Virus record (IMG/VR): IMGVR_UViG_3300032246_002821
Span: 118,954 to 182,953 of that record
Reading direction: 5' to 3' (one strand)
DNA length: 64,000 nucleotides
From: a virus
In this document: one piece after another, positions 1 through 64,000 of the stretch
How the letters are laid out: each line of letters opens with the position of its first letter
Numbering within the stretch: position 1 is the first letter of the stretch
Notes under the pieces: model-generated
What the model was told of the DNA's origin: nothing
What the model saw: the letters and a program-made list of their open reading frames with translations, nothing else
The model's database searches: none
Position numbers and translations under genes: made by a program

Positions 1-20
1 ATCTGACAATTCGATAGGTT

Positions 21-311
21 TCAATGTAACAGTACCTTGATCCAGCCCACGGAATCCATGCTTGCAATCATCAGGCCTGTGGCCAACATACCGAAACTGC
101 CTCTGCTCCAGGCACACCAGGCATAGATTAATGTGCCGCTGATCCACAAAGGATACAGCAACAGGAATGGCAGATCAGGTACAGTGGCATTGACTATGAT
201 AGCACACAACAGGCTGTTTAGCCAACACAACACTTCCAGCACGAATCTGATCTTGTTTTCTGCCCAATCGTCCTTGATCCATTCCCAGATGTTTTTTATG
301 AATCCGTTCAT
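21..311 (-). CDS. Small membrane protein
   Basis: A 96-residue protein with a charged N-terminus (about residues 1-22, Trp-rich) followed by two hydrophobic segments at about 25-60 and 62-92, so probably a two-span inner-membrane protein. It looks like a small membrane protein that recurs in marine T4-like phages; I know no function for it. It is the most distal gene seen in the leftward operon and its start overlaps the end of the glycosylase gene by 4 bases, so the two are probably translationally coupled. Confidence 0.8.
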   Translation of the reverse strand: MNGFIKNIWEWIKDDWAENKIRFVLEVLCWLNSLLCAIIVNATVPDLPFLLLYPLWISGTLIYAWCAWSRGSFGMLATGLMIASMDSVGWIKVLLH

Positions 312-721
312 TTTTTTTCCAGTTGCGGGTATCCCAGATAACGGCGCAGTTCCTTGTCCTGCGGTTCGAATCGTTCTCCCAGGAAGAAGATACGATAGCT
401 CTCACTACCATACTGTCCTATGCCATATAACACATTAGCATCTGCGCCGTCCCAGGTCAAGAAGTCTATGCTCATACGGTAGATCCTTTTGGCCCGGACC
501 TTGTACATACCCAATGGTTGTATCACAGCCTCGATGTCTATGATGCGGCTACGAAGCAATGCTTCAGGTGTGGGCCAGCGACTGAGAAATTCTGGCAGCA
601 CTGTCTTGACAGGTTTACAACCAGTCTGGTTAAGCATTATAACGCCCACCATATGTTGCCAGGCGCCAGAGATCTGTTGCTGCACCATCAGGTCATCAGA
701 AAGGGGCGTTGTGTTCGCCAT
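308..721 (-). CDS. MBD4-like HhH-GPD DNA glycosylase
   Basis: Predicted base-excision DNA glycosylase of the helix-hairpin-helix GPD fold, nearest in motif to the catalytic domain of MBD4, which removes T or U from G:T and G:U mismatches. Seen: MLNQTG in the N-terminal half, the hairpin-like GIGQYGSESYRIF and then PQDKELRRY, where Asp122 matches the catalytic Asp of MBD4 (family pattern GIGKYGNDSYRIF...PEDHKLNKY). At 137 residues it is a minimal domain with no methyl-CpG-binding region and no Fe-S cysteines. I chose ATG at 721 over the longer reading at 751 because it cuts the overlap with the upstream gene and follows GGGG. Role in uracil or mismatch repair of phage DNA is inferred from the family. 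Confidence 0.75.
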   Translation of the reverse strand: MANTTPLSDDLMVQQQISGAWQHMVGVIMLNQTGCKPVKTVLPEFLSRWPTPEALLRSRIIDIEAVIQPLGMYKVRAKRIYRMSIDFLTWDGADANVLYGIGQYGSESYRIFFLGERFEPQDKELRRYLGYPQLEKK

Positions 722-1100
722 CAGGTAATACCCCACTGTAACCAGGATCACGGCCTTGCACGATAGCCTGCTTTAACCGCTCGCCCTTGTAATGGTCGGC
801 GGTCTTACGTTCAGCATTGGTGATCTTCTGTTTGAAGCCCAGTGCATTCAGGTATTCCTGATGCTTCTGCCAGCCACGGAGGAAACACTCACACTCAGCG
901 AGATCGCCGGCAAACAGTTCGATACCACGGGTGTATACAGGCAGTATGGTGCCGTCATCTTCCGGCACACGGATGAAGAAAATATCTTCATTTCCAGGAA
1001 ATCCGTAACCGTGGCGACCGTGGCCCTCCAGCATGAAGCCCAGTTTGTTACAGTTGTGTTCCAGATCCATCATACGCTTATAAGTCTTGTAACCGCTCAT
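696..1100 (-). CDS. Conserved phage protein, unknown function
   Basis: A 134-residue soluble protein. The first part alternates aromatic and glycine residues (GHGRHGYGFPGNEDIFF), the middle is acidic and the C-terminus basic (TNAERKTADHYKG). There is no recognisable catalytic motif or membrane segment. It lies between the SGNH hydrolase gene (4-base overlap) and the glycosylase gene (26-base overlap), so it is co-transcribed with them. Function unknown. Confidence 0.75.
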   Translation of the reverse strand: MSGYKTYKRMMDLEHNCNKLGFMLEGHGRHGYGFPGNEDIFFIRVPEDDGTILPVYTRGIELFAGDLAECECFLRGWQKHQEYLNALGFKQKITNAERKTADHYKGERLKQAIVQGRDPGYSGVLPDGEHNAPF

Positions 1101-1516
1101 CTTGTTTTCTCCACTATGTCTTTGTAGCCGGTATGGCTGGGATGAATCTGATCTGGTTGTACATTACGGATGGGAACCAAACCGTCTCCGTGCTGAGCTG
1201 CCACTTCCCGTACCCACTGCTGTATCTGTTCGATGGGCAGGTTCTGTGGAGCATGTAGGTTGCCATGTGGCAATACCCAGAACACTCGTTCAGCTGTCAC
1301 ACGCTGGCGTATGCGAAGCAGTTCTTCCTTTGTCCTGACACCCTTGTGATCGTTGGAACCCATGCTGATCACTACAGTGCGAGCAGTCAGTGGCATAGTA
1401 TACATCTTATTGAACTGCCAGCTGTTGATACCGCCCTTGGCTACCATCTCACAATGTGGAGCAAACTGATGGATGCCCACTGCAATGCTGTCACCTGCTA
1501 TCAGACATTCAAACAT
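1097..1516 (-). CDS. SGNH/GDSL-like hydrolase
   Basis: A 139-residue minimal SGNH-hydrolase-type protein. Block I is AGDSIAVG near residue 7 with the Ser nucleophile, the Asn block is SMGSND near 60, and the last block is HPSHTGY near 127 with the Asp/His-type end. The family hydrolyses esters such as acetyl groups on sugars; the substrate here is unknown. I chose ATG at 1516, which overlaps the stop of the preceding 55-residue gene, over an ATG 33 bases upstream inside that gene. A paralogue with the same layout lies at 24717-25142. Confidence 0.75.
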   Translation of the reverse strand: MFECLIAGDSIAVGIHQFAPHCEMVAKGGINSWQFNKMYTMPLTARTVVISMGSNDHKGVRTKEELLRIRQRVTAERVFWVLPHGNLHAPQNLPIEQIQQWVREVAAQHGDGLVPIRNVQPDQIHPSHTGYKDIVEKTR

Positions 1517-1676
1517 TTCTCTGCCTTTCCCATTCGTTATATCCTGCATCTACCACAGTCATGGTCACGCCCATCTCGCTCAGCTGTTGTATCTGCTGGT
1601 ATGCAGCATCGTATAGACGATTGCAGACACACATCTTCACACGATGCGCCAGCTTCATGAACTCGTAGTCTTTCAT
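1509..1676 (-). CDS. Small soluble phage protein (55 aa)
   Basis: A 55-residue gene starting MKDYEFMKLAHRVK and ending EWERQRNV. Its ATG overlaps the upstream stop as ATGA and its own stop lies inside the first codons of the SGNH gene, a pattern typical of real, translationally coupled phage genes. Two Cys sit in KMCVCNR near residue 16. No domain recognised and no function proposed. Confidence 0.7.
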   Translation of the reverse strand: MKDYEFMKLAHRVKMCVCNRLYDAAYQQIQQLSEMGVTMTVVDAGYNEWERQRNV

Positions 1677-1846
1677 TCCATCTCTTCCAACATCGCGACG
1701 AAATCTCTGCCCACTTGGGCGAAGTATTCATCTAGATCCTTAGCCATCTGATCCTCTGCTAGTTGCAGGTCCAGAGCAATCGTGAGGATCATCTGGGGTT
1801 TGAAAGTCTCTGGATCTACTTTTATCTCACGATTGATAAGTTTCAT
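1673..1846 (-). CDS. Small acidic phage protein (57 aa)
   Basis: A 57-residue acidic protein starting MKLINREIKVDPETFKPQM; the second half is helical and Glu/Asp-rich and ends AMLEEME. It is the first gene after the minus-strand sigma70 promoter at 1871-1898, and its stop overlaps the next start as ATGA. No domain recognised. It may be a regulator or a partner of the coupled 55-residue protein, but nothing in the sequence shows that. Confidence 0.7.
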   Translation of the reverse strand: MKLINREIKVDPETFKPQMILTIALDLQLAEDQMAKDLDEYFAQVGRDFVAMLEEME

Positions 1847-1870
1847 CACCAATCCTTCTGCTTATAATAA

Positions 1871-1898
1871 AATGTAACACATCTTTCACAGTTGTCAA
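1871..1898 (-). promoter_or_regulatory. Sigma70-type promoter (minus)
   Basis: On the minus strand: TTGACA (1898-1893), 16 bases, TACATT (1876-1871), with TGTG just before the -10. It overlaps the end of the 73-residue gene and would give the 1846 to 21 leftward genes their own start. The same TTGACA-N16 form recurs at more than ten sites in the window. Confidence 0.75.
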
Positions 1899-2116
1899 GG
1901 GCGATATTTGCCATACCAGAATTTGCTGCTGTGCCGTAGTCTAAGATTGCTTTCACGAATATGCTCCAGCAATGCTTTTGCCAGAGTAGCCTGATCTCTA
2001 CGCCAGCTGACATCTTCTTCGTCGGTGATCTTATCCAGCAGATCCTGTACCATATCGATGTATGGGCAGGTGTCATCAGGTACCACAGGCTTCTTTATAA
2101 CTGGACGGTGTGCCAT
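1895..2116 (-). CDS. Small phage protein (73 aa)
   Basis: A 73-residue basic protein starting MAHRPVIKKPVVPDD, with a helical middle (DLLDKITDEEDVSW and ALLEHIRESNLRLR) and a C-terminus ending SKFWYGKYRP. Its start overlaps the end of the upstream gene. I preferred this frame over an overlapping 76-residue one because of its more natural composition and its coupling. Function unknown. Confidence 0.7.
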   Translation of the reverse strand: MAHRPVIKKPVVPDDTCPYIDMVQDLLDKITDEEDVSWRRDQATLAKALLEHIRESNLRLRHSSKFWYGKYRP

Positions 2117-2319
2117 GCTGCCAGTTTTTCCTCGTCCAACATCTTCTTGGCTGTCTTGACTTCTTGGGCAAAGTCGATGCCATTCTGCTCACAGTATGCT
2201 TGCAGGTCGGTCAGCAGATCTGCCACACGGTCATAGGTGTAATGCTCCACCTTGTAGCTTGCTACCATCAGCTCACCACGGCGCACACTCTTTTGATAAT
2301 CGGTCATGATCTCAGTCAT
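2095..2319 (-). CDS. Small helical phage protein
   Basis: About 74 residues from ATG 2319, starting MTEIMTDYQKSVRRGELMV. It is predominantly helical with a charged C-terminus (EVKTAKKMLDEEKL). ATG 2319 overlaps the stop of the 88-residue gene by 8 bases and is preferred; ATG 2337 is also possible. No motif recognised. Confidence 0.65.
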   Translation of the reverse strand: MTEIMTDYQKSVRRGELMVASYKVEHYTYDRVADLLTDLQAYCEQNGIDFAQEVKTAKKMLDEEKLAAWHTVQL

Positions 2320-2578
2320 ATACAAATCTCGCTTCATAATTGCCAGTGGGCATATCTTTAGATGTGGGATAATGATTATTTACCACTACCCAAGCTAAGT
2401 TGTGAGCATTATCGTTTTTGCCCATCCACACTGTTTCTTCGATGGTGTGTTTGGTTACCTTCTCATAGAAAGTGATACGCAACTTGCGCTGTTCTTTTTT
2501 CTTGCTATTCTTATTGTGGCGTTGCAGCCAGCCGATCTCTGTGCTATTCCAGATCTTATCCAACTGTTGCTTGTTCAT
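2312..2578 (-). CDS. Basic phage protein, possible nucleic-acid binder
   Basis: An 88-residue, strongly basic protein starting MNKQQLDKIWNSTEIGWLQ, with a Lys/Arg run (HNKNSKKKEQRKLR) at about 21-34 and a beta-rich second half. Start 2578 lies one base beyond the stop of the next gene upstream. The basic patch would suit RNA or DNA binding, but no family is recognised. Confidence 0.65.
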   Translation of the reverse strand: MNKQQLDKIWNSTEIGWLQRHNKNSKKKEQRKLRITFYEKVTKHTIEETVWMGKNDNAHNLAWVVVNNHYPTSKDMPTGNYEARFVYD

Positions 2579-2579
2579 A

Positions 2580-3242
2580 TCATGCCTCACCCAGGGGTTC
2601 ATAATTCCGCCAGGTGGTCTCATAACTGGCTTCGAAGATGTCGGGCTTGCAGGGATAAAACTCACCCCGGATGCCTTTGATGATATAGTCGCCCAGTGTA
2701 GCGATATGTTCCACCTGTGCATCACTACCATCTTCCAGTGTGCGGATGTGTGCTTCAGTATCAGTGACCTCTCCCAAAGCATCACCGCAGAAGTCGCGCA
2801 AAACTTCTACTGTCTCGGCAGTGAAAGGCACTGCTTGTACCACTACTGGTTTCTTAACATAGTTCTGGATCACATATTCCACTTTCAGCGGGCCAGTGAC
2901 AAAGTATTCTGTGTCTGTGCTATCCCAATCTTCGTTCTCCAGACCTTCCGCACCATCTTCGTTATAGATATCTTCCAGTCGTTCGATCTCATCAGGATCC
3001 ATATCATCTGGCCAGGTCCATTCCTGCCAGCAACCATCATCCTGTTCCTGATCACTGATATCACCGAAGCTGAACACTTCGGTCTGACCTTCAGGATCAT
3101 GACCACTGATATCCGGTTTGATTTCATAATCCCAATGCCCCCAGCGCCAACCGATCTCCAGCTGAGCTGTGAGTTCGCCATTGGTCCAGGTTTCGATCTG
3201 GGTGATGCTTTTCTTTTCTTGTGTACTGAGACGCCAGGTCAT
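2580..3242 (-). CDS. Two-domain phage protein, probable fusion
   Basis: A 220-residue very acidic protein made of two regions that I associate with separate small proteins in other marine T4-like phages. Residues about 25-110 hold Trp/Asp/Glu-rich segments (CWQEWTWPDD, then IYNEDGAEG). Residues about 115-215 end in TLGDYIIKGIRGEFYPCKP, a tail pattern of a widespread phage protein family. No catalytic motif or known function. It sits mid-operon with the stop 2 bases from the next start. Confidence 0.7.
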   Translation of the reverse strand: MTWRLSTQEKKSITQIETWTNGELTAQLEIGWRWGHWDYEIKPDISGHDPEGQTEVFSFGDISDQEQDDGCWQEWTWPDDMDPDEIERLEDIYNEDGAEGLENEDWDSTDTEYFVTGPLKVEYVIQNYVKKPVVVQAVPFTAETVEVLRDFCGDALGEVTDTEAHIRTLEDGSDAQVEHIATLGDYIIKGIRGEFYPCKPDIFEASYETTWRNYEPLGEA

Positions 3243-3475
3243 TGTTGTTCCTCTTCTAGGGTTTGTGCTTCGGTATAGGGCAAATAGTATTCCATCATGA
3301 TCTTGATAGCTTCAAAATATCGGATAGCAGTTTCCAGATCTTCCTGCTCAAAGTCTGGCAATTCACCACGGGCTCGCAGATCATATATCTGCCTACGCAG
3401 TCCACGATAGTCTGTGACTAAGATGTCACGGAACAGGGCATCAGCAGTTTCGTCACTGATATCAATCTGAGGCAT
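3239..3475 (-). CDS. Conserved small phage protein
   Basis: A 78-residue acidic protein starting MPQIDISDETADALFRDIL, helical, with RGLRRQIYDLRARG near residue 24 and an acidic tail ending TLEEEQQ. It overlaps both neighbours (stop 4 bases into the next gene, start inside the coiled-coil gene). It resembles small conserved proteins of marine phages; no role is known to me. Confidence 0.7.
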   Translation of the reverse strand: MPQIDISDETADALFRDILVTDYRGLRRQIYDLRARGELPDFEQEDLETAIRYFEAIKIMMEYYLPYTEAQTLEEEQQ

Positions 3476-3653
3476 GGTCAGTCTCCTGAGGTTGTGCTTT
3501 CATTTGTTCTACTAGTACAGTCATCTCTTTGAGCCGTATGTCCAAGCTGTGTAGCAGAGCAGCGTTCATAGTGATCAGTTTCTTGTTCTGTTGTTGGAGA
3601 TCAGCAATCTGCTGATCTCTGTTGTAGTTGTGGATCGCATCGTTGTCGGTCAT
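3462..3653 (-). CDS. Coiled-coil mini-protein
   Basis: A 63-residue protein of heptad-like hydrophobic spacing (QQIADLQQQNKKLITMNAAL), so a likely short coiled coil or leucine-zipper-type dimer. Its start overlaps the stop of the 386-residue gene as ATGA and its end overlaps the next start. It could be a small adaptor or regulator, but there is no DNA-binding segment. Confidence 0.65.
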   Translation of the reverse strand: MTDNDAIHNYNRDQQIADLQQQNKKLITMNAALLHSLDIRLKEMTVLVEQMKAQPQETDHASD

Positions 3654-4810
3654 TTCTGTACCTTTAATAGCATAGTGTCTGCGTTGAGTCGACCATTCAT
3701 TTGCACTCCAGTGGTGCTCATTTCCTCCAGCCAGCTACGCAGGGCAACCTTGCCAGCTGCCATGAACTTCTTCATCACCACCTCGGGCTTGCGTACAGTC
3801 TTGGCCACACTGGCACTGGCATCATAACCCAGGATAGCAGTACCACGGATGCCCAGTGTACCTGAATCTGCTGCTGCCACATACTTGCCCAGCTTGCGGG
3901 TCTTTTTGTTGTAGACCCACAACTCTTTGGCGCCAATCACATCCACAGGATTGATGCTGACCAGGTTCAGTGTGGTGTCCTCAGTGCAATACTTGACCTT
4001 CTTGACCAGCTTTTCTTTGCTCACAGGCTTCTTGACGCGAGCCTTACGCACCGCTGCCTTGACTGCACCATATGTATTCAGTGCATCTGTCAGCTTGGTA
4101 TAGAACTGTTGCATACGTTTGAGGTCAGTCTTTGTGACCCACTTGTATGCTTCTGCCAACTGGCTGTCAGCACCCTTGCCCTGGCTGGCGGTTAGCTCTG
4201 CTTCGATCTCTGCATAATAGGCAGTGATGCGGCTGACAAACTGCTGGGGCATCTTGATTTCACGAAAGTATGTGACAAAGTCCGGCAATTCAGCACCAGC
4301 AAGATAGGCGTCATACTGGGCTTCCAGTTCGCCGATGACATCATACTGCTTTTCACGCATATGATCCTGGATAGTGCGTTTGGCCTGTGGAGCTTTGACG
4401 GCTTGTTTCTCCGTCAACTTGGCTGTGCCATAGGCCAGCAATTCAGTGAGCTTGTTTGTCACATAATCCGGCACTGCATCGGGCAAGCCGTTGATCTTCA
4501 TCTTGCTGAAGCTGCAAACCGTCATACCCACACGGCTGTCTTCGCACTCTGTGAAAGCGGCTATCTCGGCCTTGCCCCACTTGAGATCGCGTTGGCCATA
4601 CTGCACCACATACTTCCGCATTTCTGCGGGAGTGTGATAATAATTATAGAAATTGTAGCTACGCAACAGGGCGAAGCGTTGCTGTTCTTCCGTGAGTTTG
4701 TCCCACTTTTCAAAGGTCAGCTCACCACCAGTGAACTTCTCGTCAGTGTATTTGGGCTGACGAATAGCGGGTTTCTTCTTGGACTTGACGCTGAGCAAAC
4801 TTTTGGCCAT
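3650..4810 (-). CDS. Large conserved T4-like phage protein, unknown function
   Basis: A 386-residue protein. Lys-rich N-terminus (KSKKKPAIRQPKYTDE), a helical middle with Ala/Glu/Lys stretches at about 90-240, a basic linker (KARVKKPVSKEKL) and a beta-rich C-terminal domain at about 270-386 ending LNADTMLLKVQK. The last 110 residues (KELWVYNKKTRKLGKYVAA, then GYDASASVAKTVRKPE) look like a conserved family in cyanophage-type myoviruses without assigned function. The basic linker and conserved C-domain could suit nucleic-acid binding; this is not shown. Confidence 0.7.
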   Translation of the reverse strand: MAKSLLSVKSKKKPAIRQPKYTDEKFTGGELTFEKWDKLTEEQQRFALLRSYNFYNYYHTPAEMRKYVVQYGQRDLKWGKAEIAAFTECEDSRVGMTVCSFSKMKINGLPDAVPDYVTNKLTELLAYGTAKLTEKQAVKAPQAKRTIQDHMREKQYDVIGELEAQYDAYLAGAELPDFVTYFREIKMPQQFVSRITAYYAEIEAELTASQGKGADSQLAEAYKWVTKTDLKRMQQFYTKLTDALNTYGAVKAAVRKARVKKPVSKEKLVKKVKYCTEDTTLNLVSINPVDVIGAKELWVYNKKTRKLGKYVAAADSGTLGIRGTAILGYDASASVAKTVRKPEVVMKKFMAAGKVALRSWLEEMSTTGVQMNGRLNADTMLLKVQK

Positions 4811-4833
4811 ATGGCTATCTCCTGTTTATATCG

Positions 4834-5256
4834 TCAGAATACACTGTTTAGAGCTTCTGTCAACTGATTTGTCGGCACACCGTGTGCTATGTATCCTTCA
4901 GTACACATCTGCAGATATCCCGGACTGGGTTCCTGCAGATAGTCCTGATCTGCCATAGTATAGACCCAGGCTATTATATGGTTTCCGTGTTTGTTCATAA
5001 CCCATACACGCTGGCGCAGGTAATAATCAGGAAAACCTTCAAGGATATCAAGTGCATCCAGATCATCGTCCGACACCTGCCACAGCACGCCGTGGACAGA
5101 GTTATAATCAGCCAGTTCCACATCTGCGTGGTTACGGAATACGAAGCGATATCCGGGCAGCAACGCTTCACCCAGGCACACAGATTCAGGGCATCTGCTA
5201 GCCATCTGTTCGGGGTGAGTGTTCATTCCATACGCGAAATAAAGATGTGTGTTCAT
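4834..5256 (-). CDS. Gamma-glutamylcyclotransferase-like protein
   Basis: A 140-residue protein of the GGCT/AIG2-like fold, whose members release 5-oxoproline from gamma-glutamyl amines or glutathione-derived dipeptides. Seen: YFAYGMNTHPEQM near the N-terminus (family YFAYGSNM, a substrate loop), LPGYRFVFRNHADVEL, then LDILEGFPDYYLR with Glu73 in the place of the catalytic acid, and the C-terminal GY-I-HG helix. The stop of the following glycosyltransferase-like gene and its own start fit an ATGA overlap at 5253-5256. Fold confident; substrate unknown. Confidence 0.8.
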   Translation of the reverse strand: MNTHLYFAYGMNTHPEQMASRCPESVCLGEALLPGYRFVFRNHADVELADYNSVHGVLWQVSDDDLDALDILEGFPDYYLRQRVWVMNKHGNHIIAWVYTMADQDYLQEPSPGYLQMCTEGYIAHGVPTNQLTEALNSVF

Positions 5257-6359
5257 CGTGGTACCTCAGTGCAAGTGTAAAATTTCTCCTGTTGCTCACG
5301 TGCATACTGAAAAAATCTACTACGGTTATGCTGCAACTCGGGTTGCATCTGTTCATATAAGGCCACTATAGCTGACTTTTCCAGACCTGTCAACCACTTT
5401 ATTATTTCACATATTTTGTCTGTGGTTTGTGATGCCATACGTTGTGCCGTGACATCGGTCACGTCCACAGGCCAATAATTCCTGAATGTGTGAAAACCCT
5501 GTGATTCCAAGTAGTTATAAATCACAGGATTAGTGTTGAGCAGGAAAGGTCTGTGTCCTATCAATGGCTTAAACAGCTTCTCGCTGATGAACATCCTGCG
5601 GGTGTTGTTGCTGTCCACGCTGTGGTGGCTGGGTTCCAGATCGTAAAATTGGCTTTCATTTATGATATGCAGGAAGTGACGCTGCCAAAGATCCAAGTCG
5701 CCCAGGCTCCACAGATCGTGAGGTATGTTGTTGAAATTACTGGCATCTAACACATCCAGACCGCCTGTGTCTCTGTATTGTTCGGGCGTTTCAGCTATGT
5801 TCCTGCTGTATCTGCCCCACTGTGGATCTGCAGGATCCACGCCCAATGTCACCACTCCATAGCCAGCCAGATCCTGTTCTATCAGCTTTTTTGTCAGCAT
5901 CATACGATGCATCCTGGGCTTGCGGCTGTAGCTGATAAAGAGTTTTTCCGGTGTCATCTGTGACACCTGCTCATCGCTGTACTGCTGGAATTTATCCTTG
6001 GCTATGATGGCGAAACTATCGAAAAAAGCCTTATTTTCCAATGCGGTATAACCCATTTCGGTATATGTGTAATCCGTTTCTGTGAGGTCCAAGGCTTTGA
6101 AAAGCTGCTCTATCTCACAGGGATCCACAATCGTGATGAAAAATACTTGCCAATCTGGGCTATTCAAAGCTGTCCGTATCAGTTCAGCCTGCTGTTGTAT
6201 CCAGAAAAAATGATTATTTGCCTGTATTATCAATAGGTTAGCTCCTGGATACCTATACCTGGCATAGTTTTCCACCCTGCTAAACACTTGATCTTCATAG
6301 ACTTTTAAACTTGTACCCACAGGATGGGTGTGGGTGTTGCCCAATTTAATGATTTCCAT
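5253..6359 (-). CDS. TEK-type glycosyltransferase-like protein A
   Basis: A 368-residue protein, one of five in the window sharing a C-terminal block FISEKLFKPLIGHRPF followed by a proline/asparagine loop and LESQGFHTF. This block resembles the nucleotide-sugar-binding half of exostosin- and fucosyltransferase-like (GT-B) enzymes, so a glycosyltransferase is the best guess, not proven. The N-terminal half has a Rossmann-like start (GANLLIIQANNHFFW). I chose ATG 6359 (MEIIKLGNTH) because the 27 residues upstream would run into the divergent promoter region. It is the most diverged of the five and the only one on this strand. Confidence 0.6.
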   Translation of the reverse strand: MEIIKLGNTHTHPVGTSLKVYEDQVFSRVENYARYRYPGANLLIIQANNHFFWIQQQAELIRTALNSPDWQVFFITIVDPCEIEQLFKALDLTETDYTYTEMGYTALENKAFFDSFAIIAKDKFQQYSDEQVSQMTPEKLFISYSRKPRMHRMMLTKKLIEQDLAGYGVVTLGVDPADPQWGRYSRNIAETPEQYRDTGGLDVLDASNFNNIPHDLWSLGDLDLWQRHFLHIINESQFYDLEPSHHSVDSNNTRRMFISEKLFKPLIGHRPFLLNTNPVIYNYLESQGFHTFRNYWPVDVTDVTAQRMASQTTDKICEIIKWLTGLEKSAIVALYEQMQPELQHNRSRFFQYAREQQEKFYTCTEVPR

Positions 6360-6372
6360 AGGAATAATTATG

Positions 6373-6400
6373 TTGACAATGGTGGCTTGTATGCTAGTAT
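6373..6400 (+). promoter_or_regulatory. Sigma70-type promoter
   Basis: TTGACA (6373-6378), 16 bases, TAGTAT (6395-6400), followed 16 bases later by AAGGAG and ATG 6431. It lies in the divergent gap between the leftward and rightward early genes and drives the 57-residue membrane gene and HAD phosphatase gene. Confidence 0.75.
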
Positions 6401-6430
6401 GAGTCATAAACACAACAAGGAGCGTGTGAA

Positions 6431-6604
6431 ATGAATGCATTGGGTTGGGTGGTATTTGTGTTAGTGCTTGCGCTTTTGGGCCCAGTTATCACTATCTGGA
6501 GTCTCAACACACTGTTTCCAGTGTTGAATATTCCTTATACCCTGGAAACCTGGGCGGCAGCTGGTGTGCTTTTCGGCAGCGCCATCTGGAAAACCAAAGA
6601 TTGA
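6431..6604 (+). CDS. Small membrane protein (57 aa)
   Basis: A 57-residue protein with a strong hydrophobic helix at about 3-25 (VVFVLVLALLGPVI) and a second at about 38-52 (AAAGVLFGSAIW), ending in KTKD. A short membrane protein with a similar PYTLETWAA stretch recurs in marine phages; function unknown. A good Shine-Dalgarno (AAGGAG) precedes ATG 6431 and a sigma70 promoter lies directly upstream. The stop is 11 bases before the HAD gene. Confidence 0.75.
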   Translation: MNALGWVVFVLVLALLGPVITIWSLNTLFPVLNIPYTLETWAAAGVLFGSAIWKTKD

Positions 6605-6615
6605 GGAAGATGCCA

Positions 6616-7062
6616 ATGACTAATTTCAAAGGTCCTGTGGTAGTTGATGTGGACGGCACCCTTGCCAACGTGCTGCATCGTCGTCACTGGGTGGCCAGCA
6701 AGCCCAAGAACTGGGCTGCTTGGAACGCCAGTATGCATCTGGACACCTGCCACGAAGACATCAGGCAGCTGGTCGTGGAACTGAGCCTGCGTCGTGAGGT
6801 TATCGTATGCACTGGGCGTGAGGACAGTTATCGTGAAGTCACAGAAAAATGGCTCACGGATAATCAGATCCCGTTCGACCGTGTGTTCATGCGCCGAGCC
6901 AAAGATTATCGTCCAGACAGCGTGGTGAAAGCAGAGCTGCTGGATCAGATCAGGCAGTGGCACGGCGAGCCTTGGATTTGGCTGGACGATCGCAATCAGG
7001 TGGTGGATGCCATCCGTGCTGCCGGAGTACGTGTCCTGCAGGTGGCACCCGGAGATTTCTGA
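6616..7062 (+). CDS. HAD-superfamily phosphatase (PNKP 3'-phosphatase-like)
   Basis: A 148-residue HAD phosphatase resembling the phosphatase half of T4 polynucleotide kinase, which removes 3'-phosphates from nucleic acid ends. Seen: motif I VVVDVDGTLANV at 7-18 (DxD nucleophile), motif II CTGRED near 64, the PNKP-like FDRVFMRRAKDYRPD with the motif III Lys, and motif IV IWLDDRNQVVDA. There is no kinase P-loop, so this is a free-standing phosphatase. ATG 6616 is chosen because GAGGA lies 8 bases upstream; ATG 6610 is possible. It overlaps the next gene as TGATG. Confidence 0.8.
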   Translation: MTNFKGPVVVDVDGTLANVLHRRHWVASKPKNWAAWNASMHLDTCHEDIRQLVVELSLRREVIVCTGREDSYREVTEKWLTDNQIPFDRVFMRRAKDYRPDSVVKAELLDQIRQWHGEPWIWLDDRNQVVDAIRAAGVRVLQVAPGDF

Positions 7063-7331
7063 TGTGGGGTTCGCCCCTAGAACTGGAACGTCGCAACAGG
7101 ATCAAACTTGCTGTTGCGGCGTACTCCTATGAATTTGAAAACCACAGCATCATGTCAGATGGAGAATTCGACGAGTTTGCCAAATTGATCGATCCTGATA
7201 TCAGCACAGGTAATTACATATTGGATCAGTTCTTCCAGCAGGAATTCCAGCCTGATACTGGGCAATGGATACACCGGCATCCAGAGCTGGACAAAATCAA
7301 GCAGTTATATCTGAGGTTTTATAAAAAATGA
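7062..7331 (+). CDS. Conserved small phage protein
   Basis: An 89-residue soluble protein starting MWGSPLELERRNRIKLAVAA, with EFENHSIMSDGEFDEF in the middle and FQPDTGQWIHRHPELDKI near the C-terminus. These patterns recur in a conserved family of T4-like marine phages without a known role. TGATG coupling to the HAD gene and a 4-base overlap with the following membrane gene place it in one operon. Confidence 0.75.
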   Translation: MWGSPLELERRNRIKLAVAAYSYEFENHSIMSDGEFDEFAKLIDPDISTGNYILDQFFQQEFQPDTGQWIHRHPELDKIKQLYLRFYKK

Positions 7332-7522
7332 AAGAACGTGTTAAAATATTCATCGATCGTTGGTATGGTACGGGTTGTCCTCCCTACACTTGGCCCTTGA
7401 CAATCACGCCCATTGTGCTAAGTTTGTTTCATATAAACGGCATAGAAAACGCCATAATCTTTTTCAGTGGCTTGTGTTTTGGTTTGCTGTGTGCTACTAT
7501 GATTTACTTGCACAATCACTGA
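7328..7522 (+). CDS. Small membrane protein (64 aa)
   Basis: A 64-residue protein with a basic N-terminus (KERVKIFIDRWYG), then two hydrophobic stretches (WPLTITPIVLSLF and AIIFFSGLCFGLLCATMIY). Predicted two-span membrane protein with the N-terminus inside. It overlaps the upstream stop as ATGA. Function unknown. Confidence 0.7.
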   Translation: MKERVKIFIDRWYGTGCPPYTWPLTITPIVLSLFHINGIENAIIFFSGLCFGLLCATMIYLHNH

Positions 7523-7528
7523 TAAATA
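7521..7528 (+). promoter_or_regulatory. T4-type late promoter, leaderless spacing
   Basis: GATAAATA (T4 late consensus TATAAATA). The expected transcription start about 6 bases downstream coincides with ATG 7533, so the late transcript would be leaderless. The element overlaps the stop codon of the preceding membrane gene. Confidence 0.6.
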
Positions 7529-7532
7529 AAGG

Positions 7533-8912
7533 ATGCGTGTTTTGGAATTGTTTGAGAGCGAATATCCTGCTAAAGCTGATCTAACCAACTTGGCTAAGAT
7601 AATCCACAGTGAGCTGCCTGCTATCCGTCTTAAAGTAAAGGGACGTGAACGCGGCAAGGCTGTGGCACACATCCGTGCCTATGGTGTCAGCATCGCCGAA
7701 CTGGTCAGCACTATGGATCAGTTGGGTTTCGCACAAGCAGATCTAGACAAGGAACAGACTGGTCTCACTGGCAAAGCCGGTGCCACCACATTCAGTTTTG
7801 TTAGAGAAGGCAGCAAATATACCATCATCCTGATGCCCAGCGGCACAGTACAGCGCAAGGAATTCACACCAGTGAACCTGGGCCTGGCTGGCAAGAAATT
7901 CAACAGAGATCAATTGATCACTGCTGTGGTGGAAGCTGTCAGTACCCGAGTCAAAGACGCCACACTGCGAAAGGCACTGCTGGCACTGATCGACATCGCT
8001 GTGGCAGGACAGGGCAAATTGCCTCCCGAATTGAACGCTAGCATCGATGCTGCTCGTGGCACCATCAGCCAGGACTTCGGTGAGATCCTGGCTCCCATAA
8101 TGATCATGAAACCCGATGACATCGCAGAGTTTCCAGTGGGCAACAGTCCACTGGTTGATGTTACAGTGGGTGACACCAACATCAGCGTCAAGAGCCTCAC
8201 AGGTTCTGGCACTAGTTTCGCCAGCATCAGCGATCTGATGGACCGATTCGAAGCAGGTATGCAGGCAGATGATCCGCGCCGCAGCAAATACAGTATCCTG
8301 AAACAATTCCATCCCACTAGCGGTGGCAGCAACAAAGACAAGATCATACGTGCCGCAGGAGCGGCTGTTATTCCTGAATACCAGCAGATGCTCAAGACAC
8401 TGGGTATCAGCAGACAGGTCACCGGCTGGGCGCAGATACACGCCTGGTTGCTGTCACAAGATATCGAATATGCCGGTTATGGAGAATGGTTACAGGGCGT
8501 TTATCCCATTATGATAGCAGGCGGTTGGGGTAGACCCGCAGGATTACCGGCAGATGGTCAGCACTATATGGCCAAGCCTAATGCTCCTGATTTGCCACAA
8601 CAGAAAAAAGCCGGCAAACGGGCCTTCGATCAGAATCCAGCCGCGGCAGGCGCAGACATCCTCACATACGTGCTGGGTGTGGGCTTGCTCAACTATGTCC
8701 GTAAGGGAAAAGACGCTCCAGACTACAGCCAGATGATGACAGACATTGTCAGCCAGAGCAACGCAGTGATCGGCAAGATCGACATCACGCTGGACGGCAG
8801 CTTGCGTCTGGTCACCAGACCATTCAGCGAACTGCAATTCGCTTTCCAGTATCACGCACCCAGCCATATCCCCGGCAACAATCTGCCGGGATTCATCGCA
8901 CTTAATGTTTGA
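7533..8912 (+). CDS. 459-aa phage protein: possible nuclease fold or head-targeted protein
   Basis: A 459-residue protein, not assigned with certainty. Residues 1-9 (MRVLELFES) look like a T4 capsid-targeting leader with an L-x-E cleavage site (T4 IPIII starts MKTYQEFIAEA). Around residues 205-225 a segment LVDVTVGDTNISVKSL has the D...xVK spacing of PD-(D/E)xK nucleases, followed by GSGTSFASI. The C-terminal region (about 300-459) is rich in Gly/Pro/Gln. It is followed after 31 bases by a DNA methyltransferase with its own promoter. It could be an internal head protein, a nuclease, or both. Confidence 0.5.
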   Translation: MRVLELFESEYPAKADLTNLAKIIHSELPAIRLKVKGRERGKAVAHIRAYGVSIAELVSTMDQLGFAQADLDKEQTGLTGKAGATTFSFVREGSKYTIILMPSGTVQRKEFTPVNLGLAGKKFNRDQLITAVVEAVSTRVKDATLRKALLALIDIAVAGQGKLPPELNASIDAARGTISQDFGEILAPIMIMKPDDIAEFPVGNSPLVDVTVGDTNISVKSLTGSGTSFASISDLMDRFEAGMQADDPRRSKYSILKQFHPTSGGSNKDKIIRAAGAAVIPEYQQMLKTLGISRQVTGWAQIHAWLLSQDIEYAGYGEWLQGVYPIMIAGGWGRPAGLPADGQHYMAKPNAPDLPQQKKAGKRAFDQNPAAAGADILTYVLGVGLLNYVRKGKDAPDYSQMMTDIVSQSNAVIGKIDITLDGSLRLVTRPFSELQFAFQYHAPSHIPGNNLPGFIALNV

Positions 8913-8937
8913 CATTTAACTGTTCCAGTGCTAGGAT
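8909..8937 (+). promoter_or_regulatory. Sigma70-type promoter
   Basis: TTGACA (8909-8914), 17 bases, TAGGAT (8932-8937), overlapping the stop of the 459-residue gene and directly upstream of the methyltransferase ATG at 8944. The +1 would fall at about the ATG, so the leader is very short. Confidence 0.65.
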
Positions 8938-8943
8938 GATAAA

Positions 8944-9876
8944 ATGATAACTTTATTGAACACAGACTGTCTGCAGGCTGACGTGGCGGATAACAGCATC
9001 GATCTGCTGTTGACTGACCCCCCTTATAACATCAGTTCAGATGGTGCCAAACCCGAATGGCTGGATCCCATCACAGGTGAGAACAAGAACACCATCCACA
9101 ACCAGCGGTTCAGTGAAAGTTTCGAACAGAACTGGGACGATGTAAGTCACGAAGAATTTCTTGCACAGATGACCAGCTGGAGCAATTACTGGTTCGCCAA
9201 GCTACGGCGCGGTGGCAGTTTTGCAGTTTTTATCAGCGATCAATATATCAGTCATCTGTGGAAGATAATGGAGGCCACTGGGTTTGAACCCAAACGAGTC
9301 TGGACTTGGAAAAAGCCAGCCGCAGTGCCTTTCAATCGCCGGGTGAATCCCGTCAGCGGTTGCGAGTATGTGCTGTGGGGTATCAAACCCGGTGGCCCGC
9401 GCACGTTCCACAGCGATGCAACTGAAGGCAGCATTGTGGAACGGTATGCCAGTGCTGACAAGGTCAGCAGCATCGTGTACAAGATGATGAAAGACAGCAC
9501 AGCACCCTATGACCTGCCAGCCATATTCGCGGCAGCGCAGGCCGAGGCTGCTCGTATGCTGGCAGACCGCAAACGCAACGGCAATGTCATACAGTGTGTG
9601 GTACCCAACACCATCACCTACAGCGGTGGCCTGGGCAAGAAGATCCATCCCACACAGAAGCCCACGGAGATACTGGAATATTTCATCGAGCTGTTGAGCA
9701 ATCCTGGCGACACAGTTTTGGATACCTTTGCCGGAAGTGGCAGCACCGGTGTTGCTGCCGATAAACTAAACCGCAACTGCATACTGATCGAACGCGATAC
9801 AAAGATGTTCGCCATTATGAGCAAGCAATTTGAATCTGCCAACCACTTCAACCGTTTATTCGAACAAGAGGTATAA
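8944..9876 (+). CDS. DNA methyltransferase, beta class (N6-A or N4-C)
   Basis: A 310-residue S-adenosylmethionine-dependent DNA methyltransferase. The catalytic motif DPPY is at 25-28 near the N-terminus and the SAM-binding motif DTFAGSGSTG is in the C-terminal third, an order (IV, then target recognition, then I) that defines the beta class. HPTQKP just before motif I is typical. It may protect phage DNA or counter host restriction; the target site cannot be read from sequence. It shares a transcript with the 86-residue gene that starts 2 bases after its stop. Confidence 0.85.
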   Translation: MITLLNTDCLQADVADNSIDLLLTDPPYNISSDGAKPEWLDPITGENKNTIHNQRFSESFEQNWDDVSHEEFLAQMTSWSNYWFAKLRRGGSFAVFISDQYISHLWKIMEATGFEPKRVWTWKKPAAVPFNRRVNPVSGCEYVLWGIKPGGPRTFHSDATEGSIVERYASADKVSSIVYKMMKDSTAPYDLPAIFAAAQAEAARMLADRKRNGNVIQCVVPNTITYSGGLGKKIHPTQKPTEILEYFIELLSNPGDTVLDTFAGSGSTGVAADKLNRNCILIERDTKMFAIMSKQFESANHFNRLFEQEV

Positions 9877-9877
9877 A

Positions 9878-10138
9878 ATGTCTGACAATTTCCGTGCTGG
9901 TACCAAGCGAGTAGTACACACCCGAGCCAACACATCCTTCGCAGACTGGCGCGAAATGGTGCTGCTGGAATATACCAAGTTGGGCGTGGATCCTGGCACT
10001 GTGCGCCCGTTGCGAGAACTTCACGCCTGGGAAGGCGGTGATACCACGCAAGGTTGGGCTACCCACGTGTGGCACAACAATAAACTTCGTGAAAGAACCA
10101 AAGAAATCAATATGTTAAACGGCAAAAAAACCGGATAA
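9878..10138 (+). CDS. Small basic phage protein
   Basis: An 86-residue basic protein starting MSDNFRAGTKRVVHTRANT, with SFADWREMVLLEYTKLGVDP and an Arg/Lys-rich C-terminus ending LNGKKTG. GAGG precedes ATG 9878. No family recognised; co-transcribed with the methyltransferase. Confidence 0.65.
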   Translation: MSDNFRAGTKRVVHTRANTSFADWREMVLLEYTKLGVDPGTVRPLRELHAWEGGDTTQGWATHVWHNNKLRERTKEINMLNGKKTG

Positions 10139-10144
10139 AAACGC

Positions 10145-10172
10145 TTGACAGGCCTATTTCCTGTGTTATATT
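10145..10172 (+). promoter_or_regulatory. Sigma70-type promoter
   Basis: TTGACA (10145-10150), 16 bases, TATATT (10167-10172) preceded by TGTGT, giving an extended -10 look. It drives the 10197 and 10498 genes. Confidence 0.75.
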
Positions 10173-10196
10173 AAGGTATAAGCACAGGGGATAGCA

Positions 10197-10487
10197 ATGG
10201 TACAAGTTAATGGCAAGGCCACCGGTACGATTACCACTCGCGGTTTGATGCGTGACAAATATTTCCTCAGAGGCTACAACGATGTCTCCAAGAACCGCGG
10301 TTGGGACAAGGAATACGACAGCTGGTACACAGGTGCCCAGTGGAATTACGAGCGGGGTCGCCAGTTTGCTGCTGCCACTGCCAGCAAGCTGCCTCCCAAG
10401 GTCAAGACAATGAGCGGCAAGGTGATACTGAGCCGTGATGCCCAGTGGGCATTCGGTGACTTGTTTCGAGAAAACGCTATTATGTGA
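10197..10487 (+). CDS. Small basic phage protein
   Basis: A 96-residue basic, Gly/Tyr/Trp-rich protein: RGLMRDKYFLRGYNDVSKN, then WYTGAQWNYERGRQFAAA and a C-terminal SRDAQWAFGDLF. CAGGGG sits 6 bases before the ATG and a sigma70 promoter lies 25 bases upstream. The YERGRQFA stretch is common in phage proteins of unknown function. Confidence 0.7.
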   Translation: MVQVNGKATGTITTRGLMRDKYFLRGYNDVSKNRGWDKEYDSWYTGAQWNYERGRQFAAATASKLPPKVKTMSGKVILSRDAQWAFGDLFRENAIM

Positions 10488-10497
10488 GGAGACTAAA

Positions 10498-11097
10498 ATG
10501 CCCAATTGGTGCAATAACAATGCCATCATCCGCCACGCTGATCCAGAGATGATCTCAAAAGTGGTCAAAGGCTACGCACACGGCAAGTTGTTCAGTGAGT
10601 TCTTTCCCTGCCCTGAAGAATTGTCAGCCCCTGTAGAGATAGGTGAAAACTATAACGATCGAGTGGCGGCTCAGGAAGCAGCCAATCGCGAAAAATTCGG
10701 TTATAGCGACTGGTATCACTGGTGCACAGACAACTGGGGAACCAAGTGGGACGCTGGGAACGAAAATGACGAGGACCTAGACTGCTTAGATCCCAACAAG
10801 GTACAGCTCAGCTTCGACACAGCCTGGCAGCCTCCCGTGGCATTCTATGAGAAGATGACGGATATAGGTTTCCAGATAGATGCTTTTTATCTGGAAGAAG
10901 GGGTAGGCTTCGTGGGCAAATACACAAGCACTGACGGTGATGAGAATTATAACTTCGATGGTTCCGAAGATCTGGAAGACATTCCAGATGACATCCGGGA
11001 GTTCTGGGATCTGGACACCATCTGTGAATGGCGTGATGCTGAAGAAGACGACGATGAAGAGCCTGAAGAAGACCAAGAGGAAGATGGATCCAGCTAA
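10498..11097 (+). CDS. Api92/DUF1281-like protein
   Basis: A 199-residue protein beginning MPNWCNNNAIIRH, the hallmark N-terminus of the Api92-like ferredoxin-fold family seen in many phages and plasmids. The middle contains FFPCPEELSAP and DNWGTKWDAG, also typical. The C-terminal 60 residues are extremely acidic (runs of D and E). The family has no proven biochemical role. ATG 10498 follows GAGGAG; an upstream ATG in the preceding gene is rejected. Confidence 0.8.
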   Translation: MPNWCNNNAIIRHADPEMISKVVKGYAHGKLFSEFFPCPEELSAPVEIGENYNDRVAAQEAANREKFGYSDWYHWCTDNWGTKWDAGNENDEDLDCLDPNKVQLSFDTAWQPPVAFYEKMTDIGFQIDAFYLEEGVGFVGKYTSTDGDENYNFDGSEDLEDIPDDIREFWDLDTICEWRDAEEDDDEEPEEDQEEDGSS

Positions 11098-11104
11098 TTA
11101 ACAT

Positions 11105-11257
11105 ATGCGATGTGATCCTGCTTTTCGTATGATCTGGATAGAAGGTTATACAGCTAAAAAGAACAATTTACCAGCTGCGGTTTGTCCTTATGACCAGGCC
11201 CAGCTGGTTTTTCATTGGCTCCAGGGGTACACAGATGCGGAATTGGATCAGCAATGA
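11105..11257 (+). CDS. Rmf/CrpP-like mini-protein
   Basis: A 50-residue gene starting MRCDPAFRMIWIEG. It matches the spacing of ribosome modulation factor: EGYTAKK, seven residues later CPYD, then HWLQGYTDA (E. coli RMF has RGYQAG, CPYQ, QWLGGWREA). RMF makes inactive 100S ribosomes; phage and plasmid relatives (Rmf/CrpP fold) are mostly uncharacterised. Its stop overlaps the next start as ATGA. Assignment is by motif only. Confidence 0.6.
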   Translation: MRCDPAFRMIWIEGYTAKKNNLPAAVCPYDQAQLVFHWLQGYTDAELDQQ

Positions 11258-12360
11258 TACAACTACAAACCAAAGATTTTTGTTTCTATGGCAGCAATGT
11301 AAGTTACAACGCAAATGATTTAGCTGACGATATAGACATCTATAATTTAGATCTTAAAGATCATTTTTTATTTTTTATCAATGTAGACTTGATAACACAC
11401 ATAGACTGTTGTGATGAACAATTATTACAGTTGTTGAAAGACTATCAACAAACTGCTTCAGACAATGGCAAGCGATTCCACATAGTATGTGAAAGTATAT
11501 ATGAGGCTCCCAGTTACTCTTATGATCTCAAAAAATTCATATCTAGTATATGTGATAGTTTAGGTATAACGTTAGATGAGATCATATTGTTGACGGGTGC
11601 CCACGATCAACAAGGTGCTCCTGTCAAAGCAGTCAACAGTCTAGCAGTAGCAGCACATAATCTCATATTCCTTGATACCGAATCAGACACTCTACCTCAA
11701 CATCATTTCATCAGTTTAGCACGTTTATTAAAATCTCATAGGATAGCCGCAACAGTTGAGATATTGGACAGAGGGTTGGACGTCTACGGCAAAATTAGCT
11801 TGGGTTCTGGTTATTATATAGATCCAGAAGAAAATAACTTCACATTAGTACCCAAGCATCATAGGCACCGTATGCCTTTACTCCTGGATGGCGATGTTAG
11901 TGGTACTACCAATCCTGCTGAATTCAAGGCAACATCGGACGCTATGACCCATGCTTTTTGCAATCTAGTGATGGAAACCAGTTATGAAAGGGCACTGGTA
12001 CAAGGCAAATGGAATTTGAATTTCGTATCTGAAAAATCTCTTAAACCTTTCGCTTGGGGGCAGGTGCCCCTGTTCGTGGCCCCCGCAGGATTCGTACAGA
12101 TAATCAAAAACATGGGTTTCGATATATTCGAAGATATAATAGATCACAGTTATGACCATGAAACAGATCCCTTCAAACGCATAACGATGGTTATAGATTG
12201 TTTAGCTGAAATATGTGGTCAAGATATTTCTCATTGGCAACAGTATAAAGAAAACAACCAATCCAGATTCGATAGCAACAGACAGATAGCTATGAAAATC
12301 AATAATGATAAGAACCGCATCACCAGAGATAATTTGTGGAATGCAATTATTTCCACATAA
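11254..12360 (+). CDS. TEK-type glycosyltransferase-like protein B
   Basis: A 368-residue paralogue of the protein at 13942. The C-terminal block is FVSEKSLKPFAWGQVPLFVA, then IIKNMGFDIFEDIIDHSYD, the motif shared by all five members. Middle motifs HHFISLARLLKSHR and EILDRGLDVYGKISLGSGYY are shared almost exactly with the 13942 protein. A glycosyltransferase is inferred from the motif and from the adjacent UDP-hexose dehydrogenase and PLP enzyme. ATG 11254 is chosen by ATGA coupling to the Rmf-like gene. The gene is AT-richer than its neighbours. Confidence 0.6.
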   Translation: MIQLQTKDFCFYGSNVSYNANDLADDIDIYNLDLKDHFLFFINVDLITHIDCCDEQLLQLLKDYQQTASDNGKRFHIVCESIYEAPSYSYDLKKFISSICDSLGITLDEIILLTGAHDQQGAPVKAVNSLAVAAHNLIFLDTESDTLPQHHFISLARLLKSHRIAATVEILDRGLDVYGKISLGSGYYIDPEENNFTLVPKHHRHRMPLLLDGDVSGTTNPAEFKATSDAMTHAFCNLVMETSYERALVQGKWNLNFVSEKSLKPFAWGQVPLFVAPAGFVQIIKNMGFDIFEDIIDHSYDHETDPFKRITMVIDCLAEICGQDISHWQQYKENNQSRFDSNRQIAMKINNDKNRITRDNLWNAIIST

Positions 12361-12368
12361 TTAACTAT

Positions 12369-13103
12369 ATGAAAAACATCAGCAATCACATCTGTAACAT
12401 TAATCCTTTTACAGTCAGATCAGATTACTCAAAAGCCAGTCCTTTTCACATAACAGAAGTAAAAAATTTCATACCAGAATCTTTGGTGAAAGAATTATCG
12501 CAAGAATTAGCAGATATCAGTCTGGAAGATTGCAAGCATTTCACAAGGCGCGACAGTTGTATGTATGAACACAATAAGGTGGAAGATACTCCTGTGGCGC
12601 GAGATTTCATCAACATAATGCACAGCAGTCGTATTTTAAAATGGCTGGAATGTGCCACTGGGATGGCTAAATTGATTCCTGATCCCCATCTGACAGGAGC
12701 AGGATATGTCAAGAGTTTTTCCGGAGACAGTTTGAAAATCCATAGCGACTTCAATTGGGTGGAAGAGTTGGGTTTGCATCGCACTGTCAGTGTGGTGATC
12801 TATCTCAACGATGAATGGCAAGAAGACTGGGGCGGTAGCCTTAATTTTTATGACAAAGATAGGAAAACCGTGATAAAAAGCATAACTCCTGGTCCAGGCA
12901 ATGCTGCCATCTGGGGCTACAGCCCCATAGCCTATCACGGTTATCCTGAACCCATGACTTGTCCTGCGGATTACAGCCGTAAAGCACTGAGATTGTTTTA
13001 TTATACCAGCAGAGCTGAACACGATCCTGTGGATCCGCCACATCGCAGCCTATACTGGTTCGATGAAGTTGGCAATCCCGTGGACGACAGGAGCCAGAGA
13101 TGA
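12369..13103 (+). CDS. 2OG-Fe(II) oxygenase (prolyl-4-hydroxylase-like)
   Basis: A 244-residue 2-oxoglutarate/Fe(II) dioxygenase. Iron ligands: H125 and D127 in KIHSDFNW, and H190 in AYHGYPEP; R208 in RKALRLFYYT is the likely 2-oxoglutarate-binding Arg. EDWGGSLNFYD between them is typical of prolyl hydroxylase-like members. In this sugar cassette it may hydroxylate a sugar, lipid or protein; the substrate is unknown. ATG 12369 is 8 bases after the previous stop and the end overlaps the next start as ATGA. Confidence 0.8.
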   Translation: MKNISNHICNINPFTVRSDYSKASPFHITEVKNFIPESLVKELSQELADISLEDCKHFTRRDSCMYEHNKVEDTPVARDFINIMHSSRILKWLECATGMAKLIPDPHLTGAGYVKSFSGDSLKIHSDFNWVEELGLHRTVSVVIYLNDEWQEDWGGSLNFYDKDRKTVIKSITPGPGNAAIWGYSPIAYHGYPEPMTCPADYSRKALRLFYYTSRAEHDPVDPPHRSLYWFDEVGNPVDDRSQR

Positions 13104-13951
13104 ATCATCGCGGGGCCAGAGCCATACCAGATGCAGATCACAGGAACTTTTTCCAGTCATTAAACGTGATGAAAAGTCTATATGATACAGATCTGCCTGT
13201 GAGATTTGCCAAGAAATTCCAGCGTTGGATCACAAATAATCGTTTGAACAGTTTGGAATCCCTGAGCCAATATCAGCACATCAGCCTGTGTGCTGGCACC
13301 AGCCAGGCGTTCGATCATTTTTACATCAAACATCACACCAGGCGTTTCCGCACATTAACTGGGGAGTTCATGTATCACAGGGCTGTGTTCAAGCAAGGAT
13401 ACAAACATCTGGATTATCCTCTGGCGCCACTAGATCCCAACGATGCAGTGATAATCAGCGTACCTTTCAGCGACCTGGGCAGCAAGCATCCTGATACCAA
13501 CGAGATACTGCGCCGTTGCAGCGAGATGGGTGTGCCTGTGCTGCTGGATATGGCCTATGTGGTTTGCAGCAAAAACATAGTCATAGATCTGGACCAGAGC
13601 TGCATAGACACTGTGGTATTCAGTCTCAGTAAGATGTTGTATGGTGCGGAAAACCTGCGTGTGGGAATCAGATTCCAGAAGACCAACAGCGACGATGGCA
13701 TAGATGTGTTCAACAGTGTGGGGATGAACAATAGGCTGGACATCGCTGTGGCTGAGCAGATCATCGACACATTTAAACCAGATTACATCTGGGGACGCTA
13801 CAGTGAGAAATATCAGAAAGTGATCAAAGATATGGGCCTACAGGCCACAGACTGCATAATGTTCGGATTAGATGATCAGGACCGTTATCCGGAATTGAAT
13901 CGCGGCAATAAAACCAATCGCGTTTGTATAAGTGATCAGCTATGCACATAA
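13100..13951 (+). CDS. PLP-dependent aminotransferase-like enzyme
   Basis: A 283-residue fold-type I PLP enzyme. Seen: cofactor-phosphate loop GTSQ at 66-69, VLLDMAY with the Asp150 that pairs with the pyridine nitrogen, and FSLSKMLYGAENLRVG with Lys178 as the Schiff-base lysine. It is shorter than typical class I aminotransferases (350-400), and the small C-terminal domain is reduced. Perhaps it makes an amino sugar or amino acid for the neighbouring transferases. It overlaps the next gene by 10 bases. Confidence 0.7.
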   Translation: MNHRGARAIPDADHRNFFQSLNVMKSLYDTDLPVRFAKKFQRWITNNRLNSLESLSQYQHISLCAGTSQAFDHFYIKHHTRRFRTLTGEFMYHRAVFKQGYKHLDYPLAPLDPNDAVIISVPFSDLGSKHPDTNEILRRCSEMGVPVLLDMAYVVCSKNIVIDLDQSCIDTVVFSLSKMLYGAENLRVGIRFQKTNSDDGIDVFNSVGMNNRLDIAVAEQIIDTFKPDYIWGRYSEKYQKVIKDMGLQATDCIMFGLDDQDRYPELNRGNKTNRVCISDQLCT

Positions 13952-15051
13952 CAGCCACAGACAGATACACTTTTTTCACCTTCAATAATCCCGAGCGTAG
14001 CTATCCTGCCAGGGACATCGTGGCCAACAGATATACAGGTCCAGATCATTGTCTGATAATAGACATCTATAGCATCAATTTCAGAGAGGACAAACAATTC
14101 CAGCATATCCTGGATCATATGACGCCTTATTTCCGAGCAGATAAAAGGCATAGATTGATAATAGATGCTGCCTATGAGGCACCCACATATCGTTATCATC
14201 TCAAGACGTTCATGGATTGGATGGCAGACAATGCTGGTATACCACTGGCAGATCAGGTGATCTTTGGCGGAAGCCAACACCAATTCGATGATCCCATAAA
14301 TTTTGCCCTATGCAACAGCATGGCTATTACCCATATGGTGCTGAAAGACAGCACATATGATCTGGTACCGGAACATCATTATATTAGTCTAGCCAGGATA
14401 GTCAAACGCCATCGTTTGCTCACCACAGTGGAGATCCTGGACAGGGGATTGGAACCCTATGGCTATATGAGCCTGGGCAGTGGTTATTACAACAGGGAGG
14501 GCGAAAACAGTCTGCTGTGGAGAGAGACTCCAGACAGATACAAGGACAAATTCCCCTTGTATATAGAAGGGCTGATAGCACCAGGGGCACTGGCAGAAAA
14601 TCAACACTATGCAGCTGACCCCAAAATGACATTGGCATTTTGCAACGTGGTACAGGAAACCAGTTATGATGCCGAAATCACACCTAGCAACTGGAACACA
14701 CCTTTCATAACAGAGAAAAGCACCAAACCCTTCGCCTGGGGACAGGTTCCTGTGTATGTTGCCACATCAGGGCACGTCAGCTTTGTACGCCAACTGGGTT
14801 TCGATATGTTCGATGATATAATAGATCACGGTTATGATAATGAACACGACGGCCGCAGACGCATATTGATGGCAGTGGATCAATTACAAAAGATCTGTGA
14901 ATTGCCCATAGAGCACTGGCAGCAATACAAACAGCAAAACATTGAAAGGTTCCGACGTAACCGTGAGATAGCGCATAATCTGTATGCCAACAACCAAGAA
15001 ACAATGGTCAGACCCAACACAGAAAATTTACTACGGGTTCTGGATTTATAA
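13942..15051 (+). CDS. TEK-type glycosyltransferase-like protein C
   Basis: A 369-residue close paralogue of the 11254 protein. Shared: HHYISLARIVKRHR, EILDRGLEPYGYMSLGSGYY and the C-terminal FITEKSTKPFAWGQVPVYVA followed by QLGFDMFDDIIDHGYD. The even similarity over the whole length points to duplication followed by divergence; the two flank the oxygenase and PLP genes. Glycosyltransferase activity is inferred only. A perfect late promoter lies across its stop codon. Confidence 0.6.
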   Translation: MHITATDRYTFFTFNNPERSYPARDIVANRYTGPDHCLIIDIYSINFREDKQFQHILDHMTPYFRADKRHRLIIDAAYEAPTYRYHLKTFMDWMADNAGIPLADQVIFGGSQHQFDDPINFALCNSMAITHMVLKDSTYDLVPEHHYISLARIVKRHRLLTTVEILDRGLEPYGYMSLGSGYYNREGENSLLWRETPDRYKDKFPLYIEGLIAPGALAENQHYAADPKMTLAFCNVVQETSYDAEITPSNWNTPFITEKSTKPFAWGQVPVYVATSGHVSFVRQLGFDMFDDIIDHGYDNEHDGRRRILMAVDQLQKICELPIEHWQQYKQQNIERFRRNREIAHNLYANNQETMVRPNTENLLRVLDL

Positions 15052-15054
15052 ATA
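15047..15054 (+). promoter_or_regulatory. T4-type late promoter (perfect TATAAATA), leaderless spacing
   Basis: TATAAATA overlapping the TAA stop of the preceding gene. The expected start site, 6 bases downstream, is ATG 15060, so the UDP-hexose dehydrogenase could be made from a leaderless late transcript. Confidence 0.65.
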
Positions 15055-15059
15055 TTTTT

Positions 15060-16214
15060 ATGAAACTTTCAATGATAGGATTGGGTAAACTAGGTTTGCC
15101 CTGCGCCACCGAAATGGCTCGAAAACATCAGGTTCGTGGTTATGATGTCAGCTTCATACCCACCGTATTTCCCCAGGCAGCAAGCATAGCGGATTGCATC
15201 AAGGACAGTGAATTCATATTCATTGCTGTGCCCACACCGCACGAAACAGGTTACGGGGGCGAGACACCCACCAGCCATCTGCCTGTGAAAGATTTCGATT
15301 ATACACTGGTCAAGCAAGTGCTGACAGAGATCGCCCAGCACAAGACACCAGACCAACAGGTGGTATTGATCAGCACTGTATTGCCAGGCACCACCAGGCG
15401 CGAGCTGGCTCCTATTATTCCCGACATCATCTATAATCCCTATCTGATAGCAGTGGGCACAGTGGCGGCAGACTTCGTGGATCCGGAAATGGTGATAATA
15501 GGTTCTGATGCCAATCCCAATGTGCCCAGATTGATAGAACTATACAAGAGTGTGCTGGTACCAGAAGCCAGATACGAAACAGGCACCTGGGAAGATGCCG
15601 AGGCCATAAAGATTTTTTACAACACATTCGCCAGCATGAAACTGGGGTTTGCCAATATGATTATGGATGTGGCCCTGGGTATTGGGCATATGGATCTGGC
15701 TAACATTACCAATGCACTGAGCAACAGCACCAAGCGCATAATGAGCAGCAAATATATGACGCCGGGCCTGGGCGATGGGGGTGCTTGCCATCCCCGAGAT
15801 AATATCGCTCTGAGATGGTTGAGCGATAGGCTGGATCTGGGTTATGATATGTTCGGAGAGATAATGCGTACTCGTGAAGTGCAGGCACGTAGATTGGCCG
15901 AACGCCTGTGCAGCTACGAATTACCTGTGGTGATACTGGGCAAAAGCTATAAAGAGAATGTGCATAACACAGATGGCAGTTACGGTCTGCTGGTGGGTCA
16001 TTATGTGGAAAAACTGGCTGGCAATGTGAATTACGTGGATCCGCTCAACAATACCGATTACGTGGCCAAGACAGCCAGCACGTTCTTGATCAGTTACCAT
16101 CATGATTGGATATCAGATTATGCAGATTATCCCGCAGGCAGCATCATAGTGGATCCCTGGCGTAGGAATCTGCAGATACCAGGATGCCGGGTGGTCAACC
16201 TTGGACAAGTTTGA
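15060..16214 (+). CDS. UDP-glucose/GDP-mannose dehydrogenase family enzyme
   Basis: A 384-residue NAD-dependent UDP-hexose 6-dehydrogenase, which oxidises a nucleotide sugar to the uronic acid. Seen: N-terminal NAD fold MIGLGKLGLP, central EAIKIFYNTFASMKLGFAN with Lys184 and Asn188, and the catalytic Cys243 in GDGGACHPRD (family GxGGxCxPKD). The C-terminal domain has VILGKSYKENVHNT. This is the clearest evidence that the cassette makes sugars. Whether UDP-glucose, UDP-HexNAc or GDP-mannose is used is not decided. Confidence 0.85.
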   Translation: MKLSMIGLGKLGLPCATEMARKHQVRGYDVSFIPTVFPQAASIADCIKDSEFIFIAVPTPHETGYGGETPTSHLPVKDFDYTLVKQVLTEIAQHKTPDQQVVLISTVLPGTTRRELAPIIPDIIYNPYLIAVGTVAADFVDPEMVIIGSDANPNVPRLIELYKSVLVPEARYETGTWEDAEAIKIFYNTFASMKLGFANMIMDVALGIGHMDLANITNALSNSTKRIMSSKYMTPGLGDGGACHPRDNIALRWLSDRLDLGYDMFGEIMRTREVQARRLAERLCSYELPVVILGKSYKENVHNTDGSYGLLVGHYVEKLAGNVNYVDPLNNTDYVAKTASTFLISYHHDWISDYADYPAGSIIVDPWRRNLQIPGCRVVNLGQV

Positions 16215-17301
16215 ATACCTGTGGGGTCAACACGAGAAAAATCTCGCAGATGTCCTGGAAGTATGGGCACGAACATTTCCTCCTGATAGCTTGGTAGCGG
16301 ATCTGGTACAAAATGATGGCAGCGATGGATTCAATGATATCGCAGATCTCATAGCATCCAGACTAGCACCAGGACAGACAGTGATACTGACCCATACCTG
16401 GGAGGCTGCTGAAAATTATTTGCTGGGCATAGCAGCGCGGTTATATCACAAAGGCATAGGCAGGGATCGCATCGTGGTGATCTGCTGCGGTTATCCCAAA
16501 AAATTATATCAGCAAACCATAATAGAATACGCCAGATTATACCATCTGCCTTACTTCCTGGTACGCACCTATAACAACAACAGTTGCCTGACACCTGGCG
16601 CCAAAAAACCAGGTTTCATCTGCCTCAACCGCAGGCCCAAATTCCCACGCAGTTATCTCATCAGCTGCTTGCTGGATCTGGGACTGGCGGATCATTGCAG
16701 CTGGGCTGGCAAAGACATCTACTTCAATGTGGGACCGGTGAGCGATTATACCAAACAAAAGATAGACAGCGTGATGAACCTGGATCATGCACGGTCTCAA
16801 TTGGACGATGGTCGATTTACCAGGTATCTCAACAACTGGCAGTGGTTCTCGTCGGCACACCACATCTCCAGCGACATCTATCCCAATGTGAATGACCACA
16901 GCACCAACAGCCCAGTGTACAACCATCTGATAAATGTCATCAGCGAAACCTATTGCGACGATAGCAACGAAGACGGCGTGGATGCCGATGGTTTTCATAG
17001 TATATTCCTCACGGAAAAGACCTACAAGAGCATCTATGCCAAGCAGATATTCCTGATCCAAAACAGTTGCCATACTCTTGATTATCTTAGAATGATGGGA
17101 TTCAAGACATTTGAAATGCTGGATCAAAGTTATGACCGTATTCCAGATGTCATCACACGCACGGAGAAATTAATAGATGTGCTACAGGATTGTCTGCAAA
17201 ATGCAGATTTGAATATAATGACCTGCACAATACGAAATCACAATCACAACCATATGATATCACTGGTGGAATCAGGCACATATTTGCTTGACTTAAATTA
17301 A
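16201..17301 (+). CDS. TEK-type glycosyltransferase-like protein D
   Basis: A 366-residue member of the same family. C-terminal block IFLTEKTYKSIYAKQIFLI, then LRMMGFKTFEMLDQSYDRI. The usual KP after TEK-x is KS here. The N-terminal half is unlike B and C. The start is TTG 16201 inside the end of the dehydrogenase gene (14-base overlap); no in-frame ATG occurs nearby, so it is probably translationally coupled. Last gene of the sugar cassette. Confidence 0.55.
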   Translation: MDKFEYLWGQHEKNLADVLEVWARTFPPDSLVADLVQNDGSDGFNDIADLIASRLAPGQTVILTHTWEAAENYLLGIAARLYHKGIGRDRIVVICCGYPKKLYQQTIIEYARLYHLPYFLVRTYNNNSCLTPGAKKPGFICLNRRPKFPRSYLISCLLDLGLADHCSWAGKDIYFNVGPVSDYTKQKIDSVMNLDHARSQLDDGRFTRYLNNWQWFSSAHHISSDIYPNVNDHSTNSPVYNHLINVISETYCDDSNEDGVDADGFHSIFLTEKTYKSIYAKQIFLIQNSCHTLDYLRMMGFKTFEMLDQSYDRIPDVITRTEKLIDVLQDCLQNADLNIMTCTIRNHNHNHMISLVESGTYLLDLN

Positions 17302-17315
17302 GATGATGCTATAAT
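17288..17315 (+). promoter_or_regulatory. Sigma70-type promoter, leaderless spacing
   Basis: TTGACT (17288-17293), 16 bases, TATAAT (17310-17315). The expected +1, seven bases on, is the A of ATG 17322, so transcripts should have no leader. The -35 lies in the last codons of the preceding gene. Confidence 0.7.
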
Positions 17316-17321
17316 CGCCAT

Positions 17322-18179
17322 ATGAAGATTCAAATTGTCAGTGACTTACATCTGGAACACCGCAATGACCTACCCGTGCTGCACAATGCTGGGGCTGATG
17401 TGCTGATATTGGCTGGCGACATCTGCCAGGCAGAAGATCTGTATCGTAATCCCCGTGATAAATTCACAGTGGATGGTCAAGTTGCCGATCTGTCACAGGT
17501 GATGACCGGTGATTGGCGTGGCTGGGATGCCAGACGTTTCCGTGAGTTCTTCCAGCATTGCAGCGATAACTGGCCACACGTGCTGTATGTGTCAGGTAAC
17601 CACGAACATTATGATGGTCGTTGGGAGCGCACATCAGATATCCTACGCACAGAGATGGCACATTACCACAATATCCATTTTATGGATCAGGACAGCATTA
17701 CCATAGATGGTATCAGGTTCCTGGGTGTGCCATTGTGGACCAGTTTCAAAGATGCAGATCCCAATGTGATGTGGGCTGTGAAAAGCTACATGAGCGACTA
17801 CCGCTGGATCAAACACTTCAATGCAGGTCAGTGGGGCAGGTTGCGTCCCCAGGATACCTTGGCCAAACATCAGAGCGATGTCAGTTGGCTGACAGATCAA
17901 CTTGCAATGGATCACACGCCCACGGTCATCATAGGGCATCACGCACCCAGCTATCAGAGCATCCACGAGATGTATCGCAACCAGGCGGATATGAACTATG
18001 CTTTTTGCAGCAGCCTGGATCATATGATGGTCACAAATTATCATATCCGACTATGGGTCCACGGTCACGTCCACAACTGTTTCGATTATTCAATCAATCA
18101 GGCACGTGTGGTGTGCAATCCCCTGGGTTACCCATCAGAGACCACAGGATTTGATCCTGCATTGGTTGTGGAAGTTTAG
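17322..18179 (+). CDS. Calcineurin-like metallophosphoesterase
   Basis: A 285-residue metallophosphoesterase. All metal-binding motifs are present: DLH at 8-10, AGDIC near 31, GNHEHYDG near 96, GHHAPS near 205 and GHVHN near 249. The family includes cyclic nucleotide, Ap4A and protein phosphatases; the substrate is unknown. The promoter overlaps the ATG. The end overlaps, tail to tail, the end of the minus-strand 35-residue gene. It is distinct from the PlcP-like protein at 20559. Confidence 0.8.
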   Translation: MKIQIVSDLHLEHRNDLPVLHNAGADVLILAGDICQAEDLYRNPRDKFTVDGQVADLSQVMTGDWRGWDARRFREFFQHCSDNWPHVLYVSGNHEHYDGRWERTSDILRTEMAHYHNIHFMDQDSITIDGIRFLGVPLWTSFKDADPNVMWAVKSYMSDYRWIKHFNAGQWGRLRPQDTLAKHQSDVSWLTDQLAMDHTPTVIIGHHAPSYQSIHEMYRNQADMNYAFCSSLDHMMVTNYHIRLWVHGHVHNCFDYSINQARVVCNPLGYPSETTGFDPALVVEV

Positions 18180-18283
18180 TTACAATACCAAGTGCCAGCA
18201 ATATAGGTAGCAGCATCTTCGGCATTGTTGACCGCATCTATCACATCTAATATGCTACGTATAAGTTCTGCTGCTCTCATCAT
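18176..18283 (-). CDS. Tiny late protein (35 aa)
   Basis: A 35-residue gene starting MMRAAELIRSILDV and ending TYIAGTWYCN. A good ribosome site (GAGG) lies between its ATG and the stop of the upstream 97-residue gene, so it is probably expressed from the same late promoter. Its last 4 bases overlap the end of the convergent phosphoesterase gene. No motif. Confidence 0.5.
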   Translation of the reverse strand: MMRAAELIRSILDVIDAVNNAEDAATYIAGTWYCN

Positions 18284-18289
18284 GATTCC

Positions 18290-18583
18290 TCAGCTACTCT
18301 GCACCACAGCGATAGTGCTGGCAGCTACATAACCCACATTGGCCACAACCACTTCAGCAGTGCCGGCGGTAGTGATGAATGCGATCTTGTTGCCCAGTCC
18401 TTCCATATTGATGTCTCTGGTAGCACCAGCTGGAACCACCATACAGTTGCCTGTGAAGGCGGTGGGATTAGCACCTACAGCATAGTGTACGCTGACGTTG
18501 CTGGTCACTTTGACTTTGGTGGTCTGTACAGCAGCACTCTGGGTGCTTGTTCCACTAACCGTAAGAACTTGTGCGGTGGCCAT
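18290..18583 (-). CDS. Small beta-rich structural protein
   Basis: A 97-residue protein of small residues and beta strands (MATAQVLTVSGTSTQS, HYAVGANPTAFTG, AEVVVANVGYVAASTI). The composition is like the small structural protein at 61988, and a late promoter (18604-18611) precedes it, so it is probably a virion or fibre-associated protein. It stands alone with a tiny partner among early genes, on the opposite strand. Confidence 0.65.
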   Translation of the reverse strand: MATAQVLTVSGTSTQSAAVQTTKVKVTSNVSVHYAVGANPTAFTGNCMVVPAGATRDINMEGLGNKIAFITTAGTAEVVVANVGYVAASTIAVVQSS

Positions 18584-18603
18584 TTATGATATCCTCTTTA
18601 GTA

Positions 18604-18611
18604 TATTTATG
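18604..18611 (-). promoter_or_regulatory. T4-type late promoter (minus)
   Basis: Minus-strand CATAAATA, followed by TACTAAAGAGGATATC and ATG 18583. It supports late expression of the 97- and 35-residue proteins. Confidence 0.7.
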
Positions 18612-18620
18612 ACAAAGCTG

Positions 18621-18648
18621 TTGACAAGTGAAATGTCTGTGTTATAGT
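18621..18648 (+). promoter_or_regulatory. Sigma70-type promoter
   Basis: TTGACA (18621-18626), 16 bases, TATAGT (18643-18648) preceded by TGTGT. AAGGAGG follows and then the TTG start at 18681. Confidence 0.75.
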
Positions 18649-18680
18649 TAAAAATGTAACAGTCACAAGGAGGACGGACC

Positions 18681-19064
18681 TTGTTACCAGTACCCTATCA
18701 CCCTGCACAAGTGCAGCGATATTTCCACGAATACCACAATTATGAGTATTTTCCACAAGCCGAAGCCATCGAAGTTCGCGAGTACCGCAGGATCGATCCT
18801 GCTGACGTCAAAGCCCGTATCCTGGATTATCTGGGAGAGGTGCTGGCTCGTTGCTGGTGCAACAAGGACCTTATGGCACTGCTCAAGCAGAATCCCCACG
18901 AGTGTTTGCTTCAGTTGGGCATCATCCTGCCGGAAGAGCTGAACATCCTGGTGGAAGAACGCCGGAATAATCCCAATCGTCCCAGATTGGTTGTGTATGA
19001 AAAGCAGGGCAAGATGACCAAACGTGTGTGCCACCTGCAACTGATGATGACCGCTGGCAGGTAG
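18681..19064 (+). CDS. Protein with nitrile-hydratase leader (NHLP)-like domain
   Basis: A 127-residue protein. From about residue 45 to 106 it follows the nitrile hydratase alpha/NHLP-leader pattern: a helix (ILDYLGEVLARCWCNKDLM), then LKQNPHECLLQLGIILPEEL, then VEERRNNPNRPRLVVYE (family: ARAWSDPAFKARLL, DPxAALxELGIxLP, V...NT...LVLP). In bacteria such domains are leaders of modified peptides; here no core peptide is obvious and the C-terminus is basic (KMTKRVCHLQ). The start is TTG 18681 with a perfect AAGGAGG 8 bases upstream. Function unknown. Confidence 0.55.
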   Translation: MLPVPYHPAQVQRYFHEYHNYEYFPQAEAIEVREYRRIDPADVKARILDYLGEVLARCWCNKDLMALLKQNPHECLLQLGIILPEELNILVEERRNNPNRPRLVVYEKQGKMTKRVCHLQLMMTAGR

Positions 19065-19099
19065 TTTCTGCATACCAGATGTCACAGGAAAAATGTCGA

Positions 19100-19133
19100 T
19101 TGTAATATGATTGTAACATTCGTAATCCATAAT
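19100..19133 (+). promoter_or_regulatory. PHO-box promoter of olsB
   Basis: TTGTAAT (19100-19106), 4 bases, TTGTAAC (19111-19117), then 10 bases and a -10-like CATAAT (19128-19133). This 7-4-7 direct repeat sitting 10 bases before the -10 in place of a -35 is the architecture of PhoB-activated promoters (E. coli: CTGTCAT-N4-CTGTCAT). It predicts induction of olsB by host PhoB under phosphate starvation. Confidence 0.65.
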
Positions 19134-19158
19134 ACGGTAAGTAAACGAAGAGGTTTGA

Positions 19159-20067
19159 ATGATGCAACCCGTATTTCCAGATTTTAAATTCATGATAAAT
19201 GCTTTAAATCGCGATCTGGAAAAGAGTATATTTGGTAAGATACCTTTCGTCATACCCAAGAGTTATACGGTGGTGCTGGGTCGCATAGGTGATCTGGAGA
19301 TCCGGCTGGCACAGACTCGTAAAGAGATCAAGCAAGCACAGAAACTCAGGTATCGTATATTCTTCAAAGAGCAAGGTGCCATCGCCACATTAGAGGCGAT
19401 GATGAAACAGAGAGACATAGATCCATATGATGCATATTGTGATCATCTACTGGTGGTGGATACGAAGTATCCTAGAAAGAAGATGCCAGGAGTTAAAGAA
19501 CTTTATAAAGAACAAGTGGTAGGCACCTATCGCCTACTCAGACAAGATGTAGCAGAAAAGTATTCGGGTTTCTACAGCCAAACAGAGTTTGATGTAGCGG
19601 CCTTGATCCAGCGACACCCAGGCAAGCGTTTCTTAGAGCTAGGGCGTAGCTGCGTTGATAGCGCATACCGCGACAAACGCACCATAGAACTATTGTGGCG
19701 TGGCATCTGGTGGTATGTGAACGAGTGTAAGATAGATGCCTTGTTCGGCTGTGCCAGTTTCGAAGGCACAGATGTTAAAAAATTGTCTGAACAACTGAGC
19801 TTGCTACAAGATGCTGCCAGTGCTGCACCTGAATGGCAAACCCAGGCACATCGTTCGGATTATGACAACACAGATAGGGTGACAGATTATGATGCTAAAA
19901 AAGTGTTGCATCAGTTGCCCACACTGATAAAAGGTTATATGCGCTGTGGTGCCAGGTTCGGCACAGGCGCTGTGATAGATAGAGAATTCAATACCACCGA
20001 TGTGCTAGTGGTATTGCCTGTCACAGACATCACACCCAGATATCGTGAACACTTTACCATGCAGTGA
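19159..20067 (+). CDS. olsB: OlsB-like ornithine N-acyltransferase
   Basis: A 302-residue GNAT-fold acyl-ACP-dependent acyltransferase of the OlsB (hemolysin-like) family, which acylates ornithine to lyso-ornithine lipid, the first step of a phosphorus-free membrane lipid. Seen: LAQTRKEIKQAQKLRYRIFF, YCDHLLVVD, VVGTYRLLRQD, TEFDVAAL, then FLELGRSCVDSAYRD and LFGCASFEG, all typical of the family. OlsA, the second acylase, is not in the window and would have to come from the host. A PHO-box promoter lies 26 bases upstream and GAGG precedes the ATG. Confidence 0.8.
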   Translation: MMQPVFPDFKFMINALNRDLEKSIFGKIPFVIPKSYTVVLGRIGDLEIRLAQTRKEIKQAQKLRYRIFFKEQGAIATLEAMMKQRDIDPYDAYCDHLLVVDTKYPRKKMPGVKELYKEQVVGTYRLLRQDVAEKYSGFYSQTEFDVAALIQRHPGKRFLELGRSCVDSAYRDKRTIELLWRGIWWYVNECKIDALFGCASFEGTDVKKLSEQLSLLQDAASAAPEWQTQAHRSDYDNTDRVTDYDAKKVLHQLPTLIKGYMRCGARFGTGAVIDREFNTTDVLVVLPVTDITPRYREHFTMQ

Positions 20068-20090
20068 AAAAATATTTTTAATATCAGTGA

Positions 20091-20124
20091 TTGTAACACG
20101 ATTGTAATATTGCCGGTCTTAAAT
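20091..20124 (+). promoter_or_regulatory. Second PHO-box promoter
   Basis: TTGTAAC (20091-20097), 4 bases, TTGTAAT (20102-20108), then exactly 10 bases and TTAAAT (20119-20124). Same layout and nearly the same half-sites as at 19100. It serves the acidic protein at 20174 and possibly, by readthrough, plcP-agt. Confidence 0.65.
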
Positions 20125-20173
20125 ATTTGTGGTAGATGGTCTACCGCTTTTATTTTTTCCCAGGGGAAACAAA

Positions 20174-20488
20174 ATGAATCTTGATATGGTTGAACACGGT
20201 CTAGTGGTTAGTGTTAGTTTTGCGGAAGCAGACGATTTCGACAATGGTCCTGTTCTGGCAGCTATCAATGCTCTTGTAGAAGCATTGAAAGATTGTGCAG
20301 AAGTTAGTGTAAGCATCAGCAGCGAATATGTTGATGATAATGAAGAAGACTTAGTCCAGGAAGATGCAGATGATGAATTCGCTGATGATCAAGAAGATGA
20401 TGAAGCAGATGAATCAGAACATGATGCAGAAGATGCATCAGAAGATACAGATGCTGATGCAGAACACAAAGAAGATGACTTGCACTAA
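20174..20488 (+). CDS. Acidic-tail protein
   Basis: A 104-residue protein starting MNLDMVEHGLVVSVSF. The first 60 residues form a plausible small alpha-beta domain; the last 50 are almost all Asp, Glu, Ala and His (QEDADDEFADDQEDDEADES). Such tails occur in DNA mimics and in chaperone-like or metal-binding proteins. It lies behind a PHO-box promoter and before a strong terminator, between olsB and plcP. Function unknown. Confidence 0.65.
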   Translation: MNLDMVEHGLVVSVSFAEADDFDNGPVLAAINALVEALKDCAEVSVSISSEYVDDNEEDLVQEDADDEFADDQEDDEADESEHDAEDASEDTDADAEHKEDDLH

Positions 20489-20503
20489 CAGCGTGATTTG
20501 AAC

Positions 20504-20532
20504 TCGACAAATCCAGAGCAGTATGTTATACT
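20504..20532 (+). promoter_or_regulatory. Sigma70-type promoter for plcP inside a terminator
   Basis: TCGACA (20504-20509), 17 bases, TATACT (20527-20532). The -10 lies in the loop and 3' arm of the terminator at 20515-20544, so the unit both ends the acidic-protein transcript and can start the plcP-agt transcript. Confidence 0.55.
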
Positions 20533-20544
20533 GCTCTTTTTTTT
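20515..20544 (+). terminator. Rho-independent terminator
   Basis: AGAGCAGTAT, loop GTT, ATACTGCTCT (a perfect 10-bp stem) followed by eight T. It ends the acidic-protein transcript. Confidence 0.85.
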
Positions 20545-20558
20545 GGTAAATAGCAGAC

Positions 20559-21332
20559 ATGAAACAATACAAAAGCATATTCATCAGCGACGTACACCTG
20601 GGCACCAAAGGCAGCAAAGCCGAACTATTACTGGCATTCCTACGAGAAGTAGAATGTGAAAACCTGTTCCTGGTGGGAGACATCCTGGACGGTTGGAGGA
20701 TGAAGAAAAACTGGTACTGGAACGAACACCACAGCACAGTGGTGCAGAAGATACTCAGGATGGCTCGTAAAGGCACAAAAGTTTATTATATCCCTGGCAA
20801 TCACGACGATTTTATGCGTGAATTCTTGGAATATAATTTCGGTAGCATAGAGCTGCACAACGAAATGATTTATACAGGCGTCAATGGCAATCAATACATT
20901 GTGATACATGGTGACAAGTTCGATATCGTGACACTGAATGCCAAATGGCTAGCACACATCGGGGACTGGGCCTATACAGCTCTATTGGATCTCAACACAA
21001 CATTGCATTGGGTAATGCACAAGCTAAAGTTGCCCTATTGGAGCCTGAGCAAATGGGCCAAGAACCAGGTCAAGCAGGCTGTCAGCTTTGTAGGAGATTA
21101 TGAAACCAGTCTGGTGAATTATGCCAGGTTGAAAAAAGCAGACGGCATCATATGTGGACACATCCACAGTGCCCGGATAGGAATGATTAACGATATAGAA
21201 TACATGAACTCAGGCGACTGGGTGGAGAGTTGCACGGCCCTGGTTGAACATACCGATGGTCTCTGGGAGATAATTACTTGGACAACAGACACTGATGTGG
21301 TTATTGATACTACTGGCAGTCAAGATAGGTGA
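20559..21332 (+). CDS. plcP: PlcP-like metallophosphoesterase (phospholipase C)
   Basis: A 257-residue metallophosphoesterase of the UDP-2,3-diacylglucosamine-hydrolase superfamily, closest in motif to alphaproteobacterial PlcP, which cleaves phospholipid head groups to give diacylglycerol under phosphate stress. Seen: ISDVHLGTKG, VGDILDGWRMKKNWYW, IPGNHDDFMREF, IHGDKFD, then PYWSLSKWAKNQVKQAV, GIICGHIHSAR and NSGDWVESCTALVEH, all features of the PlcP group. The partner glycosyltransferase gene follows, as in marine bacteria. LpxH is the alternative; the C-terminal features and context favour PlcP. Confidence 0.75.
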   Translation: MKQYKSIFISDVHLGTKGSKAELLLAFLREVECENLFLVGDILDGWRMKKNWYWNEHHSTVVQKILRMARKGTKVYYIPGNHDDFMREFLEYNFGSIELHNEMIYTGVNGNQYIVIHGDKFDIVTLNAKWLAHIGDWAYTALLDLNTTLHWVMHKLKLPYWSLSKWAKNQVKQAVSFVGDYETSLVNYARLKKADGIICGHIHSARIGMINDIEYMNSGDWVESCTALVEHTDGLWEIITWTTDTDVVIDTTGSQDR

Positions 21333-21528
21333 TCCTGCAGATGTTCCTGGTCGTGTGACCCTGGAATTTCCCACAGAGCAAGCCTGTCAGGCCAGTTTGA
21401 AAACAATGACCTATTGGTTGAAATTCGATAGTTTCAAAGTCACAGGAGCCTGCAAAAGAAATGAAAATAACACTGGTAACAGACACCTGGAAACCCAGCA
21501 TAAATGGGGTAGTGACAACACTAACTAA
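21295..21528 (+). CDS. Small exported protein between plcP and agt
   Basis: A 77-residue protein with a short hydrophobic N-terminus (MWLLILLAVKIG) and two Cys at about 31 and 53 that could form a disulfide (FPTEQACQASLKT, KVTGACKR). It overlaps the end of plcP by 38 bases and the start of agt by 68, an extreme nesting that supports real coupling, or else weakens the case for a separate gene. Function unknown. Confidence 0.5.
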   Translation: MWLLILLAVKIGDPADVPGRVTLEFPTEQACQASLKTMTYWLKFDSFKVTGACKRNENNTGNRHLETQHKWGSDNTN

Positions 21529-22471
21529 CACCGTACAGCATCTCATACAGCAGGGTCATGATGTACAGATCATAGAGCCTGGCCAGTTTCACACTGTAGG
21601 TGCACCTGGATATGCGGAAGTCAGACTCAGCTGGAACCTGTGGCAAGTGGGCCGGATGATCGAACAGTTCGATCCTGATGCCATACACATCGCCACAGAA
21701 GGTCCACTGGGATTAGCAGCCAGATGGTACTGCAAGGTGGAAAAGCGTAGCATACCACACAACACCAGCTATCACACCAAGTTTCCTGAATATCTCTATC
21801 AGCATTATCACATACCGGAAAGCTGGACCTATCGCTGTATGCGGGTGTTCCACAAGTTCAGCACCCGTGTGCTGGTGACCAATCAGGATATGATGACCGA
21901 TCTCGGTGAACGTGGTTTTGAAAATCTCAGCATCTGGAATCGTGGTGTGGATCGTGAGCTATATCATCCTGATCGTCGTCGTAGGCTCAGCTATCGCAGG
22001 CCCATAATACTGTGTGTTAGCCGTGTCAGTAAAGAAAAAGGACTGGACGACTTCTGCAGTCTACGTGTCAAAGGCACCAAAGTACTTGTGGGAGATGGAC
22101 CTATACTTCCGGAATTGAAAAGACGTTATCCAGATGTGGTATTCGCAGGTGCCAAGACAGGTACTGCACTGGCTGAATACTATGCTGCCGCGGATGTATT
22201 CGTGTTTCCCAGCCAGACCGATACTTTCGGTGTGGTGATGTTGGAAAGTATAGCGTCAGGTACACCTGTGGCTGCTTACCCTGTGACAGGTCCCCGAGAC
22301 GTGGTGATAAATGACGTCAACGGTTACATGGATTCAGACTTGACTGTTGCTGTGGAACGTGCTATGTTATGTGATAGAGTGGCGGTCAGGAACAGCAGCG
22401 AGCAATACGACTGGGCAGCTTGCACCGAAACTTTTGTAAAAAATCTGAAAATAATCGAAAAAAATAGTTGA
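21461..22471 (+). CDS. agt: Agt-like GT4 glycolipid glycosyltransferase
   Basis: A 336-residue GT-B glycosyltransferase of family 4. Seen: N-terminal TDTWKPSINGVVTTL, DAIHIATEGPLGLAARWYC, SYHTKFPEYL, then VSRVSKEKGLDDF and the C-terminal TDTFGVVMLESIASGTPVAAY, where an Asp takes the first acidic place of the E-x7-E motif, as in glycolipid-forming relatives. These fit alphaproteobacterial Agt, which adds sugar to the diacylglycerol released by PlcP. The plcP-agt gene pair is itself a known bacterial arrangement; finding it in a phage is unusual. Confidence 0.75.
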   Translation: MKITLVTDTWKPSINGVVTTLTNTVQHLIQQGHDVQIIEPGQFHTVGAPGYAEVRLSWNLWQVGRMIEQFDPDAIHIATEGPLGLAARWYCKVEKRSIPHNTSYHTKFPEYLYQHYHIPESWTYRCMRVFHKFSTRVLVTNQDMMTDLGERGFENLSIWNRGVDRELYHPDRRRRLSYRRPIILCVSRVSKEKGLDDFCSLRVKGTKVLVGDGPILPELKRRYPDVVFAGAKTGTALAEYYAAADVFVFPSQTDTFGVVMLESIASGTPVAAYPVTGPRDVVINDVNGYMDSDLTVAVERAMLCDRVAVRNSSEQYDWAACTETFVKNLKIIEKNS

Positions 22472-22495
22472 CATCGTCTGACGATAGTGTATAAA
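22468..22495 (+). promoter_or_regulatory. Sigma70-type promoter
   Basis: TTGACA (22468-22473), 16 bases, TATAAA (22490-22495) at the end of agt. TATAAATA is also present (22490-22497), so late RNA polymerase could use it too. It starts a unit of about 160 bases ending at the terminator at 22632-22659. Confidence 0.7.
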
Positions 22496-22526
22496 TAGAT
22501 AGTAAGTTAAACAAACGGAAAAGAAT

Positions 22527-22604
22527 ATGTTTATGTCGCAAGAACCAAAATCACCCATTTGTAACTGGTATGGTCGTCATACCTGTGGGGTCCTTGTGGC
22601 GTGA
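22527..22604 (+). CDS. Possible 25-aa peptide
   Basis: A 25-codon frame starting MFMSQEPKSPICNWYG and containing two Cys (ICNW, HTCGV). It is the only frame in a short transcript with its own promoter and terminator. A GGAA lies 9 bases upstream. It may be a real micro-protein, or the unit may be a small RNA. Confidence 0.35.
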   Translation: MFMSQEPKSPICNWYGRHTCGVLVA

Positions 22605-22631
22605 TGTGATCACACATCAATAGTTTACAAG

Positions 22632-22659
22632 AACCCCGGTGTCAAACCCGGGGTTTTTT
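22632..22659 (+). terminator. Rho-independent terminator
   Basis: AACCCCGG, 8-base loop, CCGGGGTT, then further T. It closes the short unit started at 22468. Confidence 0.85.
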
Positions 22660-22802
22660 GTTGGCAGGCAGTTGCTCCCTAAACATAAGAGCAACCTCCG
22701 ACTGGTACTTGAGCCGAATGGCTGAATAGGTGGTTTCCAGCGGAGCAGGAGAGATTGTCTCTCCACAGATACATTTGTGTGTATCTGTAAAGTGACAATC
22801 AA
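22660..22802 (+). ncRNA. Structured RNA candidate 1
   Basis: A 143-base gap without a convincing gene, holding four consecutive hairpins: GTTGCTC/GAGCAAC (22671-22695), AGCC/GGCT (22712-22723), GGAGAGA/TCTCTCC (22748-22764) and ACAGATACA/TGTATCTGT (22765-22788, 9 bp). It directly precedes tRNA-Glu, with no promoter between, so it may be the 5' part of the tRNA transcript or a separate RNA. No known family recognised. Confidence 0.45.
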
Positions 22803-22879
22803 CCGCCCTTAGATAACGCTGGCTATATCACTACCCTTTCAAGGTAGAGTAACGGGATCGACACCCGTAGGGCGGACCA
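22803..22879 (+). tRNA. tRNA-Glu (UUC)
   Basis: Acceptor CCGCCCT/AGGGCGG, D-stem GATA/TATC, anticodon loop CTTTCAA (TTC), T-arm ACGGG/CCCGT, encoded CCA. First tRNA of the island. Confidence 0.9.
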
Positions 22880-22885
22880 GTTAAA

Positions 22886-22960
22886 GGACCAGTAGTTCAG
22901 AGGGAGAACAACCGACTCTTAATCGGTGTGTCGCAGGTTCGATCCCTGCCTGGTCTGCCA
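22886..22960 (+). tRNA. tRNA-Lys (CUU)
   Basis: Anticodon stem ACCGA/TCGGT with loop CTCTTAA (CTT), T-loop TTCGATC, acceptor GGACCAG/CTGGTCT, encoded CCA. Six bases after tRNA-Glu. Confidence 0.9.
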
Positions 22961-22963
22961 ATA

Positions 22964-22990
22964 TTGACTTTATCAGTGACATTGTATAAA
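22964..22990 (+). promoter_or_regulatory. Sigma70-type promoter (weak)
   Basis: TTGACT (22964-22969), 15 bases, TATAAA (22985-22990), between tRNA-Lys and the 23012 gene. Confidence 0.5.
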
Positions 22991-23011
22991 ATCAAAGAAA
23001 AGGACAATGTT

Positions 23012-23719
23012 ATGGATATATTTTGGAGTGTGGCAGAATGTGCCAGCATACCACATATAAGTTATGAAGAACCCAGGCCGGTTTTGGCAGAAATATCAAA
23101 AACCATTCCTGAGTTCCAAAATCCAAAAAACCGTATAACCAGCTGCCCTGCTTTCCGTGACAGTTGTAAAAACACCTATAGTTTACACGTACCCATAGAG
23201 TATGAATTGACTTATGCTAATAACGACATCAGCACCACAATGTGGGACAGAGAATTTTTTACAGATGTGGTCACAGTCAGAGATTTCAAATATCCCAACT
23301 GGACCAGTATGCAGTTCAAATACATATTTGTTGCAGAGGGAGATCTGGAAATAGAAGTGCTGCCTTGTTTCCTGACTAGCAACAGTTTCACAGACAATGC
23401 AGACATCATACCTGGCCGGATGAACATTGGCAAATGGTTCAGACCTGTGGAATGTGCGTTCGTAGTTAAGTCAGGCGACAGGACCATAACATTCAACCAG
23501 GGCGATGCATACAGTTTTGTCAGGTTTTTGACTGATGAAAAGATCCGTTTACGTAGGTTTTTCATGACACCCGAATTGAATCACATCACCAGCAGCAACA
23601 TAAGCGCCAGAGATTACAAACGCAGATTGAATCCGCTGAGTTATTTTTACAATCTGTACGAACGCAGCCATATGCACAGCAAAGTGCTAAAAGAAGTAAA
23701 AAATAACCTGATGGAATGA
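23012..23719 (+). CDS. Conserved phage protein (DUF6065-like)
   Basis: A 235-residue protein starting MDIFWSVAECASIPHI. Features: SCPAFRDSCKNTYSL, YELTYANND, EVLPCFLTSN, IGKWFRPVECAFVVKSG and FNQGDAYSFVRFLTDEKIRL. These resemble a conserved family in marine phages and bacteria that I associate with DUF6065, of unknown function. AAGGA precedes ATG 23012. The upstream reading frame through tRNA-Lys is not coding. Confidence 0.65.
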   Translation: MDIFWSVAECASIPHISYEEPRPVLAEISKTIPEFQNPKNRITSCPAFRDSCKNTYSLHVPIEYELTYANNDISTTMWDREFFTDVVTVRDFKYPNWTSMQFKYIFVAEGDLEIEVLPCFLTSNSFTDNADIIPGRMNIGKWFRPVECAFVVKSGDRTITFNQGDAYSFVRFLTDEKIRLRRFFMTPELNHITSSNISARDYKRRLNPLSYFYNLYERSHMHSKVLKEVKNNLME

Positions 23720-23849
23720 GTTGTGGGTGGAGGTAACCCTCAGTGGAGCAGGCCACTCAGAAACCATCCTGCTGAGTAGGATCCATCACAGGATCTGGGC
23801 AAGGGCGATCATAAGCCAGTGTGGCAGCGGTAGAGGGGGCTGGTCACAC

Positions 23850-23857
23850 ACTAAATA
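23850..23857 (+). promoter_or_regulatory. T4-type late promoter, leaderless spacing
   Basis: ACTAAATA five bases before ATG 23862; the expected start site coincides with the ATG. The 140 bases between 23720 and here hold small hairpins (AGTGG/CCACT and others) but no gene that I can support. Confidence 0.5.
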
Positions 23858-23861
23858 TCCG

Positions 23862-24170
23862 ATGCGTATAGCCGAGATATTGACAGAATTGGATTTCATG
23901 GGCAGTCCTTGCACCAAAGATTGCAGTGGACACCAGGCAGGTTATATGTGGAGCCTGAACAAGGGCGGCAAGGTTGCCAACAGCTGGAGCAACAGTTTCA
24001 ACAACGGTGCTGCCATAGGTCACAAACAGGCCACACAGCGTCCACAGGGCGGAGGTAAACGTGCTGGTTATACCAGCCAGACTCCAGGTGCTATGAGACG
24101 CAGGAATCAGAGATTGGCTGCACAACAGGCTGCTCAGGCAGCGGCAGCACAACAACCACCACAAGTTTAA
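23862..24170 (+). CDS. Possible head-targeted or structural phage protein
   Basis: A 102-residue basic protein starting MRIAEILTELDF, like a T4 capsid-targeting leader with an L-T-E cleavage site. Then GSPCTKDCSGHQAGYMWSLN, Gly/Asn/Lys-rich middle, and an Ala/Gln-rich tail (AAQQAAQAAAAQQPPQ). A family with CTKDCSGHxAG occurs in marine T4-like phages. The likely late, leaderless expression fits a virion protein. Function inferred. Confidence 0.55.
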   Translation: MRIAEILTELDFMGSPCTKDCSGHQAGYMWSLNKGGKVANSWSNSFNNGAAIGHKQATQRPQGGGKRAGYTSQTPGAMRRRNQRLAAQQAAQAAAAQQPPQV

Positions 24171-24180
24171 AACTTTATAT

Positions 24181-24255
24181 GTAGGGATAGTTTAATAGGC
24201 AAAATCTTGGTCTCCAAAACCAAAGTTCCCAGATCGTTGCTGGGTCCCTATGCCA
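24181..24255 (+). tRNA. tRNA-Trp (CCA)
   Basis: Acceptor GTAGGGA/TCCCTAT, anticodon stem TTGGT/ACCAA with loop CTCCAAA (CCA), T-stem CCCAG/CTGGG with an unusual loop ATCGTTG, encoded CCA. The D-stem is weak. Confidence 0.8.
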
Positions 24256-24424
24256 TTACACTGTTACAAACCCTCCAAGTGATAGCGATCTTGTCATAGG
24301 TTTTGTAACATTTTCACTTGGGCAGGCCTGCTAAACTATGATCTGCCTCCGCCACACACGAAACGCAGGATGGGCTGTGTGTGCCAGGCTGTGGAGTGCC
24401 TGAACAAATACTCCACACTAATTT
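24256..24424 (+). ncRNA. Structured RNA candidate 2 with interlocked helices
   Basis: A 169-base gap between tRNA-Trp and tRNA-Cys. GTTACAAA (24263-24270) pairs with TTTGTAAC (24302-24309), and CCAAGTGA (24275-24282) with TCACTTGG (24314-24321). The order is interlocked, so this is either a pseudoknot or two alternative hairpins. Then follow CACACAC/GTGTGTG (24353-24383) and TGTGGAGT/ACTCCACA (24390-24417). No open frame of interest. Not a tmRNA or RNase P RNA that I can recognise. Confidence 0.5.
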
Positions 24425-24498
24425 GGTCTGGTGTCGGAGTGGTTACGGAGCGGTCTGCAAAACCGCCTACGAGAGTTCGATTCTCTCCCAGACCTCCA
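24425..24498 (+). tRNA. tRNA-Cys (GCA)
   Basis: Acceptor GGTCTGG/CCAGACC, anticodon stem GCGGT/ACCGC with loop CTGCAAA (GCA), T-loop TTCGATT, encoded CCA. Confidence 0.9.
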
Positions 24499-24502
24499 AT
24501 CT

Positions 24503-24578
24503 GCTTAGATAGCTCAGCTGGTAGAACACTGCGCTGAAGACGCAGGTGTCAGCGGTTCGATCCCGTTTCTAAGCACCA
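24503..24578 (+). tRNA. tRNA-Phe (GAA)
   Basis: Acceptor GCTTAGA/TCTAAGC, anticodon stem CTGCG/CGCAG with loop CTGAAGA (GAA), encoded CCA. Confidence 0.9.
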
Positions 24579-24579
24579 T

Positions 24580-24656
24580 ACACCCTTAGCTCAGCTGGAT
24601 AGAGCATCTGACTACGAATCAGAAGGCCGGGAGTTCGAATCTCTCAGGGTGTGCCA
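24580..24656 (+). tRNA. tRNA-Arg (ACG)
   Basis: Acceptor ACACCCT/AGGGTGT, anticodon stem TCTGA/TCAGA with loop CTACGAA (ACG), T-loop TTCGAAT, encoded CCA. Confidence 0.9.
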
Positions 24657-24666
24657 AAAATAAGTA

Positions 24667-24694
24667 TTGACATATATGTTAGATGTAGTAATAT
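24667..24694 (+). promoter_or_regulatory. Sigma70-type promoter
   Basis: TTGACA (24667-24672), 16 bases, TAATAT (24689-24694), then AGGAG and ATG 24717. Confidence 0.75.
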
Positions 24695-24716
24695 GACATA
24701 TACAGGAGATTAGGCG

Positions 24717-25142
24717 ATGATGGAATGTTTGATCTTGGGCGACAGCATCGGACGCGGCATCAGCAGTGTCATGCGCGATTGTGTTCAAATCACAGAAATC
24801 GGCATCAATACTGATAACTGGTACAAGAAATATCACGATCGTCCCATATTCGATATGCAACAATATCGGTATGTGGTGGTCAGTCTGGGATCCAACGACA
24901 TCGCAGATAGCAGTGCCACCATGCGCCGCATACGCAAGAAATTCAGTGCTGCCAAAGTCATATGGGTATTGCCCAGCGATCAGGTCAAAGCGCCACAGCG
25001 AGCCATAGTGGAAAATGTAGCTGCAGAATTTGGCGATTGGGTTTTAAGTATCACTGACCGGGTGGGGGCGGACAAGGTGCACCCACCCACAGTGGAAGCA
25101 TATGAAAAGATAGCAAAAAACATAAAGGACAGTGTAAAATGA
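24717..25142 (+). CDS. SGNH/GDSL-like hydrolase (paralogue)
   Basis: A 141-residue SGNH-type protein: LGDSIGRGISS near residue 6, VSLGSNDIADS near 59 and KVHPPTVEAYEKI near 122. It has the same length and layout as the 1097-1516 protein (both share ECL-GDSI, SMGSND/SLGSND and WVLP). A duplicated pair of small esterases in one phage suggests two related substrates or locations; neither has a signal peptide. It overlaps the next gene by 4 bases. Confidence 0.75.
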   Translation: MMECLILGDSIGRGISSVMRDCVQITEIGINTDNWYKKYHDRPIFDMQQYRYVVVSLGSNDIADSSATMRRIRKKFSAAKVIWVLPSDQVKAPQRAIVENVAAEFGDWVLSITDRVGADKVHPPTVEAYEKIAKNIKDSVK

Positions 25143-25474
25143 TCAAGCGTATTGTTATGGCTACCTGTTTGATTGCATCACCAGCTGTTGCGGAAACCTG
25201 GGCCACTGCTGATTGCACGTTGGCCAACGGTGGCAAGATCCGCTACGCGGTACACGACAGCAAAGGTTTTATCTCTTATGATGGAGAAGGACCCTATGAG
25301 ATGTTTACCAAACGCGATGGTAATATGGGCATTGTCACACACATCGGCAACCGTGGTAACACAGTGTTGGCAGTGGATCTGGATAGCGGCCGAGGGTATA
25401 TTATCACCAAGTTTGATAATGGTCACACCAGAGAAATGAATGTCAGTTGCCGTTTGGGCGTCACAGAAAAATAA
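25139..25474 (+). CDS. Small periplasmic protein
   Basis: A 111-residue protein with a clear signal peptide (MIKRIVMATCLIASPAVAETW, cleavage after AVA). The mature part is beta-rich with two Cys (ATADCTLANGGK and MNVSCRLGV) that may form a disulfide. It shares an ATGA junction with the SGNH hydrolase, so the two may act on the same envelope target. No family recognised. Confidence 0.7.
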   Translation: MIKRIVMATCLIASPAVAETWATADCTLANGGKIRYAVHDSKGFISYDGEGPYEMFTKRDGNMGIVTHIGNRGNTVLAVDLDSGRGYIITKFDNGHTREMNVSCRLGVTEK

Positions 25475-25478
25475 CCGG

Positions 25479-25506
25479 TTGACAACTATCTTAACTGTGT
25501 TATATT
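25479..25506 (+). promoter_or_regulatory. Sigma70-type promoter
   Basis: TTGACA (25479-25484), 16 bases, TATATT (25501-25506) preceded by TGTGT, 15 bases before tRNA-Asp. Confidence 0.8.
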
Positions 25507-25521
25507 CATAATATAGAGTTT

Positions 25522-25598
25522 GGTCAAGTAGCTCAGTTGGTTAGAGTGCCGGCCTGTCACGCCGGAGGTCGCGGGTTCGAGCCCCGTCTTGATCGCCA
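25522..25598 (+). tRNA. tRNA-Asp (GUC)
   Basis: Acceptor GGTCAAG/CTTGATC, anticodon stem CCGGC/GCCGG with loop CTGTCAC (GTC), encoded CCA. Confidence 0.92.
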
Positions 25599-25846
25599 AA
25601 TTAGAGTCGCTGGATTACTATAGAGACGGTCACCGCGGTCTGTCTCTTGTGCGTACCAGTGCTGGAGGCCCGTCAAACCAGCATAAACAAACGTGGCAGG
25701 AATTGGCAAGGGGAACTACTCGGCAGTCGCATCGCAAGATGTCGCAACGGAGCCCCTTGCCGTCGAGGCCAGAGGGATTGTAGGTGGACCTGTATTATAT
25801 GCCCTTGGGGTGTTGTGACTGGGCTTGTAACCTTCATAAATTTTAA
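25599..25846 (+). ncRNA. Structured RNA candidate 3
   Basis: A 248-base gap between tRNA-Asp and tRNA-Lys. Helices: AGAGAC/GTCTCT (25622-25647), TGCTGG/CCAGCA (25660-25683) and a long arm GGCAAGGGG/CCCCTTGCC (25705-25761, 9 bp) that encloses GCATC-GCAA-GATGT, a stem with a GNRA tetraloop. Small frames here have no coding character. The strong tRNA-Asp promoter upstream could transcribe it. No known RNA class recognised. Confidence 0.5.
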
Positions 25847-25922
25847 GAACCCATAGCTCAGTAGGTAGAGCACCTGACTTTTAATCAGGGTGTCGCCGGT
25901 TCGACCCCGGCTGGGTTCACCA
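25847..25922 (+). tRNA. tRNA-Lys (UUU)
   Basis: Acceptor GAACCCA/TGGGTTC, anticodon stem CCTGA/TCAGG with loop CTTTTAA (TTT), encoded CCA. Confidence 0.92.
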
Positions 25923-25923
25923 A

Positions 25924-26154
25924 TTATGCAAACTTGCTGGCTATGCTGATAGCAGTTATCAACGCAGCTTTAACGGCCATATCGTCAGCTTCTTCGTTCA
26001 AACGATCGGTTGCGATAAGGTCTTCCATAAGTTCAGCTGCTTCTTCAGGTGATAATGCGCCTGAGTTGCGTTGCTTCTGGATGTCTAGGGCCATCTTAGC
26101 GCGAGTTTCTGCCCAACCTGATCCGCAGTGTGCTAGTTCTTGTAGTGATGCCAT
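25924..26154 (-). CDS. Small helical phage protein
   Basis: A 76-residue helical, acidic protein: MASLQELAHCGSGWAETRAK, then LSPEEAAELMEDLIATDRLN and AVKAALITAISIASKFA. It resembles a small protein seen beside a lipoprotein gene in other marine phages. It shares a 1-base overlap with the lipoprotein gene upstream. The end abuts tRNA-Lys on the other strand. Confidence 0.7.
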   Translation of the reverse strand: MASLQELAHCGSGWAETRAKMALDIQKQRNSGALSPEEAAELMEDLIATDRLNEEADDMAVKAALITAISIASKFA

Positions 26155-26546
26155 TAGAATCTCCCTAAAACGGCTTTGCTTGATAGTTCAGCTTGTTTAA
26201 CTAATATGTCTTTCTTAATCCGGCAATAGGCAGCACTGGGTTCTTTTTCTTTGCTACGGTCTGCCCATTCGTTCACTGTCTTTTGCATAGGAGCGATCAG
26301 TTCCAGCACATCGTGTTGCAGATAGCCTTTGCTCTCGCTGTACAGTTCAAACCATTGAAGTTCTTTTTGTATTTGTACAGCTTGAAAGTTTTGTGTATCT
26401 TCACAGTTGATGTTAACAATCAGTTGTCTGGCTGTTATGATGCTCCTGGATTGGTTGTCATCCCAGAAGCTGGGCACGAATGTTGCTACCGTTGCATTGC
26501 AACCGGCTAATACTAAGAAACTCAATACCGCGATGATTTTTTGCAT
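26154..26546 (-). CDS. Phage lipoprotein
   Basis: A 130-residue lipoprotein: signal IIAVLSFLVLAGCNA with lipobox LAGC (Cys16). The mature region is mostly helical with a conserved-looking WFELYSESKGYLQHDVLELI and two further Cys. An outer-membrane-anchored role, for example in lysis (o-spanin-like) or superinfection exclusion, is possible, but no motif decides. It forms a two-gene minus-strand unit inside the tRNA island. Confidence 0.7.
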   Translation of the reverse strand: MQKIIAVLSFLVLAGCNATVATFVPSFWDDNQSRSIITARQLIVNINCEDTQNFQAVQIQKELQWFELYSESKGYLQHDVLELIAPMQKTVNEWADRSKEKEPSAAYCRIKKDILVKQAELSSKAVLGRF

Positions 26547-26577
26547 ACAGTATTTAGTTTTTGATAACTACCATAAC

Positions 26578-26653
26578 GCCCAATTAGCTCAGATGGTAGA
26601 GCAGTTGATTAGTAATCATCAGGTCGGCGGTTCGAATCCGTCATTGGGCACCA
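26578..26653 (+). tRNA. tRNA-Thr (AGU)
   Basis: Acceptor GCCCAAT/ATTGGGC, anticodon loop TTAGTAA (AGT), T-loop TTCGAAT, encoded CCA. The anticodon stem GTTGA/TCATC has one T-T mismatch and an A34 anticodon is unusual for Thr, so the tRNA may be slightly degenerate. Confidence 0.75.
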
Positions 26654-26668
26654 TTATTAAGGTTCGCT

Positions 26669-27787
26669 ATGTTCGTAAAATGCATCAGGATGGAAGCCTA
26701 TTTCGGAGCCAGTTATAACTTCGAAAGATTGAAGGAAAATATACAAAAAGATCTGGCACAGACAAGAGCAGCTGGTACTGAACCCTATTTCTTCCTCAGT
26801 TATTGTTGGGAGAATTTTCCTGAATTCTATTGGTACGACAATGTCACTCAAAATATCCGTAGCATATTGAAAGACCTGGGCATAACACATTATAAATTCG
26901 TGTTTCCCACCAGTTTTTTACACAATAGATATCCAGTGTACACTGGCCAGATAGACCAGTCGGATATGATCTTCCTGGAGTTTTTTGCTCTATACAGTTT
27001 CCATAAGATATTCGGAGATCAAAAGAAATATCGCAGCTGGAATTATTCGGGAGAGGTGTTGGCCAATCCTGCCTGGAACAGTGACAGCGATCGCGCCCTG
27101 TTGCTATTGGGCAAGATAGCCAAATTGAACCGTATGCCATTGCTGGCCGAATTCTACAGAGCCAATAACCTGTCGCGCATAGACTGGAGTTTGTATCTGA
27201 ACGATAACATCAAAGCCGATGCCAGGCATCTGGCCCCAGAATTTACAGATGAGGAATATGAAATATTCATATCCCAGATGACCAAGAGACTGGATCCCAT
27301 AGACGTGCAGATGCAGGAACGCAGCAGCCATTACTGGGGTTTTCCTTATGATGTAAACTTATACAAAAACACTTGCCTGAGTGTCATAAGCGAAACCAAC
27401 TTCATGTATAACCAGACAGTGTGGGTTACAGAAAAAACCTATCGTGCCATAGCCAATAGGCATCCTTTCGTCATGGCTGCGCCTCCTGGTAGTTTGAAAT
27501 ACATCAAGACCCTGGGTTTCAAGACTTTCGAAGAATATATGCAGATAACAGATTATGATGATATAGAATATGACAAGCAAAGATTGGGCAGTATAATGAC
27601 CAATACCATGTATTTTCTTGATACTAAACACACAAATCTAGAAGAGATAAATGCAGATGTGGAGCATAACTACCAGAACCTTATAGATTTCGTCGATAGG
27701 GAAATTTTAAAACTTGACAAAGTGCTGGATTCAGTGCATAATAGACAGGATAAAGAAACAAGTTGGTCCTTATTGGCCCAGATGTAA
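26669..27787 (+). CDS. TEK-type glycosyltransferase-like protein E
   Basis: A 372-residue member of the five-protein family, here alone in the tRNA island, 15 bases after tRNA-Thr. C-terminal block VWVTEKTYRAIANRHPFVMAAP, then IKTLGFKTFEEYMQITDYD. The N-terminal half (FFLSYCWENFPEF, HNRYPVYTGQIDQSDMIFL) differs from the others. AAGG lies 6 bases before ATG 26669; ATG 26690 is an alternative. It is probably expressed as part of the tRNA transcript. Function inferred from the motif only. Confidence 0.55.
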   Translation: MFVKCIRMEAYFGASYNFERLKENIQKDLAQTRAAGTEPYFFLSYCWENFPEFYWYDNVTQNIRSILKDLGITHYKFVFPTSFLHNRYPVYTGQIDQSDMIFLEFFALYSFHKIFGDQKKYRSWNYSGEVLANPAWNSDSDRALLLLGKIAKLNRMPLLAEFYRANNLSRIDWSLYLNDNIKADARHLAPEFTDEEYEIFISQMTKRLDPIDVQMQERSSHYWGFPYDVNLYKNTCLSVISETNFMYNQTVWVTEKTYRAIANRHPFVMAAPPGSLKYIKTLGFKTFEEYMQITDYDDIEYDKQRLGSIMTNTMYFLDTKHTNLEEINADVEHNYQNLIDFVDREILKLDKVLDSVHNRQDKETSWSLLAQM

Positions 27788-27789
27788 TT

Positions 27790-27864
27790 GCGGTTGTAGC
27801 TCAGTGGTAGAGCGTCACGTTGCCAACGTGAATGTCGTCGGTTCGACCCCGATCAGCCGCTCCA
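27790..27864 (+). tRNA. tRNA-Gly (GCC)
   Basis: Acceptor GCGGTTG/CAGCCGC, anticodon stem TCACG/CGTGA with loop TTGCCAA (GCC), encoded CCA. It starts 2 bases after the upstream stop codon. Confidence 0.9.
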
Positions 27865-27868
27865 ATTT

Positions 27869-27939
27869 TACTGCTGTCGGTGTTGATGGGAAACACAGAT
27901 GGACAACACTAGGACACCGTTCGAATCGGAGCAGCAGTA
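27869..27939 (+). tRNA. tRNA-like element 1 (degenerate or atypical)
   Basis: A 71-base element with an 8-bp acceptor-like stem TACTGCTG/CAGCAGTA, a T-arm with loop TTCGAAT (stem has one A-A mismatch) and a D-arm-like GTGT/ACAC hairpin, but no proper anticodon arm and CCT instead of CCA. An alternative central stem is GTGTTG/CAACAC. Either a decayed tRNA or a tRNA-like RNA. Confidence 0.4.
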
Positions 27940-27947
27940 CCTGATTA

Positions 27948-28021
27948 GCGGGCTTGGTATAGTGGTATTATGACAGCCTTCCAAGCTGACGAGACGGGTT
28001 CGATTCCCGTAGCCCGCTCCA
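27948..28021 (+). tRNA. tRNA-Gly (UCC)
   Basis: Acceptor GCGGGCT/AGCCCGC, anticodon stem CAGC/GCTG with loop CTTCCAA (TCC), encoded CCA. Confidence 0.9.
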
Positions 28022-28027
28022 AAATTT

Positions 28028-28101
28028 GCTGTCTTGGTGTAATGGAAGCACACGAGTTTGTGGAACTCGTAGCACAGGATCGATACCTGTAGACAGTGCC
28101 A
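28028..28101 (+). tRNA. tRNA-His (GUG)
   Basis: Acceptor GCTGTCT/AGACAGT, anticodon stem CGAGT/ACTCG with loop TTGTGGA (GTG), encoded CCA. Confidence 0.88.
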
Positions 28102-28106
28102 TATAA

Positions 28107-28189
28107 GGGGCGGAAGTATCAAGGTGATACCGTGGACTGTAAATCCACCGCTTATAGCACGCCTGGTTCGATTCCAGGACGCCCCACCA
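28107..28189 (+). tRNA. tRNA-Tyr (GUA)
   Basis: Anticodon stem GTGGA/TCCAC with loop CTGTAAA (GTA), long variable arm, T-arm CCTGG/CCAGG, encoded CCA. Confidence 0.9.
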
Positions 28190-28195
28190 CTACAC

Positions 28196-28203
28196 ACTAA
28201 ATA
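28196..28203 (+). promoter_or_regulatory. Possible late promoter
   Basis: ACTAAATA, 27 bases upstream of ATG 28230, weaker than the consensus. Confidence 0.35.
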
Positions 28204-28229
28204 AAAGGTCAATTGAACAAAGGTCATCA

Positions 28230-28874
28230 ATGAAAGGCAAGATAGCCTTATTCCTGCACCAGCCCAAATGCTCGGTACAATCGGGCAATGGAATTATGCA
28301 GGCATTGCATCCAGATTATCAGTTCAAGATCTTCACAAAACATCGAGTGGAAAAAGATTTCTTCGATGATGTGGATATGATCGCTGTGCCAGGAGGACTG
28401 GGAGACAGCGACAGCTATGCCAGTCTGATGCGTGAAAACGCTGGTCGCATACAGGACTTTGTTGCTAAAGGTGGCAGGTACTTGGGTATCTGTATGGGTG
28501 CTTACTGGGCAGGATATCACTATCTAGACATACTAGACGGCGTCCGAGCCTATCAATATATCACACGCCCCAACACAGACACTCGTAGACCACACGCCAA
28601 AGCCATAGACGTGGATTGGCTGGGACAACCAGAGAAGATGTACTTCTATGATGGCCCAGCATTGGTGGGCGATAAAAACAAGTTTACCACCGTCAGCACA
28701 TACGTAAACGGTGACGCCATGGCCATATATCAGGATCGTATAGGACTGATAGGTTGCCATCCTGAGGCAAATCTGCACTGGTACCAGGCATATCCCTATA
28801 TGCTCAAACACTGGCATAAAGGTGCTCATTACAGTTTGTTGAAAGATTTTGTTGACAAACTGATGCTTCAGTAG
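28230..28874 (+). CDS. Class I glutamine-amidotransferase-like (BPL_N-type) protein
   Basis: A 214-residue protein of the class I amidotransferase fold. Nucleophile elbow LGICMGAYWAG with Cys88, and GCHPEANLHW with His177 and Glu179, complete the Cys-His-Glu triad. AVPGGLGDSDSY near 52 and the overall length match the BPL_N-like group found near biotin-ligase-type proteins, whose substrate is not established. The last codons hold the -35 of the next tRNA promoter. Confidence 0.75.
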   Translation: MKGKIALFLHQPKCSVQSGNGIMQALHPDYQFKIFTKHRVEKDFFDDVDMIAVPGGLGDSDSYASLMRENAGRIQDFVAKGGRYLGICMGAYWAGYHYLDILDGVRAYQYITRPNTDTRRPHAKAIDVDWLGQPEKMYFYDGPALVGDKNKFTTVSTYVNGDAMAIYQDRIGLIGCHPEANLHWYQAYPYMLKHWHKGAHYSLLKDFVDKLMLQ

Positions 28875-28880
28875 TATTAT
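28852..28880 (+). promoter_or_regulatory. Sigma70-type promoter
   Basis: TTGACA (28852-28857), 17 bases, TATTAT (28875-28880), 9 bases before tRNA-Met. Confidence 0.8.
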
Positions 28881-28889
28881 AAGGAATAT

Positions 28890-28966
28890 TGCGGGGTAGA
28901 GAAGTGGTCATCTCGTTAGGCTCATAACCTGAAGATCGGAGGTTCGAATCCTCCCCACCGCAACCA
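28890..28966 (+). tRNA. tRNA-Met (CAU), first
   Basis: Anticodon stem TTAGG/CCTGA with loop CTCATAA (CAT), T-arm GGAGG/CCTCC, end ACCA. The acceptor TGCGGGG/CACCGCA has one G-A mismatch. Initiator, elongator or Ile2 identity is not decided. Confidence 0.85.
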
Positions 28967-28971
28967 AGTTA

Positions 28972-29049
28972 CTCGGTGTAGCGCAGTCTGGCTAGCGCAT
29001 CTGGTTTGGGACCAGAGGGTCGGGAGTTCGAATCTCTCCACCGAGACCA
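28972..29049 (+). tRNA. tRNA-Pro (UGG)
   Basis: Acceptor CTCGGTG/CACCGAG, anticodon stem TCTGG/CCAGA with loop TTTGGGA (TGG), encoded CCA. The 3' end of the antisense radical SAM gene lies within it. Confidence 0.9.
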
Positions 29050-30218
29050 AATAAAGCAGCATACTCAGGCATCATTTGGGCAAAGTTTTCGCCTCGTAGT
29101 TGGTCCAGTTTGCTGACGGTAGTTATAAAACTATCCTTTTTGCTAGCCCAGTCAGTGGGTTCATTTGCTAAAAATCTCAGTGTGCAATCACGCTGATCGA
29201 TCCAGCTTTGAACGTACTGACTGGGCTTGTGTGCAAGCAGCTTATCACGCACAGCCTGTTTTATATCTGGTGGCAGATAGCATATATTTGCGTCAGCCTT
29301 GTCTGTGACGCGGTTTGTAAATCCAATGATGTAGCCCAGATCGCTGAAAAACTCGAATGCTTCTGGAATATAAAATACATTATGGCTCATTGTACAGTAT
29401 TGCACTTGAACGGACAGATTATCATATTTGGCAAAATCTGTAGTGTAGCGTTGTAGATTCTCCAGCACGGTCGCCCACTGGCTACCAGCCCTGATATAGT
29501 CATTGTGAGCACCTACACCATCTATGCTATATCCCAATGACCCACTTTTGAATTTGCTCATTTTATCGGCTAAGTCAGGTTTGTATATGGTACCATTGGT
29601 GTGCATCTGTACGTCTTGCGTGGGTATACCACTGTCCAAGATCTTATATGTCAATGGATGTAGCAATGGTTCTCCACCATACAAGTCAAAGAATATAATA
29701 CTGTCGTGCCATTCAGCCAGAGTATCTTCTAACTCAGTGTTGTTGATATAGCTGGTTTCATAACTGACAAACTTTTGTAACCAGGTTTTGAACGGCACAG
29801 CTGGTTGTTCTAAATTGTAAGCGTCTTTGTACCATTGAGTGCTGCTATATGGATTACAACTGCGACAGGCACAGTTGCATTTGTTGCCGTGCTTTAATAT
29901 CAAGATCCTGGGTTGATCAGGCAATGACTCTACATCTGCAAGCAGGCGATTGTATTTTTGCCTGACGCTTTGGTTGCCAGCTTTTTCGTTGTTCCAGCAG
30001 TTGGAACAATAAGGGTTGGGAATTCCCTTAGCCAGCGTATTGAGAAATTTACTTCTGCTTTCACTATTCCAGGCCCGTTTCAATGAACCTGTGTCCAATG
30101 TAATAGGTTTACCACTGCTGTCTTTGAGATAAAGGCTGTTGTAATTACATGGAGTCACTCGTCCACTCATATCCAGGTTTAGAGTTATTTCTGCTAATTT
30201 GCACTTGATGGGTTCCAT
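28992..30218 (-). CDS. Radical SAM protein (twitch-type), reads into tRNA-Pro
   Basis: A 408-residue radical SAM enzyme. The 4Fe-4S motif C-x3-C-x2-C is C114, C118, C121 (KCNCACRSCNPYS). An N-terminal Cys-containing region (TPCNYNSLY, NPYCSNCW) and FDLYGGEPLLHPLTY, MHTNGT and GYSIDGVG follow, as in twitch/SPASM-type proteins. The last 20 residues (GEIRTPDPLVPNQMR) are simply antisense tRNA-Pro, so the original C-terminus was probably lost. I chose ATG 30218 (MEPIKCKLAE) from a set of longer readings. Substrate unknown. Confidence 0.75.
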   Translation of the reverse strand: MEPIKCKLAEITLNLDMSGRVTPCNYNSLYLKDSSGKPITLDTGSLKRAWNSESRSKFLNTLAKGIPNPYCSNCWNNEKAGNQSVRQKYNRLLADVESLPDQPRILILKHGNKCNCACRSCNPYSSTQWYKDAYNLEQPAVPFKTWLQKFVSYETSYINNTELEDTLAEWHDSIIFFDLYGGEPLLHPLTYKILDSGIPTQDVQMHTNGTIYKPDLADKMSKFKSGSLGYSIDGVGAHNDYIRAGSQWATVLENLQRYTTDFAKYDNLSVQVQYCTMSHNVFYIPEAFEFFSDLGYIIGFTNRVTDKADANICYLPPDIKQAVRDKLLAHKPSQYVQSWIDQRDCTLRFLANEPTDWASKKDSFITTVSKLDQLRGENFAQMMPEYAALFGLGGEIRTPDPLVPNQMR

Positions 30219-30234
30219 ACTGATATATATTAAT

Positions 30235-31287
30235 ATGACCGTTTTTCCCGATAAAAATCTGTCAGGATTAGTATGTACAGAACCGTTCCGTACGGTCAAT
30301 ATAGATCCCGTGGGCAATGTACAACTCTGTGGATGCAGTGATTGGATGCCACAGATAGCCGGCAACATAAACAATGCCAGCTTGCAAGACATACTCAACA
30401 GCCCAAAAGCTCAGCTAATGCGTGAGAGCATCAGAGATGGCAGTTACAGATATTGTAACGCAGATAAATGTGGTGTTATAAACAACAAGTGGTTGATACC
30501 CCACACAGATGCCCCTGGTCATAATCTCGATCCAGAATGGCGGTTATACAGGAAAGAAAGCAGTAAAAAAATACCTACCAAATATTTTATAGCTGGTGAT
30601 AAGACCTGTAATCTCAGTTGTCCCAGTTGTAGAAACACAGTGATTAAAAATACCATTGGCGACACTGGTAACAATATCAGAGTGATGAATCTGTTAAACC
30701 AGAACGTGTTTGCCGGCAAAAGCCATTTGCCTATTGAAATAATGTTGAGCACTAGCGGAGAGATTTTTGCCAGCAAATTCCTTTTGGAATTTTTACAAAC
30801 TTTCCCTATAAACAATTACCCAAATGTTATTTTTCACTTACAAACCAATGGTTTGTTGTTAAAGAAAAACTGGCATTTACTTGCTAATATACATAAAAAT
30901 ATCAAAAGTATCACGGTGACTACTGATGGTTGCACCGCAGATACATATGAACATCTGCGTCGTGGAGGTAGATTTACAGATATACTGGACAATCTCAAGT
31001 ATATGCAACAATTAAAACAACAGCATAACTTCGTGACACACAATCGTATGGTAGTCCAGCTGGCCAATTACCAGCAGATAACAGATTTTTATCACTGGAG
31101 CAAGCAACTGGGATTCGATACTGTGGAATACAGCAGATTGCAGGATTGGAAAACATATACCGGTCCGGAATTCGCAGAACTCGATGTATTGAACCCGGAA
31201 CATCAAGCATATAATGCTGCTACGGATAGTATCAAGGAACTATTATCAGAGGGTTCTAGTGTGGTACTTTTGGGGTTTAGTATCTAG
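30235..31287 (+). CDS. Radical SAM/SPASM-like protein, divergent
   Basis: A 350-residue radical SAM protein starting MTVFPDKNLSGLVC. N-terminal Cys-rich region (NVQLCGCSDW, YCNADKCGV), core motif CNLSCPSC in DKTCNLSCPSCRN, then FHLQTNGLLL and TVTTDGCTADTYE. It is divergent from the other radical SAM gene with only 16 bases between the start codons. Its stop touches tRNA-Arg. Function unknown; perhaps it acts with the partner on the same peptide. Confidence 0.7.
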   Translation: MTVFPDKNLSGLVCTEPFRTVNIDPVGNVQLCGCSDWMPQIAGNINNASLQDILNSPKAQLMRESIRDGSYRYCNADKCGVINNKWLIPHTDAPGHNLDPEWRLYRKESSKKIPTKYFIAGDKTCNLSCPSCRNTVIKNTIGDTGNNIRVMNLLNQNVFAGKSHLPIEIMLSTSGEIFASKFLLEFLQTFPINNYPNVIFHLQTNGLLLKKNWHLLANIHKNIKSITVTTDGCTADTYEHLRRGGRFTDILDNLKYMQQLKQQHNFVTHNRMVVQLANYQQITDFYHWSKQLGFDTVEYSRLQDWKTYTGPEFAELDVLNPEHQAYNAATDSIKELLSEGSSVVLLGFSI

Positions 31288-31364
31288 GCACCCGTAGCTC
31301 AGCGGAACAGAGCTTCGCGCTTCGAACGCGACGGTCGGGAGTTCGAATCTCTCCGGGTGTGCCA
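31288..31364 (+). tRNA. tRNA-Arg (UCG)
   Basis: Acceptor GCACCCG/CGGGTGT, anticodon stem TCGCG/CGCGA with loop CTTCGAA (TCG), encoded CCA. It abuts the upstream stop codon. Confidence 0.9.
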
Positions 31365-31374
31365 AAAATAGTTG

Positions 31375-31402
31375 TTGACATATGTTAACAATCATATATA
31401 CT
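31375..31402 (+). promoter_or_regulatory. Sigma70-type promoter
   Basis: TTGACA (31375-31380), 16 bases, TATACT (31397-31402), before tRNA-Asn and the last tRNA run. Confidence 0.8.
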
Positions 31403-31419
31403 GATGATATAAAGTTTAT

Positions 31420-31496
31420 TCCGAGTCGGTCACAAGGTGGGACAGCAGACTGTTAATCTGTTCATCAGGTTGGTTCGATTCCAACACTCGGAGCCA
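31420..31496 (+). tRNA. tRNA-Asn (GUU)
   Basis: Acceptor TCCGAGT/ACTCGGA, anticodon stem CAGA/TCTG with loop CTGTTAA (GTT), encoded CCA. Confidence 0.9.
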
Positions 31497-31500
31497 AGTT

Positions 31501-31567
31501 TAGATGTGCGAGGAAGGCGATATGTTTGAACAACTGCTCGCCGCAGGTTCGACTCCTGCCGCATCTA
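31501..31567 (+). tRNA. tRNA-like element 2 (atypical)
   Basis: A 67-base element: 8-bp acceptor-like stem TAGATGTG/CGCATCTA, a perfect T-arm GCAGG/CCTGC with loop TTCGACT, and one central stem GCGAG/CTCGC in place of separate D and anticodon arms. No CCA. Same plan as element 1. Confidence 0.4.
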
Positions 31568-31578
31568 ATCTAATAAAT

Positions 31579-31655
31579 GCCCCAGTAGTCCAATTGGTAG
31601 AGGCACTGGTTTTAGGTACCAGGTGGTGGGGGTTCGAGTCCCTCCTGGGGCACCA
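31579..31655 (+). tRNA. tRNA-Leu (UAG)
   Basis: Acceptor GCCCCAG/CTGGGGC, anticodon stem CTGGT/ACCAG with loop TTTAGGT (TAG), encoded CCA. The variable loop is short (GTGGT), unlike the long arm of ordinary Leu tRNAs. Confidence 0.8.
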
Positions 31656-31662
31656 CTAACGA

Positions 31663-31738
31663 TGGCGTGTAGCTCAGCTGGAAGAGCATTCGACCGATAA
31701 TCGAAAGGTCACTGGTTCGAGACCAGTCACGCCAACCA
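31663..31738 (+). tRNA. tRNA-Ile (GAU)
   Basis: Acceptor TGGCGTG/CACGCCA, anticodon stem TTCGA/TCGAA with loop CCGATAA (GAT), encoded CCA. Confidence 0.9.
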
Positions 31739-31744
31739 AGATAT

Positions 31745-31821
31745 GCTAGCAGGGCGGTAGTGGAATCGCGCCCGCCTCATAAGCGGGTCCAAAGCTGGAT
31801 CGAAGCCAGCTGTTAGCACCA
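31745..31821 (+). tRNA. tRNA-Met (CAU), second
   Basis: Acceptor GCTAGCA/TGTTAGC, anticodon stem CCCGC/GCGGG with loop CTCATAA (CAT), encoded CCA. The C/G-rich anticodon stem could suit Met or Ile2. Confidence 0.88.
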
Positions 31822-31829
31822 ATAGTAGT

Positions 31830-31903
31830 TGGGATGTCGTCTAAAGGTAGGACAACGGATTTTGATTCCGTTTATCGTGGTTCGAATCCATGCATCCCAG
31901 CCA
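31830..31903 (+). tRNA. tRNA-Gln (UUG)
   Basis: Acceptor TGGGATG/CATCCCA, anticodon stem ACGGA/TCCGT with loop TTTTGAT (TTG), encoded CCA. Confidence 0.9.
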
Positions 31904-31919
31904 AGCTATATATGATAAA

Positions 31920-32009
31920 GGAGAGGTGGTCGAGTGGTTGATGGCTCTGGTCTTGAAAACCAGCGAGGGTTCAAGCCCTCCGTGGGTTCGAATCCCACCC
32001 TCTCCGCCA
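31920..32009 (+). tRNA. tRNA-Ser (UGA)
   Basis: Acceptor GGAGAGG/CCTCTCC, anticodon stem CTGGT/ACCAG with loop CTTGAAA (TGA), long variable arm GAGGG/CCCTC, encoded CCA. Confidence 0.92.
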
Positions 32010-32020
32010 ACAAACGATAT

Positions 32021-32740
32021 TTGATAGAATATCTGGGAGGCTGCAAGGGCGAGCTGTTTTGCAGATTCCTCAACAAAGATACTTTTATCAAAGATATATA
32101 CAATAGATTTCCCAGTTTTATCAAAGATGAGAATGATTTGCGTAAAATCAGTCAATTAGCAAATACAAAAGGTTTTAATAAAGATTACGATGTATCATAT
32201 TTCCGACGGTATTTCGACCAATATGATGCTGGGAAAAAATTTTTAAGATGTCATGACATAGAAAATATTTTTCCTTTAATGGAATTATTTACAAAACACA
32301 ATATCCAAGTAGTCAAAATCAAATTCCATAAAGAAAGTTACGCTAATATTTTTATCGAAGGAACTTTAAAAAATATAGATAGGCCAGCGGAGACGCACTA
32401 TTATTACACAATGGATAAGGAGTTGCTGGACAATGATGTGCCATTGAATGATACACATAGATGCGAGTGGTTATATAAAAGATTGAAAGGCCAAGACGAT
32501 CAAAGATCCAGACACTTTCAAAGTTATGACCACTTCAATAAAAAGTTATTCGATAAACACAAAAAAATAATATATTATGAGGATATATTTTTGAAATTAG
32601 ATCTAGAACACGAAATATTTCAAGATGTGGATACTGAGGATTACAAAAATTTTGTTTCTCAGACCTGGCTACCTGAAAAGATAATTCTTTTCGGACAAGA
32701 GTGGTATCCCAAGGATTACGGTTATGAAGCACATATATAA
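32021..32740 (+). CDS. P-loop-like phage protein, AT-rich
   Basis: About 239 residues from TTG 32021, twelve bases after tRNA-Ser. The first residues IEYLGGCKGELFCRFLN resemble the GG-x-KG(D/E) loop of a phage family with a P-loop-like sugar- or sulfo-transferase look. The rest is charged and AT-rich (many AAA, TTT and ATA codons), unlike its neighbours, suggesting a separate origin. No ATG lies near; translation may start on the processed 3' end of the tRNA transcript. Confidence 0.5.
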   Translation: MIEYLGGCKGELFCRFLNKDTFIKDIYNRFPSFIKDENDLRKISQLANTKGFNKDYDVSYFRRYFDQYDAGKKFLRCHDIENIFPLMELFTKHNIQVVKIKFHKESYANIFIEGTLKNIDRPAETHYYYTMDKELLDNDVPLNDTHRCEWLYKRLKGQDDQRSRHFQSYDHFNKKLFDKHKKIIYYEDIFLKLDLEHEIFQDVDTEDYKNFVSQTWLPEKIILFGQEWYPKDYGYEAHI

Positions 32741-33005
32741 ATTTTTCTATAACAGTTATCACACAGACAAGACCTGTTTCTATCTGGAGATGTTAGCTGC
32801 CGTCATAACCATCTGCGCCAGCCTGGCATTGGCTGTTACTGCCAGACACCCGGATATGACAGTGATCTATCCGGGTTTTTTCGTGGGCAGTTGCATCAGC
32901 GCCTACACCAATATCAGACGCGACCTAGCTTGGCCAGCAATCTTGACTTTTTATTTCGCCAGTGTAAATATCTATGGCTGGTTCAGGGCCATGGGCTACA
33001 TTTAA
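32724..33005 (+). CDS. Membrane protein (93 aa)
   Basis: A 93-residue protein starting MKHIYKFFYNSYHTDK, with three hydrophobic segments at about 20-40, 48-60 and 68-85, and TARHPDM between the first two. Phage proteins with this start and the ARxP loop recur in marine myoviruses. Function unknown. It overlaps the end of the previous gene by 17 bases. Confidence 0.75.
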   Translation: MKHIYKFFYNSYHTDKTCFYLEMLAAVITICASLALAVTARHPDMTVIYPGFFVGSCISAYTNIRRDLAWPAILTFYFASVNIYGWFRAMGYI

Positions 33006-33015
33006 GGAAAGTTAG

Positions 33016-33177
33016 ATGAGTTATAGCATCCTCAAGATGATCGAATTTAGCCTGGATTACCTGCTAAGGAACGAACTAAGAGAGGATGTGGAAATACCCG
33101 AGGGTCCTGAAGCCAAAGCGATCATTATAGGATATGTTCGCAGACGAATATCAGAGATCCAAAAACAGACTAAATGA
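33016..33177 (+). CDS. Small phage protein (53 aa)
   Basis: A 53-residue protein, MSYSILKMIEFSLDYLLRNE, ending in a basic helix (IGYVRRRISEIQKQTK). Its stop overlaps ATG 33174 as ATGA, so it is coupled to the next gene. No family. Confidence 0.65.
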   Translation: MSYSILKMIEFSLDYLLRNELREDVEIPEGPEAKAIIIGYVRRRISEIQKQTK

Positions 33178-33443
33178 ATACAGAAATACACATAAAAGAA
33201 CCAGTCAAATTACATCAAAATTGGTACATAAAGATACAGACCAACTTTTTCCTGCCACTGCAATTCATGAACAGCGAAGTGGTGGAACACACCGTGGGCC
33301 GCCCATTAAGAGACTGGCTGGACGATTGCCTCATAGGTGATTATAATCTGAATATGCACTTCAACACTGGCGATCCCTATTACAACTTATTGTTAGAAAA
33401 CGAAGCAGACGTCTTGACCGTCATGATGAAATATGGTAATTGA
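33174..33443 (+). CDS. Small phage protein (89 aa)
   Basis: An 89-residue protein starting MNTEIHIKEPVKLHQNWYI, beta-rich in its first half. The end overlaps, tail to tail, the end of the minus-strand 33421 gene by 23 bases. No recognised domain. Confidence 0.65.
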   Translation: MNTEIHIKEPVKLHQNWYIKIQTNFFLPLQFMNSEVVEHTVGRPLRDWLDDCLIGDYNLNMHFNTGDPYYNLLLENEADVLTVMMKYGN

Positions 33444-34044
33444 CAAAAACTTTCACATCGCTAGTTTTATAATCTTGAAATACAGCAGGTTTCTTCAAAC
33501 CTAAATACTCACACAACAATTGATTATCGGATATTTGCCCACAGATCCGACTGAATTCCAACAATTTTGAGTTTTGGTTGTCTATATGAACTGCCATGGT
33601 TTTTAAATCTCTATAATAAGAATAACAAGGGTATGTGATATCAAAATGTCCACACCTTACCCACCATCCTAGACAAGCATCATCTGGTCTATGAGCGATT
33701 ATTATGGGACAATCAGGCCAGGTTTGTCTGATAAAATCCAAATGATAACTGAACACGTGGCTTTTTATCAATCTCACACCTGTAGCACTGAAGGGTTTAT
33801 CGAATTCTTGTTCCAATTCTTCTTTAGTATATAGATTCAAATCACAGAAATCACTTCCAAATTCCATCTGTGGATCCCAGTAGGCACCCATATGCATCAA
33901 TAAGTTTTCGCCCCAGGCGCTGTGCCAATATTGCCTGGCAGGCGATTGGTCGCTGGTATCGAAGCTATCACTGGTGTATAGATTTTTAGCCACACTGCTC
34001 CATTTGCTGCCAGGTGCGCCTGCCAGGAAAACATATTTGAACAT
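33421..34044 (-). CDS. P-loop protein, sulfotransferase/kinase-like
   Basis: A 207-residue protein starting MFKYVFLAGAPGSKWSS: the GAPGSKWS loop is a Walker A-like motif as in sulfotransferase- or nucleotide kinase-like phage proteins. Further features: RLIKSHVFSYHLDFI and IIIAHRPDDACLGWWV, the latter resembling the 3'-phosphate-binding part of PAPS enzymes. It is the last gene of the symporter operon. ATG 34044 follows directly on the DUF2061 gene. Confidence 0.65.
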   Translation of the reverse strand: MFKYVFLAGAPGSKWSSVAKNLYTSDSFDTSDQSPARQYWHSAWGENLLMHMGAYWDPQMEFGSDFCDLNLYTKEELEQEFDKPFSATGVRLIKSHVFSYHLDFIRQTWPDCPIIIAHRPDDACLGWWVRCGHFDITYPCYSYYRDLKTMAVHIDNQNSKLLEFSRICGQISDNQLLCEYLGLKKPAVFQDYKTSDVKVFVNYHISS

Positions 34045-34247
34045 CACATCCTCTTCAATATAGGCAACCACAACCGTTCGTGACAATAGTACAGGAAGAT
34101 CTTTGTGAAGAATTCTATACCTGATATGGCCAGTGCGATATGTGGTTGCCCTGTTATCAGATAACTTATCACGAATGTATCCAGTGTGCCTACCACACGC
34201 CAGCTGACTGTTTTGATCAATAACAACAGATCTCTGGTGAATTTCAT
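34044..34247 (-). CDS. DUF2061-type membrane protein
   Basis: A 67-residue protein matching the DUF2061 pattern: SWRVVGTLDTFVISYLITG, then SGIEFFTKIFLYYCHERLW. It has two short membrane helices. In bacteria the family often sits in sulfur-assimilation gene clusters, which fits P-loop sulfotransferase-like neighbours on both sides of the operon. Role unproven. Confidence 0.8.
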   Translation of the reverse strand: MKFTRDLLLLIKTVSWRVVGTLDTFVISYLITGQPHIALAISGIEFFTKIFLYYCHERLWLPILKRM

Positions 34248-34933
34248 ATGGAATATCTCACGTCAGGTCCGGCTCTTTGTAATAAAAACCTGGTGCGATC
34301 TGATTTACGTCCGGTTATTTGCAATGTAGGTCTGATGCTCCTGCTGGCATTGGCCGTTGCGTGTGGCACATTGGGCCAGTCGAATATGTGTGCGTCTCCT
34401 GCTCGCCAACGATCATAGATGTAATTTCCATACATATAGAATTGTCCCGGTTCCCAATCTTCCAACATGACTGTCAGACGTATGACATTGTCGGGATTTT
34501 CATCTATGTCCCACAGCTTGTCTATGTGCAGATTGAACATATCTCCCAGCTTTTGGATATGTATGCGTATCTTGGGCTTCTCTATCTGGAAGTAATCTAC
34601 CATCTTCTGCAACGTGGGATATCCTGTGAGATCGTCCCACATATGAGTGATGGTCATCTTGGGATCTCCGCCCACAGCAGCTATGTCGCGTTCTTCCTGT
34701 GCCAGCATAGGGCTGTAGTTAGGGCTATCTTTTCCATAAAATTTTCGTGTCTCCCAATTCATAGGAGCAGCTTTGTGCTTGATATCGTCGATCTCTGACT
34801 GCCAGTCTCCGGTAAATCTACCTAAACGTGTGAACCATTCACCATCAGCATCTTTCCGCCATTTGTCGAAATGATAGTTGCTTCGTTCTACAGTCCATTC
34901 CCAACTGCTATCGTACTCATCTAGATTCTTCAT
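34244..34933 (-). CDS. 2OG-Fe(II) oxygenase-like (Asp-beta-hydroxylase-like)
   Basis: A 229-residue protein. Iron-ligand region IHIQKLGDMFNLHIDKLW with H-x-D, and HIFDWPNVPHATANASRSIRPTLQITG with the distal His and the Arg that binds 2-oxoglutarate. YMYGNYIYDRW lies between. A conserved phage family of this type has unknown substrate. It overlaps both neighbours (4 and 17 bases). Confidence 0.75.
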   Translation of the reverse strand: MKNLDEYDSSWEWTVERSNYHFDKWRKDADGEWFTRLGRFTGDWQSEIDDIKHKAAPMNWETRKFYGKDSPNYSPMLAQEERDIAAVGGDPKMTITHMWDDLTGYPTLQKMVDYFQIEKPKIRIHIQKLGDMFNLHIDKLWDIDENPDNVIRLTVMLEDWEPGQFYMYGNYIYDRWRAGDAHIFDWPNVPHATANASRSIRPTLQITGRKSDRTRFLLQRAGPDVRYSI

Positions 34934-35570
34934 CGTTTTTCCTCAACCATGGTGGTGTGTTAATATTTCTTACGTGGTCATCTAACCAATAGGGATCCGC
35001 CGCGTGTATGTATTTGCTGTTGGCATCGTCCTTCAAGATGTCATCTATGCAAGGATCAGTATCAGCTACAGGAAAATCCAGCCAATGACCCAAGCTCTTG
35101 ACATACTGGCGCCTGTACAGATACAACAGCTCTTGGCTTACGAAGAACGGAGGAGTCTGGAACCAGCGTATCAGCTGTGGTAGTGTGCCCCAGCTGGGTC
35201 CTCCTCGCACTCTGGTCTGTTGATGTGTCAGTATGTTCTGATCACGACCAATTATCACAGGCTGTACCGTGATGCCTGCTGATTGGGCTGCGTGAATAAA
35301 ATCAAACAGAGGAGGTATGCGAGGCATCCAGTCCTGTATGTAAGGACAGCTGATGCTTGTGACAGCATACTGTTTGCCCTGCATCATCTCTGTCGTGATT
35401 GTATCAGGATCCCGCCAATAGTCATTGAAAGGTTCCTGTATGTGTGGTATGAAGTAACCATCTGGTTCCAGCAGTGCTTGCCAGCCCAGCACATCTGTAT
35501 GTAGGCTGAATATCTTGCTGAACAGATGATTTCCCGAGCCTTGTGGCCCCACAAGGACCAGTATTTTCAT
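34917..35570 (-). CDS. P-loop protein, sulfotransferase-like
   Basis: A 217-residue protein with Walker A-like VGPQGSGNHLFSKIF at 7-21. The middle has VIIGRDQNILTHQQTRVRGG, fitting the 3'-phosphosulfate-binding arginine region of sulfotransferase-like proteins. It is unlike the 33421 protein beyond the loop. ATGA overlap with the symporter gene suggests a shared operon. Confidence 0.65.
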   Translation of the reverse strand: MKILVLVGPQGSGNHLFSKIFSLHTDVLGWQALLEPDGYFIPHIQEPFNDYWRDPDTITTEMMQGKQYAVTSISCPYIQDWMPRIPPLFDFIHAAQSAGITVQPVIIGRDQNILTHQQTRVRGGPSWGTLPQLIRWFQTPPFFVSQELLYLYRRQYVKSLGHWLDFPVADTDPCIDDILKDDANSKYIHAADPYWLDDHVRNINTPPWLRKNDEESR

Positions 35571-37039
35571 ACTTCTGTAGCTGCCAACTTGTCTGTGTTA
35601 TTGTCCGCGTAACTGATGATAACGCTCAGCAATCCGCTGCCGAACACTGCCAGCATGGTACCTGCGAATATCATATCCTTGCCGCCGCCCCAGTACTGTC
35701 CATACACATACAGGGGGAAGCCCACGAGGAACGCACTGAGTATACCCCAGAACATCCCACGCTCTGTGATGGCGTTCTCATTCCAGATGCTGATCATAAT
35801 GGGCAGCCACACACAGGCTCTCATTATACCGAAGAACAGGAATATGGTCTGCAAGGTCATTCCTGGCCAATTGGCCATAATTAACCCAGCTATCACCAGT
35901 ATCATCATTCCTGTCCTGGCATAACTGATGCTGTGTTCTTCTGTGCTATTGAAACGATTATAGACATCGTGTCCTGCTATGTTGGCTGCACTACTCAGTT
36001 GGCTATCCAACACACTGACCAGACCGGCAAACAGCATGAACAGATACAACATACTGCACCAGGCTGGCAACAGACTGCCCACTGTTACGATATTGGTATA
36101 ACCTACCAGTGCTGCTGGTATCTGGTATTTTAGGCCTGCTGCCAAGAAACCCAGCACACCACTCATTACAGGGATGCAAAGGAATATCATTGCGCCTATC
36201 CAGAATGCCTTACGCACCTGTTGCTGATCGATGGCAAACGCACGTTGATAGAAACTGTTGTCGCCCCAGGGGCCTCCCATATGTCCTATGAATGTGACGA
36301 ATCCCACGCCCATGAAAACACCAGTGGCGAAGTCTGTGCCTAATATGTTGGCACCTTTGCCTGTGATGCCGCCCAGTCCTGACAACACTATGTCCCAGCC
36401 ACCTGCGCTGCTGACCGCACTGGGTACCAATACCACTAATCCTATCCACAACACACTGAGTTTCAATACTTCGGTGACAACACTGGCTTTCAAACCGTTG
36501 CCGAAAGCATACACCAGTGCCAGTACTGCCAGACAATAACTCACGATGTGATAGTCCAAGCCTGTCAGCACTTCCACGCTCTTGCTGCCTGCCAACACAT
36601 TGATAGCGAACGCACACACTGCCAGCATGGCCATCTCCACACTGAGCAGTGCCTGCACACGTGGACTGAATTTTTCACGGAAATATCCCGCGATAGTGAA
36701 TCCATCTGGCTTGCGTTCTCTCAGCAGTTTAGCGAAATATCCGAACAAGAACAACGTGAGGAAATTACCAATGGTGAACCAGAACAAGCCTACCAGACCG
36801 TTCTGATATGCCTGTTGTGCGCTGATGAACATACCGGGCGCCCATACCCAGGCTGCACCCACGCTGAGTGCTCCGGGCAACAGGCCTACACCACGGCGTG
36901 CTACCAGATAGCTTTCTTTATTGGTATTGAAACCAGTGGCAAAATAATATGTCAGTGTCAGTGCCACTAAGGCATATGCTGCCAGAACCATACTGCCCGT
37001 TTCAGGAGCAAATAAGGGAAATAATTTTGAGAAGTCCAT
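35567..37039 (-). CDS. SLC5-type sodium/solute symporter
   Basis: A 490-residue integral membrane protein with about 13 hydrophobic segments, of the sodium:solute symporter (SSS/SLC5) family. Seen: an N-terminal YFATGFNTNKESYLVARR, GAAWVWAPGMFISAQQAYQNG (substrate-site helix 1 region), GFVTFIGHMGGPWGDNSFYQRAFA, a family signature, and SVLDSQLSSAANIAGHDVYN (helix 8, Na+-site region with Ser). Length and signatures are complete. The substrate (sugar, urea, proline, acetate or other) cannot be read. A full-length symporter is uncommon in a phage. Confidence 0.85.
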   Translation of the reverse strand: MDFSKLFPLFAPETGSMVLAAYALVALTLTYYFATGFNTNKESYLVARRGVGLLPGALSVGAAWVWAPGMFISAQQAYQNGLVGLFWFTIGNFLTLFLFGYFAKLLRERKPDGFTIAGYFREKFSPRVQALLSVEMAMLAVCAFAINVLAGSKSVEVLTGLDYHIVSYCLAVLALVYAFGNGLKASVVTEVLKLSVLWIGLVVLVPSAVSSAGGWDIVLSGLGGITGKGANILGTDFATGVFMGVGFVTFIGHMGGPWGDNSFYQRAFAIDQQQVRKAFWIGAMIFLCIPVMSGVLGFLAAGLKYQIPAALVGYTNIVTVGSLLPAWCSMLYLFMLFAGLVSVLDSQLSSAANIAGHDVYNRFNSTEEHSISYARTGMMILVIAGLIMANWPGMTLQTIFLFFGIMRACVWLPIMISIWNENAITERGMFWGILSAFLVGFPLYVYGQYWGGGKDMIFAGTMLAVFGSGLLSVIISYADNNTDKLAATEV

Positions 37040-37091
37040 AAAAATTCCTTTGCAAGTGAAAATTACTTTTTATTTAGTGATTTTTTCTTTA

Positions 37092-37099
37092 CATAAATA
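37092..37099 (+). promoter_or_regulatory. T4-type late promoter
   Basis: CATAAATA 15 bases before ATG 37115, in the divergent gap between the symporter operon and the structural genes. On the other strand CTAAATAA lies upstream of the symporter gene. Confidence 0.55.
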
Positions 37100-37114
37100 A
37101 AAAATATAGATTAT

Positions 37115-37858
37115 ATGGAAAAAAATATGAATATCAAAATTTATAACCATCTATTGGAAAAATTATCTGATTGTTTCGCTTTGGAAAAATATCAGGGAAT
37201 CCAGGATAGTTTCGATAAAGAAACCATCGTGGATCAGCTGCCCTGGACTCCCAAACGCTGGCAAAATTTCCAAGAGCAAATCAATCAGACATTTGATCTG
37301 GATGTCAATTATACCGGATCATTACAGGACATCGTGGATGATATAGATGAAAAGTACAAAACTAGATTCTGGGGCGAAGGTGTCTGGCAGCCCAGGACCA
37401 ACCAATTCCAATACACAGGCTGGCAGATAGCAGAGGAGATCAACAAGCGCAATCCTGCTGCTGTGCTGGATGTGGGCTGCGGCTACAATCAGTTCAAGAG
37501 CCAGATAGCCAATCTCACAGGCATAGACAAATACAACAACAATGCCGATTTCATGGTGGGCATAATGGAGTACAACGTGCCGGAAAAGTATGACGCCATC
37601 ATAGTGTTCGGTAGCATCAACTTCGGCACTTACACAGACATAGGTGAACAATTTGCCAAAGTTTTCAGTCTACTTGCTCCTGGCGGCAGGATCTATGTCA
37701 GGGCCAATCCTGGTATCAGCCACAAGAACGGTCCCTGGATAGACATTTTTGCCTATGACTTCGAGACAGCAGACAAGATAGCCAGGGAAAACCTGGCCCG
37801 TATGGTAACCTTCAAGAAAGACAACGGCGACAGATTGTATTTCGTATACGAAAAATAA
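37115..37858 (+). CDS. SAM-dependent methyltransferase
   Basis: A 247-residue class I methyltransferase. SAM-binding motif AAVLDVGCGYNQFKSQ near residue 115, the acidic loop TGIDKYNNNADF, YDAIIVFGSINFGTYTD and LAPGGRIYVRANPG (the motif after beta 5). The family methylates small molecules, lipids or proteins; the substrate is unknown. It is followed by the late-hairpin switch of the neck-region gene. Confidence 0.8.
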   Translation: MEKNMNIKIYNHLLEKLSDCFALEKYQGIQDSFDKETIVDQLPWTPKRWQNFQEQINQTFDLDVNYTGSLQDIVDDIDEKYKTRFWGEGVWQPRTNQFQYTGWQIAEEINKRNPAAVLDVGCGYNQFKSQIANLTGIDKYNNNADFMVGIMEYNVPEKYDAIIVFGSINFGTYTDIGEQFAKVFSLLAPGGRIYVRANPGISHKNGPWIDIFAYDFETADKIARENLARMVTFKKDNGDRLYFVYEK

Positions 37859-37865
37859 GCTATCT

Positions 37866-37891
37866 GTTCCTAGATAAATATATCTAGGAAC
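37866..37891 (+). promoter_or_regulatory. Late promoter inside an RBS-masking hairpin
   Basis: GTTCCTAGATA, loop AATA, TATCTAGGAAC is a perfect 11-bp inverted repeat. The late promoter GATAAATA (37873-37880) lies at its centre and the RBS AGGA of the next gene in its 3' arm. Readthrough transcripts would mask the RBS, while late transcripts starting near 37886 lack the 5' arm and leave it free, as in T4 gene e. Confidence 0.65.
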
Positions 37892-37895
37892 TCAT

Positions 37896-38978
37896 ATGCC
37901 CAGATTAAGTCTATACCGTGAAAATCACAGCAACGATTACAAATTCCAAGACAAACGCATCCAGGAAGTGTTCACTGCCGGCGGCGTGGGTATAAACGTA
38001 CACAAATATCTGGGTCCAAAAGATAACGGTGCCACCACAGATTACACCGAACCACAGTATGCCAATCAGAGTGAAAAGAACATACAGGATTTGCTGTTCC
38101 TGGAAAACCGTGATCGCAAATATGATCTGGACGTTTACAACCTGCGTGGCCACTATACCATTCAGGACATAGATTTCAATCTGGCTCAGTTCGGACTGTT
38201 CATCAACAACGACACATTATACATCACATTCCACTACAATGATATGGTGGCCCGACTGGGACGCAAGATAATGCCAGGCGATGTATTCGAGATGCCGCAT
38301 CTGAAAGATTATCATCCACTGGACGACACTATACCAGCAGCATTGAAAAAATACTACGTGGTGCAAGAAGCCACCCGTGCAGCTGAAGGTTATGCACCCA
38401 CTTGGCACTATCATCTGTGGCGCTGCAAAGTGGTACCAATGGTGGATGGTCAGGAATATAAAGACATACTAGATCAACCAGTGAGCGACGACAGCACCTT
38501 GAATTTGCGCGACATAATGAGCAATTACAACCAGAATATACAAATCAATGATGCTGTGGTCGTACAAGCAGAAACAGATGTGCCTTTCAGTGGTTACAGC
38601 ACCACTAGCCTGTATATACTACCCAGCAACAGTGCCATAAGTCCCACACAGGGCATACAGGGTTACCTGACAGGTGATGGCAACGCACCTAATGGTTTGA
38701 GTGTCACTGCCGACGTGGCATTTCCTGTGCATCCCACACTGGGCCAATATGTACTACGCACAGACTATTTTCCCAATCGCCTGTTCCGTTACGATGGACA
38801 ACGTTGGATAGCCATACAGGATGTACAGCGCCAGAATATGACAGGTGCCAACAACAAGAGCTTGCTGGGCACATTCATAAACAACAGCGCAACAACTCAT
38901 CTGAGCAATGGTTTCGTCACCAGCCAGAAACAAGCACTGAGCAACTTGCTAAAAATAGCACCAGACAAGCTAGGATAA
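37896..38978 (+). CDS. Conserved neck-region structural protein
   Basis: A 360-residue structural protein. The first 150 residues (ENHSNDYKFQDKRIQEVFTAGG, GINVHKYLGPK, IQDLLFLENRDRKYDLDVYN, FGLFINNDTLYITFHYNDMV) match a family that lies directly upstream of the tail-completion gene in T4-like marine phages and is sometimes called a neck protein. It may correspond to neck gene 14, but the T4 protein is too different for me to decide. The C-terminus ends KQALSNLLKIAPDKLG. Confidence 0.7.
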   Translation: MPRLSLYRENHSNDYKFQDKRIQEVFTAGGVGINVHKYLGPKDNGATTDYTEPQYANQSEKNIQDLLFLENRDRKYDLDVYNLRGHYTIQDIDFNLAQFGLFINNDTLYITFHYNDMVARLGRKIMPGDVFEMPHLKDYHPLDDTIPAALKKYYVVQEATRAAEGYAPTWHYHLWRCKVVPMVDGQEYKDILDQPVSDDSTLNLRDIMSNYNQNIQINDAVVVQAETDVPFSGYSTTSLYILPSNSAISPTQGIQGYLTGDGNAPNGLSVTADVAFPVHPTLGQYVLRTDYFPNRLFRYDGQRWIAIQDVQRQNMTGANNKSLLGTFINNSATTHLSNGFVTSQKQALSNLLKIAPDKLG

Positions 38979-38981
38979 TCA

Positions 38982-40376
38982 ATGGGTCAGTTTTTTTACG
39001 ACAAACAGATACGTAGATTTGTCAACCAGTTTGTAAGATTTTTCAGTGAGATGTACGTGGAGTACGGCAACGATCTCAACGGCAATCCAGTGTTGTACCG
39101 CGTACCTGTGCGCTATGCAGATACAAACAGGCAAGTGGCTGCTATACTCAAACAGAACAGCGACAACAGCGTCAACAGTGTGCCTGCCATGGTTGTCTAT
39201 ATTACCAAGGTGGATTATGACCGCACACGTATGCAGAATCCCACACACGTGGATCAGAGACAGATCAGGACCAGGGCCAGCGATCCCACTACTGGTACAG
39301 TGGGAACCACGCAAGGACAGGCTTTGAGCGTAGACAGGCTGATGCCTGTGCCATACAAGATAACGATGGTAATGGAATTGTGGACCACGAATTTTGATCA
39401 GAAATTGCAGTTGTGGGAGCAGATATGCAGCCAATTCAATCCGGATATGGAGATACAGAGCACAGATAACTGGCTGGACTGGACCAGCCTCAGTTATATC
39501 CTATTGACTGCCACCAATTGGACCACACGCAACATACCTGTGGGCACAGACGATCCCATAGATGTTGCCACACTCACTTTCGAATTACCCATATGGCTCA
39601 CCACTCCTGCCAAGCTGAAAAGGCTGGGCGTCATACAGAGCGTGGTGGGCAGCGTTTACGATGCCAACGGCGATCTGATACAGGCTGTGGTGGACCAGAT
39701 CAATCTATTGGGAGACAGGCAGTATTTCACGCCCACTGGCTATCAGATAGTGGTGAACAATGGCGTTGCAACCCTGTTCAACAGGGCAGGACCGGTGTTG
39801 AACAACACGAATTTCACCATACCCACAACCAACAGCAACCAGATCAAATGGGCACCTGTGATAAACAGTTTCGGCGAGATCAAGAACGGTTACAGTCTCT
39901 TGTATCTCACAGACAGCATCACACAGCGATTGGTCACAGGTACCATCAGTTACAATCCCACCAATGAATACGAACTTTTATTCACTGTAGATCCAGCCAC
40001 GGTTCCCACAAACAACGTCAGTGCCATAAATGCCGTGGTAGATCCGGCTGTGAACGGTCCAGGAGTAGGCTTGCCCGCTGCTGCGATAGGACAACGATAC
40101 CTGCTGGTAAATGATCTAGGTAATGCCAACAACCAGGCAGGAAACAGCCCACTGGCCTGGCAGAATTCAGACGGCAGCGGTCCCATAGCACAGGCCAACG
40201 ACATCATACAGTATGATGGCAATAATTGGAACATAGATTTGCATCCTGTCAGCACCACGCCCACTAAGTATGTTACAAATACCTATTCAGGTATCCAATA
40301 TATGTGGAACGGCGAACAATGGCAAAAAAGCTGGGAAGGACTGTATCCCGAAGGATTCTGGTCCATCGTGATCTGA
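38982..40376 (+). CDS. gp15: gp15-like tail-sheath terminator
   Basis: A 464-residue protein whose first 220 residues match the T4 gp15 type: FYDKQIRRFVNQFVRFFSEM at the start, MPVPYKITMVMELWTTNFDQ, EQICSQFNPDMEIQS and FELPIWLTTPAKL. gp15 caps the contractile tail and stabilises the sheath. The C-terminal 240 residues are an extension absent from T4 gp15 (272 residues), ending in VGLPAAAIGQRYLLVN and QYMWNGEQWQKSW, a pattern like the fibre modules of this phage. It starts 3 bases after the preceding stop. Confidence 0.75.
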   Translation: MGQFFYDKQIRRFVNQFVRFFSEMYVEYGNDLNGNPVLYRVPVRYADTNRQVAAILKQNSDNSVNSVPAMVVYITKVDYDRTRMQNPTHVDQRQIRTRASDPTTGTVGTTQGQALSVDRLMPVPYKITMVMELWTTNFDQKLQLWEQICSQFNPDMEIQSTDNWLDWTSLSYILLTATNWTTRNIPVGTDDPIDVATLTFELPIWLTTPAKLKRLGVIQSVVGSVYDANGDLIQAVVDQINLLGDRQYFTPTGYQIVVNNGVATLFNRAGPVLNNTNFTIPTTNSNQIKWAPVINSFGEIKNGYSLLYLTDSITQRLVTGTISYNPTNEYELLFTVDPATVPTNNVSAINAVVDPAVNGPGVGLPAAAIGQRYLLVNDLGNANNQAGNSPLAWQNSDGSGPIAQANDIIQYDGNNWNIDLHPVSTTPTKYVTNTYSGIQYMWNGEQWQKSWEGLYPEGFWSIVI

Positions 40377-40795
40377 CAGCGGCAGGTGCTCTGATAATCA
40401 GTGCCAAGACAGGCCGTGGTTTATTCCTGCTCAGGGATCAGGACACTTACAGCGATACCTGGGGCCTGGTGGGCGGACAGTTGAATTTCGACGAAACACT
40501 GCAACAGGGTCTGGCCAGAGAGATAACCGAAGAGATAGGTTTCCTGCCCATCATATTGAAAACCATACCACTGGAATTGTTCAGCAGCCCCGATGGGCAT
40601 TTCAATTACCACACATTCGTGCTGATAGTAAAGAATGAATTCATACCTGAATTAAGCAGCGAGCACAAAGGCTATGCCTGGTGCAATCTGAACAATCATC
40701 CCAGACCCTTGCATCCTGGCCTATACAACAGTTTAAACAACAGTATCATACAGGAAAAGCTGTCCCTGATCTTGGACCTATTAGAAGTCGCCTAG
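40319..40795 (+). CDS. Nudix hydrolase
   Basis: A 158-residue Nudix protein with a perfect box G-x5-E-x7-RE-x2-EE-x-G (GQLNFDETLQQGLAREITEE). The family hydrolyses nucleoside diphosphates linked to another group; the substrate could be a sugar nucleotide or a damaged dNTP. ATG 40319 lies inside the end of gp15 (58-base overlap), which is longer than usual but no later start precedes the conserved core. The end overlaps the convergent gene by 15 bases. Confidence 0.8.
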   Translation: MAKKLGRTVSRRILVHRDLTAAGALIISAKTGRGLFLLRDQDTYSDTWGLVGGQLNFDETLQQGLAREITEEIGFLPIILKTIPLELFSSPDGHFNYHTFVLIVKNEFIPELSSEHKGYAWCNLNNHPRPLHPGLYNSLNNSIIQEKLSLILDLLEVA

Positions 40796-41494
40796 CAGCA
40801 CGGCTTCCCTTACACTGACTTCAGTATAATTGGGTAGAGTTGAAAGATCTACATTTGTTTTGCCAGTATATTGGGTTTTTACCCTATAAAATTGTGTATC
40901 AGGATATAATTTAATCAAATCATATAGAAACATATGGAATTTATTAAAACATTCAGGAGAGACTGGATCAGTATATCCTGGGGTATTGGAATATACGTTG
41001 CCTACTTGGAGACCATCTGTTCCATCCATACCAAATAAAAATATTTTTTCAGCACCATCAAAAGCCGCCAGATATGCCGCAGTCGTACCAGCATCCAAAT
41101 GGCTGTAATAAGGTATTAGATTTGTTTGGGAACGATTTAACCACATATCATAACTGACAAAACACTTGTGATGCAGATCGGGATGGATTTCCTGTAAAAT
41201 ATCTGCGTCTTTTATCACATAATAATCAGCAGCAGTATCAAAAAAAGCTCTATTACAAGCATAAGTGAGTTTGTAATTTTCAGCAAATTTACTTTTATTT
41301 GTATTGATTAATAATTGTATCTCTGGTAAATTTTTACTCAAACCATTACCAAGCACAATAGCATTTTTTACACCAAAATCATAAGGTAAATCTCTAGGTT
41401 TGCTTTTTACACTGTTGAGCACATCATCGTATACATAGGAAACGACTTCCCCTGTGTAATCTCTACGGTAATGAGGTGTTATTAAATTTGGCAT
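40781..41494 (-). CDS. Rossmann-like (DUF115/MAF-like) protein
   Basis: A 237-residue protein. The middle VKNAIVLGNGLSKNLPEIQ, TYACNRAFFDTAADYYVIKD and KIFLFGMDGTDG match a family seen in phages and in bacterial flagellin- or surface-sugar loci (MAF, DUF115). A role in surface glycosylation is inferred from the family. A late promoter (41514-41521) precedes it. The region is AT-richer than the fibres to the right. Confidence 0.6.
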   Translation of the reverse strand: MPNLITPHYRRDYTGEVVSYVYDDVLNSVKSKPRDLPYDFGVKNAIVLGNGLSKNLPEIQLLINTNKSKFAENYKLTYACNRAFFDTAADYYVIKDADILQEIHPDLHHKCFVSYDMWLNRSQTNLIPYYSHLDAGTTAAYLAAFDGAEKIFLFGMDGTDGLQVGNVYSNTPGYTDPVSPECFNKFHMFLYDLIKLYPDTQFYRVKTQYTGKTNVDLSTLPNYTEVSVREAVLLGDF

Positions 41495-41513
41495 TGTGAT
41501 TCCATATATGCAG

Positions 41514-41521
41514 TATTTATT
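41514..41521 (-). promoter_or_regulatory. T4-type late promoter (minus)
   Basis: Minus-strand AATAAATA, about 20 bases before ATG 41494, overlapping the end of the upstream cupin-like gene. Confidence 0.6.
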
Positions 41522-41792
41522 ACTTCATTATGTTGACCAATCTACTGTTGTCTTCCAATGCTAGGAATTCATGATTAATATGTTTTTCCCAATCCACTAT
41601 ATCTCCGGTTTTAAGAACATTATTCCAATTTTCTCCTTTTACTAGGAAACTGCCCCTTGCTACAATACTGATATGTTCTCCACCCGAAATATGATTGTGC
41701 ATAGGCAGTATCTGATCCATTTTATCGAAATCATAAACGTTCAAAACCAGTTTGCCATAATTGACTATCTTTGGTAGATTAACTATTTGCAT
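41520..41792 (-). CDS. Small cupin-like protein
   Basis: A 90-residue beta-rich protein: MHNHISGGEHISIVARGSFLV with the H-x-H...E...H-like order of a cupin metal site, then TGDIVDWEKHINHEF. Many small cupins bind metal or sugar; its position after the tail chaperone suggests a virion or fibre role. ATG 41792 (MQIVNLPKI) overlaps the upstream stop. Confidence 0.55.
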   Translation of the reverse strand: MQIVNLPKIVNYGKLVLNVYDFDKMDQILPMHNHISGGEHISIVARGSFLVKGENWNNVLKTGDIVDWEKHINHEFLALEDNSRLVNIMK

Positions 41793-42313
41793 TATATAAC
41801 CTGCGGCGCTGTTTGGACAAAGGTACTGGGTTCCAGTGGCCAAGAGAAATTATAAGGATCAAGCGTGTCATCGATAAGGTCTCTGAGTTCTTGCCTGTAA
41901 ATTTTGTATTTTTCTTTAAGTTCTATACTCATAGGAGCGTCCGGAAGTTGAGTCCAATCACTCATACTCAACCTAAAATTACGTTGTTGCCTAACGGTCG
42001 CCAAGACGTCATTGCGCCTAGCTATCCTTTCTTCTTCTGTTAATTCCACCAACATCCATTGTTGTAACCATATACCATCTGCATTTCTCACAGGATTGGA
42101 TTCTATAAGTTTGTGTGTATTCTGATTGTATGCCGGCACGGGACTGTAATCGTATATTCCAAAACCGTAAGGTTCCACTATATCTGGAGTAAGCATAGCA
42201 GGGAAACTGATATTGGGATGTAGCATACGGAAGTTTTCACTCAGTACTGGAAACTCAATGGTTCTAGATTCTCCTGTATTTGGATCTTGAGTTAATTGTA
42301 TTAATAAAGTCAT
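41792..42313 (-). CDS. Phage tail-assembly chaperone-like protein
   Basis: A 173-residue protein. The C-terminal part RRNDVLATVRQQRNFRLSMS, SDWTQLPDAPM and YRQELRDLIDDTLDPYNFSWP fits the Phage_tail_APC (PF16778) pattern of fibre- and tail-assembly chaperones. It lies directly after the glycine-rich adhesin, the usual place for a fibre chaperone. Confidence 0.75.
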   Translation of the reverse strand: MTLLIQLTQDPNTGESRTIEFPVLSENFRMLHPNISFPAMLTPDIVEPYGFGIYDYSPVPAYNQNTHKLIESNPVRNADGIWLQQWMLVELTEEERIARRNDVLATVRQQRNFRLSMSDWTQLPDAPMSIELKEKYKIYRQELRDLIDDTLDPYNFSWPLEPSTFVQTAPQVI

Positions 42314-42328
42314 AGTTGTTTTCCTTGA

Positions 42329-42838
42329 TTATACACCAGAAACATTTGTACTGGGAAATTGCCTTGTGGTACCTGGCCACACTATCCTCACAGCGCCGCC
42401 TGCACCGTTTCCACCTTTAACGCTCAAAAGCGTATTGTTATTTAGACCAGCACCCCCGCCACCACCATACAAACCGCCATCTCCCCCGATAGCAACACCA
42501 GCTAGCCCGCCAGCACCATTGCTGCCGTCCAGACCTCCCGAACCAGCTTTCCCACCAGCACCATAATTTATAAATGCTGTGCCTCCTGATCCACTTGTGC
42601 CTTGACCGAAGATACCTACACCACCACCACCGCCAGCACCCGCTGCTTTCAAATTATTATCGTTGTCTGCAGAACCACCAGCACCACCACCGCCACCCGT
42701 GCCAGCTAGACCATTGAAACTTCCGGGAGCAGACATGGATCCACCGGCTCCGCTATAACCGCCTGCGCCTCCACCGCCACCAGTAGTTTGGGCTGTGCTT
42801 GTGCCGCCTAAGCCACCGCCGTCACCCGTAATAGCCAT
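42329..42838 (-). CDS. Glycine-rich fibre tip protein
   Basis: A 169-residue protein with about 45% Gly, in runs such as GGGGGAGGYSGAGG, a likely polyglycine-II bundle like phage adhesin tips (compare gp38 of T-even phages). It ends GGAVRIVWPGTTRQFPSTNVSG, a signature of such tips. It is fused end to end (1-base overlap) to the Hint-domain protein. Confidence 0.75.
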   Translation of the reverse strand: MAITGDGGGLGGTSTAQTTGGGGGAGGYSGAGGSMSAPGSFNGLAGTGGGGGAGGSADNDNNLKAAGAGGGGGVGIFGQGTSGSGGTAFINYGAGGKAGSGGLDGSNGAGGLAGVAIGGDGGLYGGGGGAGLNNNTLLSVKGGNGAGGAVRIVWPGTTRQFPSTNVSGV

Positions 42839-43803
42839 TATTGGTAATCTCCTATATCCAATACTATATCTTTTTTCTGCCAGGACAAGTAATCAAAGTC
42901 ATCTTCCCTAGGCCAGCCTGTCACACAATAACCATTCACGTAATAGGTATGGCTGCCAGATAATACAAAATTATATAGTGGTGTATTATAGTCGAATATT
43001 TCTTTCTGGATACTGGTTACAGTTTTGCTCCCCTGTCTGTGCAGCAACTGGGTTCCCACAGTAAGTTTTTTAATTTTTTCTCTAGGATTATCCAAACCAC
43101 GATTTTTAAGAGGTATCACAGAACCATCTCCCAGTTTACAGGCATAGGAGCGTCCCCATACATCGCAGATGGCATCCACATCACAACTGTAAAATTTTTT
43201 ATCTGGACTCATGTGAGGATGATCATCATAGGTATAGTGCTCATCGTTTATCTTATACATATATCTAGCAGCCACAATGGGATTATCCAGGGCGATCACT
43301 TTATTGATCTCACCGAAAGCTCCCAATACATACTCTCCCACATAAACATTTTCGATTCTCCTCAAAGAACCATCTGCCATAGTTATCAGAGACCCCGCAA
43401 GGAAACATCCACCTCCACCACAAACATATGTACTACCTCCTGTGCCTCCCCCTGCGCTTACTGTACCTGTGCTGTTGAAATATGATGTTCCTCCGTTGCC
43501 GCCGGCATTGGATTGACTGGGTGCGCCGGTGCCACCAGCCCCCACTACTACAGCATAGCTTCGTCCAGGAATCACAGCGATGTTGTTTTTATAGGCCAGA
43601 TCGCCGCCATTGCCTGCGAAACCGAAATATACACCCGCATTAGTGACGGAACCACCACCCCCACCACCTATAGCTACCACGCTCACACTGTTGACGCCTA
43701 TGGGTGCTATCCAGCTGTAAGTTCCAGGCGTGGTGTAGGATTGGCTACCTGCTCCTGCAGTCTTGGCGCTGGCTGCTGCTGCCATCAATTTAGATATGGG
43801 CAT
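42838..43803 (-). CDS. Glycine-rich fibre protein with Hint domain
   Basis: A 321-residue protein. Residues 22-130 are a glycine-rich fibre part (SYTTPGTYSWIAP...AIGGGGGG). From Cys133 (GGCFLAGSLITMADGS) a Hint (Hedgehog/intein) domain follows: HPHMSPDKKFY as block B, and YNFVLSGSHTYYVNGYCVTG as block F. The N-terminal Cys nucleophile is present, but the usual Asn-Cys end of a splicing intein is not, so autocleavage is likelier than splicing. Similar Hint fibres occur in other marine phages. Confidence 0.75.
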   Translation of the reverse strand: MPISKLMAAAASAKTAGAGSQSYTTPGTYSWIAPIGVNSVSVVAIGGGGGGSVTNAGVYFGFAGNGGDLAYKNNIAVIPGRSYAVVVGAGGTGAPSQSNAGGNGGTSYFNSTGTVSAGGGTGGSTYVCGGGGCFLAGSLITMADGSLRRIENVYVGEYVLGAFGEINKVIALDNPIVAARYMYKINDEHYTYDDHPHMSPDKKFYSCDVDAICDVWGRSYACKLGDGSVIPLKNRGLDNPREKIKKLTVGTQLLHRQGSKTVTSIQKEIFDYNTPLYNFVLSGSHTYYVNGYCVTGWPREDDFDYLSWQKKDIVLDIGDYQ

Positions 43804-44537
43804 TAGCTGTTATATCCTCCCACATATCCATAATAATTGGTACCCCCATCCACTGTGAAAAAAACAAAAAAATCGGTCTTACCGCTCGTAGCGGTCAAAC
43901 TAGGCGCCGTGCCGCTGGGCCATTTAACACTGGATGGCCATACACTTGTATAACCGGTTGTAGCACTATAGGTGTATTTTAACGTGAAGCCAAAACTTGT
44001 GCCGCTGGCAGGAGGATTTGTAAAAGTCATGCTGCTTATGCTAGCATTGACGGTCACATCGAAAAAATTAGCTGTACTCAAATCTAAATTCAGCGCACCC
44101 CCTGTGATTGCAGGAGTGGCACGTGTTTCTGTGAATTGGGTGCTTTTAAAACTGCTGTTTACTGTCACAGTGTTGCCGAAAGTTGCCCCTGTGCCGTATA
44201 TATTACCAGCTATACCTACGCCGCCGGCGACTATCAAAGCCCCCGTAGTAGTATTAGTGCTTGCACTTGTATCCAAAACAAACACTGTGGTAGCAGGACT
44301 GAAAACAACGTCAGCTGTGCCATCGGGATCGATGTAAAGATTGCTGTTTGTTCCAACTGTGGTTGTTATGTTATTTGCAATTATAGTACCATTGGCAGTA
44401 ACATTCAGATTGCCCACCGTCAGTGTGTTGCTGTTGACAGTCTGCCTGAACCAGGCATTGGCATTGCTCCAGTATACGAAATTGATGCCGTCCACAGTAG
44501 TCAGTTGCAAATTGGTAGGGCTCAGTGGAAATGTCAT
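43803..44537 (-). CDS. Tail-fibre protein with GAL-GG repeat
   Basis: A 244-residue protein starting MTFPLSPTNLQLTTVDGINF. It carries one copy of the shared fibre module (TTGALIVAGGVGIAGNIY) and a C-terminal beta domain (SSMTFTNPPASGTSFG, DFFVFFTVDGGTNYYGYVGG). A structural component of the distal tail fibres by composition and context. Confidence 0.65.
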   Translation of the reverse strand: MTFPLSPTNLQLTTVDGINFVYWSNANAWFRQTVNSNTLTVGNLNVTANGTIIANNITTTVGTNSNLYIDPDGTADVVFSPATTVFVLDTSASTNTTTGALIVAGGVGIAGNIYGTGATFGNTVTVNSSFKSTQFTETRATPAITGGALNLDLSTANFFDVTVNASISSMTFTNPPASGTSFGFTLKYTYSATTGYTSVWPSSVKWPSGTAPSLTATSGKTDFFVFFTVDGGTNYYGYVGGYNS

Positions 44538-44546
44538 GTTTTATCC

Positions 44547-46106
44547 TTATGCTCCGCGTACCATAGCACCGTTGAACCAAGTGATATTAGGAGAGCCAAC
44601 TGCTGTAACAGTTACATTTCCGCCAAACCCCTGTTGAACATATATTTCAAAATAGTCTGTGGTTCCATTGGCATACACCAATGAGCTCACAGTCATGGCC
44701 CAAAAGTTTGAGGCAATTTGTGTGCCGCTTTGATTTGTGCCACGCTTGTGTTCTGAACCATTCCTCCAAATAACAATCATCATTTCGCCTGTGCCAGTGG
44801 CACCATCTAATCGAACTTCGGCATTCAGTTGATAGTAGCCTTCCACTGTGGGAGTAAAGCGTGAGTTGGTGTAGCAATTATCTGTGTCAAATTCTTCTGT
44901 TTGGAATAGAACCTTTTGTTGGCTACCTGTGGTTATAGTCTGTGCTGAGTTATTTGCATAAGCACTAAACGCAGGACCGTTGACTGCTTTTTTGCCACTA
45001 ACTGTGTACCCACCTGTTACGTTCAAGTTGCCAGATGGATACAAGGTTAACTTAGTTGAACCAGGAACAAACCAACGGAACTCACCGGCATTGTTGTCAA
45101 TCTGCCAGTTCTGGCTCACGTTGCCGTTGTAAAAACCAATGCGAGGACTAGGCGTGCCTGAGCCTGTGTTGCCTATGAACACACCGGCCAATGTGCTATT
45201 TTCGTTATAGACTCCGCTGAAATATCCGCTGCCAGTGACGCTGAGATTGCCACTAGCTACCACATTGCCTGTGTTTTTAACCGCAAGGGTGATGCCTATG
45301 TTTGTATCCGATCCCACAGCGGTTATGGTGGGATTGTTGCCTGTGGTCTGCCCAGCCAATGTCAGATAATTGGCACTGCTGGCGCCTGCTGTGAGACTGC
45401 TACCTGTGTATACTGTACCCTGTACAGCGGCACCACCAGATACCTGCAATGCTCCGGACACTGTGCTGCTGGCAGGACTGGTGTTGGATATGTAAACCAC
45501 GCCAGCCACATTGGCTAGCCCTGCTACGAATATATTTGCTGTATACAGGTTAGCATATTGATATGCACTGCTACCCAAAGAATATGTCACATTGCTGGAG
45601 GGAATTAGATTGCCTGTGATACTCAGAGCACCATTGGCCACTGTATTGATGCCGTAGGCGGCATTGGCAATGCTGGTGGTACTGGGGCTGAAATTGCTAA
45701 ATGTGGGACTGGTGATATCTACCCAGTAGTAACCGCCTCCGTCATACGTGTATCTCAGCATGGTATCGTTCTGAGTGCAGTACCAGAAATCTCCCACGTT
45801 GGGATTGGCCGGAGGTGTGCTGCTAGTAGTGTGCCTGGTAGTGGCGATCTGACCGTTGCTGTAACGGAAAGCCGCGGCATTCACGTTGCCAGCCACATAC
45901 AGGTTGGCACCTATGCCAGCACCACCTGTGACTATCAGAGCACCGCTGCTGCTACCAGTGCTGTCTGTGGTGGCACTGAGAGTGAGACTGCTGTTGGCTA
46001 TGCCTGAATATAATCTGGTCCAGGTGTTTGTAGCAAAACTGTACTGGTAATTATAACCGCCTACAGTTGCTATCTGCTGGTCTGCTGGACTTGTAGGAAA
46101 ACTCAT
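44547..46106 (-). CDS. Tail fibre with C1q-like tip
   Basis: A 519-residue fibre protein starting MSFPTSPADQQIATVGGYNY. Two shared modules (SSSGALIVTGGAGIGANLYV, VSGALQVSGGAAVQGTV) and one WY-module (NPNVGDFWYCTQND). The last 140 residues (FQTEEFDTDNCYTNSRFTP, EGYYQLNAEVRL and ITWFNGAMV) have a C1q/TNF-like beta-sandwich pattern, the likely receptor-binding tip. Confidence 0.65.
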   Translation of the reverse strand: MSFPTSPADQQIATVGGYNYQYSFATNTWTRLYSGIANSSLTLSATTDSTGSSSGALIVTGGAGIGANLYVAGNVNAAAFRYSNGQIATTRHTTSSTPPANPNVGDFWYCTQNDTMLRYTYDGGGYYWVDITSPTFSNFSPSTTSIANAAYGINTVANGALSITGNLIPSSNVTYSLGSSAYQYANLYTANIFVAGLANVAGVVYISNTSPASSTVSGALQVSGGAAVQGTVYTGSSLTAGASSANYLTLAGQTTGNNPTITAVGSDTNIGITLAVKNTGNVVASGNLSVTGSGYFSGVYNENSTLAGVFIGNTGSGTPSPRIGFYNGNVSQNWQIDNNAGEFRWFVPGSTKLTLYPSGNLNVTGGYTVSGKKAVNGPAFSAYANNSAQTITTGSQQKVLFQTEEFDTDNCYTNSRFTPTVEGYYQLNAEVRLDGATGTGEMMIVIWRNGSEHKRGTNQSGTQIASNFWAMTVSSLVYANGTTDYFEIYVQQGFGGNVTVTAVGSPNITWFNGAMVRGA

Positions 46107-46155
46107 TTATCTATCCCAAACATATATCATACTTATCTGATCACATATACTGACG

Positions 46156-46181
46156 AAAATGCCGCCCGTAGGCGGCATTTT
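46156..46181 (-). terminator. Rho-independent terminator (bidirectional)
   Basis: AAAATGCCGCC, loop CGTA, GGCGGCATTTT: an 11-bp perfect stem. It ends the leftward transcript of the 46201 gene. Confidence 0.85.
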
Positions 46182-46200
46182 ATCGAAATCTTTACCAGTA

Positions 46201-46857
46201 TTATACTGGCACTTCTTCCCAAGCCATTGAACCAAAGAAACCGTTGGTGTTGGCCACTGTGCTCAAGTAGAAACAAGCGTAACCAGTTGGAGGAATGACG
46301 ATACTGCCTTCCAGATCCACCAAAGCTGTTGGTGTCTGACCAGTTGAAGTAGCAGCAACAGTACCAACCCAACCCAGTGTGTACACAGGATATGTGGTTA
46401 CTGGAGCAGTTGTGGTGATACCTGGTGTGGCAACTGAGTACAGTGCAGCAACCGATGCTGGACCGTTGATGTAGTTGTTACGTACTGTTACAGCAGTTGT
46501 GGTGATCAGCGGTAGTGCTGAAAAACCTATACCGATACTGACTACTGAAGCAGCAGCAGGGGCAATGGGGAAGCTGTAACCTACTTTTTGCAGTACACAG
46601 TTGACAGTTGAACCTGGAGGATTGTAAAGCACCAGACCAGTGTAAGCTGTGGCAGTTACCAGTCCCAGTGCGGTGGCTGTGACACCAGTGGCACCTGATA
46701 GTGCGCCGGAAAACAAGTTACGGCGGTATGCTGTTTCGTAATAACGACCGTGCAGTTCACTGACGATCATATCACCCTGGTTACCCTGACGAATCGGAGG
46801 GTTAGTGCCGGGTGTTGCACTCTGTGCGATTGGACCTACTTGTCCCTGAATAATCAT
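46201..46857 (-). CDS. Structural protein, probably abundant
   Basis: A 218-residue protein starting MIIQGQVGPIAQSATPGTNP, with GDMIVSELHGRYYETAYR and a beta-rich, Ala/Thr/Val-rich remainder (VGYSFPIAPAAASVVSIGIG). It resembles a small structural protein of marine myoviruses. It is followed by a strong terminator, suggesting high expression. Confidence 0.65.
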   Translation of the reverse strand: MIIQGQVGPIAQSATPGTNPPIRQGNQGDMIVSELHGRYYETAYRRNLFSGALSGATGVTATALGLVTATAYTGLVLYNPPGSTVNCVLQKVGYSFPIAPAAASVVSIGIGFSALPLITTTAVTVRNNYINGPASVAALYSVATPGITTTAPVTTYPVYTLGWVGTVAATSTGQTPTALVDLEGSIVIPPTGYACFYLSTVANTNGFFGSMAWEEVPV

Positions 46858-47378
46858 AATCTAAACTCCTGTGTATTTGGATTAGTCAAATCTGACCTGA
46901 GTTGGTTCAAGTCATCCATGTTTATATTTAGCCCTTGGGCTAGGATAATGTTCATCGTCTGCAATTCTGTCAGCATCGCTAGTTGAATTTCCATCAATTT
47001 TTGTAGATTTCCACCAGTTTCCTGTGTGGCGTTTTCCTCGTTTCCTACCGCACCGAAATCCAGTGCACCTATGCTGGTATCATAGAATACGTTGATGATA
47101 TCCGTGCTGGAATGAGCAGATGTATCATAAGTTAGCAGCACTATGCTTGATGTCAAAGGTGCTCCGCCTGCGGCAGTGCTTGCGCCCACGATACCATTGG
47201 ATGGGGTCGCAACACCTAAACCAGCTGCGCCTGGTGCATAGATTATGGCATTTCTTGTGACATTTATCACGGCATACAATTTGCTGATATCGAAAAAAGG
47301 AAATGCGCTGAAATCCAGATATCCCACACCAGCTGTTCCTGGAACAAATGTTGGGGCAAAAGAAAGTAATTGTTTCAT
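46854..47378 (-). CDS. Structural protein (174 aa)
   Basis: A 174-residue protein: a beta-rich N-terminal half (FVPGTAGVGYLDFSAFPFFD, IIYAPGAAGLGVA) and a helical C-terminus (LQKLMEIQLAMLTELQTMNI) that could form a trimeric coiled coil. The stop overlaps the next start by 4 bases. Probably a fibre-associated virion protein. Confidence 0.65.
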   Translation of the reverse strand: MKQLLSFAPTFVPGTAGVGYLDFSAFPFFDISKLYAVINVTRNAIIYAPGAAGLGVATPSNGIVGASTAAGGAPLTSSIVLLTYDTSAHSSTDIINVFYDTSIGALDFGAVGNEENATQETGGNLQKLMEIQLAMLTELQTMNIILAQGLNINMDDLNQLRSDLTNPNTQEFRL

Positions 47379-47387
47379 TTATCGTCC

Positions 47388-47621
47388 TTACATGGCCAAC
47401 TGGAACGCCAGCAGCGTATTTAGATTGGGGATAGCTACACCGTTCTGGTAAAAACCACCTGTGACAGTGACGTTGCTTGCTGCCACGTTACCAGAATAAG
47501 TGATGGCCGATACACCAGCAACACTGGCTGGTCCCCAGGCATTCTTGGTGCTGTTGTAGGCATATACGACACCATTTATAGTGGTGGTCTGTCCATTGAT
47601 GGGGTTTACTGGCCAAGCCAT
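47388..47621 (-). CDS. Small fibre-connector-like protein
   Basis: A 77-residue protein, MAWPVNPINGQTTTINGVVY with the short N-terminal signature (NPxNGQTT-NGVxY) shared with fibre proteins, then AYNSTKNAWGPASV and a Val/Ala-rich end. Probably a trimmed fibre or fibre-attachment protein. Confidence 0.55.
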   Translation of the reverse strand: MAWPVNPINGQTTTINGVVYAYNSTKNAWGPASVAGVSAITYSGNVAASNVTVTGGFYQNGVAIPNLNTLLAFQLAM

Positions 47622-47638
47622 TGTGTTCTCCTGTCAGC

Positions 47639-47646
47639 TATTTATT
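47639..47646 (-). promoter_or_regulatory. T4-type late promoter (minus)
   Basis: Minus-strand AATAAATA, then GCTGACAGGAGAACAC and ATG 47621 with a clear AGGAG. Confidence 0.7.
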
Positions 47647-47917
47647 AAATTCCCGGAGGTGTCATGGCTGGCAGTTCTGGTTGTGTATCAGCGTAAACTA
47701 GATCGGCTGCTTGTACCACAGCATCCACGCTGGCAGGCATACTGGTGATGTCAGGATCTGCCACCATACGGCGCACTTCGTTCTGGTAGATCTCCTGTTT
47801 GGCAGCATTGATCCTGGCCCTGACAAAGTTATCGGCCCATTCGTGCGGGTCAGCTGCGAAATAACGCAGCACTTTCCAGTCCAGATCTGTCAATTCTATT
47901 GTTATAGTATGGCTCAT
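47645..47917 (-). CDS. Small conserved phage protein
   Basis: A 90-residue protein, MSHTITIELTDLDWKVLRYF, then AADPHEWADNFVRARINAAK and a helical C-terminus. The DPHEWADN stretch occurs in a small conserved phage family near tail genes. Function unknown. Confidence 0.7.
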   Translation of the reverse strand: MSHTITIELTDLDWKVLRYFAADPHEWADNFVRARINAAKQEIYQNEVRRMVADPDITSMPASVDAVVQAADLVYADTQPELPAMTPPGI

Positions 47918-47928
47918 ATTGTCTTCCT

Positions 47929-48510
47929 TTAAGCTATCTGATATCCGCAGAACATACTGCTGTTGTCCAGGTAATATTGTACAGTGACACTCGCATTCAC
48001 GTATATCACGTAATTAACATAATCTCCAGCAGTGAGATAAAAAATATCATTTATGCCACCATGGGCTGCATAACCACTGCTGTAATAGGTCCTGCCACGG
48101 ATCCTGTAAGGTCCGCCTGTTGCGGCATTATGCACTTGCTTGGCTGTAAAACTGCCATTTATCCAGAATGTGGGATGGAAATAATCCAGATCAGTGCCAC
48201 CCTGTTTTACCACATAAGCACTGGCCATGAAATGGTATATTCCTGTCACAGGTGCTGTGAATCTGCCGTTGTTGGTATTATAATCTCCCAGATTATCTGA
48301 ATAACTGCCAGCAAATATCATGGTATTCCAGGCGGCGTTGCTGCCAAAATTTATATTACTACCAGTGGATCCCTGTGCGTAGAAAAAACTGCGTTTATTT
48401 TGCAGTGGCAATCCAGTGTCACTGACATTGAAACCAGTGAAGTTATTGGTGGTTATGCTCACTGCACTGTTGCTGGATCTTATTATCGCGCCGTTCACAT
48501 CGAATACCAT
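47929..48510 (-). CDS. C1q-like receptor-binding protein 1
   Basis: A 193-residue protein with a C1q/TNF-like pattern: NGRFTAPVTGIYHFMASAYV (family GRFTAPxxGxYxF), then LTAGDYVNYVIYVN and a final SSMFCGYQI strand. The fold trimerises at fibre tips. First of three tandem relatives. ATG 48510 (MVFDVNGAI) overlaps the upstream gene. Confidence 0.7.
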   Translation of the reverse strand: MVFDVNGAIIRSSNSAVSITTNNFTGFNVSDTGLPLQNKRSFFYAQGSTGSNINFGSNAAWNTMIFAGSYSDNLGDYNTNNGRFTAPVTGIYHFMASAYVVKQGGTDLDYFHPTFWINGSFTAKQVHNAATGGPYRIRGRTYYSSGYAAHGGINDIFYLTAGDYVNYVIYVNASVTVQYYLDNSSMFCGYQIA

Positions 48511-48511
48511 A

Positions 48512-49117
48512 TCAAGACCCCAGATACACACCGCTCATATTGCTATGAGCGTCGTAAGTTGACATGACAGTCGCTCCTCCTGAATACCACCAGGCTTCCA
48601 CATAATCCGCCGCTGTGAGATATAGTATCTCACAGAAATCGGTATCGTGTCCATAGCTGCCCAGGTAACCGTATTGCCTGATACGATATATGGTGCTGGG
48701 TCGTCTGGTGGTCTGGCTACCATTCACGTACAATACTGGATGGCAATAACAGTTATAATTGACTCCGTCACCAGAGTAGATATAGTTGTGTACTTTGATC
48801 AGATAATAACCGGTCCAAGGAGCAGTGAAACGGTAGTTGACCAGATCGTAACAACTGTTGACATTGCGATATCCAGCACCCCCGGTGTATGCGAATGCCA
48901 GTTTGCCCCAGGTGCCCAGACTGACGGGAGCAGACCAAGCTGCTGCTGCTGCATTATAACCTACCATGAACAGCGGAGTGGCTAGACTGCCATCACTCTT
49001 GAGCGGACTGCTGGTCCGGCCGGCGCTGTCTTGGACAAACAATGTGTTGTTGGCTGCATCTGTGGCATAGAAGCTGGTGTTTCCTGTGAGCAGTGTTCCG
49101 TTGACATTGATAGGCAT
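48512..49117 (-). CDS. C1q-like receptor-binding protein 2
   Basis: A 201-residue C1q-like protein starting MPINVNGTLLTGNTSFY. The core RFTAPWTGYYLIKVHNYIYS and LTAADYVEAWWYSGGATVM are as in proteins 1 and 3, but surface stretches differ. ATG 49117 overlaps the stop of protein 3 by one base. Confidence 0.7.
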   Translation of the reverse strand: MPINVNGTLLTGNTSFYATDAANNTLFVQDSAGRTSSPLKSDGSLATPLFMVGYNAAAAAWSAPVSLGTWGKLAFAYTGGAGYRNVNSCYDLVNYRFTAPWTGYYLIKVHNYIYSGDGVNYNCYCHPVLYVNGSQTTRRPSTIYRIRQYGYLGSYGHDTDFCEILYLTAADYVEAWWYSGGATVMSTYDAHSNMSGVYLGS

Positions 49118-49692
49118 TATCCCACGAACACTCCTGCGAAACAAGTAAATAACGGTGTATAGTAGCCCAGTGTACCGGTTATGCCGTGAGGTTCCACATA
49201 ATCGCCAGCTATGAGATTTATCACTTCTTCCATCTGGTTATCTATGTTATAGTTTGCCACGTAACCATAACCCACAATACGATATACCGAATTATTACCA
49301 CGCCTTGTGGCAGTGTTTCCGTTGACTGCGAATGCGGTGTGCGTATAATTGTTATTGTATCCATAACTGGTGAATACGAACAGATAAGGTCCGCTTATGG
49401 GCGCAGTGAACCTGCCTTTGTTTGTCACTGTATCATAACAGTTGTTTACATTGACAACAGTGTTCAACAGATTGTAACTCATGCTACCGAAAAGAGCAGT
49501 ATTCAATGCTATGCTAGTACCATCGGTTCCACCTGCTATGAAAGCAGGCCTGGCATTCTGGGTCACTCGGGTATAGCTCTGTCCACCATAGCTGGCTATG
49601 GCTTGCTCTAATATGGTGGTGCTGTTGACGTCTTTGATACGAAATGCACTGTTACCACCTTCTATGCTACCACCACCTGCTACTATGGGCAT
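49117..49692 (-). CDS. C1q-like receptor-binding protein 3
   Basis: A 191-residue C1q-like protein starting MPIVAGGGSIEGGNSAFRIK. Core GRFTAPISGPYLFVFTSYGY, NGNTATRRGNNSVYRIVGYG and LIAGDYVEPHGI. The RR-NNSVYRI stretch is close to protein 2 (RRPSTIYRI), pointing to duplication. Confidence 0.7.
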   Translation of the reverse strand: MPIVAGGGSIEGGNSAFRIKDVNSTTILEQAIASYGGQSYTRVTQNARPAFIAGGTDGTSIALNTALFGSMSYNLLNTVVNVNNCYDTVTNKGRFTAPISGPYLFVFTSYGYNNNYTHTAFAVNGNTATRRGNNSVYRIVGYGYVANYNIDNQMEEVINLIAGDYVEPHGITGTLGYYTPLFTCFAGVFVG

Positions 49693-49694
49693 TC

Positions 49695-51608
49695 TTATGT
49701 TCCTTTTTTAGCAGGCACTGTGGTTGGATCCACTTCTGTGAGATTGAATTTATAAACTTTTTTACGCCTGTTGTTGTAGATGAACAGATCATCCTCGCCT
49801 TCCACTATTGTCCAGTCACCTATGCCATTGCTCAGTTCCAAGTCACCTGTGTAAATGATGTTCCATCTGCTGGTAGGGCTGCCCAGATTATATGTGACGT
49901 TGGCGATAGGCAGGATGGTTTTAGTGTAAACGTTACCGCTGCTGTCTATACTGGCAGCGTTGGCACCCACGCTCAGAGATCCTGTGCTGGTCTGAGTGAC
50001 TACGTTGATGTTACCGTAGATATAACTGCTGCCCAGGATTGTCTGGCTACCCACTGTCTGACTTCCAGTTATGGTCTGGCTTCCTGTGATGGCTGTGCCA
50101 CTGCTGTTGAATGTCACAATAGGCGTATTGACACTTCCGAAATTGAAATATATGGGACCATTAGGCGCGGCACTTATGCTGGTGGTACCGGCAACGATAC
50201 CAGCCGGACTCCTGGTATACAGATCCACCCAATAGCTGCTGACCCCGTCACTGACCCTGGTATACAAAGTATCGGTGCTGGTATCATACCATTGATCGCC
50301 GGGCCTGGCGCTGGCTGGAGAACTGGCGCTGGCATTATATAGGATAGCTTCAGGAAAGTTCAGTATGTCCAGCCAATAGCTGCTTACGCCGTCACTGATC
50401 CTGGTGTACAAGGTATCAGTGCTGTTGTCATACCATTGATCTCCCACGTTGGGATTAGCTGGTGCTGATGAACTGGTAGTGAATTTTACAAAATTGCTCT
50501 TGTCGCTGATGTCCAACCAAAATGTGCTGGTGCCGTCTGTGAAATAAGTGTACAGGCTGTCTGTGCTTGTGTCGTACCATTGATCACCCACGTTGGGACT
50601 GGCAGGGCTTGACACGCTAGTGGTATATACTTGAGCGTTCCTGGTCACCCCGCCTTTGCTCAATGTTGTGTAGTTGACAGTGGTGGCGCTGACGTTTCCT
50701 ATGGTAGCAGTATTTGTCACTACCAGGTTGGCAAAACTGTTGGGCTGATTGGTGATGTCGACCCAGATGGTATTATTGGCACCATCCAGGATATATTCAT
50801 AGAGTATATCTGTCGTGGTGTTATACCAGGTATCGCCCACATTAGGATTGCTCGGTGGACTACTTGAGGTGCTGTGCTTGATGAAGGTGGAGGCTCCACC
50901 CACAGTGACATTACCACTGATTGCCAGATTACCGCCCACAAACAGATTTCCAGTGACACCGGCGCCGCCCACTACCTGCAGGGCACCGCTTGTGGTGCTA
51001 GTGGCTGTGACTCCGCTGTTGGCTACCAGGTTTCCAGCATACTCTGTCACTCTGAGCACTTCGCTGCTGAGGAAGGTGGTGTTGCCTGTGACTGTCAAAT
51101 TACCGGCGACGAACAGATTTCCGCCTATGCCAGCACCGCCAGCCACAGTGAATGCGCCAGTGCTGCTGTTAGTGCTGGCCGTGGTGCTGAGAATGTTTAA
51201 ATTATTTGTGGTACTGGTAAAATAATTTAAGATGGTGCTGTACAGATTGCTAAACTGTATGGGACTGGTGCCCACTTGTACGTTACCAGCATTGCCGGGA
51301 ATATAATAGAATACGTTGCCGCTGACAGTGCCTGCTTCCACGAATGTCAGCGCACCGCCGCTGATTTCCCTGTAATCATTAAAATCGCTGGTGCGATACC
51401 AGGTACCGTTGCTGCCGGTACCAAGCGTTGTCACACGGAAGATGCCGTTTTCTGTAGGATCTGTCTGGGACCTGACCAGGACACGGTCGTTGGCGACAAG
51501 ACTTACCCCATCCACCACATTGGGCGCACCACCAGTGAGATTGACATTGGTAGTGGTAGCTGCACGAACGCTGTCTTTGTAGTCAGTAACTAACCGGGTA
51601 AGAGCCAT
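49695..51608 (-). CDS. Modular tail fibre with four WY-modules
   Basis: A 637-residue fibre protein starting MALTRLVTDYKDSVRAATTT. N-terminal head VDGVSLVANDRVLVRSQTDP is a common fibre-attachment domain. Then two shared modules (STGAFTVAGGAGIGGNLFV, SGALQVVGGAGVTGNLFVGG) and four copies of P-GDQWYDTSTDTLYTRVSDG. A C-terminal basic end (NNRRKKVYKFNLTEV) is unusual. Structural. Confidence 0.65.
   Translation of the reverse strand: MALTRLVTDYKDSVRAATTTNVNLTGGAPNVVDGVSLVANDRVLVRSQTDPTENGIFRVTTLGTGSNGTWYRTSDFNDYREISGGALTFVEAGTVSGNVFYYIPGNAGNVQVGTSPIQFSNLYSTILNYFTSTTNNLNILSTTASTNSSTGAFTVAGGAGIGGNLFVAGNLTVTGNTTFLSSEVLRVTEYAGNLVANSGVTATSTTSGALQVVGGAGVTGNLFVGGNLAISGNVTVGGASTFIKHSTSSSPPSNPNVGDTWYNTTTDILYEYILDGANNTIWVDITNQPNSFANLVVTNTATIGNVSATTVNYTTLSKGGVTRNAQVYTTSVSSPASPNVGDQWYDTSTDSLYTYFTDGTSTFWLDISDKSNFVKFTTSSSAPANPNVGDQWYDNSTDTLYTRISDGVSSYWLDILNFPEAILYNASASSPASARPGDQWYDTSTDTLYTRVSDGVSSYWVDLYTRSPAGIVAGTTSISAAPNGPIYFNFGSVNTPIVTFNSSGTAITGSQTITGSQTVGSQTILGSSYIYGNINVVTQTSTGSLSVGANAASIDSSGNVYTKTILPIANVTYNLGSPTSRWNIIYTGDLELSNGIGDWTIVEGEDDLFIYNNRRKKVYKFNLTEVDPTTVPAKKGT
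50222..50860 (-). repeat. Four WY-module repeats in a fibre gene
   Basis: Four imperfect copies of about 95 bases (near 50228-50318, 50370-50462, 50516-50603 and 50760-50858) encoding P-x2-GDxWY-xT(S/T)TD-xLY-x3-DG-x4-W(L/V)D. They offer homology for expansion or contraction. Confidence 0.7.
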
Positions 51609-51633
51609 GATTTATCCTTGCCCAGTATTTAAC

Positions 51634-52557
51634 TCAAAGCCTGCCCACTACAACTTCGATCACGCCTGTTTCACCGTCAAAGTTTTCCAATGCTTTACCG
51701 ATCACGCTACCTAGGACTGGATTAGTTTCTGCACGAGCAGTACCATCGCCATTGCTGACCATCATCTGGCCTTGGCGTACTGTGCCTGTTACCTTACAAG
51801 GAACACGACCTGTCAGTGCCAGCTGAACCTGTGTGATATTTTCCAGGCCTGAGTTCATCAAATAGGCTGGAGCAGTGGATACCACACCAGCAACTGCTGT
51901 ACTGGCATCTATAGAACTGATGGTCACTTCACTTTCGCCACCGAAATCCAACACAGTGCCTGGTTCATATTCAGCATCGCTGGTGTAACACTCGGCCAAG
52001 TCGGCGTATTTTGCTGTTGTACTGGTGCCCAGGAAGTTTACTGCATATACGTTGTTCCAGTACGCAGTGGTCGTGCCTAAATTGACACTTGCGTTGCTGA
52101 TAGGCGCCAATGTATTAGTTACTGTGGTATTACCACCAACAAACAAGTTGCTGCCGATACCAACACCACCAGTGACAGTCAATGCGCCTGACGTACTGCT
52201 TGTAGATTGAGTTGTCTGTGATATCCAAGTGTTACCACTTGCGGCTACACGAAAATATTCAGTACCCTGGCTAGTGATACCTACCACACCTGTGCTAGGA
52301 TTGAAAATGCCAGTGTTTTTATCTGCTATCCAGGTATAGGCCGGATCCAAGGGGCCGTCCGTGTCGTTACCGAATATCTGAGCGCCATCTGTGCTGAAAA
52401 ATATGTTACCTAGAAAGTAAACATTGGCAGCAAAGCTGGCAGGCACCGCACCTGTGCTTACGATAGTTCCTGTGGTAGTGATATTACCGTTAGCTGCATC
52501 TATGCTTAGACCGCCTACTTGTAGTCCGTTGTGAATATTAAAATAACTGTTGGCCAT
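51634..52557 (-). CDS. Tail fibre with conserved AECYTSDAEYEPGT domain
   Basis: A 307-residue protein. The N-terminal half has NIHNGLQVGGLSIDAANGN and one shared module (SGALTVTGGVGIGSNLFVGG). The C-terminal 130 residues (AKYADLAECYTSDAEYEPG, LDFGGESEVTI, APAYLMNSGL, ALTGRVPCKVTGTV, GSVIGKALENFDGE) are a highly conserved fibre end in T4-like marine phages, of unknown exact role, perhaps autoprocessing like peptidase G2. Confidence 0.7.
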   Translation of the reverse strand: MANSYFNIHNGLQVGGLSIDAANGNITTTGTIVSTGAVPASFAANVYFLGNIFFSTDGAQIFGNDTDGPLDPAYTWIADKNTGIFNPSTGVVGITSQGTEYFRVAASGNTWISQTTQSTSSTSGALTVTGGVGIGSNLFVGGNTTVTNTLAPISNASVNLGTTTAYWNNVYAVNFLGTSTTAKYADLAECYTSDAEYEPGTVLDFGGESEVTISSIDASTAVAGVVSTAPAYLMNSGLENITQVQLALTGRVPCKVTGTVRQGQMMVSNGDGTARAETNPVLGSVIGKALENFDGETGVIEVVVGRL

Positions 52558-52578
52558 GATTCCATCTCCTCTATGGCA

Positions 52579-54969
52579 TTAAATCGGCATATAAATCTGT
52601 TGTACTTTGGCGAAGCTGGCTACACTGCTGTTGGCATATAGTCTGGCTGTGCTACCGCTGACGTTAGCATAAAAATTACAGAAGCTGACACCGTTGGCGC
52701 TCACCACACCATAAGTTTGCACAGTGGCGTTGCTGTTGCCTGTAACCAGTATTACTTCTGCCATCTGGAAGTTATAGTTGGTGTAATCCTGCATACTGAC
52801 AACATATTTTGCACCACGGAAAACAGTATTATCAAAGCTGTCTATGATGGTGGGAGTATTAGCGGCACAACTGGTGTTGCCTGCTACCGGGCTTATACCG
52901 CCGCCAAAGTAATTGCCGTTGATATTAGCTATGTGCCTGATGAGATTGTTGCTTACTATAGCCACATTGGCTGTGGTACCACCGGTATCGCTCACTTGTA
53001 CATAACTGTTGTTTTGGCTGATACTTGTGACCGAGGCAGTGGTAACGATGCTACGTGCGTCTATGATATCAGTGCTGAGAGGTGCTTCTGTGAACGTTAG
53101 TGTAGTTCCTACCACACTATAAGCTGTGAGAGGTATCTGGATCACACCGTTGATAGCGACAATAGTACCGTTGGTTGTTGTTGACTGGCTAAGAGTGAAA
53201 GCTGTCTGACTACCATTACCTGTGAAGCTATCAGCTGTGATGGTAGTGAACGAACTGCCTGTACCGCTCCAAGCACTGGTTCCACTGTTGTAAAATTCCA
53301 ACTGATTGGATTGATTGTTGTAACGAATCATACCAGCAGCACCAGTAGGACGCTGACCGGTCGTACCAGCTGGGATGATCATGCTATCTGTGCTGTTTAC
53401 TTGTAAGCTAGCACCTGTTGTGATAACACCAGGTGCTACTTTGATGCCCACTTGTCCTGTTGCACCATTGGTTACCAACAGATTTTGATATCCATTGGTC
53501 CAGTTTCCTTGCACTATCAGGTTAGCTGTAAGACCCGAGGGGTTCACGTTCAGATTGCCGTTCACACCCAAATATTTGTTGAGATCCGAACCTGTCAGTG
53601 GGTAAACGTTATTGTTGTACATATTAGGCGCGACAACAGAACTGGTGGCAACGATATTTGCTCCACCATATATGTTACCAGATACACCTGCGCCACCATT
53701 TACAACCAATGCACCTGTTGTTGTGCCAGTGCTACTGATATTGCTGGCAGCAAATATATTTCCACCCACGTTCAAAGTGCCGCTGATGCCAGCACCACCC
53801 GAAACAACCACTGCACCAGTGCTGGTAGTAGTGCTGCTGTTTCCGCTCAGTGCGATCAGGTTTCCTAGCTTTAAAGTGTCGTATATTATGCTTGCGTTGC
53901 CCAGATCCACGGTATTTGTAGGTTCTGTTTTGATATTGCTGAACAGATACCAAGCGTTGTCCAAATGGTTTCTAGTTAAACCAGTGTGGTTATATCCCAC
54001 CACGTTATCTAATTTTTGTGAATAAAAACCGATTTCGTAATTGTAATTGGATTCATCTGCTTGTAGATAAACCAGTGGAGCGTTGACTATAAGTTGATTA
54101 TAACCTATAGATGTTATGTTTGCGACAGTGAGGTTTCCTCTGATGTAGCTGTCGCCGCCTGCGTAAAAACCGCCGGTTATCTGCAGAGCACCTTGGCCAG
54201 AACCATAACTGTTGGCAGTGCCAGTGAGAGTAGCGGTGCTAGCTGTTAAAGCTGCACCAGTATTACCTATGGTACCAGCATTGACTGTGACAGCAGTAAG
54301 GGTGCCGTTGACCTGTGCTGTACCGGTAGTAAGTGTGGTAAAATTACCAGTATTTGCGCTGTTGGCACCGATAGCACCGGTGTGATAACCAATATGTTGG
54401 CCACCGCTGCTGGTTGTAACGCTTGTGGCAACAATGGTATTGGGTGTAGTTGCGCCTATCGTGATATTATCTAATGTACCACCAGTGATGCTGACATTAC
54501 CACTGACCAAATTGGTTACAGTGCTGGTTCCCACAGTGGAGTTATTGACTTTTATTCCATAAGCCTGCAGATTGGCATAGCCACTGTTGTTGATAGCGCC
54601 TAGGGTGCTACCTGCACTGGTTTCCGTGGTATACTGTAGCTGGAATTGTTTGTTACCTTCTTCCCAGACAAACGCTGTATTGGTCTGGTTACCTCTGGCC
54701 ATTACCAGACCCACATCATAACTGGGTGCCCCTGATTGGTTTCTGTTCAATACCAATAGCGGATCAGCTATGACCAGGTTGGTTGCATCCAGTGTCTCAG
54801 TAGTGCCATTGACAGTGAGATTTCCACCTATGACCAAATTACCAGCATAGGTCAAACTGTTGGCCCATAGCCCACCAGTGATACTGTAGGGTACGATCTT
54901 GGTAGCAGCATCTATATCACTGTTATAGACCTGGTTATTTCTTATTCTTGTTAATGCACTACCTACCAT
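52579..54969 (-). CDS. Large tail fibre (796 aa)
   Basis: The longest gene in the window. N-terminal MVGSALTRIRNNQVYNSDID, GGNLTVNGTTETLDATNLVI and AFVWEEGNKQFQLQYTTE are signatures of T4-like marine tail fibres. Shared modules include STGAVVVSGGAGISGTLNV and TTGALVVNGGAGVSGNIYG. The C-terminal 200 residues (FTGNGSQTAFTLSQ, VAINGVIQIPLTAYSV) recur in the 57848 fibre. Confidence 0.75.
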   Translation of the reverse strand: MVGSALTRIRNNQVYNSDIDAATKIVPYSITGGLWANSLTYAGNLVIGGNLTVNGTTETLDATNLVIADPLLVLNRNQSGAPSYDVGLVMARGNQTNTAFVWEEGNKQFQLQYTTETSAGSTLGAINNSGYANLQAYGIKVNNSTVGTSTVTNLVSGNVSITGGTLDNITIGATTPNTIVATSVTTSSGGQHIGYHTGAIGANSANTGNFTTLTTGTAQVNGTLTAVTVNAGTIGNTGAALTASTATLTGTANSYGSGQGALQITGGFYAGGDSYIRGNLTVANITSIGYNQLIVNAPLVYLQADESNYNYEIGFYSQKLDNVVGYNHTGLTRNHLDNAWYLFSNIKTEPTNTVDLGNASIIYDTLKLGNLIALSGNSSTTTSTGAVVVSGGAGISGTLNVGGNIFAASNISSTGTTTGALVVNGGAGVSGNIYGGANIVATSSVVAPNMYNNNVYPLTGSDLNKYLGVNGNLNVNPSGLTANLIVQGNWTNGYQNLLVTNGATGQVGIKVAPGVITTGASLQVNSTDSMIIPAGTTGQRPTGAAGMIRYNNQSNQLEFYNSGTSAWSGTGSSFTTITADSFTGNGSQTAFTLSQSTTTNGTIVAINGVIQIPLTAYSVVGTTLTFTEAPLSTDIIDARSIVTTASVTSISQNNSYVQVSDTGGTTANVAIVSNNLIRHIANINGNYFGGGISPVAGNTSCAANTPTIIDSFDNTVFRGAKYVVSMQDYTNYNFQMAEVILVTGNSNATVQTYGVVSANGVSFCNFYANVSGSTARLYANSSVASFAKVQQIYMPI

Positions 54970-54989
54970 CTGGCAACTCCAATATCAGA

Positions 54990-54997
54990 TATTTATC
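54990..54997 (-). promoter_or_regulatory. T4-type late promoter (minus), in a palindrome
   Basis: Minus-strand GATAAATA within TCAGATA-AA-TATCTGA, before ATG 54969. Palindrome and promoter coincide, as at 37866, but the RBS is outside it. Confidence 0.65.
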
Positions 54998-55009
54998 TGA
55001 CGGAGTGTT

Positions 55010-55348
55010 TTATTGGAGCTCGTAGAGTTGGTCCTCTATCCTCTGTAGGTTATCCAGGATCAGATCGGGATCGTAATCCTCGTGTACGATGGATTCTGCG
55101 TCCAATCTGCCTTCGTTTTCCAATATCATTTTTTTGAATGTCCAGGCTTGTATCAGATGGTCGATCAACTTTGTGTCCGTGATCACATCGCCCGGTTCTA
55201 CCATCCTGGGTTCTGCCGGTTCCACGAAACCTTTGTTAGTATGCCAATGCACACTGCGATATTTGCCAGCCAAACTGGTGCAATCCACAGACAATTTCAA
55301 ATTGTCTATCATCACTTGATTTTCTTCCACTAAAACTATAGCAAACAT
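55010..55348 (-). CDS. Small tail-associated protein
   Basis: A 112-residue protein starting MFAIVLVEENQVMIDNLKLS, with SVDCTSLAGKYRSVHWHTNK (a segment common in phage DUF4376-like proteins) and an acidic helical C-terminus (LILDNLQRIEDQLYELQ). AGAGG precedes ATG 55348. It lies between two fibre genes. Confidence 0.65.
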   Translation of the reverse strand: MFAIVLVEENQVMIDNLKLSVDCTSLAGKYRSVHWHTNKGFVEPAEPRMVEPGDVITDTKLIDHLIQAWTFKKMILENEGRLDAESIVHEDYDPDLILDNLQRIEDQLYELQ

Positions 55349-55351
55349 TGA

Positions 55352-55900
55352 TTATCCTCTGTATCGTGTGCTGGCATAATAAGTGCTGGAATATACGCCC
55401 AGACTGCTATAAGTGGGGCTCAATCCGGTACCCACATATTTGATCCTGGCTATATTACTCGCAGTACCTGCATAATTGGTACTGCCACCGCTATAATAAC
55501 TGGATGAACTTAAACTAGTACCATCAAAACTAAAATTCCAATAATTGTTTTTACCATTGCCGTTGCTGGTATTCCAGGCTCCGCTGGATGAGGTTCCGTA
55601 AGTCAGTGTAACTTGGTAAGCATTTCCACCGTTATCCCAACCTCCTGTTCCTACGATATCCACATAAAAACAATCGCCTGTGAGAACCTGCGGAAAATAG
55701 GTGGCTGGACTCAAAGAAGTACCACTGGTCAAAGTTACTGCACTTTTTCCATAGAAATCTGTTAATTTCCTATTTGTGTCGGTGTTGTTTCCTATCAGCA
55801 TATCAGCAGGATGACCTACGATATCGAAATTTGTGCTGCTAGATCCTAATTCTGTTCGTATAGCACCTAAACTTATGGCACCGCTGGAAGGTAAAGTCAT
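55352..55900 (-). CDS. Virion structural protein (182 aa)
   Basis: A 182-residue protein starting MTLPSSGAISLGAIRTELGS, the N-terminus of a common phage/uvMED structural family; NTDTNRKLTDFYGKSAVTL follows. The C-terminal 100 residues are Ser/Gly/Tyr/Asn-rich beta. It shares a 4-base overlap with the S74 fibre gene. Confidence 0.7.
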   Translation of the reverse strand: MTLPSSGAISLGAIRTELGSSSTNFDIVGHPADMLIGNNTDTNRKLTDFYGKSAVTLTSGTSLSPATYFPQVLTGDCFYVDIVGTGGWDNGGNAYQVTLTYGTSSSGAWNTSNGNGKNNYWNFSFDGTSLSSSSYYSGGSTNYAGTASNIARIKYVGTGLSPTYSSLGVYSSTYYASTRYRG

Positions 55901-57801
55901 AGTTTGCTTTTAACCTCTGCTAATTCCGCACGTAGTTCTTTGATAGCTTCGATCAATAATGGTACTATTTTTTCATAACGTACAGCCAAGTAACCATCAT
56001 CGCGCTGTGTGACTACTTCAGGCAATACTGCCTGGATTTCTTGTGCTATGACTCCAGCTTCAGGTCCAGGACGATTGGTGTCTACCCAATCAAATATCAC
56101 ACCATTGATCTGTCCTACTTTGTCCAGGGCACTCGGGATATTAGTTATGTTTGTTTTTAAACGTCTGTCTGAACTGTAATAAGCTATAACATCGCCAGTT
56201 GCGTTGATATTTCCAGTCACACTAAGAGTATTTGCGCTGTAAGTTAGATAAGCATTTCCTATAAGGGTCTGTGTGCTATCATAAACACCCACTTGACCCG
56301 CGCTGCTGTTTTTGACCACTGTATTATAGACATTGACGGTAGCCCAGTTTAGATTGCCTGCTCCATCTGTGGCTAGATACTGACCGTTAGTGCCTCCACC
56401 GATATGAACATTGCTGTTTGCGCCCACATAGACGTTGGAACCGTAGAAAAAGCTGTTTCCTGTCACAGTCAATGCAGTAAGCGTACCTACGGTATTGATA
56501 CTGGGTTGGCTATTGGTGGTCAGTGTACCAGTGACGTTAGTGGTCGTGACGTTTCCTGCACCAACCGTGCCTGTGACACTCAGGCTTGTCAGTGTGCCTA
56601 GTGTATTGATGAAAGGCTGGCTATTGGTTATCAGCGTACCAGTGTACTGTGTGCCAGTATTGCCCACGTTTCTTACCAGTAAGCTGGAAGCAGCAACATT
56701 GCTGCTCACGTTGATATAAGGGGCATTGATATTGCCGGAAAAATTATTGGTGCTGCCACCAGTATTGATATTGCCACCGATGCCCACACCACCCACTACT
56801 TGCAGAGCGCCTGTAGTGGTGTTATAACTGGGATTACTACCGGTGATTCGTAAAGTCGTGCTGCCGTTGGTCAAGCTGATATTACCAGCAACGATAAGAT
56901 CATAATTTACGACTGTAGCTGTGTTCCCCAAAATTTCCAATATACTCAGGGGACTGCCGCCACTGTATGTTCTCAGTTTGGTATTACCCAGGTTAGTGGT
57001 GTTGTCTATGAGGAAATCATTTGTCAGGTAGTTGAGCTGACCTTTATTTGTCGCACCCACATACAAGCCCTGATTATTCAGTATGCTCAGAGTACCAGTC
57101 ATCGTCTGGTTGCCCTGATTTTGCAGATAATAGGCAGCAGCTACCCCACCCAGCTGGGCACTGTCGTTGGCCTGGCCCCAGAGTCTGCTGTTGGTCAAAG
57201 TTGCGCTGTTTATCAAATTCAAACCTGGACTTAGTGTGGGGAATCCTGGGATAGTAGTGGGAGCGATAGGAGTGATGGTGCTAGCCAGTGGGCTTATAAT
57301 CACATAATCCACATTGTTGACCTGCAAACTCAACACGCTGGTGCTGCCACCACTGTAATTGATGGTGCGGCTTCTTGCTTGTGCTGTACCACTAAGAGGA
57401 CCGATAGGAACCCATCCCGCAGCCAACCCACCATAGCAATTCAAAATGCTATTTGTTGTATCCCACCATAGATCGCCTATGGTGCTTGTAGTGGTGCTGG
57501 GTCCTGGAAAAGCGGCGCTGGTGGCACTACCTATATTTTTAAAATTGTTGTTGTCATAACAAACCTGTAAAACACCATTGCCGATGCTGGTATTATACCA
57601 AAGTTGGCCAGTTACTGGATTGGTTGGTTTGGTCCCATTGGCAAAATTTTCCAACATATAAAGGAAATTTTGATTCAAGAAACTACCATAATTGGGATAG
57701 TTTCTTCCCACGAGGGTTAAACTTGTGCTGGTGTTTTTCTGACCATCGGCGATAACTATGGGTTGTACTGTACCGCTACTATGGTAAATTGTATATGACA
57801 T
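55897..57801 (-). CDS. Tail fibre with S74 intramolecular chaperone
   Basis: A 634-residue fibre protein. N-terminal NTSTSLTLVGRNYPNYGSFL and NPVTGQLWYNTS are a common tail-fibre base. Middle shared module TTGALQVVGGVGIGGNINTG. The C-terminal 110 residues form a peptidase S74 chaperone: SSDRRLKTNITNIPSALDKV, INGVIFDWVD, EAGVIAQEIQAVLPEVV and VRYEKIVPLLIEAIKELR, with the catalytic Ser at the SSD junction. It trimerises the fibre and cuts itself off. Confidence 0.85.
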   Translation of the reverse strand: MSYTIYHSSGTVQPIVIADGQKNTSTSLTLVGRNYPNYGSFLNQNFLYMLENFANGTKPTNPVTGQLWYNTSIGNGVLQVCYDNNNFKNIGSATSAAFPGPSTTTSTIGDLWWDTTNSILNCYGGLAAGWVPIGPLSGTAQARSRTINYSGGSTSVLSLQVNNVDYVIISPLASTITPIAPTTIPGFPTLSPGLNLINSATLTNSRLWGQANDSAQLGGVAAAYYLQNQGNQTMTGTLSILNNQGLYVGATNKGQLNYLTNDFLIDNTTNLGNTKLRTYSGGSPLSILEILGNTATVVNYDLIVAGNISLTNGSTTLRITGSNPSYNTTTGALQVVGGVGIGGNINTGGSTNNFSGNINAPYINVSSNVAASSLLVRNVGNTGTQYTGTLITNSQPFINTLGTLTSLSVTGTVGAGNVTTTNVTGTLTTNSQPSINTVGTLTALTVTGNSFFYGSNVYVGANSNVHIGGGTNGQYLATDGAGNLNWATVNVYNTVVKNSSAGQVGVYDSTQTLIGNAYLTYSANTLSVTGNINATGDVIAYYSSDRRLKTNITNIPSALDKVGQINGVIFDWVDTNRPGPEAGVIAQEIQAVLPEVVTQRDDGYLAVRYEKIVPLLIEAIKELRAELAEVKSKL

Positions 57802-57823
57802 TAGGGCCTGCTCCTAGACCCGG

Positions 57824-57831
57824 TATTTATG
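57824..57831 (-). promoter_or_regulatory. T4-type late promoter (minus)
   Basis: Minus-strand CATAAATA, then CCGGGTCTAGGAGCAGGC before ATG 57801. Confidence 0.7.
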
Positions 57832-57847
57832 CGTTTTGCGGTAAAGA

Positions 57848-59542
57848 TTAGACAGTGATATATGTCTGGGATACACGCACATTGCTGTTATTGTAGGCGG
57901 TCGTGGCATATAAACCCACATTTCCGCTGTTTACATTGGCTGTCAATGTGACCAAACTGTTGCCCATAGTCTGTACAGCATAGGTGGTGATGACCGCATT
58001 ACTGCCATTTTGGGTTACCAGTGCTTCCATGCTCTGATAATCGTTGGTTGTTGTGTTGCTGATGCTCAGGATATATTTGGCTGTCCTATAGACACTTGTG
58101 CTGAAAGTATCTATCAATGTAGTGCCGCTGTTGATGATGGAAGAATTTGGATTGCTAGCAAATGCTGTGTTGAGAGTGAAAACATTGCTGTTGAGAGTGG
58201 CGGTGATCAAGCTGTCGTTGGTAAATCTGGTTGTTCCCTGGGCATAGGGAAATGTAAGATCTATGCTGTTGAAACCATTGCTTATAACGCCCAGATGGCT
58301 AGCAGCACTGAAAGTCCTGGCTTCGATTATGTCGGTTGTCAGCGGTGTTTCTGTAAGAGTAAGCAAATTACCAGCCACACTATAACTGGTGGTGGGTATC
58401 TGGACCACACCATTTATAGTTACCAATGTACCCTGTGTGGTATTGTTTTGGCTGAGAGTATATGTGGTTCCTGAACCATTAGGATAGAAAATATCGCTGG
58501 TGACGATAGTCTGCGCTCCGCCTTCCAGACCCACCGCTTCCCAAGTATTGCCTGTATATACTTCCAAATATCCGTAAGTGGCGTTCCATCTTATCATACC
58601 GCTTTGGGGAGTGACTGGATATTGAGTATTGGTGCCTGTGGGTACTTGCAAAGCAGTGGTGCTATTAACATAAACAACACCATTGGAACCGGGTGTTATA
58701 CTGATGTTGGCATTGGTACCGGTGCTGAATATGTTGCTGGTATAGACATTGCCCACAGTTTTACCATTGAAAAATGTTGCAGTGACGTTACCGTTGGGCA
58801 CATTCACATTGCCGTTGTTAGTTGTTATGTTTCCGTTGGCAGTAATGGTGCCGTTAGCTGCTATTATGTTGGTATTTGCGGTTATATTTCCGGAAAATAC
58901 AGCACTACCGTTGGCAGCAACGTTGGTAGCTGTGATATTAGCGTTGAAAGCTACAGTGTTGCTGAAGGTGATGGGACTAAGGAAATTGGATATTCCGGTT
59001 TGACCTGTGTATCTGGCTCCTACCGCATAAACTACGTTACCTGTGCTGCCATTCCAAGTTACCGCGGTTGGCACATTGGTGTCGGCAAAGTTGATCAATC
59101 CACTCTGATAATCGAAGAACCAGCTGTCGCTGTTACCACTACCAGCTTGAGGCAAGCTCACACCATAGGTTTGGGGTGCGCTGTTGCCACTGGGTGCTGC
59201 ATATAATTTTAGCTGATATCCCGAACCGTATTGAGTGGGTATCCAGTTAGTCAGATTGGTAGCCCAGGTCTGGTTTGTTGTGCTTTCTGCCAGATTAACT
59301 GTTTGGACACTGGTGCTTAATGTATCGCTGTATACTGTTACTACTGCACTATTGCTGGTAGGCAAAACAGTGACACTGGGAATCAAAAAATCCTGTTGCC
59401 AGATTGTCACGCCAGGACTGAGCAAGGGACTGGCATTTGCTTCGTTACTGGGACTTTTTGCCGTGCTGACGTCGGTTTTGGCAACACCATAACCGATTTT
59501 CTTGAGCAAATAATCAACTATCTGTGTCTGTGAAATGGCCAT
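57848..59542 (-). CDS. Tail fibre (564 aa)
   Basis: A 564-residue fibre protein starting MAISQTQIVDYLLKKIGYGV. The middle is a run of Asn/Thr/Val-rich beta repeats (NITANTNIIAANGTITANGN). The C-terminal 200 residues (FYPNGSGTTYTLSQNNTTQG, TINGVVQIPTTSYSVAGNLL, TSVYRTAKYILSISN) are paralogous to the end of the 52579 fibre, so two fibres share one tip design. It overlaps the next gene by one base. Confidence 0.7.
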   Translation of the reverse strand: MAISQTQIVDYLLKKIGYGVAKTDVSTAKSPSNEANASPLLSPGVTIWQQDFLIPSVTVLPTSNSAVVTVYSDTLSTSVQTVNLAESTTNQTWATNLTNWIPTQYGSGYQLKLYAAPSGNSAPQTYGVSLPQAGSGNSDSWFFDYQSGLINFADTNVPTAVTWNGSTGNVVYAVGARYTGQTGISNFLSPITFSNTVAFNANITATNVAANGSAVFSGNITANTNIIAANGTITANGNITTNNGNVNVPNGNVTATFFNGKTVGNVYTSNIFSTGTNANISITPGSNGVVYVNSTTALQVPTGTNTQYPVTPQSGMIRWNATYGYLEVYTGNTWEAVGLEGGAQTIVTSDIFYPNGSGTTYTLSQNNTTQGTLVTINGVVQIPTTSYSVAGNLLTLTETPLTTDIIEARTFSAASHLGVISNGFNSIDLTFPYAQGTTRFTNDSLITATLNSNVFTLNTAFASNPNSSIINSGTTLIDTFSTSVYRTAKYILSISNTTTNDYQSMEALVTQNGSNAVITTYAVQTMGNSLVTLTANVNSGNVGLYATTAYNNSNVRVSQTYITV

Positions 59543-61548
59543 TAGTTAGTTGCCGCCTGTATGCTTAGTGCGGTTAAACTCTGAGCACTCGTCAGTTTGA
59601 CCCTGACATAGATTTCGTTGCCTATGTTACCGGCACTACTGGTATTTACAGTACCGAATGTTGCTGTGTAACTGCCACTACTTACCAAAGATCCTATGAC
59701 TGCTGTACCACCTACTGCACAGCCGTTGCTGCCGTTGCCGCCAGCACCAGTATTTGCTCCTGGAATACCGCTACCTGCATAAGCTGTGCTCATGCTGTAC
59801 CAGCCATTGAGTGTGCTGTAAGTGGGACTTATCCCTGGCAATGCTACCCATAGACCTGCTATGGTGCCGCTGTATAGGATGTTGAATTTGGCTACCGCAG
59901 TCTTGGCGAATTTGAATGTATAATATTGTGCTGCACCCTGACCTGACAGATTAGGTCCCACAGGCTGATAACCTGTGCTGTAATTGGTCTGATCGAATTT
60001 CAATACTGCTGCCACTATAGTAGCATCAGTGGTGTAAAAAGGTCCTGTCTGGCTGTTAAAAGCACTTTCGCTGCCAGTGAAGGCAGGGGTGTCGCTGGCT
60101 GTTCCGGCATCAGGATTCACTATGCGAAAAGTGCTGGGAGCACCAGTAAGAGCATTGGTCATACTGGATTCTTCTATCTGTGTGCTGGTGCCGTTCTTAT
60201 ACAACACGGTCAAACCAGGGCTGAAAGTATTGCTGGCACTGCTGTAACTGTTGAACACCGTCATACTGGGACCGGTACTGCTGCTACCGAAACCCGAAGC
60301 AGTGCCGCTGGCAGTGGTCGTAAAATAAGCACTGCCTGATGTCACATAAGCATTTCGTATCAATGGTGTGGTCACGCCAGCTTGTGTATAGGTCACACTG
60401 GTGGGTGTCTGCATAGCACCACCGGCTGAACCTGTTATGAACGTGTCACTGGTGTAATATGTATCACCACTCAATTTGGCCACATTGCCTACCAGACGCC
60501 ATACACTACTGCTGTTCAAATGTGGCACTGTGCTGCTGAAAGTGGTGCTGTTGGTTGTTAGACTGATGCTGGTGTTGCTCCAAGTGGGAGCGCCGACATT
60601 GTTGATATCATAATACCAAGTGGCAGTGTTTGTGCTGGATCCTGCGCTGTCCGTGATGGATATACGATTCCATCCTGCTGTTGCGTTGGATCCGCTGCCC
60701 TGGGCACTGAAACTGCTCCAGAAACCCCCGCTGCCACCGCTCAATGCGCTGTAGTCTTGATTACTGGTGATGATCAGATGACCATACGTGCCATTGTTGT
60801 TATTGCCAGGAGCCATCACACGATAACCGGTGGCGACGCCGTTTACTATCACTTGCACGTTGCCGCTGTCGCCAGGACCCTGGCGTGTGAATGTGTTGGT
60901 AGTGATAGTGGCTGCACGGATACCAGTGGTTAAACTAGTTCCACCTGCTACACTCAAATTGGCCCATCCACTGTTGTCCGTCTGTGTGAAATTGGTCATA
61001 CGACCCAGTGTGCTCAAGCCCGACAAGCTCAATGCACTGCCGTTGGGAAAATTACCTGGACTAGGTGGCACTAGTTTTCCTAATACAGCGTTCAGCAGGC
61101 TCAAGCCGTCGGTCACAGTGGTCGTAGTGGTCAAAGTGACTGCATTGCTTACCAGTGCTCCGCTGCTATTAGGACCCAATAATATCAGGTTTCCATACAG
61201 ATCGCTGACGATAGTGCTGTCTACATAGTTCTTGGTAGCTACATCTTGGGCATAGATGGGATCTACAACATCTGTGATCCTGAGACTACTGGCGCTGATA
61301 TTACCTGACAGAGTTTTGAGATATAAATTGCCTGATAAGCTGGTTAGATTGCTGTTGACGATGTAGATATTGCTGGCAGTGACGCTGCCGTTGACCGTCA
61401 GAGCGTTACCAGGCGTGGTGTTGTTGATACCCACGCGACGATTGTTCACATCGAAATATACGAGATTGCTGTCAAGGATGAGATCTGTGCCATTACGGAC
61501 AAGATTGTCCTTGAGCATAGTACCAGCGACTTTTCCTAAAATGGCCAT
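59542..61548 (-). CDS. Tail fibre (668 aa)
   Basis: A 668-residue fibre protein. N-terminal MAILGKVAGTMLKDNLVRNG and NNRRVGINNTTPGNALTVNG are typical fibre base segments. The centre and C-terminus are Ser/Thr/Gly-rich beta (VQVIVNGVATGYRVMAPGNN, STGYQPVGPNLSGQG). It ends in a domain EIYVRVKLTSAQSLTALSIQ. No enzymatic motif. Confidence 0.65.
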   Translation of the reverse strand: MAILGKVAGTMLKDNLVRNGTDLILDSNLVYFDVNNRRVGINNTTPGNALTVNGSVTASNIYIVNSNLTSLSGNLYLKTLSGNISASSLRITDVVDPIYAQDVATKNYVDSTIVSDLYGNLILLGPNSSGALVSNAVTLTTTTTVTDGLSLLNAVLGKLVPPSPGNFPNGSALSLSGLSTLGRMTNFTQTDNSGWANLSVAGGTSLTTGIRAATITTNTFTRQGPGDSGNVQVIVNGVATGYRVMAPGNNNNGTYGHLIITSNQDYSALSGGSGGFWSSFSAQGSGSNATAGWNRISITDSAGSSTNTATWYYDINNVGAPTWSNTSISLTTNSTTFSSTVPHLNSSSVWRLVGNVAKLSGDTYYTSDTFITGSAGGAMQTPTSVTYTQAGVTTPLIRNAYVTSGSAYFTTTASGTASGFGSSSTGPSMTVFNSYSSASNTFSPGLTVLYKNGTSTQIEESSMTNALTGAPSTFRIVNPDAGTASDTPAFTGSESAFNSQTGPFYTTDATIVAAVLKFDQTNYSTGYQPVGPNLSGQGAAQYYTFKFAKTAVAKFNILYSGTIAGLWVALPGISPTYSTLNGWYSMSTAYAGSGIPGANTGAGGNGSNGCAVGGTAVIGSLVSSGSYTATFGTVNTSSAGNIGNEIYVRVKLTSAQSLTALSIQAATN

Positions 61549-61574
61549 TTAAACTTCCTACGGAAGTATTTATT
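61549..61574 (-). promoter_or_regulatory. Late promoter with possible RBS hairpin
   Basis: Minus-strand AATAAATA (61574-61567), then ACTTCC-GTA-GGAAGT, a 6-bp hairpin whose 3' arm is the GGAAG ribosome site of ATG 61548. The late start would fall near the loop, removing the 5' arm. Confidence 0.55.
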
Positions 61575-61580
61575 GCTGAT

Positions 61581-61988
61581 TTAATTTGCGTCGGTGGAAT
61601 TAAATTTGTGGAAAACAACCACAGTCTGACCGCTGGGCGGAGGATTACTGAAAGTTATATTAGCACCGGCCAGAGTGAAGGCATCATCGGGATTCTGCGC
61701 CACGTTGCCTACGAATACCAGGATACTGGTGCTGCTGGGAGGAATATAACTCAGCGTGAACAGCGTGGTCGTACCATCCCCAGTGAATGTGTCTTTGGGT
61801 ATGGTCACGTTGCCGTTGATAGCGATCTGTTGCCAAGCATTGTAGTAGATCTCGAATCTTTGCACATCGGTGTTGAATCTTATCTGTCCATTCACAGGAG
61901 CAGCAGGTCTATCAGCTGTGGATCCGATGGGCAACTGGATCGCACTGCTTCCTGTCTTGATAAAATCGTTTTTAAGTAATCTGGCCAT
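61581..61988 (-). CDS. Fibre-associated protein with FTGDGT module
   Basis: A 135-residue protein: KTGSSAIQLPIGSTADRPAA, GQIRFNTDVQRFEIYYNAWQ (a common fibre base), then DTFTGDGTTTLFTLSYIPPS, ILVFVGNVAQNPDDAFTLAG and VVVFHKF. The second half is a beta module also present in the 52579 and 57848 fibres. It overlaps the next gene by one base. Confidence 0.65.
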   Translation of the reverse strand: MARLLKNDFIKTGSSAIQLPIGSTADRPAAPVNGQIRFNTDVQRFEIYYNAWQQIAINGNVTIPKDTFTGDGTTTLFTLSYIPPSSTSILVFVGNVAQNPDDAFTLAGANITFSNPPPSGQTVVVFHKFNSTDAN

Positions 61989-62296
61989 TAGAGACTGATA
62001 TATCCTACGGTTGCAGTGATACTTGTCGCAGCATTGGCATTTGCATAGATGGCATCGCCGTTGCTGAGAATGATCTTTTCTGTGGCTACTACCAGGGTAT
62101 CGCTGCTGGTGATAGCATAATTGCTGTATACTATAGTGCTATTTCCAGCAAAGCCGCCGCTGGGAACCACATATAGATTGACGGTTTTTGTAGATCCACT
62201 AGTGTTGCAGAAGTACAATAGCTGCACAACACTCTGACCACTGCTGGTATAGATCGCACTAGCTGATGTTCCTAGTATTGAATTACTTACTGCCAT
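61988..62296 (-). CDS. Small virion protein (102 aa)
   Basis: A 102-residue beta-rich protein starting MAVSNSILGTSASAIYTSSG, with LYFCNTSGSTKTVNLYVVPS and SDTLVVATEKIILSNGDAIY. It resembles small conserved structural proteins of phages and, in style, the 97-residue protein at 18290. Confidence 0.65.
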   Translation of the reverse strand: MAVSNSILGTSASAIYTSSGQSVVQLLYFCNTSGSTKTVNLYVVPSGGFAGNSTIVYSNYAITSSDTLVVATEKIILSNGDAIYANANAATSITATVGYISL

Positions 62297-62305
62297 TATC
62301 GTTCC

Positions 62306-62992
62306 TTATCCAAATATCAGCGCCAACACTGTGGCTTTTGTCTTAGTTATCAATTCGTCACCAGTACCACTATTTACCACGTACAATCCGGTACCGCCGC
62401 TTCCCACTGTATTGGCGAAAAGCATAGTGAAATTGGTCTGGTTAGATGGAGCACTGCCCTGATATGCAAACTTAGCAACATCATTGATGACAACATAGCC
62501 GGTGCCATTGCCCTGCAGATAAAGATCCTGGTTGGTACCAGTGGTCCAGATATTACCGTTGCCGATGCTGGTGTTGGAAATCCTTAGATTTCCATTATTC
62601 AGTGTCAGATTGGCACTGCCATACAGGTAATTGGCATTGTTCCACTGGATGGCGCCTTGTTGGCCCACAGCAGCGATAGTAGCACTTGCTGTGATAGCAC
62701 TATATGTGCTACCGTCGTTGGTCAATTCCCAACGTGTGTTTGTTTCGCTCCAGCGGATCTGCACATTGGGACTAGTCCCACGATCCACTTCGATAGCAGC
62801 ACCCCCGGCAAGAGGTGTGGTTGTTCCGTGATTGAGCGTGAGGATGCTATCTGTGATGACACTGTTAGTGATATCTTGAGTACTAGTATTACCCATGATC
62901 TGCAAATTGCCGTGTATGGTTACCACATTTGCAAAAATGTCATATGGTGCTAGATTACCATCGTTTCCGATTACTCTTTTACTACTGCTCAT
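62306..62992 (-). CDS. Tail-fibre base protein (228 aa)
   Basis: A 228-residue protein: MSSSKRVIGNDGNLAPYDIF, IHGNLQIMGNTSTQDITNSV, DSILTLNHG, IEVDRGTSPNVQIRWSETNT, then YVVINDVAKFAYQGSAP. The N-terminal pattern of alternating short beta modules is the same as at the start of the 52579 fibre. Structural. Confidence 0.65.
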   Translation of the reverse strand: MSSSKRVIGNDGNLAPYDIFANVVTIHGNLQIMGNTSTQDITNSVITDSILTLNHGTTTPLAGGAAIEVDRGTSPNVQIRWSETNTRWELTNDGSTYSAITASATIAAVGQQGAIQWNNANYLYGSANLTLNNGNLRISNTSIGNGNIWTTGTNQDLYLQGNGTGYVVINDVAKFAYQGSAPSNQTNFTMLFANTVGSGGTGLYVVNSGTGDELITKTKATVLALIFG

Positions 62993-63008
62993 GAGTTGTT
63001 CCTGGAAA

Positions 63009-63016
63009 TATTTATG
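63009..63016 (-). promoter_or_regulatory. T4-type late promoter (minus)
   Basis: Minus-strand CATAAATA before ATTTCCAGGAACAAC and ATG 62992; preceded by a small TGCCT/AGGCA hairpin. Confidence 0.7.
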
Positions 63017-63034
63017 CCTAATCAGGCACAGATG

Positions 63035-63062
63035 AAAATAGCAGCCCTGAGGCTGCTATTTT
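63035..63062 (-). terminator. Rho-independent terminator
   Basis: AAAATAGCAGCC, loop CTGA, GGCTGCTATTTT, 12 bp with T runs on both sides. It ends the transcript of the 63081 gene. Confidence 0.85.
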
Positions 63063-63080
63063 TTTGTATTTTTTTACAGA

Positions 63081-63725
63081 TTAAGCACCTGGAATACGTG
63101 CAGTTGTGCTTGTGGGATTACCAAAAGTCCACTGATACTTGTTGCCAGCGAAATCTCTTACAAATTTGTTGCTGAGACTCTGTGCTAATTGTCCGCTGTA
63201 AAGGCTGATAGCAGCAGTGTTTGAGAAACTTTGGCTGCTCTGGAAGCTGACGTTGGCGTTGCCCACACCGTTGGTTACACTATAAGATGTTATCTTGACA
63301 TTTCCTACAATACCAGGAACGCCACGAACATAATCACCCACAGCTGGTGTACTTACAGCAGCCAGGTTAGCTGAGTTGAAACGTACCCACGCAAAAGTAG
63401 TTGGGCTACTGGTAACATTGACGTTGCAATAGCTAAGATATGCAGTATCAATACCGATACTCATTGAACCAGCAGAAAGATTGGCGTTGGGGTAATTTGC
63501 CAGTGTACAAACACCTGTGTTTGTACCATCTGTAACTAGAAATTTACTACGTCCTTTCTGACGCAACACACTACCAAGTGCTGCAAAAGTTGCACCTGTC
63601 ACATATACGTTTGGACGAATCTGAGTTCCAGCAATACTTGTGAGACCACCAGTACCACCGATCACGTTGCCTGCATCAGCATACTGGTTCACAGTTGCTG
63701 ACTTCTGAATTTTAAACTTTCCCAT
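63081..63725 (-). CDS. Conserved virion protein (214 aa)
   Basis: A 214-residue protein starting MGKFKIQKSATVNQYADAGN, with SVLRQKGRSKFLVTDGTNTG and VCTLANYPNANL, a family pattern in T4-like marine phages. The second half is beta-rich and ends NKYQWTFGNPTSTTARIPG. Its own promoter and terminator make it a single-gene unit, so probably abundant. Confidence 0.7.
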   Translation of the reverse strand: MGKFKIQKSATVNQYADAGNVIGGTGGLTSIAGTQIRPNVYVTGATFAALGSVLRQKGRSKFLVTDGTNTGVCTLANYPNANLSAGSMSIGIDTAYLSYCNVNVTSSPTTFAWVRFNSANLAAVSTPAVGDYVRGVPGIVGNVKITSYSVTNGVGNANVSFQSSQSFSNTAAISLYSGQLAQSLSNKFVRDFAGNKYQWTFGNPTSTTARIPGA

Positions 63726-63792
63726 TTTTATTACTCCTGAAAAGACGTTCTAGGTCGCCGGCTGGGTCACCGTAATCTATTAAACGACAAGG

Positions 63793-63800
63793 TATTTATG
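63793..63800 (-). promoter_or_regulatory. T4-type late promoter (minus)
   Basis: Minus-strand CATAAATA, 68 bases before ATG 63725, leaving a leader longer than usual here. Confidence 0.6.
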
Positions 63801-63819
63801 GTAAATTACGATTAATATA

Positions 63820-64000
63820 TTAAAATGGTTTTATTGTTGAAGTTTGTGTTATAGTTCCGTGTGATGTAACAGTTTGAACACCGCTTGCATCACCAGTAAT
63901 AGTATCACCAAGCATCAGGTATTGTGTATTTGTAATTGCAGTAAGTGCTGAATTAGGAACAGTTATACTTGTTAAATTAGGATCATATGGTGTTGAACCA
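63820..64000 (-). CDS. Partial structural protein, cut by the window edge
   Basis: C-terminal 59 residues (ending ITQTSTIKPF) of a minus-strand gene that continues beyond 64000. Composition is Thr/Ser/Asn-rich as in fibres. Its codons are clearly AT-richer than those of its neighbours (TTA, ACA, CCT, AAT). Confidence 0.55.
   Translation of the reverse strand, partial: GSTPYDPNLTSITVPNSALTAITNTQYLMLGDTITGDASGVQTVTSHGTITQTSTIKPF

Follow-up and report, generated by a model that had tools for sequence, protein, structure and literature searches.

A phage-encoded SSS/SLC5-family symporter with an altered Na2 site in a T4-like lineage

Phage genes for transport have mostly been viewed as nutrient importers borrowed from the host. 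In viruses, genes of the SSS family have been reported in bulk from estuarine contigs, where they were counted as osmolyte-related viral genes (PMC13288924), and our literature search on phage symporters returned such bulk counts only. The mechanism of the family is better described. At its Na2 site, the ion is bound by two hydroxyls of Ser or Thr residues on cTM8 together with three carbonyls of the backbone (PMC7918813). In CHT1 (SLC5A7), one of the Na+/choline symporters, which include the bacterial sfCHT, Na2 consists of S346 and S347, both of which are needed, the S347A change abolishing transport, and Na3 consists of D188, D349 and S350 (PMC11589582). The family also includes sensor proteins, and a proton gradient stimulates CbrA, an SSS member that has no Na2 residues (PMC7918813). 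Closest in sequence and fold to the protein described below, among solved proteins, are the DUR3 urea-proton symporters (PDB 9j7c, 9vim, 9x5u).

The symporter gene analysed here was found in a window of 64,000 nucleotides, the whole stretch of DNA under study, which covers bases 118954-182953 of a virus record of 182,953 bases in total. In contrast to the borrowed importers, it is old, phage-specific within the proteins sampled and strongly constrained, it occurs in two lineages with different operon partners, and its ion site, the defining element of the family's mechanism, is altered. What is added here is a phage-specific clade of two lineages, a lineage-specific Na2 change with a Na3-type site retained, a partner gene exclusive to the symporter, and a PAPS-reductase/ParB operon that is fixed in the sister lineage.

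Gene, fold and family

The initial annotation had described a full-length SLC5 protein of 490 residues, and this was confirmed. The gene and its signals are as follows.

35567-37039, minus strand: SSS/SLC5-family symporter (P0001), an uninterrupted 490-aa ORF with an ATG start and no internal stop
37045-37051, minus strand: Shine-Dalgarno-like AAAGGAA read from the sequence, 5 nt upstream of the symporter ATG
35567-35570, minus strand: ATGA in the sequence, where the symporter stop overlaps the start of the next gene

The Pfam SSF model PF00474 matched with 84.5 bits (cut-off 22.8) over positions 1-404 of its 406, that is, over its full length. The TIGR00813 superfamily model scored 114.6, under its own cut-off of 184, whereas the phage family PHROG_20720, which carries no functional annotation, matched with an E-value of 2e-83. 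The pattern that we take to be PROSITE SSS signature 1 did not match, breaking at Asn181, and what is presumably signature 2 was missed by all phage copies including this one; both mismatches weigh little. Two scans of IMG/VR revealed 18 other contigs with copies of the symporter, 53-66% identical. Among symporter relatives, dN/dS (Nei-Gojobori) was 0.04-0.08 for the pairs where it was computable, and the gene is under purifying selection.

An AlphaFold2 model made from 20 relatives (mean pLDDT 83.8, pTM 0.84) showed a LeuT-type fold, with TM-scores of 0.7-0.83 against DUR3, CHT1, SGLT, SiaT and NIS. The best PDB folds were DUR3 (TMq 0.82, E 2e-14) and CHT1 (0.78-0.83), followed by the three others. 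DUR3 was also the best PDB sequence match of the family profile (1e-29), and it shares with the phage symporter the W-x-W-A motif of cTM1 and the D-N of cTM6. E. coli PutP and ActP belong to the same superfamily and have the core in common with the phage protein, but they sit in other branches and are devoid of the W-x-W-A motif. In an IQ-TREE phylogeny, the phage symporter fell into the DUR3-side clade with a support of 99/97.

Identity to any characterised transporter, DUR3 included, is nevertheless about 20%, and the phage protein is devoid of the long C-terminal tail of DUR3. In the tree, DUR3 is on a long branch, joined at 82/50 only to the nearest cellular row (L029). Because of this low identity and weakly supported join, kinship with DUR3 can give no more than a weak hint of the substrate.

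Phage neighbourhood of the gene

The record encodes a terminase, a tail sheath, a UvsX-like recombinase, a gp32-like single-strand binding protein and a helicase, and the window contains 22 tRNA genes. Among these tRNA genes, which lie at 22803-32009, are scattered radical-SAM genes and one glutamine-amidotransferase-like gene (28230-28874). The symporter is surrounded by the following genes.

33421-34047, minus strand: P-loop-like protein D (AGAPGSKWSSV), a widespread phage family
34044-34247, minus strand: DUF2061 small membrane protein of 67 aa (PF09834, 4.2e-23)
34244-34933, minus strand: 229-aa protein with a 2OG-Fe(II) oxygenase-like H-x-D...H...R pattern, no Pfam hit
34917-35570, minus strand: 217-aa P-loop protein B (GPQGSGNH), sulfotransferase-like by a weak fold match
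37093-37099, plus strand: ATAAATA, a T4-late-promoter-like box 23 nt upstream of the divergent gene
37115-37858, plus strand: divergent methyltransferase-like gene
37896-40376, plus strand: two virion structural genes, the second tail sheath/stabilizer-like

The symporter thus lies in a co-oriented five-gene run on the minus strand (33421-37039), and its ATGA overlap is with gene B, which has a P-loop-like GPQGSGNH N terminus; both the overlap and the membership in a genuine phage operon, as proposed in the initial annotation, were borne out. That annotation had also named a misjoin at 37040 as a reason to doubt the locus. Such a misjoin is unlikely, because the neighbouring genes recur around the symporter in the other contigs: the methyltransferase-like gene in 15 of 18, gene B in 16 of 18, and gene D and the oxygenase-like gene in 12 of 18 each. 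Flanks are shared on both sides of the symporter in several independent contigs, among them L003, L012 and L013, in which the cluster is followed by the same two virion genes.

The neighbours tell little about function here, since the B, D, oxygenase-like and methyltransferase-like families are all widespread in viral contigs without a symporter; B alone was found in more than 500 viral loci. Protein B gave a sulfotransferase-like match (Foldseek E 3e-4, TM about 0.4), and in three contigs APS-kinase-like and cytidylyltransferase-like genes lie directly downstream of the symporter (L003:9464-10311, L012:6525-7348 and L018:9445-10256). A sulfation cassette was considered, and we claim no such link: the match to APS kinase extends over half of that domain, this genome has no such gene, and both B and D are families common in phages without the symporter. 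No PAPS reductase scored over the cut-off in the T4-like symporter contigs.

A T4 late promoter for the symporter was rejected, as no consensus box is present near its start. ATAAATA boxes resembling T4 late promoters are found in the window at 37093, 37874, 54990, 57824, 61567 and 63009; such boxes lie 23-30 nt upstream of many virion and neighbouring genes, their total in the window not being above chance. Farther along, the gene at 42838-43803 encodes a glycine-rich tail-like protein whose C-terminal half is Hint/intein-type-like (CFLAGSLITMADGS...HTYYVNG). Curli secretion/fibre-like genes (CsgG-like and repeat proteins) are present in G000 at about 12,900-16,400 (L030), and curli-type genes have been reported for pelagimyophages (PMC7029224).

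Partner gene and sister lineage

A gene family of about 245 aa, called F hereafter, was detected at 18 IMG/VR loci (L003:7265-8014 and L005:7265-7999 among them), and occurs there only just upstream of the T4-like symporter. At 16 of these loci F runs directly into the symporter, often overlapping it, and the two other contigs end inside F. It is present in 15 of the 19 symporter contigs. F had no match in Pfam or PHROG, and hhalign revealed no mutual homology between the P-loop families B, D and F. It was not detected in the present genome, using a 60-aa piece of F as the query. Within IMG/VR, F is a dedicated and exclusive partner of the symporter lineage, though undetected in this genome.

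The nearest known relative outside the T4-like lineage is a gut-phage protein, 37% identical, of PHROG_20720 (gut/Firmicutes-type phages; e.g. MT836198). A scan with it gave at least 87 IMG/VR contigs, of which 79 loci were analysed. Downstream of the symporter come a PAPS-reductase-like gene (immediately adjacent in 48 loci) and a ParB-like gene (65), then another gene of each kind (PAPS-reductase-like in 67, ParB-like in 63) and, after these, terminase-like genes. The operon is thus nearly fixed over about 5 kb around the symporter (L010 and L401-L480), and it differs from the surroundings of the T4-like copies; no paper describing it was found. Some of these contigs appear from their names to be isolate genomes, so that the sister lineage could be testable in culture.

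T4-like and gut-phage symporters formed one clade (98/95) relative to 13 sampled cellular proteins, adjoining one protein from an alphaproteobacterial MAG. The symporter is therefore a phage gene on a branch that is phage-specific within the proteins sampled, the cellular part of which was limited and mostly from Pseudomonadota. Solute symporters had been called rarely phage-borne, a statement that does not hold given at least 18 contigs in this lineage, at least 87 in the sister lineage, a family already present in PHROG_20720, and the bulk SSS report (PMC13288924). Taken as a whole, the initial reading stands in that the gene is real, phage-encoded and probably a transporter, and falls in that such genes are neither rare nor, in this case, demonstrably sodium-driven.

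Ion site and predicted function

The residues that bear on ion coupling were located by alignment to CHT1 and other SSS proteins.

36470-36472, minus strand: codon of E190, the acidic residue of the Na3-type site on cTM5 (CHT1 D188)
36011-36016, minus strand: codons of S342-V343, the Na2 hydroxyl pair on cTM8 (CHT1 S346/S347)
36002-36007, minus strand: codons of D345-S346, Na3-type site, conserved (CHT1 D349/S350)

The second Na2 hydroxyl is lost: Val343 takes its place in all 19 lineage copies, and the first, S342, is kept in 16 and is Ala in 3. The two cTM8 hydroxyls of Na+-coupled SSS transporters are therefore not both present, and the claim that all family signatures are intact fails at this position; a disrupted Na2 site, which had been named as a point against the initial reading, is partly what was found. 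In contrast, the cTM5 acidic residue and the cTM8 Asp/Ser and Ser of the Na3 site are matched, in the alignment, by E190 (19/19), D345 (19/19) and S346 (18/19). All 19 copies retain W64/W66, W258, E190, D345 and the LeuT-fold core as a whole, in spite of their 53-66% identity.

The Na2 pair is S-T in 76 of 79 copies of the sister phage lineage (3 were not scored) and in the cellular relatives that share the cTM1 motif; the loss is therefore specific to the T4-like lineage, which has it in common with one MAG protein (L021). Since a side chain is replaced in the pair that binds Na+, the symporter is probably not an ordinary sodium-driven nutrient pump, as judged from the alignment. Loss of the hydroxyl does not mean loss of transport, because the pair is S-A in DUR3 and A-V in E. 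coli ActP, a working symporter. DUR3 has Ser/Ser at the positions of E190 and D345; as it is devoid of these acidic residues, its mode of coupling need not carry over to the phage protein.

Choline was rejected as the predicted substrate, since most of the CHT1 cage is missing. Of W62, Y91, W141 and W254 (plus Y67), the phage protein retains the two tryptophans W64 and W258, and N92, A143 and G69 replace Y91, W141 and Y67, in a comparison that leaves CHT1 W406 outside the alignment. Kinship points weakly to small polar nitrogen compounds.

On sequence grounds, transport as such is the most likely function, and we consider it rather probable that the protein is a working secondary-active SSS/SLC5 importer of the DUR3 side, active in the infected cell and coupled to a cation at the Na3-type site or to H+. 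The role in infection that we infer would be as follows. The phage would make the LeuT-fold symporter and place it in the host cytoplasmic membrane during infection, where a small polar, probably nitrogen-containing solute would be moved inward by alternating access. Coupling would be to a cation at E190/D345/S346, either one Na+ or H+ via the carboxylate pair, and not to Na+ at the canonical Na2 site. Urea, guanidino or polyamine-type compounds may be the first substrate candidates, because DUR3 is the closest solved relative, a weak pointer. If the protein does transport, knowing its substrate would reveal a shortage in infected cells or a requirement of a phage modification pathway, and the lineage would offer a natural test of SSS carriers without a canonical Na2 site.

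More tentatively, phages may have evolved their own SSS subfamily, importing one metabolite for phage-encoded chemistry, with the ion coupling re-wired in the T4-like branch. The carriers would be T4-like phages and the terminase-linked PAPS-reductase/ParB operons of the second group, and the metabolite would be used, for instance, to modify nucleic acids or the surface instead of nourishing the host. T4-like symporters would then have given up Na2 and would work from the carboxylate-rich Na3 site.

We regard as unlikely that the gene is an auxiliary metabolic gene of the ordinary sort, encoding a Na+/solute symporter of host type that imports nutrients or compatible solutes during infection and binds Na+ via backbone carbonyls and S342. 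The intact fold and family, the retention of S342 in most copies of a site that also uses three backbone carbonyls (PMC7918813), the A-V pair with which ActP works and the osmolyte-related counting of estuarine viral SSS genes (PMC13288924) are all consistent with it. However, the second ligand is Val throughout and the first is Ala in three copies, loss of the equivalent CHT1 hydroxyl (S347A) abolishes transport (PMC11589582), and S-T is the pair found in cellular relatives that share the cTM1 motif. Moreover, no close host copy was found among 399 Pseudomonadota genomes, of which 4 matched the family profile at 1e-25, and the symporter is therefore not a recent pick-up.

Still less probable is a protein that has lost transport and does something else in the membrane; it might, for example, exclude superinfecting phages, block or remodel a host receptor, or act as a sensor. 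The degenerate Na2 site, the existence of SSS sensor proteins (PMC7918813) and the location in a run of phage accessory genes would fit such a role, but the conserved tryptophans, E190, D345 and LeuT-fold core, together with the low dN/dS, fit a transport cycle better than a scaffold, and there is no fused sensor domain. That the locus stems from faulty assembly, or from a host gene wrongly attached to a phage contig, might be suspected from the abundance of SSF symporters in bacteria (control search) and the strand change at 37040, but it is refuted, as far as the data allow, by the recurrence of the gene in independent contigs with matching neighbours on either side, by a GC content of 0.50 and a composition equal to those of the remaining genome, and by the phage-only clade.

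A urea/polyamine context was rejected as a general feature, an agmatinase being present in one contig (G416) only and in none of the other 18 records. This gene, of the agmatinase/arginase family (PF00491, 273 bits), lies at L002:1493-2398 in the phage contig, with the symporter 5.6 kb downstream of it.
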